Shown here piece by piece: positions 1 through 32,547 of a stretch of 32,547 nucleotides of DNA. The stretch is from assembly GCA_019114565.1 (NCBI GenBank), contig DXFI01000288.1:1-32547 (forward strand). The letters are read 5' to 3'. The first letter of the stretch is position 1. Each line of letters starts with the position of its first letter. The position numbers and the translations under genes were made by a program. The DNA is from Candidatus Desulfovibrio intestinigallinarum (GTDB taxonomy: Bacteria > Desulfobacterota > Desulfovibrionia > Desulfovibrionales > Desulfovibrionaceae). Below the pieces are notes generated by a model. It was not told the origin of the DNA. It ran no database searches and worked only from the letters and a program-made list of their open reading frames with translations.

Positions 1-61
1 GATTGATGACAAGCGACATGTTTTTCCCCTTCCCTTGAGATGGTTTGATGCTGCCCATCCC

Positions 62-180
62 ATGCTAGAAACATGCCATACTTATTTAACTAATTTAAAT
101 AATTAACTATTTATAACAATAACATCCATTATAGGAAATTTTTTCCTTTAAAAAAGTTGTTTTAATGACGGTTTTAATCC
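62..180. promoter_or_regulatory. AT-rich region upstream of the XRE regulator
   Basis: This stretch is strikingly AT-rich compared with the GC-rich coding DNA around it. It holds overlapping AT palindromic runs near 90-120 (TTTAAATAATTAA-like) and a short inverted repeat GGAAA...TTTCC near 135-148. It probably contains the promoter, and perhaps the operator, of the regulator that starts at 218. No convincing -35/-10 pair with correct spacing could be fixed by eye. Confidence 0.3.
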
Positions 181-217
181 ACTGCCGGGTCTGCTAGAAG
201 GGGGCGAGGAGTGCTCC

Positions 218-541
218 ATGCCCAACGTATTTGAGAATCTGGCAACTCATTTGAAAACCAGAAGAAAACAGGCCGGTATCTCACAGGAGGAACTCGCCCG
301 GCAGACGGGTATTTCGTTGACGCTCATTCGCGATATCGAACGCAAGGCGGCCAACCCCACGCTTTCCAGCCTTGCCAAAATTGCCGATGCCTTCGATATA
401 AGCATCGCAGAACTCCTTGATTTCAATAATGAGTTGAAAGACTCTGCAAAAATTTCCTCTACTCTCGTCAAGGAGCTCAGGCAGCTGCCTCCCGACAAGC
501 TGCGCCTCATGCTGGAGTTTATCCGCATAGCTACCATGTAG
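218..541 (+). CDS. small XRE-family helix-turn-helix transcriptional regulator
   Basis: This 107-residue protein is built around an HTH_3/XRE (Cro/CI-like) DNA-binding domain at about residues 10-66. The recognisable parts are ISQEELARQTGIS, the recognition-helix segment LTLIRDIERKAANPT, and LSSLAKIADAFDISIAELL. A short C-terminal tail (about 70-107, charged with LPPDKLRLMLEFIR) may mediate dimerisation. The start is supported by GAGGAG six bases upstream of the ATG. No toxin or other partner gene lies beside it. The AT-rich upstream DNA would suit self-regulation, but its targets cannot be read from the sequence. The family assignment is firm. The function beyond DNA binding is unknown. Confidence 0.9.
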   Translation: MPNVFENLATHLKTRRKQAGISQEELARQTGISLTLIRDIERKAANPTLSSLAKIADAFDISIAELLDFNNELKDSAKISSTLVKELRQLPPDKLRLMLEFIRIATM

Positions 542-658
542 AATCATGCGCATCAGGAACCGCACTGCAGCCCACCCGGCCTGCATCGCCCCGCTAAACA
601 GTGCGCAAGGAACTTCGTCAGACTTCCTTACAGCATCGCCCCCCGATAAACCTTTTTA

Positions 659-830
659 TTGACAGTGCGCCTTGTATCGTCTAAGCAAAATTACCTCAGG
701 GATGTAGCAACATCTGAGATGGCTCTTGAATGAAGTTCAAAAGGCTAAAGATTCAAGCCTTTTCATCACGACCAGAAAAACGCTGAAAAAAAGGCCGGTT
801 GAGAAACTTCTCCACCGGCCTTTCTGTTTT
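659..830 (+). ncRNA. candidate structured small RNA or cstA leader
   Basis: No coding region is visible from 542 to 935. Inside it a TTGACA (659-664) could be a -35 box, but no good -10 follows. It leads into a hairpin at 695-718 (CTCA-GG-GATGT, loop AGCA, ACATC-TGAG). A second hairpin pairs AAAAGGCT at 739-746 with AGCCTTTT at 756-763. An alternative pairing, CTTGAAT 725-731 with ATTCAAG 751-757, would exclude that helix. The stretch ends in an intrinsic terminator at 790-830. It could be a free-standing sRNA or an attenuator ahead of cstA. No known RNA family was recognised. Confidence 0.35.
790..830 (+). terminator. intrinsic terminator between the XRE gene and cstA
   Basis: A perfect 10-bp stem, AAAGGCCGGT at 790-799 with ACCGGCCTTT at 814-823, is extended inward by GAGA/TCTC and followed by CTGTTTT. 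It ends transcription coming from the 659-789 region or from the XRE gene. Confidence 0.8.
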
Positions 831-935
831 GAATTCAATGCACTCCTGCCTTTGAACTCATAAGAAACAGCGGATCTGGCGTTCTGAAAAGACTCCTGAA
901 TCTTGGCTTAGACCTGAGAGGAGGTAGTGCTTTTT

Positions 936-2765
936 ATGGAAGGTTCACTAGGCATTAATGCCGTCACGGTCATCTTTGCCTCGCTGTGCGTCTTCGCCAT
1001 CGGCTACAGGTTCTACGGGCTCTTCATTGCCCGTAAGGTTCTGAACCTGAATGACGCCCGTCCCACCCCGGCGGTCAAATACGCAGACGGGCACGACTAC
1101 ATCAAAACCAACAAATATGTGCTGTTCGGGCATCACTTTGCTGCCATTGCCGCAGCCGGCCCGCTGTTGGGCCCTGTGCTGGCGGCCCAATTCGGCTATA
1201 TGCCCGGCATGCTCTGGATCCTGATTGGCTGCGTCCTCGCTGGCGGCGTCCACGACATGGTTGTGCTGTTCTGCTCCGTACGCCACCGCGGCCAGAGCCT
1301 GGCCTATATCGCCACGCAGGAAATCGACAAAACCACGGGCACCGTGGCCGCATGGGCGGTTCTCGCCATCCTGATCCTGACGTTGGCAGGTCTGTCCATC
1401 GCCGTTGTCAACGCCATGCACAACAGTCTCTGGTCCACCTACACCGTGGCGGCAACGATCCCCATCGCCATTATTATGGGCCTGTACATGCAGATCTGGC
1501 GTAAGGGCGACGTGCTGGGCGCATCCATCATCGGCGTTATTCTGCTTGCCCTGTGCCTGCTCTCCGGCCCCATGGTCGCCGCCCACCCCGAAATCTTCGG
1601 CTGGCTGGATATCGACAAGAAATCCATGTCCGTTCTGATTCCGGTTTATGGCTTCATCGCCTCCGTTCTCCCTGTCTGGCTGCTGCTGCTGCCGCGAGAC
1701 TATCTCTCTACCTTCCTGAAGGTAGGCACCATTCTGGCGCTGGCCATCGGCATCATCTTTGTTATGCCGCACTTCAACATGCCTCCTTTCACAAAGTTTG
1801 TTGAAGGCGGCGGCCCCATTGTCGGCGGACCTGTCGTTCCCTTTATTTTCATTACCATCGCCTGCGGCGCGCTCTCCGGTTTCCATGCTACCATCGGCAC
1901 CGGAACTACGCCCAAGATGGTTGGCCGGGAACACGATGTCCTCTTTGTGGGCTACGGCGCCATGCTGCTCGAAGGTTTTGTGGCCATTATGGCACTGATC
2001 GCCGCCTGCGTACTCATTCCCGCAGACTACTTTGCCATCAACTCGCCTGAGCAAGCCTTCAGTGCTCTTGGCATGCAGGTTCAGGAACTGCCCCGCCTGG
2101 AGCAGGAAGTTCAGGAAAGCCTGATGCACCGTCCCGGCGGTTCGGTCTCCCTTGCCGTGGGCATGGCCCATATTTTCTCGCAGATTCCCTTTATGCAGCA
2201 TCTGATGGCCTACTGGTATCACTTCGCCATCATGTTTGAAGCCGTGTTCATCCTGTCCGCTGTGGATGCGGGTACCCGCGTGGGCCGCTTCTTCCTGCAG
2301 GAAATGCTGGGCAAGATTTCCCCCCGATGGGGCGACAAGAACTGGTGGCCGAGCGTCATTGTCACCAGCTTCATCTTTACCGGCGCGTGGGGGTATCTCG
2401 TCTATAGCGGCGACATCAGCAACATTTGGCCGCTGTTTGGGATCAGCAACCAGCTGCTGGCTTCCGTAACCCTGCTCATCGGCACCACTGTATTGCTGCG
2501 CATGAATAAGACAAAGTATGCCTTCATGACCGGTATCCCCGGAATCTTCATGACCGTCATTACCTTCTGGGCAGGTATATGGCTGATTCTCTACCAATAC
2601 ATGCCTAACGGCAAGTATCTGCTGGTCTTCCTCAGCCTGTTGGTCATGATCATGATGCTCTTCGTCATCTTCGGAACTCTCCGTCGCTGGCGTGTGCTCC
2701 TGAAGGAAAATACTGTCGTCAAGGACAGCTACGGTGACGAATTTAAGGAAATCGTTCCTGAATAA
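936..2765 (+). CDS. cstA: CstA-family carbon starvation protein, probable pyruvate/peptide transporter
   Basis: This 609-residue polytopic inner-membrane protein belongs to the CstA family, whose members import pyruvate or peptides. Family hallmarks are the N-terminal GYRFYGLFIARKVLNL segment, FGHHFAAIAAAGPLLGPVLAA near residue 65-85, and SGFHATIGTGTTPKMVGRE near residue 310-330. Many hydrophobic helices run to the end, followed by a short charged tail. It is shorter than the roughly 700-residue enterobacterial CstA and BtsT, like other compact forms. The ATG at 936 is preferred because GAGAGGAGG ends 11 bases upstream, while an upstream in-frame GTG at 927 lies only two bases from it. The gene stands alone between two intrinsic terminators. 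No LytS/LytTR regulator is adjacent. The substrate is inferred from the family only. Confidence 0.93.
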   Translation: MEGSLGINAVTVIFASLCVFAIGYRFYGLFIARKVLNLNDARPTPAVKYADGHDYIKTNKYVLFGHHFAAIAAAGPLLGPVLAAQFGYMPGMLWILIGCVLAGGVHDMVVLFCSVRHRGQSLAYIATQEIDKTTGTVAAWAVLAILILTLAGLSIAVVNAMHNSLWSTYTVAATIPIAIIMGLYMQIWRKGDVLGASIIGVILLALCLLSGPMVAAHPEIFGWLDIDKKSMSVLIPVYGFIASVLPVWLLLLPRDYLSTFLKVGTILALAIGIIFVMPHFNMPPFTKFVEGGGPIVGGPVVPFIFITIACGALSGFHATIGTGTTPKMVGREHDVLFVGYGAMLLEGFVAIMALIAACVLIPADYFAINSPEQAFSALGMQVQELPRLEQEVQESLMHRPGGSVSLAVGMAHIFSQIPFMQHLMAYWYHFAIMFEAVFILSAVDAGTRVGRFFLQEMLGKISPRWGDKNWWPSVIVTSFIFTGAWGYLVYSGDISNIWPLFGISNQLLASVTLLIGTTVLLRMNKTKYAFMTGIPGIFMTVITFWAGIWLILYQYMPNGKYLLVFLSLLVMIMMLFVIFGTLRRWRVLLKENTVVKDSYGDEFKEIVPE

Positions 2766-2799
2766 GCCGCTCGTAAACGCAACGCCTTTGCAGTAAGGC

Positions 2800-2835
2800 A
2801 ATAAAAAAGGCCCTCCACCAAGGGCCTTTTTTATT
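2800..2835. terminator. bidirectional intrinsic terminator between cstA and speG
   Basis: A perfect 15-bp stem (2800-2814 with 2821-2835) surrounds the loop CCACCA. Its arms carry A-rich and T-rich ends (AATAAAAAAGG / CCTTTTTTATT), so it can stop cstA on the plus strand and speG on the minus strand. Confidence 0.9.
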
Positions 2836-2982
2836 AGAGCATTTTCAGTTTGAATTGCTTCGCATTTCAAACCATACGGCCTGTCGTTTCGCAGAAAAAA
2901 CGCGTTTTTTCCGCTCTCTTCGGGCCGGACATCGCTGTGCTGCCGCCTCGCGTTTCACCTTTTTCAAAATTGAAACGCTCTA
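2835..2982 (+). repeat. MITE-like intergenic repeat, copy A (full length)
   Basis: This 148-bp copy starts TAGAGCATTTTCAG and ends TTGAAACGCTCTA. It contains four palindromes in order: TTTGAAATGC-type/GCATTTCAAA, CGGAAAAAA/TTTTTTCCG-type, a GC-rich one that is degraded here, and GCGTTTCA/TGAAACGC. TA is present at both ends. The right-hand CTA is also the TAG stop codon of speG. It has the same layout as copies B, C, F and G. Confidence 0.9.
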
Positions 2983-3555
2983 TTTTTCCGGTGCAACGGC
3001 GGAAGAGCAGACAAGGCGTTCTCCGTCCCCGCGCTCGCAGGCCGCCAGATATTCCTCCTGAAAAAGACACATCCGCGTTGCGTCATGATAGCGTCCGTTG
3101 ACGAAAAACTCCTGAATCAGTTCTCCTTCCACCCGGAAGCCCAGCTTTTTGTAGACGGAAATGGCCTTGGCGTTGTCGTTGTCCACAATGAGATAAATCT
3201 TGTGCAGATTAAGGACGCCGAAGCCGTATTCCAGCGCCAGCCACATGGCCCGGGCAGCAAGCCCCTTGCCCTGATACTCCGGCGAAATGATAATCTGAAA
3301 TTCCGCCCGCCGATGAATGAGATCTATTTCCACCAGCTCCACGAGCCCGGCTTTGCGCTCGTCGCAGACCACAACGAAGCGGCGTTCCGTCTGATCATGA
3401 ATGTGCTCGTCATACAGTGCGCTCAGTTCCACAAAGGTTTCGTAGGGTTCCTCGAACCAGTAGCGCATCACTGTGGCATTGTTGTTGAGCTGATGCACAA
3501 AGAACAGATCCTCCCTTTCAAGAGGACGCAGAGAAACCTGCCTGTCGTTTACCAT
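2980..3555 (-). CDS. speG: spermidine N1-acetyltransferase (GNAT family)
   Basis: This 191-residue cytoplasmic enzyme transfers acetyl from acetyl-CoA to spermidine or spermine and so detoxifies excess polyamine. The sequence is close to SpeG as recalled from E. coli. It shares [10 protein letters not shown] at the start, the [17 protein letters not shown] block, [12 protein letters not shown], the [17 protein letters not shown] acetyl-CoA loop and [17 protein letters not shown]. The C-terminal tail after EEYLAA is unlike E. coli. The ATG at 3555 is chosen over an upstream in-frame start at 3600 because it has AGGAG about six bases upstream and begins at the conserved domain. The stop codon TAG lies inside the end of repeat copy A. 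The gene stands alone, convergent with cstA. Confidence 0.93.
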
Positions 3556-3677
3556 AACGGCTCCTGCAATAACGAAGTATACCGGCGAACGCGCCGCCAT
3601 CGAACGTTGCCCTATGCCTGTTTATGACGGTATACGCCCGGAGAAAGCCTGTCGAGAGCCCCGACGCCGCACAAACC

Positions 3678-3714
3678 GAAAAAAGGAGAGAAAAGCCCGG
3701 GGGCTTTCTCTCCT
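3678..3714 (-). terminator. intrinsic terminator downstream of copA
   Basis: AGGAGAGAAA-A-GCCC at 3684-3698 pairs with GGGC-TTTCTCTCCT at 3701-3714. Read on the minus strand it is followed by a run of six T (3683-3678). It lies just beyond repeat copy B and would end the copA transcript before speG. Confidence 0.85.
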
Positions 3715-3750
3715 CGTTTTCGCGCCTGATTCAGGGCCGTGCCGTTGCCC

Positions 3751-3892
3751 AGGCATTTTCAGTTTGAAACGTTTTGCATTTCAAAATATACGGCCTGTCG
3801 TTTCGCGGAAAAAACGCGTTTTTTCGCTCACTTTGGGCCGGGCAACGCTGTGCGCGCCTCGCGTTCTGCATTTTCAAGGGCAAAACGCTCTA
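3751..3892 (+). repeat. MITE-like intergenic repeat, copy B
   Basis: This near full-length copy (142 bp) has a decayed left end, AGGCATTTTCAG in place of TAGAGCATTTTCAG, and an intact right end, CAAAACGCTCTA. The second palindrome, GCGGAAAAAA-CGCG-TTTTTTCGC, is almost intact. As in copy A, the right terminal CTA doubles as the TAG stop codon of the neighbouring minus-strand gene, here copA. Confidence 0.88.
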
Positions 3893-4096
3893 TTTCACGC
3901 CGACAACAGTAAAACCGGCTTCAACAATGGCCGCCTTCATGGCCTCCACGTCGGCATTGTCATGCGTCACGACAGCGTTCTTGTTTTCAAGGCTCACGGA
4001 TACGTCGCTGACGCCGCTGACGGCCCGCAGGGCCTTTTCGGCGGAGGCGGTGCAATGGCCGCAATTCATGCCGTTGATGTCAATGATGGTCTGCAT
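3890..4096 (-). CDS. possible separate CopZ copper chaperone from an internal start within copA
   Basis: The last 68 codons of copA begin with an ATG at 4096 preceded by AGGAG (4108-4104) at an ideal seven-base spacing. The encoded peptide starts MQTIIDINGMNCGHC and has the length and fold pattern of a stand-alone CopZ/Atx1-like chaperone. Two readings are possible. A former copZ may have fused in frame with copA by loss of a stop codon, or both the long protein and the free chaperone may be made from one mRNA. Separate translation is an inference from the ribosome-binding site. Confidence 0.5.
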   Translation of the reverse strand: MQTIIDINGMNCGHCTASAEKALRAVSGVSDVSVSLENKNAVVTHDNADVEAMKAAIVEAGFTVVGVK

Positions 4097-6442
4097 GCTG
4101 TGACTCCTGTGTTGCTGAGGTTCAAGAGAAGTATCTGCCGCTGCGGGGACAGCTCCGGCGGCATGGCGGGGTTTGAAGAAACGCAGCCGCAGGGCATTGC
4201 TGACAACGCTCACGGAACTGCAGCTCATGGCCGCGGCCGCGATCATGGGATTGAGCGTCAGGCCGCAAATGCCGTAAAGCGCGCCTGCTGCCACCGGAAT
4301 GCCGACGATATTGTAAAAGAAGGCCCAGAAGAGATTCTGCCGGATGGTGCGCATGACGGCGCGTCCGAGCTCCACGGCCGTCACCACGTCCCGCAGATCG
4401 CTCTTCATCAGCACGACGTCGGCGGACTCCACGGCGATGTCCGTTCCCGCTCCTATGGCGATGCCCACATCGGCCCGCGCCAGGGCGGGGGCATCGTTGA
4501 TGCCGTCCCCCACCATGGCGACCTTGTATCCCTGCGCCTGAAGAGCCCGGATTTCCCGCTCCTTGTCCTGCGGCAGGAGCTGTGCCGCGACATGCCGGAT
4601 GCCCGCCTGCCGCTGCACGGCCGCGGCCGTCACCGCATTGTCGCCCGTGAGCATGGTCACCCGGATGCCGAGGGCTTCCAGATCGGCCACGGCCTGCGCG
4701 CTGCCGGGCTTGATCATATCCGCCACGGCAATGATACCGAGCACCCTGTCATCGGCCGCAAAGAACAACGGCGTCCTGCCTTCGGCCGCAAGCCCCTGCG
4801 CTCTGTCGCGCAGAGCGTCCGGCAGGACAAGGCCGCGCGCCTCCAGCAGGCGGCTATTGCCTGCCAGACACAGCCGTCCGTCCAGACTGCCGCAAATCCC
4901 CTGTCCAGGCGTCTGGGAAAATGCCGTCACGTCCGCCGTCGCAAGCGAGCGCCGTTCCGCCTCTTTGACAATGGCCTTGCCCAGCGGATGCTCCGACAAG
5001 CGCTCCAGCGACGCGGCCACGTGAAGCAGTTCCGTCGCATCCACGCCGTCTGCCGGAAGAACGTCGCTTATTTCCGGCGTACCGCAGGTGACGGTCCCGG
5101 TCTTGTCCAGCACCACGGCCGTGATGCCCTGCATGGCCTCCACGGCTTCCGCGGATTTGAAGAGAATCCCGCCGGCGGCGCCCCGTCCTGTCCCCACCAT
5201 GATGGCCGTGGGCGTCGCCAGCCCCAGCGCGCAGGGGCAGGAAATGACCAGCACGGCAATGGCAATGGAAAGCGCAAATTCCAGATCCTTGCCAAGCAGC
5301 AGCCAGACGCAGGCGGCAAAAACGGCAATGGCGATGACTACCGGTACAAAAACGCCGCTTACTCTGTCTGCCAGGCGGGCAATGGGCGCCTTTGACGAGG
5401 TGGCTTCATCCACCAGCCGCACAATACGGGCCAGCGTGGTATCGTCGCCCACCCGCAGGGCACGAATACGGAAATGTCCGGACAGGGCGATGGTAGCGCC
5501 CGTTACCTGCGCTCCCGGCCCTTTCTCCGCCGGCATGCTCTCGCCGGTAATGGCAGATTCGTCCACAAAGCCGCCGCCGTCCAGAACAACGCCGTCCACG
5601 GGAAAGCTCTCGCCGGACTTCACCACAAGCACGTCGTCCACGCGCACATCTTCTGCGGCAACGCTCATTTCCTTGCCGTCACGCACGACGGTGGCCGTCC
5701 TGGGGGCAAGGCTTACCAGTTTGGCGATGGCTTCCGACGTTTTTCCTTTGGCGCGGGCTTCAAAGAACTTGCCGAGCGTAATCAGGGCAAGGATCATGGC
5801 CGCAGACTCAAAATAGAGATGCCCGCCCGCGACGCCGGCCGCTGCCGTGTCGCCCTGTTCCAGCGCCATGCCCACGGACAAAATGGACCAGACACCGGAA
5901 AGCGCGGCCGCGCCGGAACCAATGGCAATGAGAGAATCCATATTGGGGGCGCCGGAAAAAAGCGTTTTGAAACCGACGCGGTAATATTTCCCGTTCACGA
6001 TCATAATCGGCAGCGTCAGCAGAAACTGCGCAAAGGCGGATGTCAGCGGATGCGCGGCCGGGCGCAGAGCCTCGGGCAGAGGCAGGCCAAGCATGTGCCC
6101 CATGGAAATATACATCAGCGGCACAAGAAAACAGAAAGACACCAGCAGACGCCGGCGCATGGCGCGCAATTCGTCCGCCAGTGTATCAGCCCCTCTGTCG
6201 GCCTTGCCGCTCCCCTGCCCTGCCGCGCCGTCGCAGGACTGCGCCCCGTAGCCGGCCTGACGCACGGCGTCCGCAATCTGCGCCGGAGAAACAGCGGCTT
6301 CGTCAAAGGCCACCTTCATGCTGTTTTTCAACAGGTTGACGGAGACCTCCGACACCCCCGCCACCTGCCGCACGGCCTTTTCCACACGGGCCGAGCAGGC
6401 GGCACACGTCATGCCCGTAACGGCAAACATCGCCTTCCGCAT
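3890..6442 (-). CDS. copA: copper-exporting P1B-type ATPase with fused C-terminal CopZ-like domain
   Basis: This 850-residue inner-membrane pump should export Cu(I) from the cytoplasm. It has an N-terminal heavy-metal-associated domain (GMTCAAC at 10-16), a membrane domain, the actuator TGES (299-302), and the ion-binding CPC in helix 6 (402-404). The phosphorylation site DKTGT (446-450), SEHPLGKA (483-490), GDGIND (645-650) and the last-helix MSCSSVSVVSN motif follow. After about residue 760 a linker leads to a second metal-binding domain (GMNCGHC, 791-797) resembling free CopZ, which is an unusual place for one. ATG 6442 is chosen because AGAGG lies upstream and the protein then starts at the HMA fold; an upstream in-frame TTG at 6460 is less likely. 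It is divergent from an HxlR regulator. Confidence 0.95.
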   Translation of the reverse strand: MRKAMFAVTGMTCAACSARVEKAVRQVAGVSEVSVNLLKNSMKVAFDEAAVSPAQIADAVRQAGYGAQSCDGAAGQGSGKADRGADTLADELRAMRRRLLVSFCFLVPLMYISMGHMLGLPLPEALRPAAHPLTSAFAQFLLTLPIMIVNGKYYRVGFKTLFSGAPNMDSLIAIGSGAAALSGVWSILSVGMALEQGDTAAAGVAGGHLYFESAAMILALITLGKFFEARAKGKTSEAIAKLVSLAPRTATVVRDGKEMSVAAEDVRVDDVLVVKSGESFPVDGVVLDGGGFVDESAITGESMPAEKGPGAQVTGATIALSGHFRIRALRVGDDTTLARIVRLVDEATSSKAPIARLADRVSGVFVPVVIAIAVFAACVWLLLGKDLEFALSIAIAVLVISCPCALGLATPTAIMVGTGRGAAGGILFKSAEAVEAMQGITAVVLDKTGTVTCGTPEISDVLPADGVDATELLHVAASLERLSEHPLGKAIVKEAERRSLATADVTAFSQTPGQGICGSLDGRLCLAGNSRLLEARGLVLPDALRDRAQGLAAEGRTPLFFAADDRVLGIIAVADMIKPGSAQAVADLEALGIRVTMLTGDNAVTAAAVQRQAGIRHVAAQLLPQDKEREIRALQAQGYKVAMVGDGINDAPALARADVGIAIGAGTDIAVESADVVLMKSDLRDVVTAVELGRAVMRTIRQNLFWAFFYNIVGIPVAAGALYGICGLTLNPMIAAAAMSCSSVSVVSNALRLRFFKPRHAAGAVPAAADTSLEPQQHRSHSMQTIIDINGMNCGHCTASAEKALRAVSGVSDVSVSLENKNAVVTHDNADVEAMKAAIVEAGFTVVGVK

Positions 6443-6549
6443 ATCCACACCTCTTTGCAAGAGCGGCTGAATAACACTGCACGAAGGCTCCCGCTCCGCC
6501 GCAGCAGCCCGATACGCGGGAACCCCGGTTGCCTTCAGAGTTCATTTTA

Positions 6550-6626
6550 GGCATAATTATCCTATTGGCAAGAATGTACCATATAAATAGAAAGTATCAT
6601 AAAAGAAAGTATGAAAGGAGGGGCTC
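6550..6626. promoter_or_regulatory. divergent copA / HxlR regulator control region
   Basis: The short AT-rich gap between copA and the HxlR gene holds a direct repeat of GAAAGTAT at 6590-6597 and 6605-6612, which could be a regulator site. On the minus strand GATAAT (6561-6556) resembles a -10 box for copA, but its -35 is poor. AAAGGAGG at 6614-6621 is the HxlR gene's ribosome-binding site. The regulator and its ligand are inferred from position only. Confidence 0.4.
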
Positions 6627-7028
6627 ATGACCTCATGCTGCCCGCAACGCCCGCGCGACACCGTAACAACACCGCAGGGCGGCTGCCATTGCCCTGTGGC
6701 AACCACCCTGCGTCTTATCGGAGGCAAGTACAAGGCACTGATTCTCTGGCAACTGACGCCCGGCGTACTGCGCTTCTCGCAGCTGCAACGTCTCGTTTCC
6801 GGCGCAACCCCCAAGATGCTGACGCAGCAGCTGCGCGAGCTTGAGAAGGACGGTCTCGTGCATCGGGAGGTCTACCCCGTCGTACCGCCGCGCGTGGAAT
6901 ATTCGCTGACGCCTCTGGGGCACTCCCTCCGCCCCCTTCTGGAATCCATGTACCGCTGGGGCAGCGACTACCTCCGGGAACGCGGGATAACTCCCAACTG
7001 TGCCATGACGCCCCCGGATTCGGCATAG
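6627..7028 (+). CDS. HxlR-family winged-helix regulator with Cys-rich N-terminus
   Basis: This 133-residue transcription factor has the family pattern CPVATTLRLIGGKYKALILWQL, then LRFSQLQRLV, ATPKMLTQQLRELEKDGLV and the wing region VEYSLTPLGHSL. The N-terminus has extra cysteines (C4, C5, C20, C22) and one more sits near the C-terminus. Some HxlR proteins, such as YodB and HypR, sense oxidants or electrophiles through cysteines. The cysteines here could likewise sense thiol stress or bind copper. Divergence from copA suggests it controls copA or itself. The start is supported by a strong AAAGGAGG. The family call is firm. The role in copper response is inferred. Confidence 0.9.
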   Translation: MTSCCPQRPRDTVTTPQGGCHCPVATTLRLIGGKYKALILWQLTPGVLRFSQLQRLVSGATPKMLTQQLRELEKDGLVHREVYPVVPPRVEYSLTPLGHSLRPLLESMYRWGSDYLRERGITPNCAMTPPDSA

Positions 7029-7187
7029 CCGGGAAGGCCGCAGACAGAGGCCGAACACCTCTCGACACAAAAAACGGCATATCTCTTGCATAGTTATAAA
7101 AATATACGCAAGACCCGCACAATACCGACGGCCGGCGTCCGAAAGGCGTCCTTTTTCGAGCCTGCGGGGCAGCAAAGAGAGGTGTTC

Positions 7188-9269
7188 ATGTCCATCAAAG
7201 TAAAATTCATGCTAGGCTTCCTGCTCTGCATCGTCATTTCCGTCGGAGCCGTATCAGGCATCTCCTTCTGGAAGATGAGCGACACAAATCTGACGCTCTA
7301 CAATCAGGATGCCTCCAATCAGCTCCGCCTTGCCGACATCTATCTGCGGGATTTCTTTGCCTCCCGCATGGAAAAACTGCGTTATCTTGCCGCACTGCCT
7401 GCCCTGCAGGAAAGCCCCGGGCAGTTCCCCAACTTTGCCGCCACCACAAGCGCAACCAATTACGATACCGCAGCGCTTACGCCCAGGGGGCGTGAAATCT
7501 TCCAGTTGCTGCAGGAACTGCAAAAGACCTCGCCGGACTTTGCCGAAGTCTATATCGGCTTCCCTGACGGCAGCTATGCAACCAGTCTGCCGGGCAGCGT
7601 CCCCGCAGGGTTCAACACCTCGCAGCGCCCCTGGTACAAGCAGAATCTGGCGACACCCGCGGGGGCCTGCATCGGCAATGCCTATCAGTCTCTGACCGGG
7701 GAAGTGGTCGTTCCCATTTCTCTGCGCCTGCTTTCCCCGAAAGGAGAAGTGCTGGGCGTCATCGGCGCGGATATCAGCATCAAGAATATCGACGCCATGT
7801 TCAAGAGCATGAATTTCGGCCAGACCGGGTATTTCTCCATTGTGGACAACACCGGTCGCATGCTCTGTTCGCCGCGCAATTCCGCCCATCTGATGCAGCA
7901 GGTCGAATCCTTTGCGCCGGCGCTCAAGGCCATGCTCGGTCAGAAGATGAACGTCGCCGTGATTCCCTATGACGGCGTTGAACGAATGACCGGAACCATG
8001 CCCACCGTTGCCGGCTGGCACATCGTTTCTCTGGTGGATGATGAAGAAATCTTCGACTCCGCCTATACCGCCATCAAGATTGTGCTGGGATGCAGCGTCG
8101 CCATCATTGTCATCCTGCAGCTTCTGGCGTGGCTGCTGGCCCGCTCCATCTGCGATCCCCTGAGCCTCATCATGAAGGCTACCGGCCATGTGGCGCGCGG
8201 CGACATGTCGCACATTCCGCCGGACAGCGCCTTTTCCGGCGAATTGCTGGCCCTGCACCGCAATCTGCGCGACATGGTCGCCGAACTCCTGAAGGCACAG
8301 GAAAAGGCCGCCTCCGAAAGCGCCGAAGCCCAGAAGCAGGCCGAGGCCGCGCGCAAGGCCACCGAAGAAGCCAACAAGGCGCGCCGGCAGGCCGAGGACG
8401 CCAAACGCGAAGGCATGCTCTATGCCGCCCAGCAGCTGGAACAGGCCGTCAATATTATTTCGACCTCGGCTGACGAACTCTCCGGCACGGTCGAGGAATC
8501 CACCCAATCCGCCAAGGCCTCGGCGGACAGACTGGAAGAAGCCGCCACCGCCATGAACCAGATGAACGCCACGGTTCAGGAGGTGGCCCATAACGCCGCC
8601 GAGGCATCTTCCATGTCTTCCACCACCAAGGCTCAGGCGCTGGAAGGGGCCGATATCGTCAATCAGGCGCTGGAAAGCATCCGTCACGTGCATGAAGGTT
8701 CGCTGACCCTCAAGGAACACATGACCATGCTGGATCAGCATACCCACAACATCAATCAGATCATGGGCGTCATCTCCGATATCGCGGATCAGACCAATCT
8801 GCTGGCCCTCAACGCCGCCATTGAAGCGGCGCGTGCCGGAGAAGCCGGACGCGGTTTCGCCGTGGTGGCCGACGAGGTGCGCAAACTGGCCGAAAAAACC
8901 ATGGCCTCCACCACCGATGTGGATAATGCCATCCGCGCCATCCAGGACAGCGCGCGCAAGAGCATTGCCGCCGTGGAAGAAACCGTGACGCAGATTGAAC
9001 AGGCCACAAACTTTGCCAATCAGTCCGGCACGGCCCTGCAGCGCATCGTCAGCGATACGGAAGGCGCGGCCTTGCAGGTCAGCGCCATTGCCACTGCCTC
9101 CGAGGAGCAGTCCGCCGCCAGCGAACAGATCAACCGCTCCATTGATCAGGTCAGCGCCATGTCCGCACAGACCGTCAATGCCATGCATCAGGCGGTTCAG
9201 GCATTGAGCAGCCTGACATCGCAGACGGCAGCCCTCAGCGAGCTGATTACAAAGATGAAGCAGAGCTAG
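7188..9269 (+). CDS. methyl-accepting chemotaxis protein with dCache sensor domain
   Basis: This 693-residue transmembrane chemoreceptor has TM1 at about 6-26, a periplasmic dCache-type sensor at about 30-295 (with RPWYKQN at about 147), TM2 at about 296-318 and a HAMP segment beginning [16 protein letters not shown] long Ala/Glu/Lys coiled coil follows, then the signalling tip at about 530-566 ([23 protein letters not shown], given here only as a landmark). It should control the CheA kinase and therefore flagellar motility. There is no CheR-binding pentapeptide at the C-terminus. The ATG at 7188 is preferred to an in-frame upstream start at 7086 because AGAGAGG lies close upstream and TM1 then sits at the N-terminus. 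The ligand is unknown. It is a single gene ended by a strong terminator. Confidence 0.93.
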
Positions 9270-9354
9270 ACGTCGGACCTTTGCCTGAATCGGGACGCTG
9301 CCGCCTTGCCTGCGGCAACCGCCCCGCCGCGAACGTAAAAGCGCAACAAAACAC

Positions 9355-9400
9355 GAGGGGCTGCCGCCTTCAAAAAGAAGGCGGCAGCCCCTCTGTCTTT
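9355..9400 (+). terminator. intrinsic terminator of the chemoreceptor gene
   Basis: A perfect 17-bp stem (9355-9371 with 9377-9393) encloses an AAAAA loop and is followed by TGTCTTT. The T-tract runs straight into the left end of repeat copy C. Confidence 0.92.
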
Positions 9401-9546
9401 AGAGCAATTTCAGTTTGAAATGCTTCGCATTTCAAACCATACGGCCTGTCGTTTCGCGGAAAAAGCGCTGTTTTTCCGCTTACTTTGGGCCGGGCGGTGC
9501 TGTGCCGCCGCCTCGCGTTTCTCCTTTTTCAAAAGTGAAACCTTCA
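9400..9546 (+). repeat. MITE-like intergenic repeat, copy C
   Basis: This copy has an intact left end (TAGAGCAATTTCAG) and an intact first palindrome (TTTGAAATGC-TTC-GCATTTCAAA). It keeps GCGGAAAAA/TTTTTCCGC and a GC-rich third palindrome (GGCGGTGCTGTGCCGCC). The right end is decayed (GAAACCTTCAGA in place of GAAACGCTCTA). It fills most of the 338-base gap between the chemoreceptor and peroxidase genes, between their two terminators. Confidence 0.9.
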
Positions 9547-9582
9547 GACAAAAGAGGGCCCGGCAGTATTGCCGGGCCCTCT
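9545..9582 (-). terminator. intrinsic terminator of the peroxidase gene
   Basis: AGAGGGCCCGGC at 9553-9564 pairs perfectly with GCCGGGCCCTCT at 9571-9582. On the minus strand it is followed by TTTGTCTG. It lies 26 bases beyond the stop codon of the minus-strand peroxidase gene. Confidence 0.8.
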
Positions 9583-9607
9583 CGTCATTCAGGAAAATTC
9601 ACTGTGA

Positions 9608-10972
9608 CTAACGCGCCACAGCCGTTCCCTGCACAGGCTTGCCTTCATGCTCGCCCGTCAGCGTACGCAGGAACGCCACAATCAGGGCGCGGTCGCTTTC
9701 AGGCACATCAAGACCGGAGCAGTAGGTACCCATGATGCGCACGGCGTCATCCAGGGTGGTGACGGTGCCGTCATGCAGATAGGGGTGCGTCAGCTCCACG
9801 TTGCGCAGGTTCGGCACCTTGAAGCGGTGCATGTCGTCGGCCTGCTTGGTGGCATTGAAGCGGCCCTTGTCGGAACCCAGCGCTTCGCCGCCGCGATCCG
9901 CAAAGTAGTCCTTCTTCAGGTCCATGTATTCGTAGGACTGGCCGCCCACGCTCTTGCCCACATGGCAGGAAGAGCAGCGATACGCCTTGAAGCGTTCGTA
10001 GCCCTTGACTTCTTCGCTGCTCAGGGCCGTCTTGTCGCCGCGCAGCCACTTGTCAAAGCGGCTGTTGGGAGAAAGAAGGGTCTTTTCGTATTCGGCAATG
10101 GCATCCGTGATGTTCTTGCCGGACCAGCCGTCAGGGTACACGGCCTTGAACTGGGCCGTCAGCGCTTCGTCCTGAGCCAGACGGGCGACGATTTCATCCC
10201 AGTCCTTGCTGCCCATTTCGATGGGATTCAGCGGCGGACCACCGGCCTGTTCCTGAAGGTCGGCCGCACGGCCGTCCCAGAACTGGACAAAGTTGAACGC
10301 GGCATTGAAGACCGTCGGCGCGTTCACATCGCCGAACTGCTTGCGGATGCCTTCGGAGAAACGGGAGTTGTCCGTGCCGCCCTTGTCCAGCGCATGGCAG
10401 CCGGAGCAGGCGAGGCTGCTGTCGGCGGACAGGCGCTTGTCGTTGAACAGGGTCTTGCCAAGATCCACCTTCGCCTTGTTGACCGCCAGCTTGCGCGGCA
10501 GGGGCTGCAGGGGTTCGTTGGCGTGAGCGGGCGCGGCGTCCGTCGCATAGTGCGCCTTGCGGGTGGTCGCCACCCAGTCAAGAATCTGCTTCTTTTCCTT
10601 GTCGGAAAGACGGCTGCCCCAGTGCACCACGGCGAACTTGGCAGGCGGCATGGTGTCATTGTTGATGACCCATTCCATCTTGGCCAGCACGGTTTCGCCC
10701 ACGGGCTTGTCCTTGCTCTGCACCAGTTCCTGATTGAGGTTCATGGCGCGCAGACCGTCATTGTAATCCTTTTCAATGATGCTGCGGATACCGGGAACCT
10801 TGGCGTAGAAAGGCAAATCATACCCCTTGGTATGACAGGCCATGCACTTTTCCTGCACGATGCCGGAAACGCTGGCGAATTTGCTCTTCACATCGCCCAG
10901 GTCCTGCGCCATGACCGGAGCGCAGGCCAGAAGAAAGCCCACACCCGTTACTGCCGCAAAAACCTTCCTCAT
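9608..10972 (-). CDS. tri-haem periplasmic cytochrome c (quinol) peroxidase, Ccp/YhjA-like
   Basis: This 454-residue exported c-type cytochrome should reduce hydrogen peroxide with electrons from the respiratory chain. A signal peptide runs to about residue 22 (ending PVMA). Three haem sites are visible: CMACH (43-47) in an extra N-terminal haem domain with a downstream NDTMPP, then CSGCH (189-193) and CSSCH (333-337) of the classical di-haem peroxidase fold. The length and three-haem plan match E. coli YhjA/Ccp, a membrane-associated quinol peroxidase. Here the N-terminus looks cleavable. The ATG at 10972 is preferred over an upstream in-frame ATG at 11008 because GAGGAGG precedes it and the signal peptide starts there. 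A PerR/Fur-like palindrome lies upstream. Related MauG-like proteins remain an alternative. Confidence 0.9.
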   Translation of the reverse strand: MRKVFAAVTGVGFLLACAPVMAQDLGDVKSKFASVSGIVQEKCMACHTKGYDLPFYAKVPGIRSIIEKDYNDGLRAMNLNQELVQSKDKPVGETVLAKMEWVINNDTMPPAKFAVVHWGSRLSDKEKKQILDWVATTRKAHYATDAAPAHANEPLQPLPRKLAVNKAKVDLGKTLFNDKRLSADSSLACSGCHALDKGGTDNSRFSEGIRKQFGDVNAPTVFNAAFNFVQFWDGRAADLQEQAGGPPLNPIEMGSKDWDEIVARLAQDEALTAQFKAVYPDGWSGKNITDAIAEYEKTLLSPNSRFDKWLRGDKTALSSEEVKGYERFKAYRCSSCHVGKSVGGQSYEYMDLKKDYFADRGGEALGSDKGRFNATKQADDMHRFKVPNLRNVELTHPYLHDGTVTTLDDAVRIMGTYCSGLDVPESDRALIVAFLRTLTGEHEGKPVQGTAVAR

Positions 10973-11180
10973 ATAGTCCTCCTCGTCGGATGGATACAAC
11001 GCCCCCACAATGGAGACGATTGGTGGCCGGATACCGGAAAGAAACCGGGAAAGCGCCCGCGCAAGGCGCGTGCGAATTCCGCTGCGGCGGGAACCGTCGA
11101 TGCTGCCCCGGCATAAAGAGAATTTCCTGCGCGAACGGCTAAAAAGCTATGGCGAAATTTTTTTCACAAAGACTGCTATT

Positions 11181-11204
11181 TGTCAATAATAATAATTATT
11201 ATTA
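11181..11204 (-). promoter_or_regulatory. PerR/Fur-like operator abutting a -35 box upstream of the peroxidase gene
   Basis: An 18-bp perfect palindrome, TAATAATAATTATTATTA (11187-11204), directly touches a consensus TTGACA read on the minus strand (11186-11181). Its AT-rich trinucleotide symmetry is typical of Fur-superfamily operators. Position upstream of a peroxidase favours PerR. The -10 element is not clear. The distance to the ATG (about 210 bases) leaves a long 5' leader in which nothing else was recognised. Confidence 0.65.
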
Positions 11205-11552
11205 GGTAATTTATTTGCCGCAGGCTCTCAGTCCGTCTTTTCTGCGGACAGCAAAAAGTAAGCGTTTTACCTAGATACATGAAACAGACTGAAATTACTA
11301 GCTATATTTTTCTAGAAAAAAAATACATTTTCTATATTCTTTCGAACGGTTCCTTTTGGAACAAGTCCCGTTTCCGGCCGCGGTGAAACGCGCGGCCGCC
11401 CGGGACTTTCCGATGCGCCCGCGCATCTCCTCCGCTCCGGCATTTTTCCGTGCCTGCAGCCCGTCGGCTGTACGGCACAAAGATTTCCCCTTTCGGGGAA
11501 TCGGAGTCCCCTCCGACAACAAAAAGGGGTTCTCGGAACCAAAGGAGGTGTT
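11205..11552 (+). promoter_or_regulatory. AT-rich region and hairpin-rich leader before a short ORF
   Basis: This 348-base stretch has no convincing gene. The first part is AT-rich and holds CTAG...CTAG around 11300. The second part contains a chain of small hairpins: GTTCC-TTTT-GGAAC (11349-11362), TTCCCC-TTTC-GGGGAA (11485-11500), TCGGAG-TCCC-CTCCGA (11501-11516) and GGTTC-TCG-GAACC (11528-11540). The last one abuts AAAGGAGG (11541-11548), the ribosome-binding site for the ORF at 11553. It could be a structured regulatory leader. Confidence 0.35.
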
Positions 11553-11735
11553 ATGAGCGCATACGGTACGCCCGGCACGCCGGCGACCGGCTATGGCAGC
11601 ATCCTGACACGGCAGGAGATCGCCTTCATCCTCGGCATGTACGCCAAGGATGCGGAAGATCGCGAAAGAAAGCAGAGCCTTTCTTCACCCTGCTCGTCCG
11701 CACCCAAGGATGCCCGAGGACGCAAGCCGGAATAG
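11553..11735 (+). CDS. short hypothetical protein with strong ribosome-binding site
   Basis: This 60-codon ORF starts MSAYGTPGTPATGYGS, followed by a helical-looking ILTRQEIAFILGMYAKDAEDRER and a polar tail. It was not recognised as a known family. Support for translation is AAAGGAGG four bases upstream of the ATG, a hairpin-rich leader and an intrinsic terminator on the same strand at 12024-12070. The tail after about residue 42 looks low in information, so the gene may be a frameshifted remnant of a longer protein or a true micro-protein. Just after the stop is a 9-bp hairpin (GACAATCGC/GCGATTGTC). Confidence 0.45.
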   Translation: MSAYGTPGTPATGYGSILTRQEIAFILGMYAKDAEDRERKQSLSSPCSSAPKDARGRKPE

Positions 11736-12023
11736 ACAATCGCGCCGTGCGATTGTCCCGACGAGCGCGGGAGCAGATGCCGCGACGACGCAGGACATAC
11801 CCGACGACGCCCCGCAGGGGATACGCGACGGCCTGTTCCTGCCTGCCGCGCGGTGACGTCGGTCGCTCAGGATGGTTCATACCGGGAGCTTTAACGGAAA
11901 TTCGCAGGCGTTTCCCGACGCGTGTGATTCCCCTTTCCGCAAAAGCATCCCCTGTTTTTGCCGTCCGGCACCGGGCATAACTGCGGCAGCGGGCTTCTCC
12001 CGCCCGCTGTCGCCCAAAACAGC
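11736..12023 (+). other. transcribed gap without a clear gene
   Basis: The region lies between the short ORF at 11553-11735 and the plus-strand terminator at 12024. Open frames cross it in all three frames, but none has a ribosome-binding site or a recognisable product. It may be a long 3' untranslated region or decayed coding sequence. Confidence 0.3.
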
Positions 12024-12070
12024 GCCGGGAGCGAAAGATTCCCCCTCTTTCGCTCCCGGCTCATTTTTTC
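12024..12070 (+). terminator. intrinsic terminator of the 11553 transcript
   Basis: A perfect 15-bp stem, GCCGGGAGCGAAAGA at 12024-12038 with TCTTTCGCTCCCGGC at 12046-12060, is followed by TCATTTTTT. Because no recognised plus-strand gene lies just upstream, it is the best evidence that something between 11340 and 12023 is transcribed. Confidence 0.9.
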
Positions 12071-12072
12071 TC

Positions 12073-12143
12073 CAGAGCATTTCAACTTTGAAAAAGGTGA
12101 AACGCGAGGCTGCGACACAGCGCCGCCTCGCCAAAATGCTCCA
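12073..12143 (-). repeat. MITE-like repeat, copy D (internally deleted)
   Basis: This 71-bp derivative keeps the right end (CAGAGCATTTCAACTTTG, then GGTGAAACGCGAGGC) and the GC-rich third palindrome. It then jumps to the other terminus (AAAATGCTCC). The first two palindromes are missing. Orientation is opposite to copy A. Both ends are retained, as expected of an internal deletion and not of truncation. It lies between the terminator at 12024 and the recN stop codon. Confidence 0.8.
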
Positions 12144-12181
12144 TCAGGCGACGGGACCCGTTTTTTGCGGAGTCCTCGCCC

Positions 12182-13744
12182 CTACGCTTCCCTGCCTTCC
12201 ATGCGGGCAAGCTCGGCGCTGCGCCCCTCCGCATCCAGGGGCGCGCAGAGCGTATAGGTCTGGCCCTGACGCACCACCTTGCAGACATGGAAATGCTTCT
12301 GCCCGCGGGCGGCCAGCTGCGGCCAGTGCGTAATCAGCAGGGTCTGCCGCGTGCGGGAAAAGTCATCCAGCTTGGCGGCCAGCTTGTTCAGCGTCAGACC
12401 GCCCACGCCCGCGTCCACTTCGTCAAAGATGCAGGTAGCGCTTTCCGCATGCGGCTGCACGGCAATCAGCGCCAGCAGAAAGCGGGACAGTTCGCCGCCG
12501 GACGCAATTCGATCCAGCGGATGCGGCGGCTGCCCGGGATTGGGAGCCCAGAGCAGACGCACCTTTTCATCAGCCACGCCGGGCCACAGTTCCTGCGGCA
12601 GAAATTCGGGAATGACGCGCACCTCTTCGGAAAAGCCCAGGCCGCGCAGTTCCTGCTCCAGCCGCCCGGTAAACTGCAGGGCCGCCTCCCGGCGCTGCGG
12701 CAGAATACGTTCCACAACCCCTTTCAATTCCTCCACCAGCGCGGCAATGCGCCGATTGGCAGCGGAAATATCCAGCGCGCAGGCATCCAGAAAGGACAGG
12801 TTCTCGGCAATTTCCTCGCGCATGGCCAGAATCTCCGGCATGCTGCGATGCAGTTTGCGCTTGAGCTGGGCCAGCTCGTACAGGCGTTCTTCCAGCGCAT
12901 CCACATCAATATCGTCATCCTGCACCGGGGGCCGCCGCAGCCGGGACCGCAACTGAGACAGCCGCTGCCGCGTCTCGGCCACGGCGTCGGCCTCTTCCGT
13001 AAAGTCCTCTTCCACAGCGCCTATGCGCCGCAGCAGCGACTCAAACTGCCCCAGCGCATCCAGCAGGCCCATGTCCTCGGAACCATAGAGGAATGCCTGC
13101 GCCTTTTCGTACAGATCCCGCAGACCGGCCGTTTCCCGCAGGCGCGCCCGCTGCTCTTCCAGCCGCTCTTCCTCCCCTTCTTCCGGGGCCACGCGATCAA
13201 TTTCCTGCTGGCGCATCTCCAGCAAATCCCGCTTGTCGGCCAGTTCCGCCCGCTTTTCCTTGAGTTCTTCCAGGGCATCGGCTTCCGCGCGCAGGCGGCG
13301 CATCAGTTCGTCCCGCGCTTCCAGCAGGTCCCGGCAGGGAACCACGCTTTCCATAAAACGCGCCTGAAAGGCCGGTTGCAGCAACTGCTGCTGCCCGTGC
13401 TGGCTGGTATGGATGAGCAGTTGCGTCCGCAGTTCGCGTACGGCCTCCTGCGAGCGCAGGCTGTCGTTGACATAAAGGCGGCTGCGCCCGCTTTCGGCCA
13501 GCAGTTCACGCCGGATGACAAGCTCCTCGCCGTCAAGCGTAAAAAGCGCCTCCACCCGCGCCTTGTCGGCGCCGCTGCGCACCATGTCCGCGGACAATCT
13601 GTCGCCAAGCACAAAGCCGAGCGCCTTGAGGATGAAACTTTTGCCCGCGCCGGTTTCGCCGGTCAGCACATTCATGCCGGGCGCAAATTCCAGCTCCATG
13701 TCCTCAATAAGCGCAAGATTGCGGATATGCAGATATTCAAGCAT
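12182..13744 (-). CDS. recN: DNA repair protein RecN (SMC-like ATPase)
   Basis: This 520-residue SMC-family ATPase acts early in recombinational repair of double-strand breaks. The N-terminal Walker A is GETGAGKS (29-36). A coiled-coil region fills about 150-360. The C-terminal half has the signature SGGELSRFLLAL (about 415-426) and Walker B CIFDEVDAGVGG (about 438-449). It starts MLEYLHIRNLALIED, matching the normal RecN N-terminus, so the ATG at 13744 is used. An alternative GTG at 13753 overlaps the permease stop as GTGA. The ribosome-binding site is weak, which suggests translational coupling to the upstream permease gene. It is the last gene of the minus-strand operon. No LexA box was identified. 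It is slightly shorter than E. coli RecN (about 550 residues). Confidence 0.95.
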   Translation of the reverse strand: MLEYLHIRNLALIEDMELEFAPGMNVLTGETGAGKSFILKALGFVLGDRLSADMVRSGADKARVEALFTLDGEELVIRRELLAESGRSRLYVNDSLRSQEAVRELRTQLLIHTSQHGQQQLLQPAFQARFMESVVPCRDLLEARDELMRRLRAEADALEELKEKRAELADKRDLLEMRQQEIDRVAPEEGEEERLEEQRARLRETAGLRDLYEKAQAFLYGSEDMGLLDALGQFESLLRRIGAVEEDFTEEADAVAETRQRLSQLRSRLRRPPVQDDDIDVDALEERLYELAQLKRKLHRSMPEILAMREEIAENLSFLDACALDISAANRRIAALVEELKGVVERILPQRREAALQFTGRLEQELRGLGFSEEVRVIPEFLPQELWPGVADEKVRLLWAPNPGQPPHPLDRIASGGELSRFLLALIAVQPHAESATCIFDEVDAGVGGLTLNKLAAKLDDFSRTRQTLLITHWPQLAARGQKHFHVCKVVRQGQTYTLCAPLDAEGRSAELARMEGREA

Positions 13745-13749
13745 GCCAG

Positions 13750-14583
13750 TCACCGTCTCAGACGCGGATCAGCCATATCGCGCAGGCTTTCGCCCAGCAG
13801 GTTATACCCAAGCACCGTCAGCAGAATGGCCATGCCGGGATACACGGAAAGCCACGGCGCAATCTCCAGCGCGCTCTTGCCCTCCAGCAGCATGTTTCCC
13901 CAGCTGGCGTCGGGCGGCTGAACGCCAAGCCCGAGAAAGCTCAGGCTCGATTCCACCAGAATGGCCCCGGCCACGCCCAGCGTGGCGGAAATGAGCACCG
14001 GCGCAAGGGCGTTGCTCAGAATGTGACGCCAGAGGATATACGGCGTGGAACAGCCCGCCAGACGCGCGGCATCCACAAATTCCCGTTCCCGCAGGCTCAG
14101 GGTTTCCGCGCGCACCAGCCGCGCCACCCCCATCCAGGACGTCAGGCCAATGACAATCATGATATTGGTCAGACTGGGCTCCAGAAAGGCAATGACGGAA
14201 AGGATGAGGAAAAAGGAGGGGAAGCACAGCATCACGTCCACCACGCGCATGATGAGCTCATCCACCCAGCCGCGAAAATAGCCGCTTACCAGCCCCAGCA
14301 CCACGCCTATCAGGGTGGAGATGCCCACGGCAACAAAGCCGACCCAGAGGGAAACGCGCCCGCCATAGAGCAGACGGGAAAAAATATCCCGCCCCAGCCG
14401 GTCCGTCCCCAGCCAGAACTCGGACGAGGGAGGCGCAAAGATGGCATTATGCGGCATATTGGGATCGTAGGGCGCAAGCAGCGGCGCGGCCATGGCGGCC
14501 AGCGACATAATCAGCACAAGGCCCAGACCGAGCGCCAGCATGGAGTGCCGTCCCAGAAAACGGCGCAGACAACGCGGCATCAT
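13750..14583 (-). CDS. ABC transporter permease, peptide/nickel type (DppC/OppC family)
   Basis: This 277-residue inner-membrane permease belongs to the oligopeptide/dipeptide/nickel importer family. It has an N-terminal membrane segment followed by the family motif GTDRLGRDIFSRLLYG, five more hydrophobic helices, and an EAA-type loop that contacts the ATPase (EREFVDAARLAGCSTPYILWRH). It ends SLRDMADPRLRR, typical of DppC. The ATG at 14583 has GGAGG nine bases upstream and starts two bases after the dppB-like stop. It should pair with the adjacent DppB-like protein. Neither the binding protein nor the ATPases are in this window, so the substrate is open. Confidence 0.93.
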   Translation of the reverse strand: MMPRCLRRFLGRHSMLALGLGLVLIMSLAAMAAPLLAPYDPNMPHNAIFAPPSSEFWLGTDRLGRDIFSRLLYGGRVSLWVGFVAVGISTLIGVVLGLVSGYFRGWVDELIMRVVDVMLCFPSFFLILSVIAFLEPSLTNIMIVIGLTSWMGVARLVRAETLSLREREFVDAARLAGCSTPYILWRHILSNALAPVLISATLGVAGAILVESSLSFLGLGVQPPDASWGNMLLEGKSALEIAPWLSVYPGMAILLTVLGYNLLGESLRDMADPRLRR

Positions 14584-14584
14584 G

Positions 14585-15625
14585 TCAGCGTTCCTCCCCC
14601 GCGGCCCGGATGCGCGGATCGGCAAGACCATAGCACACGTCGGCCAGAATATTGCCCGCCAGCGTCAGCACGGCCCCGATCACCAGATTCCCCATAATCA
14701 TGGTATAGTCCCGCGCCATGACGGCGGCATAAAAAAGCTGTCCCAGTCCGGGCAGGGCAAAGATGGATTCAAGAATCACACTGCCGCCGATCAGGCCCGG
14801 CACGGACAGGCCCAGCAGAGTAATGACGGGCAAAAGAGCATTGCGCAGGGCGTGACGCCAGATGACAACCGCCGAAGACAGGCCCTTGGCACGGGCCGTC
14901 AGGATGTAGTCCTGCCGCAGAACTTCCAGCATGCAGGCGCGCATATAACGCGACATGCCCGCCAGACTGCCCACGGTGTATACCAGAATGGGCAGCGCCA
15001 GATGTGACGCCAGATCCGCCGCCTTGCCCCAGAAATCGCGCTGCGCAAAATCCAGCGAGGTCAGCCCTGAAAGCGGCAGCCATTGCAGCTCAATGCCGAA
15101 AAAGAGCATCAGCAGCAGCGCCAGCCAGAAGGACGGCATGGCAAAGCCCAGAAAGACCAGTATCGTCACCGTCTTGTCCAGCAGGGAGTTGCGGCGGCAG
15201 GCCGAAAGAACGCCTATGGGTATGGCGATCAGCAGCGTCAGCATCAGGGACACCAGATTCATGCCCACCGTCAGAGGCAGACGCTCCAGAATCTTGTCCA
15301 GCACGGGGCGGCTGTCCGCCGACATGGATCGGCCAAAGTCCAGCTGCACAATGCGCGTCAGCCAGTCCCAGTATTGCACATACAGGGGCTTGTCGAGGCC
15401 GTACAGGCTTTCAAGCTGTTTTCGTGCGGCTTCGCCCGCCAGCGGATTGAGCGTCGTTTCCATATCCGTGGGCGAACCCGGCGCAAGATGGATGACGCCA
15501 AAGCTGATGACGGTAATACCCAGCAGCACAAGGACGGTCCAGAGAACCTTGCGGCCGATACGCCGCAAGCGCGCTTCCCAGGAGCCGCCGCGCACAGCGG
15601 ACAAAAACAGGCTGTCCTGCGACAT
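14585..15625 (-). CDS. ABC transporter permease, peptide/nickel type (DppB/OppB family)
   Basis: This 346-residue permease is the DppB-type partner of the downstream DppC-like protein. After an N-terminal helix ([20 protein letters not shown]) come APGSPTD, the [15 protein letters not shown] block with LDFGRSMS, and the conserved EAA loop [17 protein letters not shown]. It ends [16 protein letters not shown], the usual family end. The ATG at 15625 has GGAG about seven bases upstream and begins two bases after the stop of the rdgC-like C-terminal ORF. Transcription and translation are therefore probably coupled to a DNA-recombination gene, which is an odd partnership for a transporter. Confidence 0.93.
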
Positions 15626-15627
15626 GG

Positions 15628-16155
15628 CTACTCCGTCCGGGTCATCCACTGCCGCATGGCGGCCACTTCCTCTTCCCAGGCCGGCGACAGGCGCAACCCG
15701 AGAAAGCGGGCATACAGGCTGTCCAGCAGGCCGACGCAGGTTTCCATCAGATAGAATTTTTCCAGAAGCAGCGCATCAGGATCAGCATCGTCGTCGCCCT
15801 TGTCCAGCTTGGGCGTTTTAAGGCTGCCCATGCTGAAATCCTCGGCCTTGAGAGTCAGCTGAAAGGCCAGTTCCTCCTTTTCCAGCCGGATGAGCGCCCG
15901 CGTTACCTTCTTGCCCGTGCCCAGTCCGAAACGGGCCTCGCGCAGCGGCGACAGGGAACCGGAAACCGAGGCGGTTTCCCGGGCATCGCCCTCGCCGCCC
16001 TGCACCACGATGCGCTGTTCCATGGAAACGCTGAAGGGCTGCCCCTGCGCATCCACAAAGGCCCCGGGCGCAACGTCGCTCTGATACCAGAGCCACGTCA
16101 AAAACTCCTGTCCAAGAATATTGTCCAACGAATCCAGCGAGGAAGTCTGACTCAT
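15628..16155 (-). CDS. RdgC C-terminal-like protein (split RdgC, second half)
   Basis: This 175-residue protein starts [27 protein letters not shown]. It has a middle part rich in charged residues, including [27 protein letters not shown], and a C-terminal helix [21 protein letters not shown]. The pattern is reminiscent of the second half of RdgC, where a late helix reads FILMTGELAALIQNLIEG in E. coli. It follows an RdgC N-terminal-like ORF with a 152-base gap containing repeat fragment E. Together they may form a two-subunit RdgC, or they may be a gene split in evolution. The start at 16155 has only a weak AAGGAT site. An in-frame upstream TTG at 16170 is less likely. The family link is tentative. 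Confidence 0.55.
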
Positions 16156-16187
16156 GCGTATATCCTTCAAACGTCCGGCAGTCTAAG

Positions 16188-16235
16188 AAGCACAGCGCAG
16201 CCTCGCGTCTTACCTTTTTCAAAGGTGAAACGCTC
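16188..16235 (+). repeat. MITE-like repeat, fragment E (right half)
   Basis: Only the right part of the element is present: GCACAGCGCAGCCTCGCG, then TCTTACCTTTTTCAAAGGTG and AAACGCTCC. It lies between the two rdgC-like ORFs. The left end, first and second palindromes are absent, so it is a decayed remnant. Confidence 0.7.
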
Positions 16236-16307
16236 CGGCTTTTCCCGGCGCGCGGTATCAGGGGAGACGACGCGCTGCGGCCGCCTCCCGGAATCAGAAA
16301 AGACGGG

Positions 16308-16925
16308 CTACACGGCAAATTGCGTCGCTTCGATGCGATCGACCTGCTCCTGCCGCTTTTCATCCAGCAGAGTCAGAGCCAGCGTGTAGGGAGTAATCTG
16401 TTCAAGGCGCAGTTCAAAGGTTTGCAGGAAAAGTTCCATGAAGAGATCAATCATGGAATTCTGCGTCGAGGCAAACCAGATTTCATTGCGATCCGTTGCC
16501 CAGAGGACATTGAATTCCGCGGGAATGGGCAGGAAACGCGCGCGCAGGCGCAGCATGACCTGCTCCTTGATTTCCTTTTTGCGTTCCCGGGCAATAAAGG
16601 TCTTTCCCTGTTCGCTGATGCGGGCCTTTTCTTCCTTGAGCGCAATGGTCAGATGCTTTTTGACCACCGCGGCGGGGATGCGCCGCGTATCAAGCCGCAG
16701 GGAAAAGACAATGTACGCGCCCTTCTGCGGCGGCGCGGTGCGCCAGCGGGTATCCAGCATGTCCTCAAAGCAGACCCAGCCCTTGGACTGCATTTCCGGC
16801 AACTCGTCAATATCCATAAAGGCAAACTGTTTCAGCTTGTCCTCAATGCTCGTCCAGAGTTCGGCAGGCACGGGATCAACGATGCGAAAGCGCGTAAAGC
16901 TGCATGTATTATTGGCAAAACCCAT
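16308..16925 (-). CDS. RdgC N-terminal-like recombination-associated protein
   Basis: This 205-residue protein resembles the first part of RdgC, a ring-forming double-strand DNA-binding protein that limits RecA activity. Recognisable features are the N-terminal CSFTRFRIVDP strand, FAFMDIDELPEMQSKGWVCFED, and the long basic helix region KKHLTIALKEEKARISEQGK leading to RKKEIKEQVMLRLRARFLP. The last matches the family KxEKxxLKxEVxxxLLPRAF block. It lacks the C-terminal third of normal RdgC (about 300 residues), which may be supplied by the next gene. ATG 16925 is chosen because the conserved region begins there; the site GGAAA is weak. An in-frame upstream start at 17036 would add an unrelated Cys-rich stretch. 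Confidence 0.65.
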   Translation of the reverse strand: MGFANNTCSFTRFRIVDPVPAELWTSIEDKLKQFAFMDIDELPEMQSKGWVCFEDMLDTRWRTAPPQKGAYIVFSLRLDTRRIPAAVVKKHLTIALKEEKARISEQGKTFIARERKKEIKEQVMLRLRARFLPIPAEFNVLWATDRNEIWFASTQNSMIDLFMELFLQTFELRLEQITPYTLALTLLDEKRQEQVDRIEATQFAV

Positions 16926-17102
16926 ACTTTTTCCTGTTGTCGCGCAGAAGGCCCCAGCCCTGCGGAAAAACATCCCGGTAAAAAACAGGCTGTCCGACCG
17001 GCAGCCGAAACACGCGCGCAGTGTACGCGAGAGCATGCGCCTCTGGCAAGGCGTCTCCCCCGTCCTGCCGCACGGCCCGCTTCGTCTCAGGCTCAGAACT
17101 CA

Positions 17103-17251
17103 TAGAGCGTTTCAACTTTGAAAAAAGATGAAACGCGAGGCGGCGGCACAGCGCCGCCCGGCCCGAAGTGAGCGGAAAAACCGCGTTTTTTCCGCGAAAC
17201 GACAGGCCGTATGGTTTGAAATGCGAAGCATTTCAAACTGAAAATGCTCTA
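17103..17251 (-). repeat. MITE-like intergenic repeat, copy F (full length, reverse)
   Basis: This 149-bp copy is the cleanest in the window. The ends are TAGAGCGTTTCAACTTTG and CAAACTGAAAATGCTCTA, with TA at both ends. All four palindromes are intact: GCGTTTCA/TGAAACGC, GGCGGCG/CGCCGCC-like, GCGGAAAAA/TTTTTTCCGC and TTTGAAATGC/GCATTTCAAA. It lies upstream of the rdgC-like gene and fills much of the 441-base gap 16926-17366, so it may carry or displace that promoter. Confidence 0.93.
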
Positions 17252-17289
17252 AAGAATAATTCCGAGTTACCGCGCCCCAGCCCAGTGAA

Positions 17290-17337
17290 GCGATAAAAAC
17301 AAAACGCGGGCGATGGCCCTTGCACACCATCGCCCGC
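17290..17337 (-). terminator. intrinsic terminator of the PEP-synthase-like / two-component operon
   Basis: GCGGGCGATGG at 17306-17316 pairs with CCATCGCCCGC at 17327-17337. On the minus strand it is followed by GTTTTGTTTTTATC. It is 29 bases beyond the last gene of the operon. Confidence 0.88.
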
Positions 17338-17366
17338 AGCAAAAAGCCAGAAACAGGCCGGAATCC

Positions 17367-19994
17367 TCACTTTGCCTTCAGGCCTGCAATATCCTGTTCA
17401 AACTTGGTGCGATAAGCCGCCACGCGGGCCTCCTCAAGCATAATCATGTCGATTTGCCGCGTATGTATGAGCAGATAGCCGAGAATACGCACGCGCAGCA
17501 ACGTCTCCTCCTTGTCGTAGCCTTCGGCCACGGCAAAAAGGGCATCCTTGCGTACATCGACCCGAAAACCTTCCGCCTCCAGCAGTTCGGCAATCAGCCG
17601 GGCGCGCCGCTCCCGGCGCTGGGCATCGGCCGCGCCGCCCTTGAACTGGAAGCTGACGAAGTTCTCGTGCCGATTATCTCCGGCAAGACACTCGACCGTG
17701 CAGAAATGATACCCGTAACGGGCCTGAAGAATCATGTATTTCGAGGAAATAATAAAGAAATTCTTCTCGGCCATGACGGCGGGCGCGGTACTTTCCAAAT
17801 CCTTGTTCATGGCGCTTTCAAAGACGACGCTCATGAAGCCCGCCGCCCCGGAGGACGGCGGCCCGGCCCAGGGAACGGCGGTCATCCCGGCCCAGAGCGC
17901 CTGCATGGGCTCGCAGGCAATATCGCGCAAATCCACGACCGGCCCGGTAACAGGCCGGGAAAAACCGTCGTCCATATCGACGACCCAGTACTGGAGCTTG
18001 ACGCCCGCCTTGAGCTGCTTGCCCGCGCGCTGATCCACATCGGCGTTTTCACCGAACATGAGCTCCACGGCCTTTTCATGACAAAAGCGCGTAATATCAT
18101 GAAAACTGCGGCAGGAAGCCGGAGCGAACTCCGGCGATTCCGGGTCCAGCAGATGCAGCGGCGTCATATACTCGGCCATGCTGCGCAGCGTCTCCTGCAC
18201 GGGACTGCCCTGCATCAGATTGCGCGGCTTCTCGTGACCGGCGAGCAGCTCGGGATACTCGCCGCGCAGAACCACAGCCCTGTCCGCATCCAGCGTCGCC
18301 ATGCCGCCATCGGCCAGCAGAGAGCAGGCGTCAGGCAGACTGAACAATGCGGGCAGGCCATATTCCCGCGCAACCGACGCCAGATGTCCGGCCATGCCGC
18401 CTGTTTCGCTGATCATGGCGGCGGCCTGCGGCAACAGCGGAGCCCAGCGCGGATGCGCCCGCTCCACGACCAGAATCCCCCCCCTGGGGAACGAAAGCAT
18501 GTCCGCATCCTTGCGCGCCACAAACAGAGGCCCGGCGGCAGCGCCGCCGCTGACGGTCATGCCGCCCTGCGCCAGGATGGCCGACGCAGGAATGGAATCC
18601 GGCAGGGGTTCGGCTCTCCCCGCCTCCGCCGTATCCCCGGACTCGGACAGAGGACGGCTCTGCAGCACCACAAGGCAGGAAGCGCCGTCGCGCATTTCCA
18701 GCGCCCACTCCACATCCTGCGGCTCATTGTAAAACTCTTCCAGCGCCAGAGCCAGACGGGCCAGATGCAGCGCCTGCCCGTCATTGATGCAGGCGCGCGC
18801 GCCCTCCTCCGGGCTCAGAGGCGTACGCCGCACGCCCTGCGCGCAGCCCGGCGCGCAATCCAGCCGAAACGGCTTGACGGCAATCTGCCGTTCCAGCAGT
18901 TCCGGCGGGTTGGTGCGGCTGAAGGTAAAGACATCCGGCGTCATGCCGCCGTCCACGACCGCCTGCGGCAAGCCCGGAACGGCGTTGAGCGTCACCTGCT
19001 CCCGGCCCTGCCGCGCAGCCACGGGGTCCCGGCTGTAGGCCACGCCGCCCGCCTCGGCCCGCACCATGCTCAGCACGCCCACGCACATGGGCGCGGCCTC
19101 GTCGGGGATACCGCGCTGAAAACGGTAGCTCATGGCCGTCACGGAATACTTGCTGGCGATGATTTCCTTCCAGACGTCGCAGGCTTCTTCCGGCAGCACG
19201 TCCAGTTCGGAACGATACTGCCCGGCAAAAGTCACCCCCAGCCCGTCCTCGCCCACGGCGCTGCTGCGCAGAGCAAGGCGCAGATCCGGCCCCAGGCGGC
19301 GCTGCATATCGGCAACGGCCTCTTCCAGAGCCGACTCCAGCTCCGGCGGCAGCGAAGCGCCCTGCACCAGCTGCTGCAGCGAGGCCGACAGGCTGAATAC
19401 CGCGTCCAGACTTTCCAGATCGGTACTCTGAATGCGTTGATTGATGGCATCGCGCAACCCGTTGTGCAGCATGAAACGCTCATAGGCCGCCACGGTCACG
19501 GCAAAGCCTTCGGGCACATCCATGCCCACATTGGCGGCCACTTCGCCAAGATTGGCCATTTTGCCGCCCACCAGCGGCATATGCTGGAGGCGAATGTCCG
19601 CCAGCGGCAGGATAAGAGGCACATCCTCCTCGTGCTCGCGCCGGGGAAGACAGGCCTCCATGGACGCATGCACGCGCCTGAAAGCGTCGTTCAGTTCGGG
19701 ATAGGCATTGCCGGAAAGGGCGTTCAGCTCACGCACCATCTGATAGACGGACGCGCCCACGCGCGTTCCAAGCGCCCGCACGGCATCCATGCCGAAAGGA
19801 TGCCCCCCGGAGAGCAGGGCTTCCGCTTCGCTCATGCCCTCCAGCGCCGCCTTGTTGGCGGAAAGCAGCCGACGGAAACGCGCGCACCGCTCCCGCAGAC
19901 GAGCCTTGAGCTCCTCCTCGCGGGCCAGCGCCTCGGGGTCCGGCTGCGCCGGGCCGCGCCTCAGCAGATTGCGTAAACTGTCGAGTACGCCCAT
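17367..19994 (-). CDS. PEP-synthase-like protein: PEP/pyruvate-binding and phosphohistidine domains with a novel C-terminus
   Basis: This 875-residue cytoplasmic protein is related to PEP synthase/PPDK only in its first two-thirds. A helical N-terminal region (1-115) precedes the ATP-grasp nucleotide-binding domain: GGKMANLGE (143-151), RSSAVGEDG (243-251), and the end motifs QDVEWALE (about 426) and VLQSRP (443-448). The swivelling phosphohistidine domain follows with TGGMAGHLAS, catalytic His 537. After about 600 there is no PEP/pyruvate TIM barrel. A different region of about 275 residues follows (CRSFHDITRFCHEKAVELMFG ... LLIHTRQIDMIM) that is shared with the paralogue at 22182-24824. It may phosphorylate itself from ATP or bind a nucleotide without making PEP. 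The start lies four bases after the response-regulator gene. Confidence 0.85.
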   Translation of the reverse strand: MGVLDSLRNLLRRGPAQPDPEALAREEELKARLRERCARFRRLLSANKAALEGMSEAEALLSGGHPFGMDAVRALGTRVGASVYQMVRELNALSGNAYPELNDAFRRVHASMEACLPRREHEEDVPLILPLADIRLQHMPLVGGKMANLGEVAANVGMDVPEGFAVTVAAYERFMLHNGLRDAINQRIQSTDLESLDAVFSLSASLQQLVQGASLPPELESALEEAVADMQRRLGPDLRLALRSSAVGEDGLGVTFAGQYRSELDVLPEEACDVWKEIIASKYSVTAMSYRFQRGIPDEAAPMCVGVLSMVRAEAGGVAYSRDPVAARQGREQVTLNAVPGLPQAVVDGGMTPDVFTFSRTNPPELLERQIAVKPFRLDCAPGCAQGVRRTPLSPEEGARACINDGQALHLARLALALEEFYNEPQDVEWALEMRDGASCLVVLQSRPLSESGDTAEAGRAEPLPDSIPASAILAQGGMTVSGGAAAGPLFVARKDADMLSFPRGGILVVERAHPRWAPLLPQAAAMISETGGMAGHLASVAREYGLPALFSLPDACSLLADGGMATLDADRAVVLRGEYPELLAGHEKPRNLMQGSPVQETLRSMAEYMTPLHLLDPESPEFAPASCRSFHDITRFCHEKAVELMFGENADVDQRAGKQLKAGVKLQYWVVDMDDGFSRPVTGPVVDLRDIACEPMQALWAGMTAVPWAGPPSSGAAGFMSVVFESAMNKDLESTAPAVMAEKNFFIISSKYMILQARYGYHFCTVECLAGDNRHENFVSFQFKGGAADAQRRERRARLIAELLEAEGFRVDVRKDALFAVAEGYDKEETLLRVRILGYLLIHTRQIDMIMLEEARVAAYRTKFEQDIAGLKAK

Positions 19995-19998
19995 AATC

Positions 19999-20376
19999 CT
20001 AGCCGGCGGCGCGCGCCGCCTCCTCCATTTTCAGGATGAGCTCATTGATGGCCACAGGCTTGAGCATGTAGTCAAAGGCCCCGAGATCCATGCCTTCCAC
20101 GGCAACCCCCAGCGAGGCATGCCCGGTCAGCAGCACCACCGGCAGCGTCGCCGCCACGGCCTTCATGCGCCGCAGGGCTTCCAGCCCGTCCATGCCGGGC
20201 ATGCGCACGTCCATGACCACCACATCGGGAAGCGTGCCCGCCGCAGCTGCCTCCTCCACGGCCCTGACGCCTTCCAGCCCGTCGTGCGCCGTGGACACTT
20301 CAATACCGCGCCGGGAAAGGCGTTTTTCCATCAGCTCCAGAAATTCCCGCTCATCATCCACGAAAAGGGCCCGCAT
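19999..20376 (-). CDS. receiver-only response regulator
   Basis: This 125-residue CheY-like protein consists of a single receiver domain: acidic pair D7-D8 (FVDDE), phosphorylation site D56 in VVVMDVRMPG, T84 (LLTGHAS) and K106 (MLKPV). It has no DNA-binding or enzyme output domain. Output must therefore go through a partner protein, and the flanking genes suggest one of the PEP-synthase-like proteins. GGAG lies about six bases upstream of the ATG. It is 63 bases downstream of the histidine kinase gene and directly upstream of the catalytic-type PEP-synthase-like gene. Confidence 0.93.
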   Translation of the reverse strand: MRALFVDDEREFLELMEKRLSRRGIEVSTAHDGLEGVRAVEEAAAAGTLPDVVVMDVRMPGMDGLEALRRMKAVAATLPVVLLTGHASLGVAVEGMDLGAFDYMLKPVAINELILKMEEAARAAG

Positions 20377-20439
20377 ACGCTCTCCTTATTTAGTTGGGGG
20401 GTGGTGTTTCGGGGCCATTCTCCCGAACAGAACTCTGCC

Positions 20440-22185
20440 TTATGCTTCCTCGTCCTCCGGTTCGGCGGTTGCCGCGGCCTCCGGCGGTTCCGGCGGCAAG
20501 TCGATGCGGAATGTCGTGCCCTGTCCGGGCGTGCTTTCCACCTCGATGCGCCCGCCGAGCTTTTCCAGAATGGAAAAGCAGATGGCCAGACCGAGCCCCG
20601 TCCCTTCACCCACAGCCTTGGTGGTAAAGAAGGGATCGAAAATGCGCTTCATATTTTCCGGGGAAATGCCCGGGCCGGTATCCGTGATGGACAGGCGGGC
20701 CCCCTTGCCGTGCGCCTCGCTGCGCAGAGTGATGGTGCCGTCCTTGCCCACGGCGTCAATGGCATTGTCGATAATGTTGATGAAAACCTGCTGCAGCTGC
20801 GCCGGATCGGACAGAATCACCGGCACGTCCGCCCCCAGCTCGCGCACCAGCTCGATATGCCGTCCCCGGGCTTCCGTCGCCAGAAAGTCCGCGGCCTGAT
20901 CCAACAGCTGATTGGGCATGATCTCCGTGCGGCCGGGGTTCATGCGCCGCCCGAAGCCCAGCATGCGCTGCGTAATGCCCTTGGCGCGCTGCACATGCTG
21001 TTCGATCTTGCCGGTGCTCTCCAGCAGTTCCTTGTAATTCTGCATCTTCGCGGCATCTTCCTCTTCCAGAAGATCGCGCATCCAGCCCGCGTTTTCCTGA
21101 ATCAGCATCAGGGGATTGTTGATCTCGTGGGCCACACCGGCGGCCATCTTGCCCAGAGCCGCCATCTTGCTGGACTGAAGCATGCGGGCGTCAATATGCG
21201 CCTGCTTGCGGTCGGAGGCGGCCAGCGAAGACACCAGCCGCCGCGTGGCGACCAGCGCCCCGAAACCGGTAATCACCAGCCCCAGCAGCACCAGCAGCGC
21301 CACCGAGAGCCGCAGCTGCCGCAGCGGCTGAAGGCTGTCGGTCATGTCGTCCACCACGACCAGAATCCAGGGCATGGTCTCAAGGCGCATCATGGCCACG
21401 GCAGCCCTGGCACTGGATGACGTCGTAGGCTGGAGCGACGACGGCGTCGCCAGCTTTTCCACCACAATGCCGCCTTTGCGCAGCTGCTCCATCTTCAGCG
21501 GCAGGGCAAAATGCCCCATGCTGGAACCGTAATGCCGCGACGGCGTCTGAAGGATACCATCCTCGTTGACCAGAAAAGCGTCGCTGCTGCCTGCGGAATA
21601 AAGGCGCTGCAACAGCGCGCCGATGGCTTCCATGTCGATGGTGGCACGCAGGATGAAGCTGCGCGAGCCCTCGTGACGCAGCACGGCAATAATGAAGTGC
21701 GGCACGTTGCGATAGCCCATGAACACATCGCTGACATAGACTCCCCGCCGCAGCACGGCCTGGAACCATTCCGCCGAGGTATAGTCGGCGGTGCGCAGAT
21801 CAAAGGGGCCCACGTAGGCAACATGTTTGCCGTCCATGCCGATGATGCCCACATCCGCAAAAGAACGGCTGTGCGCCTGCATGACGGAAAAGATGGAACT
21901 CAACCGCTCGGGATCGCTCAATTCCTCATAGGAATGCGTGAACGCCAGCGTCCGAATCTGGGAAACACGCTCCGTCAGAAAGGTGTCCAGCGCCCGGTGC
22001 TTGCTGTTGGTGACGGACTCCAGACCAATGGCAAGCTTTTCATCGTACAGCGCGCCCAGGCGATCATAGCAGAACAGCCCCAGCGCCAGCAGCGGCGTCA
22101 TGGCCAGCAGCAGCAGAAGAAACAACAGGCGACGCCGTATTCCCGCATACCCGCGCTTGGCCACATAGCTCTTGGGTTCGCTCAT
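20440..22185 (-). CDS. dCache-containing membrane histidine kinase
   Basis: This 581-residue sensor kinase has TM1 at about 19-39, a periplasmic dCache-like sensor at about 45-285 (IGMDGKHVAYVGPFDLRTADY, with VYVSDVFMGYRNVPHF) and TM2 at about 291-313. The dimerisation helix carries H353 in AAGVAHEINNPL. The ATPase domain has the N-box IIDNAID, G1 DTGPGIS (about 502), F-box FDPFFTTK and G2 GTGLGLA, and a short acidic tail. There is no fused receiver. Its ATG overlaps the stop of the upstream gene as ATGA, which indicates translational coupling. It probably phosphorylates the receiver-only protein encoded next. The ligand is unknown. Confidence 0.95.
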   Translation of the reverse strand: MSEPKSYVAKRGYAGIRRRLLFLLLLLAMTPLLALGLFCYDRLGALYDEKLAIGLESVTNSKHRALDTFLTERVSQIRTLAFTHSYEELSDPERLSSIFSVMQAHSRSFADVGIIGMDGKHVAYVGPFDLRTADYTSAEWFQAVLRRGVYVSDVFMGYRNVPHFIIAVLRHEGSRSFILRATIDMEAIGALLQRLYSAGSSDAFLVNEDGILQTPSRHYGSSMGHFALPLKMEQLRKGGIVVEKLATPSSLQPTTSSSARAAVAMMRLETMPWILVVVDDMTDSLQPLRQLRLSVALLVLLGLVITGFGALVATRRLVSSLAASDRKQAHIDARMLQSSKMAALGKMAAGVAHEINNPLMLIQENAGWMRDLLEEEDAAKMQNYKELLESTGKIEQHVQRAKGITQRMLGFGRRMNPGRTEIMPNQLLDQAADFLATEARGRHIELVRELGADVPVILSDPAQLQQVFINIIDNAIDAVGKDGTITLRSEAHGKGARLSITDTGPGISPENMKRIFDPFFTTKAVGEGTGLGLAICFSILEKLGGRIEVESTPGQGTTFRIDLPPEPPEAAATAEPEDEEA

Positions 22186-24824
22186 GACGCGGACTCCTTC
22201 TTCGTCTCCCCGTTTTCAGTATCTCCGGCGGCGGGCGCAAAGGACACGGCACAGGCGGGCGCTTCAAGCCCCTCCGGCAGTCCCCTGCCCGTATAGAGGG
22301 CGCGGCAGTCCGCGAGAATGGAAGCCCGGGTCGCCTCCACCTTGGCAGGCTCCTGCATGATCATGTCCAGCTGCCGGGTATGGATGGTCAGATACCCGGC
22401 CACGGCCAGCAGGCAGCGGCCCTCCTCCATGTCCATGCCGTCCACGCGGGCCACCAGCGCATCGTTGCGCACAACAGGCGAAAGACCGAATTCCCAGAGA
22501 ATATCGGCCACAAAACGCACGCGCAGAATACGGCGCTCGATATTGGCAGCGCCGCCGCGCAACTGAAAGACAAGATAATTTTCGCTGCGCCGCTCGCCCA
22601 GACGGGCCTCCACGGAAACAAAATGGAAGCCGAAGCGGGAATGCAGACTGCAATAGTCGCGGGACACAAGAAAGTAGTTCTTTTCGGAAAAATAACTTGT
22701 CTGTGTCGCCGGATCGAGATTGGGATTGGCCGTGGCCTCAAACAGAACCGAAAGAAAGCCCTTGCCGTCCACCGGCGGCGGCCCCTGCCACGGATAGGCG
22801 TTCATGCCGTACCAGACAAAGAGCATGGGCAGGGACGCTATCTCCTCAATGTCGATATAGGGCTCGTTCCGCTGCACACGGAAGCCGTCGTTCAGATTGA
22901 CGACCCAGAACTGCTTGAGCACCTTGTCGCGCAGCTGTTTGACCCGCACGGCCGCATGCTTTTTGTCCGAGCCGAGCGAGAACATCGCGCTCACGGCCTT
23001 CTCGTGGCAGTAACGGGCAATATCGTGATAGGTCTGGCAGTTGGCGGCCCGGAATTCGATGCTGTCCACATCGTGCGTCAGAGGCAGAATATGCTCCGCA
23101 GCCTTTTGCAGACTGTGCATGACGGGACTCCCCGGCATATAGTCATGCGGCGGCGGCGCCTTGTCGAGCAGGCATTCCACCTGACCGGGGAAGACCACCC
23201 CGCCATCCGCGCACAGCGTCACCATGTCGCCGGTATGAAGCATGCGGCTGGCCTTGCCGACGTTGATGATCATGGGCCGCCCGAATTCGCGGGCCAGCGA
23301 GGCCAGACGGGACCCCATAAGCCCTTCTTCCGCCACAATGCCCGCTGCCACGTCAATGAGCGAAACCCAGCGGTAAATGTCGCGCCGCACCACAAGGATG
23401 TCCCCCTTGCGGATATGGCGGGCATCTTCCCACGAATCGGCCACCAGCACACGGCCGTAGACGCAGCCCCGGCTTGCGGTTTCGCCGCCGCTCAGCAGCG
23501 GCGCGGGGAGCTGATCGCGCTCCTCATGCAGCACGTCATGCAGAGGCGACGCAGGCACATAAATAATGTCGCGCAGCTGCAACAAATAGAAATCGCCTTT
23601 CGGCGTGCGCAGCCAGGTAAAGGCCTGCGGTTTTTCCAGCAGCCGTTCCAGCTTCACGGACAGATCCGCCAGCTGACGCAACGCGTTGTCATCCAGAACA
23701 GGGTGCGCGGGATCGTAGAGACGCCGGGACGTGATCTCGTGCGGTTCGGCGCGGGAGACGTGCACGGAATCCACGGGCAGCAGAGAATATTCCATATCCT
23801 GCGGCAGCCCCGGACAGGCATAAATATGCAGATTGCCGCTGACGGCCAGCGGGTTCGCGGAATGAGCGATACCGCCCACGCCGCCTTCCTCCACCGCCAT
23901 GCAGGCCACGCAGACGCCCGCGCCGCTGTCGGTCAGACCGCGCGCGCGGCGGTAAATGAGAGACTGGGCCTGCTGTTTGCGCGCCAGCGTCGTATGGAAG
24001 GCGGCCAGCACTTCATCGTCCGAGGCGTGCAGGCTCACGGGCGGCCCCCAGATGAGCAGACCGGGATCGCCTTCGCCGCCGACTTCCGGTCCAGGCCAGA
24101 GACGCCCGCGCAGCAAAAGCTGCATGCCCTCCTGCGGACACTGGGCGCGCAGTTGACGCACACCCTCCAGGAAGGCTCCGGCCACGTCTTCCGGCAAGGG
24201 CATGCTTTCCACCAGTTCGCGCAGACTTTCCGAAAGTTCGGCCAGATGCTCCGTGGCGTAGCCGCCCGAAGCCTGCACTCTCCGGCTGAATTCTTCCTGT
24301 AGTTCCTTGCGCTTGAAGACGCGCATACAGCCGGGGGCCGTCATGACGAAGCCCGGGGGCACATGAGCGGCCAGCGTTCTGCCCAGCTGGCCAAGGCGGA
24401 TGGTGCTCGGGTCCGCCAGATGCGGCATGGCCTCAAGATCGGGATGGCCCAGCGGCAGCATCAGCGGGCCGGGCTGCGCTTCTTCGTCTTCGTAGACCTC
24501 GGCGGCGACGATGGCCTGCAATTCGCCAAAGCGTTTGTACAGTTCGGGCGTCGATGCGGGACTCAGCTTTTCCAGCTGCTGTATGCACTGAAAAACCTGC
24601 GTCGCCACGCGGGTACAGAGCGCGCGCACACGGTAGGAGCCGAAGGGATGATCACAGCACAGCGTGTATTCAAGCTCGGTCATGGTTTCCTGAAACTTAT
24701 TCCATGCCGTAAGAAAGAGCTTGAAACGATGGTGCAGCAGCGCAAAGTCCTGCTCGGAGGAACCGACAGCGCGTTTCGGCGTCTCCGAACGGGAAAACAA
24801 TTGTTTCAGGCGGGAAAAAAGCAT
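22182..24824 (-). CDS. PEP-synthase-like protein with degenerate catalytic motifs (probable pseudoenzyme)
   Basis: This 880-residue protein is a full-length paralogue of the product of 17367-19994. It has the same order: helical N-terminus, ATP-grasp-like region, swivelling domain, then the shared C-terminal region (NCQTYHDIARYCHEKAVSAMF ... LTIHTRQLDMIMQEP). The catalytic features have decayed. GGKMANLGE is replaced by STIRLGQLG, RSSAVGEDG has no equivalent, and the phosphohistidine TGGMAGH reads EGLMGSR (about 500-506), so His is replaced by Arg. It is probably a binding or regulatory partner and not an enzyme. ATG 24824 is preferred because GGAGG lies directly upstream; an in-frame start at 24887 would add a hydrophobic stretch. 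It is the first gene of a four-gene unit. Confidence 0.8.
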   Translation of the reverse strand: MLFSRLKQLFSRSETPKRAVGSSEQDFALLHHRFKLFLTAWNKFQETMTELEYTLCCDHPFGSYRVRALCTRVATQVFQCIQQLEKLSPASTPELYKRFGELQAIVAAEVYEDEEAQPGPLMLPLGHPDLEAMPHLADPSTIRLGQLGRTLAAHVPPGFVMTAPGCMRVFKRKELQEEFSRRVQASGGYATEHLAELSESLRELVESMPLPEDVAGAFLEGVRQLRAQCPQEGMQLLLRGRLWPGPEVGGEGDPGLLIWGPPVSLHASDDEVLAAFHTTLARKQQAQSLIYRRARGLTDSGAGVCVACMAVEEGGVGGIAHSANPLAVSGNLHIYACPGLPQDMEYSLLPVDSVHVSRAEPHEITSRRLYDPAHPVLDDNALRQLADLSVKLERLLEKPQAFTWLRTPKGDFYLLQLRDIIYVPASPLHDVLHEERDQLPAPLLSGGETASRGCVYGRVLVADSWEDARHIRKGDILVVRRDIYRWVSLIDVAAGIVAEEGLMGSRLASLAREFGRPMIINVGKASRMLHTGDMVTLCADGGVVFPGQVECLLDKAPPPHDYMPGSPVMHSLQKAAEHILPLTHDVDSIEFRAANCQTYHDIARYCHEKAVSAMFSLGSDKKHAAVRVKQLRDKVLKQFWVVNLNDGFRVQRNEPYIDIEEIASLPMLFVWYGMNAYPWQGPPPVDGKGFLSVLFEATANPNLDPATQTSYFSEKNYFLVSRDYCSLHSRFGFHFVSVEARLGERRSENYLVFQLRGGAANIERRILRVRFVADILWEFGLSPVVRNDALVARVDGMDMEEGRCLLAVAGYLTIHTRQLDMIMQEPAKVEATRASILADCRALYTGRGLPEGLEAPACAVSFAPAAGDTENGETKKESAS

Positions 24825-24889
24825 GCTCCCTCCGCAAGAGTGGCCGTTTGCGCGCCGGAACAGCACGAAAAACCATCCGATGCGCATTC

Positions 24890-25037
24890 TAGAGCATTTT
24901 CAGTTTGAAACGCTGCGCGTTTCAAACCATACGGCCTGTCGTTTCGCGGAAAAAGCGCGGTTTTTCCGCTCACTTTTGGCCGGGCGGCGCTGTGCCGCCG
25001 CCTCGCGTTTTACCTTTGTCAAAGGCAAAACACTCTT
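24890..25037 (+). repeat. MITE-like intergenic repeat, copy G
   Basis: This nearly full-length copy of 148 bp has an intact left end TAGAGCATTTTCAG. The first palindrome reads TTTGAAACGC-TGC-GCGTTTCAAA; compared with copies C and F both arms changed together (ATGC/GCAT to ACGC/GCGT). The third palindrome GGCGGCGCTGTGCCGCC is intact. The right end is slightly decayed (AAAACACTCTTG). It sits in the 402-base gap upstream of the four-gene unit, between its start and the TRAP terminator. Confidence 0.92.
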
Positions 25038-25128
25038 GTTCTTTATAGATCAAGCGTCCCCCCTCTTCAAGGGCGGGAGCGGCGGCGCGGGCCGATCCAT
25101 CCCTCTTCCCCTCTCTTTTCTCTCCACA

Positions 25129-25169
25129 AAAAAACGGAAAAGGGGAAAAAGGCCGAAACCTTTTTCCCC
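25129..25169 (-). terminator. intrinsic terminator of the TRAP operon
   Basis: GGGGAAAAAGG at 25142-25152 pairs with CCTTTTTCCCC at 25159-25169. On the minus strand it is followed by TTTTCCGTTTTTTTG. It is 58 bases beyond the permease stop codon. Confidence 0.85.
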
Positions 25170-25226
25170 CTGTTCGTCATGCGGCAGACAGCAGGACATC
25201 GTTACACCGGATCAGACCGGAACGCG

Positions 25227-27323
25227 TCATGCCTGCACCGGCGTTCTGCCGGCCGGGCCGACAGGATGCGCCTTTTGCAGGATGTAGACGGCCACCATGA
25301 TGCCGAGCCCCACAAGGTCCGTCACCACGCCGGGCGTGATAAGCGTGATGGCGCCCGCAAGCAGCGCAATCCGCTCATACCAGTGCAGATCGCGCACCCA
25401 GTAGCCCACGCTGGCAAAGGACAGCGAGGCGATACCGGTGGCGGCGGTCACCACGATAAGAGCCACTTCGCCCGCCGAGGCATTGATCATGAGCAGGGCC
25501 GGATTGTAGCAGAAGATATACGGGATGAGGAAGCCTGCCAGCGCCAGCTTGACGGCCATGAAGCCCGTGGCGTTGGGTTCGGAACGGGCAATGCCCGCCG
25601 CGGCGTAGGCCGCCAGAGCCACCGGCGGCGTCAGGTCGGCCAGAATGCCGAAGTACATGATGAAGAGGTGGGCAGCCAGCTGCGGCACGCCGAATTCCGT
25701 AATGGCGGGCGCGGCAATGGAGGCCAGCACGATATACTTGGCCGTCGTGGGCAGGCCCATGCCCAGCACGATGGAGGCCAGCATGGTGAAGAGCAGGGTC
25801 AGCGGGAAGATGCCGCCCGAGAATTCCACGATGGCCGAAGCCAGCTTCATGCCGAGGCCGGTCAGCGTCACCACGCCGATGACGAAGCCGGTGCAGGCGC
25901 AGGCGGCCGCCACGCCGAGAGCCAGGCGTCCGCCGTTTTCCATAGCCTGCAGAACGCTCTGCAGGGAAAGCTGATTCGCTTCCACCACGGCGCGGCCCAC
26001 GCTGATGCCCGAGAAGGACGCGCCGCGCCAGGCCTTCCAGTTATTGGCCAGAATGGAGATGACCACCGTCGTCACAATGCAGTAGTAGGCGGCCTTCAGG
26101 GGCGTATAGCCTTCCACCAGCAGATAGACCAGCGCCACAATGGGAATCAGCAGATAGCCGCCCTCGCGCAGCACGACCCAGACGCGCGGCAGACGCTCGC
26201 GGGGAATGCCCTTGAGGCCGAGGCGCTTGGCTTCCATGTGCACCATAAAGCCCACGGCAAGATAGTACAGCAGCGCGGGAATCAGCGCCGCCTTGGCGAT
26301 TTCCAGATAGCCCACGCCCAGGAACTGGGCCATGATGAAGGCGGCGGCCCCCATGATGGGCGGCATGATCTGGCCGCCGGTGGAAGAGGCCGCTTCCACG
26401 GCCCCGGCGAAGGAACCGCGATAGCCCACGCTCTTCATGAGCGGGATGGTAAAGGTCCCCGTGGAGACGGTGTTGGCAACCGAGGAACCGGAAATGGTGC
26501 CGAAGAAGCCACTGGCAAGAACGGCCACCTTGGCCGGGCCGCCCACATAGCGCCCGGCGGCCGCCAGCGCCAAATCGATGAAGAACTTGCCCAGACCGGT
26601 GCTGTGCAGGAAAGCGCCGAACAGAACAAAGAGGAACACGAAGGAGGCGGACACGGCCAGCGGCGAGCCGAACAGGCCTTCCGTCGTCAGATACATGTGG
26701 CCGATGATGCGGCGCAGCGAGAAGCCCGGATGCCCGAGAATGCCGGGGATGTATTCGCCCAGCAGCGCATAGAGCAGGAAGGCAATGGCGACAAGCGTAA
26801 TGGGCAGGCCCACGATGCGGCGCGTGGCTTCAAGCACCAGCACGACGGCGGCACAGCCGAAATAGAAGTCCAGATCGGTCGGCGGCCCGGCGTCCAGCAC
26901 GATCACGTCGTAGTTCCAGACAATATAGCCGCAGACGGCCGCGCCGGCAGCGGCCAGAAGCACATCGTACCAGGCCAGACGGTCAAGCCTGCCCGTGGCG
27001 CGGGCGGGATAGAGCAGATAGATCAGCGTCAGCACGAAACCGAGGTGGACGGCGCGCTGAATCTGGGGCGGGAACGGCCCCATGGCCGCGGTATAGAGAT
27101 GGAAGGCCGAAAAAATGATGCAGATGCAGCGGATGGCCAGATCCATCCAGCCCTTGAAATTTCTGTAGACGGATTCCTTGTCGTACTTGGCGACGATTTC
27201 GGAGACGTCAACGGTTTCCTGAACTTTTTCGACGGCTTCGGAATTCAGCGTTCCCACGCCTTCCAGGGCGAAGCCGCCTGATCCCTGTTTTTCAATGAGC
27301 TCCATGCGCTCCTTGTGGCTCAT
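25227..27323 (-). CDS. TAXI-type TRAP transporter, fused small and large permease subunits (DctQM-like)
   Basis: This 698-residue polytopic inner-membrane permease fuses the 4-helix DctQ-like and 12-helix DctM-like parts, as in TAXI TRAP systems. The cytoplasmic N-terminus (1-60) is polar. Membrane helices follow, with family motifs including SGSSVANTVSTGTFTIPLMK, the EAASSTGGQIMPPIMGAAAFIMA loop and GMGLPTTAKYIVLASIAAPA. It should drive solute uptake with a Na+ or H+ gradient using the binding protein encoded upstream. GGGGGA precedes the ATG at 27323. The gene starts 11 bases after the DUF1850 gene. The substrate is unknown; family members often carry dicarboxylates or amino acids. Confidence 0.95.
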   Translation of the reverse strand: MSHKERMELIEKQGSGGFALEGVGTLNSEAVEKVQETVDVSEIVAKYDKESVYRNFKGWMDLAIRCICIIFSAFHLYTAAMGPFPPQIQRAVHLGFVLTLIYLLYPARATGRLDRLAWYDVLLAAAGAAVCGYIVWNYDVIVLDAGPPTDLDFYFGCAAVVLVLEATRRIVGLPITLVAIAFLLYALLGEYIPGILGHPGFSLRRIIGHMYLTTEGLFGSPLAVSASFVFLFVLFGAFLHSTGLGKFFIDLALAAAGRYVGGPAKVAVLASGFFGTISGSSVANTVSTGTFTIPLMKSVGYRGSFAGAVEAASSTGGQIMPPIMGAAAFIMAQFLGVGYLEIAKAALIPALLYYLAVGFMVHMEAKRLGLKGIPRERLPRVWVVLREGGYLLIPIVALVYLLVEGYTPLKAAYYCIVTTVVISILANNWKAWRGASFSGISVGRAVVEANQLSLQSVLQAMENGGRLALGVAAACACTGFVIGVVTLTGLGMKLASAIVEFSGGIFPLTLLFTMLASIVLGMGLPTTAKYIVLASIAAPAITEFGVPQLAAHLFIMYFGILADLTPPVALAAYAAAGIARSEPNATGFMAVKLALAGFLIPYIFCYNPALLMINASAGEVALIVVTAATGIASLSFASVGYWVRDLHWYERIALLAGAITLITPGVVTDLVGLGIMVAVYILQKAHPVGPAGRTPVQA

Positions 27324-27334
27324 TCACGATCCCC

Positions 27335-27925
27335 CTATTGAGCTGCGCCGCCTTCGGGCGGGCGTATGGGGCCTCCGTCGGCATCGTCCCGACCGAGACC
27401 AAAAGTAATAACCTGACCCGGACGGGCCAGAGAGTCCAAAGGTACAGCCTTTCTTCTGCCGGAAGCATCGTCCAGCAGAAGCGTATGCTGCGCCACCCGC
27501 CCGACGCGCACGTCAAAGCTGGGCAGCGGTCTGCGATAGCCGTCCATGATAACGCGGCCCCCCTCGACCCGCATGCTTTGTCCCTGCTCCGGAGCATGCG
27601 GCAGGCCCGCGCCGAAATCCTGATATTCCGATCGCTGCAGTTCGATAACACCGTCGACCACGGCGAACCAGTCTTCCACCGGCGTCAGCGCAACCGAATG
27701 CTTGTAGCGGATGGCAAAGGTCATGCCGTTCCATGCGGGGGTGCTCCACAGCAGATCGCCGCGGGCATCGCGCAGTTCCAGCCGCTGCCGGACGTTTTCC
27801 GCCGGAGCGGCCATGACCCCGCCGAAAAAATTCGGCAATATCAGCGCAAGTACCATGAACAGGCGGGCATAATGCCGTATTCGGCCCCCAAGGGCAAGCC
27901 CGCAACCGCGAGCAACTGATTCCAT
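27335..27925 (-). CDS. DUF1850 protein of the TAXI-TRAP operon
   Basis: This 196-residue protein has an N-terminal hydrophobic segment (about 22-40, MVLALILPNFFGGVMAA), probably a signal peptide or anchor. A DUF1850 domain follows with the family pattern FAIRYKHSVALTPVEDWF and later LPSFDVRVG and HTLLLDD. DUF1850 proteins are typically encoded with TAXI TRAP permeases; their role is not established. It lies between the binding protein and the permease. The start at 27925 has a modest site (AGGCGGTG). An internal ATG at residue 24 would put the hydrophobic segment at the very N-terminus. Confidence 0.85.
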   Translation of the reverse strand: MESVARGCGLALGGRIRHYARLFMVLALILPNFFGGVMAAPAENVRQRLELRDARGDLLWSTPAWNGMTFAIRYKHSVALTPVEDWFAVVDGVIELQRSEYQDFGAGLPHAPEQGQSMRVEGGRVIMDGYRRPLPSFDVRVGRVAQHTLLLDDASGRRKAVPLDSLARPGQVITFGLGRDDADGGPIRPPEGGAAQ

Positions 27926-27946
27926 AAAGGCACCGCCTTGTTCGCA

Positions 27947-27983
27947 ACAAAAAAAGAAGGCGGGCGACGCAGCGTCGCCCGCC
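27947..27983 (-). terminator. internal terminator between the TAXI binding protein and the rest of the operon
   Basis: GGCGGGCGACG at 27959-27969 pairs with CGTCGCCCGCC at 27973-27983. On the minus strand it is followed by TTCTTTTTTTGTT. It lies just after the binding-protein stop codon and before the DUF1850 gene, so most transcripts probably end here with some read-through. Confidence 0.85.
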
Positions 27984-27999
27984 CCGCCGGAAAAATGCG

Positions 28000-28947
28000 T
28001 TACTTCACGCCCTTTTCCTGGAGATACTTTTCAGCGCCGGGGTGGAAGGGAATGGTCACGCCCTGACGCGCCTTTTCGAGGGAAATTTCGCTGCCCTTGT
28101 TGTGGGCCTTGGCGATGTCGTCCACATTTTCATACAGCAGCTTGGTCAGATTGTAGGCCATGTCGTCGGGCATGTCCTTGTTGACCACCAGAATGGCCTG
28201 CACGGACAGGGTCGGCACGGGCTTGTCCTGACCGCTGTAGGTCTTGGCGGGGATGGCGTCCTTCACGAGGAAGGGGAACTTCTTCACGATATCGTCAACC
28301 TTGGGACCTTCCAGAGGCACGAAGACCACCTTCTGGGCCGTGGTGATGTCCTGAATGGCGGGGTTGGGGGTGCCGATGGTGAAGACGAAGGCGTCGATAT
28401 GACGGTCCTTGAACTGATCGGCCGTTTCGCCATAGGGCAGGAAGATGGGTTCCACGTTCTTGTAATCAAGACCGAAGAAACCGAAAATCTGGCGGCAGTT
28501 CACTTCATTGCCGCTGCCGCGGGCGCCCACGGAAACCTGCTTGCCCTTGAACTGCTCAATGCTCTTGATGCCGCTTTCTTCGCTGGCCACAAGGTGCAGG
28601 TATTCAGGATACAGGCGGCCGATGGCGCGCACGTTGGCCAGCTTGGAGCGGAAGGGCGCGGAACCCTTATAGGCGGCGTCGGCCACGTCATTCTGCACGA
28701 TGGCGAAGTCCACTTCGCCCATTTCCACAAGGCGCATGTTTTCGCCGGACGCGCCCGTCGCCTGCGGCGTCACGGAGAACTTGCCGTCGCTCTTGGAGGA
28801 AATCACCTGACCAATGGCGCCGCCCAGGGGGAAATACACGCCGGAGGTGCCGCCCGTGGCAAAGGTAAGGCGTTTGGCGTCGGCAAAAGCGGACGCGGCG
28901 GACAGCACAAGACCGGCCGCAAGAAGAAGGCTGAGAAGTTTTTTCAT
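28000..28947 (-). CDS. TAXI family TRAP transporter solute-binding protein
   Basis: This 315-residue periplasmic binding protein is the solute receptor of the TRAP system. A clear signal peptide is visible (MKKLLSLLLAAGLVLSAASA, cleavage near FADA). The mature part starts KRLTFATGGTSGVYFPLGGAI, the TAXI family signature, and includes TGASGENMRLVEMGEVDFAI and VSVGARGSGNEVN. The ATG at 28947 is chosen because GGAGAGAG precedes it and the signal peptide starts there. It is the first gene of a minus-strand operon and is divergent from the lipoprotein at 29171. The 223-base divergent gap shows no clear promoter boxes. Confidence 0.95.
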   Translation of the reverse strand: MKKLLSLLLAAGLVLSAASAFADAKRLTFATGGTSGVYFPLGGAIGQVISSKSDGKFSVTPQATGASGENMRLVEMGEVDFAIVQNDVADAAYKGSAPFRSKLANVRAIGRLYPEYLHLVASEESGIKSIEQFKGKQVSVGARGSGNEVNCRQIFGFFGLDYKNVEPIFLPYGETADQFKDRHIDAFVFTIGTPNPAIQDITTAQKVVFVPLEGPKVDDIVKKFPFLVKDAIPAKTYSGQDKPVPTLSVQAILVVNKDMPDDMAYNLTKLLYENVDDIAKAHNKGSEISLEKARQGVTIPFHPGAEKYLQEKGVK

Positions 28948-29170
28948 GACTCTCTCCTGCAAAAAAAGTCTCCGGAACTTCCGGATCGGATGCGGAAAGC
29001 CCGCGCATTGCCCCAGTATAAAGGAATCATGCCCCATTGGCAAACAGGCGGCACGGCACGGGCGGCCGCTCCGCGGCGCTTGCCGCCGGGCCTCCCGTGG
29101 TTTATTCTGAAGATCGGCACAGTCCAGCACGGCCTGCTCCGTAACACGTCCTTGCCACAAGGAGTCTGCC

Positions 29171-30019
29171 ATGAAATCCCGCACGGCCACTCTTGCCCTG
29201 ACAGCCCTGCTTGCCGCAACGCTGCCCCTTTCCGCCTGCTCCGGCAGCCGCTACCCCGCCCGGCAGACAGAGGTCACCTATTATCCCCAATGCTATCAGC
29301 CCATTGACCGCCTGCGTCAGGACGAACAACTTACCAATAATACCACCGTGGGCGGCGCTGTGGGCGGCGCTCTGCTGGGCGCTCTCATCGGCGGCCTGAG
29401 CACAGGCAAGGTGGAAGGCGCTCTTGTGGGCGCGGCCGCCGGCGGCGCGGCCGGCGCCATAGGCGGCAATATCTACGGCAAACAGAAGACCGCCGAACGC
29501 GATGCCGACTATCTGCAGCAGTACGCCCGCAGCCTCGGCGAAGATGCCGCCAGCATGAACCGCGCCACAGCCGCCGCCAGGGTATCCCTGCGCTGCTACG
29601 ATCAGCAGTTCCATCTGGCTGCCAATCAGTACCGCGCGGGCTCCATTTCCCGCACGGAATTTGAAGCGCGCTATCAGGAAATCCGCAGCGGCCTTCAGGA
29701 AACCTCCGCCATTCTCGGCAGCACGGCCACGACCATGCAGGAACGGGACAGGGAATATCAGGCGACCCTGCAACGACAGGAGGAACAACGCGCCCAGGCA
29801 TCCGCGCCGACGCCCGCGCCCGCGCCGCGCGCCACGACGCCGAAGACCAGGAAGCCCCGGACGCAGAAGGCGGCGACGCCCGCCCCCCGCACCACGCCGG
29901 AAGTTCAGCGCAAGAGCAATGAATTCAAGGCCGCGCAACGCGATCTTGATTCCGCGCGGCAGGATGTGGACAAGCGCATCAACAGCTACGAAAATTCGGT
30001 TGCGGCCCTGCTCGGCTAA
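29171..30019 (+). CDS. glycine-zipper outer-membrane-type lipoprotein
   Basis: This 282-residue protein has a lipoprotein signal peptide with lipobox LSAC at about residues 20-23. Two adjacent glycine-zipper segments lie at about 60-102 (GGAVGGALLGALIGGL and GALVGAAAGGAAGAIGG), as in SlyB and rickettsial 17-kDa-antigen-type proteins. A helical region follows, then a Pro/Ala/Thr/Lys-rich linker (about 212-250) and a C-terminal helix (KSNEFKAAQRDLDSARQDVDKR). It is probably attached to an envelope membrane. AGGAG precedes the ATG at 29171. The exact function is unknown. It is a single gene, and repeat element H follows directly. Confidence 0.88.
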   Translation: MKSRTATLALTALLAATLPLSACSGSRYPARQTEVTYYPQCYQPIDRLRQDEQLTNNTTVGGAVGGALLGALIGGLSTGKVEGALVGAAAGGAAGAIGGNIYGKQKTAERDADYLQQYARSLGEDAASMNRATAAARVSLRCYDQQFHLAANQYRAGSISRTEFEARYQEIRSGLQETSAILGSTATTMQERDREYQATLQRQEEQRAQASAPTPAPAPRATTPKTRKPRTQKAATPAPRTTPEVQRKSNEFKAAQRDLDSARQDVDKRINSYENSVAALLG

Positions 30020-30031
30020 AACCTGTTACCA

Positions 30032-30171
30032 TAGAGCAATTCAACTTTGAGATGTAAAAAAGAGTGTCCTTATCTACCGTCTCATGAAATGACGCGCGGA
30101 GAAATACGAACGGCAACGATTGTGGCATATGAATCGAGAGTTTCCTCTCATTTCAAAGTTGAATTGCTCTA
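30032..30171. repeat. MITE-like element H: same ends, different core
   Basis: This 140-bp element starts TAGAGCAATTCAACTTTG and ends CAAAGTTGAATTGCTCTA. The terminal inverted repeats are about 23 bp with a single mismatch and have TA at both ends. The ends match the other copies in kind (TAGAGC..TTCAACTTTGA). The core of about 95 bp, from AAAAAAGAGTGTCC to the GAGAGTTTCC before the right repeat, is unrelated to copies A-G. It is directly downstream of the lipoprotein gene, where no other terminator is visible. Confidence 0.85.
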
Positions 30172-30338
30172 GAATGTCGGGGGGAAGAGCAACCCCTCTG
30201 CCGGCGCGAGAGGGGCCCGGCCTTTCCAGCGGAAAGGCGTTCCCGTAATTCTTCACCCCGAGCATCCATCTCTTCCCCGGCGCGCTTTTCAGACGAATGC
30301 AGGGCCATCCGTTTTATTTATGTTAACACGCCCTTAAA

Positions 30339-30407
30339 GCGTTTTTTCTGTGAAATGACAGGCCGTATGGTTTGAAATGCGAAGCGTTTCAGACTGAAAA
30401 TGCTCCA
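30339..30407 (-). repeat. MITE-like repeat, fragment I (left half, reverse)
   Basis: This fragment retains the first palindrome (TTTGAAATGC-GAA-GCGTTTCAGA read on the plus strand), the GACAGGCCGTATGG linker, part of the second palindrome (GCGTTTTTTCTGTG) and the left end (CTGAAAATGCTCC). The right half is missing. It lies upstream of the S1C protease gene. The rest of the 454-base gap 30020-30473 beyond elements H and I shows nothing recognisable. Confidence 0.85.
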
Positions 30408-30473
30408 GGATGCTCCCGGCCCCGGGCTGTTTTGTGTCCCGGCCCTTTCATGCGGATTCGCACGAGGTTTGCC

Positions 30474-31541
30474 ATGAGTGAAGAACGTCCCGCGCCCTCC
30501 GGCGCTCCCGCAACGGAACCTGCGCCGCAGGCCGACGCCCCCCGCCCGGCGTGGTACGCGACGCCCTGGTTCTGGGCGGCTCTTGTCCTGATTGCCCTGC
30601 TGGGCCTGCTGGCGTGGCACATGTGGCGACAGTGGCAGGAGGCCGAGCTGGAAAAACAGGCCGCGCAGGCCACGCTGCGCGTTCTGGAAGAGCAGGAGCG
30701 CCTGCTTGTGCAGCAGAGGGAACAATGGCTTGCTCTGCTGCGGGAAGATCCCTGCCTTGTCAAGGAACGTCTCTCCACTCTGCCCGCAGCGCCGACGGAT
30801 ATGCCCGCGACGCCCCCGCCCGCCGCAAGCCCTGAAGCCACGCCCGCGCCGCAGGCCGCTCCTGCCGTGACGCCCGCTCCAGCCTCCACGCAGGCGCAGC
30901 GGCTTGAGGATGCCACAGTGCTTATTCTGGCGCGTCAGAGCGGCGGCCTTGCGCTGGGGTCCGGCTTTTTCATTTCCCCGTCCCACGTGCTCACCAATGC
31001 GCACGTCATCGGCGACGCCCGCGACGTCTTTCTGATTAACGGCAAAACCGGCGGCATCCGCCGCGCCCGGCCGCTGCGCCTCGCCGTGGACAAGGGACGC
31101 GACTTTGCCCTGCTCTCGCTGGACAAGCCTGCGGCCGTTCAGGCCCTGCGCTTTGCGCCGGACCCGCAGCGCACCGAACGCGTCAGTGCCTGGGGCTTTC
31201 CCGGGGCCGTTTCCGGCGACGATCCCAAATTCCGCGCCCTGCTGGCGGGAAAGAGCCAGACCGCGCCTGAAGTGGTCTACAGCGACGGCGTCGTCAACGT
31301 CGTGCTGGATCGCACGCCCCGTCTCATCGTCCACTCGGCCACAGTCTCTCAGGGCAACAGCGGCGGGCCTCTGGTCAATGCCGCCGGTCATGTGGTCGGC
31401 ATCAATACCTTCATCAAGCTGGACGAGGAATCCTATCGCCAGTCCAGCCTGGCCATTGTCGCCTCCAGCGCCATGGACTTTCTGCGCGAGGCGGGAGCGC
31501 CCTTTGCCGTGGCCGACGACACGGCAAAGAGCGCCCGCTGA
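30474..31541 (+). CDS. membrane-anchored trypsin-like serine protease (S1C type)
   Basis: This 355-residue protein has a Pro-rich N-terminus, one membrane segment (about 31-50), a charged helix that may form a coiled coil (51-90) and a Pro/Ala/Thr linker (105-140). A trypsin-like domain follows with triad H177 (TNAHVIG), D210 (GRDFALL) and S296 (GNSGGP). There is no PDZ domain, unlike DegP. The protease domain probably lies in the periplasm. The ATG at 30474 has GAGG about six bases upstream; in-frame starts further up (30372, 30450) run through repeat fragment I or lack a site. It is 48 bases from the next gene, so the two are probably co-transcribed. The substrate is unknown. Confidence 0.88.
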   Translation: MSEERPAPSGAPATEPAPQADAPRPAWYATPWFWAALVLIALLGLLAWHMWRQWQEAELEKQAAQATLRVLEEQERLLVQQREQWLALLREDPCLVKERLSTLPAAPTDMPATPPPAASPEATPAPQAAPAVTPAPASTQAQRLEDATVLILARQSGGLALGSGFFISPSHVLTNAHVIGDARDVFLINGKTGGIRRARPLRLAVDKGRDFALLSLDKPAAVQALRFAPDPQRTERVSAWGFPGAVSGDDPKFRALLAGKSQTAPEVVYSDGVVNVVLDRTPRLIVHSATVSQGNSGGPLVNAAGHVVGINTFIKLDEESYRQSSLAIVASSAMDFLREAGAPFAVADDTAKSAR

Positions 31542-31589
31542 TCGGGCCCCTTCCCTCCGTCTTCAACCGACAGCTTTTGAGGCCGCAGG

Positions 31590-32547
31590 ATGAGCACCTT
31601 TCTCCATACCTCACAGCGCGGCGCGCTGCGCGCCCTTGCCGGACAGGGCATCTTTGCCGTGGAATGCCATGCGCAGCTGCGGGCCCTGCTGCTGCAACGG
31701 CTCGGCCCGGAACATGCCGCTCTTCTGGCGGAACCCCAGCATGATCCCGAGCGCCGCTCCGTGGACTGGTACACGGACGCCGACGGTCCCGCCGTCCCCG
31801 TCTCGCAACTGCCGCCGGATGAGGCCGAAGCCCTCCGGAGCAAAGCCGGAGCGCTGGCCCGCGACATACAGACGCTGGCAAATCAGCTGGATGCCGAAGG
31901 GCATAACGCCGCCCTGAGCGGCCAGCTTCTGGCACTGGCCCTGCGCCACCCCGCCGACGACGACCTCTGGTCCGTCAACGGGCAGCCAGTCCTGACCAAC
32001 TGGGGCTTTGCTCCGGGCGCGGTGGGCGCGCAGCCTCAGGATCTGACCCGCCTCGGCGCTTTTGCTCCCGCGCCTGCTCCGGCAGCGGCCCCGGCGGCCG
32101 CCGTCGCCGCGCCCGTTGCGGCGGCTGCCCCGCCTGCGGCGCGCGGCTGTCTGCTGTCACCGGGCTGGCTGCTGCCGCTCTTCCTGCTCCTTCTGCTGCT
32201 CTGGCTGCTGGCGGCCATGCTGGGGCTGCTGCCCTCGCCGCTGCCTTCCGGCTGCTTCAGGGACGATCAGGCGCGGCAGGCCGTGGAAGCCGCCGAAGCC
32301 AGACGCGCCGCGCTGGAAGACGAACTGGCGCGCCTCCGGGAACAGCTCGGCCTCCGGGCACAGCTCTGCAAACCCGCGCCCACGCCTCCCCCTGCGCCTG
32401 TTGAAAAGCAGCCCGAACCAAAGCCGGAACCCAAAGCCGAGCCGCAGATGGTGGAACCCTTCTTCGGCGAAACGCCGCCGGAGCCGGAACCCAAACCCGA
32501 GCCAAAACCCGAACCTAAGCCGAAGCCCGTCACGCCCAGGCCCGAAC
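31590..32547 (+). CDS. SrfA-like membrane protein (truncated by window end)
   Basis: The frame is open from the ATG at 31590 to the window edge (319 codons), so the C-terminus is missing. GAGG lies about eight bases upstream. A conserved-looking N-terminal domain (1-143) includes SVDWYTDADGP and WSVNGQPVLTNWGF, features reminiscent of SrfA-type proteins as I recall them. An Ala/Pro linker (157-184) precedes a Leu-rich membrane segment (about 190-215, LLPLFLLLLLLWLLAAML). A short coiled coil (about 230-250) and a Pro-Glu-Lys repeat region (EPKPEPKPEPKPKP) follow. It is probably co-transcribed with the S1C protease. The family call is tentative; the topology is clear. Confidence 0.6.
   Translation, partial: MSTFLHTSQRGALRALAGQGIFAVECHAQLRALLLQRLGPEHAALLAEPQHDPERRSVDWYTDADGPAVPVSQLPPDEAEALRSKAGALARDIQTLANQLDAEGHNAALSGQLLALALRHPADDDLWSVNGQPVLTNWGFAPGAVGAQPQDLTRLGAFAPAPAPAAAPAAAVAAPVAAAAPPAARGCLLSPGWLLPLFLLLLLLWLLAAMLGLLPSPLPSGCFRDDQARQAVEAAEARRAALEDELARLREQLGLRAQLCKPAPTPPPAPVEKQPEPKPEPKAEPQMVEPFFGETPPEPEPKPEPKPEPKPKPVTPRPE

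Follow-up and report, generated by a model that had tools for sequence, protein, structure and literature searches.

The window analysed here is a 32,547 nt stretch of a Candidatus Desulfovibrio intestinigallinarum contig, in which four genes are packed on a single strand (minus) in the order B, histidine kinase (HK), response regulator (RR) and A. Protein A (17367..19994, minus strand; 875 aa) comprises an N-terminal region, an ATP-grasp domain, a phosphohistidine swivel domain and a C-terminal domain (CTD), and matches the Pfam families PPDK_N (1.3e-76) and PEP-utilizers (3.3e-16). Protein B (22182..24887, minus strand; 901 aa) has the same layout and is catalytically dead, the ATP lysine being replaced by Ser and the swivel His by Arg. 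B shares its last 4 bases with the gene for a membrane HK of dCache-HisKA-HATPase architecture (20440..22185, minus strand; 581 aa). Between A and HK lies a single-domain RR (19999..20376, minus strand; 125 aa) with a Pfam Response_reg match of 9.9e-28, an acidic pocket and the phospho-acceptor motif VVMDVRMPG; the gaps are 63 bp from HK to RR and 4 bp from RR to A. A plus-strand frame of 887 residues over A (17313-19976) is, in our judgement, no gene but an open frame that arises antisense to high-GC coding DNA.

Terminator-like hairpins, each identified by consensus match only, are located just after A (17305..17338, minus strand; 13 pairs, 9 of them G-C, with a T tail) and between a TRAP transporter gene and B (25140..25171, minus strand; 14 pairs, with a T tail). 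From its sequence, the B-HK-RR-A block looks like one operon. D. piger and other Desulfovibrio have the same gene order between unrelated flanks. Because the block is conserved among different flanks, the upstream TRAP-TAXI genes are probably incidental; we rejected this transporter as a conserved functional partner, given the variable flanks and the intervening hairpin.

A dispersed repeat of ~150 bp, palindromic at its centre and bearing short inverted ends, occurs at 2834-2983, 3753-3893, 9396-9541, 17102-17252 and 24890-25036 of the window and in part at 12074-12127 and 30339-30405. Its copies are 84-93% identical; two of them flank the B-HK-RR-A block, one immediately before B and the other after A. 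Across the genome, the scoring recovered 40 or more near-full copies, and 728 candidates were flagged. By its features, the repeat looks like a MITE or REP-type element. Elsewhere in the window, two oppB/oppC-type ABC permease genes (13750-15649) adjoin a recN-like gene (12182-13753).

A conserved C-terminal domain in place of the PEP barrel

Pfam recognizes the ATP-grasp domain of A at residues 140-458 (PPDK_N; 18621..19577, minus strand), which was aligned with PEP synthase and rifampin phosphotransferase (RPH) chains, and the swivel domain at residues 502-572 (18279..18491, minus strand), with His537 (codon 18384-18386) as the predicted phospho-acceptor, and nothing beyond. The score of A was below the cut-offs of the NCBIfam PEP synthase equivalogs (281.5 bits against 598 for NF005057; 274.3 against 739.75 for TIGR01418). 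The NCBIfam RPH model covered only the ATP-grasp and swivel stretches (212 bits against a cut-off of 999), and a full-length RPH match with the middle RIF-binding domain was not obtained for A in NCBIfam. As in PEP synthase and PPDK (PF01326, PF00391 and a PEP barrel), the Lys and Arg of the ATP-grasp domain (K145 and R243) and the swivel His (H537) are present in A, the latter being replaced by Arg in B. In contrast to these enzymes, A and B lack the C-terminal PEP/pyruvate TIM barrel, the swivel being followed instead by a domain of ~280 residues, and they possess an extra region of ~125 residues before the ATP-grasp domain. Judged from sequence, A and B are thus diverged PEP-synthase-type dikinases with a ~280-residue CTD in place of the PEP barrel. 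A third dikinase paralogue in the source genome (C232:26503-29004; 35%) is located away from A and B. At the locus of this third paralogue (L123 on C232; 9567-14273 of L123), a TauE permease and a DUF4881 protein are divergent from a membrane-bound Cache-sigma-54 activator, which is followed by the dikinase.

The CTD of A spans residues ~593-875 (17370..18218, minus strand), and that of B lies at 22296..23138 (minus strand). The identity between A and B is 30% in the N-terminal region, 26% in the ATP-grasp domain, 39% in the swivel domain and about 43-44% in the CTD, so that the CTD is the most conserved part of the pair. This bears out the sequence-only reading, which had noticed strong conservation of the region in an otherwise diverged pair; the three motif pairs that it quoted, WVVDMDDGF / WVVNLNDGF among them, were all found in A and B. 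The CTD alone retrieved nothing from Pfam, NCBIfam or the PDB sequences. No Pfam family, PEP-utilizers_C included, matched any of 66 members scanned singly, and the profile built from these 66 sequences had no match among PDB sequences. The domain is conserved across these 66 aligned relatives, and some of its columns are invariant in all of them.

Two AlphaFold models of the CTD, made from different queries with overlapping but different alignments (pLDDT 84.0 and 85.5, pTM 0.71), agree in their secondary structure, which is mixed alpha+beta: the N-terminal half holds helices and a short sheet and is followed by a helix, four strands, a helix, two strands and a helix. Neither model matched a PDB fold at E<=0.001, and a search of a viral fold library returned nothing significant. 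The top PDB fold matches recurring in both models included DR1245 (YbjN-like), 2plg and type III chaperones, with SpcU in both lists and ExsC and SycN-YscB in the second. The YbjN/type-III-chaperone-like matches of the two models were below significance (E 0.03-0.09, TM ~0.4 on the target); the best of them, 4h5b, covered the C-terminal half of the CTD (E 0.036, probability 0.80, TM 0.38-0.40 on the target). Since TM is only ~0.4 on the target, we take the fold of YbjN (DR1245) and the type III secretion chaperones as a lead and not as an assignment. The resemblance is weak and concerns the C-terminal half in both models, and the CTD shares no sequence similarity with these proteins and is nearly twice as long. 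The absence of a TIM barrel, claimed from the sequence, is supported by hhalign, which gave a probability of 0.3% against the barrel of the genome's own PTS enzyme I, and with the models, which are not alternating (beta/alpha)8 structures. Likewise, the statement that the region had no assignable fold held in the searches by profile and by fold, and a degenerate PEP-utilising barrel, named in advance as the match that would speak against it, was tested and not found.

In A, the CTD carries HDxxRxxHE (H632...E640) in its N-terminal half and, further on, RxGxH (R759...H763), KGGAA, RRxxR and HTRQxD. Across the family, the site RxGxH ... N ... (K/R)GGAA ... RRxxR ... D ... RQxD is near-universal, dead and reduced copies included, with K in A types and R in B types at the (K/R)GGAA position. 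HDxxRxxHE is retained by nearly all kinase-intact copies and is eroded in several dead or reduced copies (loci L053, L054, L060, L078 and L122). Although these numbers are small, we may reasonably infer from the pattern that HDxxRxxHE meets the phosphohistidine and that the RxGxH-KGGAA-RRxxR site binds a shared ligand or partner.

Retention of the domain after loss of catalysis

Alignment with PEP synthase and rifampin phosphotransferase, whose residue roles are described in PMC4844700, identified all six catalytic residues in A (K145, R243, E429, Q445, R447 and H537; the KREQRH set). In B, an Arg aligns with R243, while Lys and the swivel His are replaced by Ser and Arg. The full set is present in 109 of 124 full-length relatives, and the remaining 15, which constitute the B type, have lost both the lysine and the phosphohistidine; beyond these 124, one A-type and one B-type copy at L135 and more distant members were considered. 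Between species, B proteins are 61-81% identical in the CTD, compared with 38-50% in the dead ATP-grasp domain and 43-54% in the dead swivel, and no such contrast is seen in A. In B, it is thus the CTD that is under selection.

Several B homologues are reduced further. The swivel is wholly lost in one genome (G040, L122), and in Desulfovibrio sp. OH1186 (L054) and a goat MAG (L060) both the ATP-grasp and swivel domains are gone, leaving proteins of 365-378 residues that consist of the N-terminus and the CTD and are still encoded directly upstream of RR and A. Maximum-likelihood analysis of 82 CTDs united the 13 kinase-dead or reduced copies in the sample in a single group with support of 90/96, 12 of them with 100/99. 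The grouping of these CTDs, together with the domain losses in L122, L054 and L060, indicates at the sequence level that one B lineage lost catalysis, kept the CTD and shed its catalytic domains at least twice. Because the dead B keeps the CTD best and its relatives shed the catalytic domains, we conclude from these comparisons that the CTD is a shared functional unit with a function of its own, for which the B lineage is the strongest evidence. The proposal that this region carries the common function of the pair is therefore upheld. We rejected the possibility that B is a pseudogene, since its frames are open in many species and its CTD is strongly conserved. An apparent fusion of 1833 residues in G040 (L117) was spurious, its first ~900 residues being an antisense frame over the HK/RR region.

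The N-terminal ~125 residues of A (19620-19994, minus strand) and their equivalents have no Pfam match and, like the CTD, persist in the reduced B proteins; this region may therefore be a second working part. At another locus (L138; G304:C4:266000-285000), three tandem CTD dikinases (7428-15872) adjoin a TauE permease; the middle one has lost several catalytic residues (ERRGRH), which perhaps represents an independent loss.

Of 297 genomes sampled from the phylum, 107 carried the CTD in profile searches (E<=1e-3), which answers the suggestion to look for other occurrences of the region; so did 6 of 189 genomes of another phylum, entered through a Myxococcota contig. This recurrence, like the invariant columns, shows that the conservation is not accidental. 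Several copies per genome are common. The carriers are almost always full dikinases; shorter matches lie mostly at contig ends, the clear exceptions being the reduced B proteins.

Linkage to TauE/SafE permeases and a proposed role in anion uptake

In other lineages, A-type genes follow HK, one or more RRs, a TauE/SafE permease and a membrane protein of ~230 residues. Among 58 loci with at least 4 kb of upstream sequence, a same-strand RR was found within 4 kb upstream in 47 and a TauE homologue in 38, against a background of about 10 TauE genes in the 2.9 Mb of the source genome. The CTD is carried by 69 of the 72 genomes that possess the membrane partner and by 38 of the 225 that lack it (297-genome sample; Fisher p about 1e-35, uncorrected for shared ancestry). 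In Desulfovibrio proper, the A/B operon does not adjoin a TauE gene, whereas in relatives the TauE and membrane-partner pair is often next door; in the source genome this pair is located on another contig (C262). The ~230-residue membrane protein encoded there (L142, 4014-4739) and its relatives have no convincing Pfam match and stand beside a TauE permease in the inspected loci.

In the literature searched, the only work found on this dikinase family concerns the 'nitrate cluster'. According to Korte et al. 2014 (PMC4001038), transposon insertions in this cluster (DVU0251-0245 / Dde_0597-0605) confer nitrate resistance in D. vulgaris and D. alaskensis, and its genes encode, in order, DUF169, a TauE permease, a hypothetical protein, PtxB, HK, RR (360 bp), a dikinase and a phosphatase. 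As reported there, D. vulgaris mutants in the permease, hypothetical protein, RR and dikinase genes grow equally with or without 100 mM nitrate, and the mutant in the downstream phosphatase is nitrate-inhibited; the authors suggested leaky thiosulfate uptake. Because the phosphatase mutant is still inhibited by nitrate, simple polarity is unlikely to explain the dikinase phenotype, and because the dikinase and RR mutants behave like the permease mutant, these data point to control of transport.

A locus in G305 (L136) encodes DUF169, TauE, a 221-aa membrane protein, HK, a 119-aa RR, a dikinase and a DSP phosphatase; a separate PtxB gene was not seen there. Its dikinase has the full catalytic set and carries the CTD (hhalign 100%, E 2.8e-41), as a member of a distant subfamily with ~35% identity in the CTD and an altered HTRQxD. 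On gene order, L136 matches the nitrate cluster, and we equated the two by synteny, with the reservation that DVU0246 is annotated as shorter (2235 bp). The nitrate cluster thus appears to share the TauE permease, membrane protein, HK, ~119-aa RR, dikinase and phosphatase with L136, whose dikinase carries the CTD, and to differ from A/B in belonging to a distant subfamily and in having no dead partner B. The C-terminal domain is not described in the passages of the paper considered here.

These observations suggest that members of the family are dikinases with a regulatory role in TauE-type anion uptake; the CTD would be a phospho-acceptor or effector module and B, catalytically dead, a partner. 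We assign this reading a probability of about 0.5. The domain anatomy, the catalytic residues kept in A and lost in B, the selection on the CTD and the genomic linkage are established from sequence, and the mechanism is proposed. The CTD would be a new third dikinase domain that replaces the PEP/pyruvate barrel and serves signalling, not central metabolism. Given its intact catalytic residues, on which this step is based, A probably phosphorylates its own swivel histidine from ATP. The swivel would then swing the phosphohistidine to the CTD and the phosphate would pass to an acceptor bound by, or part of, the CTD; pyruvate is a less likely acceptor than one of the linked system's proteins (the CTD, a receiver domain, the permease or its partner). 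B, incapable of the phosphotransfer chemistry, may act as a regulatory partner of A, or as a decoy, by providing another CTD. Together with HK and the single-domain RR, the two proteins would govern how small anions enter through a TauE/SafE-type permease with its ~230-residue membrane partner. VadK (Rv1127c) of mycobacteria sets a precedent for a regulatory dikinase that has no barrel: this phosphotransfer protein is related to PPDK, lacks the pyruvate domain, undergoes autophosphorylation on His and has other proteins under its regulation (PMC13400623). A, and not B, shares with VadK the missing barrel and the retained catalytic His. VadK simply lacks a third domain, whereas A and B have a specific conserved domain in its place, in addition to the dead paralogue and the HK/RR partners. 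The stronger proposal of a separate class of signal transduction, in which the dikinase phosphohistidine acts through the CTD on TauE/SafE activity together with HK/RR and the kinase-dead partners act via the CTD alone, is more tentative.

Alternatively, A could be a metabolic small-molecule dikinase like RPH or HpeHI, whose CTD binds a substrate, perhaps one imported by the TauE permease, for phosphorylation by the swivel His, with B as a substrate-binding or regulatory subunit. Characterized three-domain dikinases work in this way, and RPH and HpeHI, which also combine the ATP-grasp and swivel pair with another acceptor domain exchanged for the barrel, demonstrate that one substrate domain can be exchanged for another (PMC4844700, PMC12167813). 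The clustered invariant polar residues of the CTD (RxGxH, KGGAA and RRxxR) could likewise suit an anionic-ligand site. However, the acceptor domain of RPH lies between ATP-grasp and swivel, with the His near the C-terminus, whereas in A and B the new domain is C-terminal, unrelated in sequence to that of RPH and linked to two-component genes. The recurrent linkage to HKs and single-domain RRs and the conserved dead partner that retains the CTD without a kinase also argue against such an enzyme. In the nitrate cluster, moreover, the RR mutant is reported to share the behaviour of the dikinase and permease mutants, as would be expected from control of transport more than from substrate trapping. 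On these grounds (HK/RR linkage, dead partner and shared mutant phenotype) we prefer the regulatory reading and consider a small-molecule kinase rather unlikely.

A less probable explanation still is that the CTD merely pairs A with B as an oligomerisation or scaffold domain and takes no part in phosphotransfer. Its presence in both partners would fit, as would the weak lead to the YbjN/type-III-chaperone fold, a fold that serves in pairing and protein binding (PMC3575483, PMC5398634). Yet a dead partner is absent from the operons of most family members, which still keep the invariant polar residues, and pairing alone is unlikely to hold RxGxH, GGAA and RRxxR near-invariant across subfamilies down to ~35% identity. 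A decayed PEP-utilising TIM barrel, which the position after the swivel, as in PEP synthase and PPDK, might suggest, was rejected, as far as sequence can tell, on the Pfam (PEP-utilizers_C in 0 of 66 members), PDB-sequence and hhalign comparisons and disagrees with the predicted secondary structure, so that we regard it as highly improbable.

Under the preferred regulatory reading, the CTD probably does the work in an unstudied system that controls anion uptake in sulfate reducers. Annotation usually labels dikinases of this superfamily as PEP synthases, so in many genomes of sulfate reducers the CTD family has probably been misassigned to central metabolism. For determining the structure of the CTD, the reduced B proteins, free of the catalytic parts, are small constructs provided by nature. 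If the regulatory reading is true, the family would provide a molecular handle on how sulfate reducers control the uptake of sulfur oxyanions and of the inhibitor nitrate, which underlies the nitrate resistance seen in souring control.
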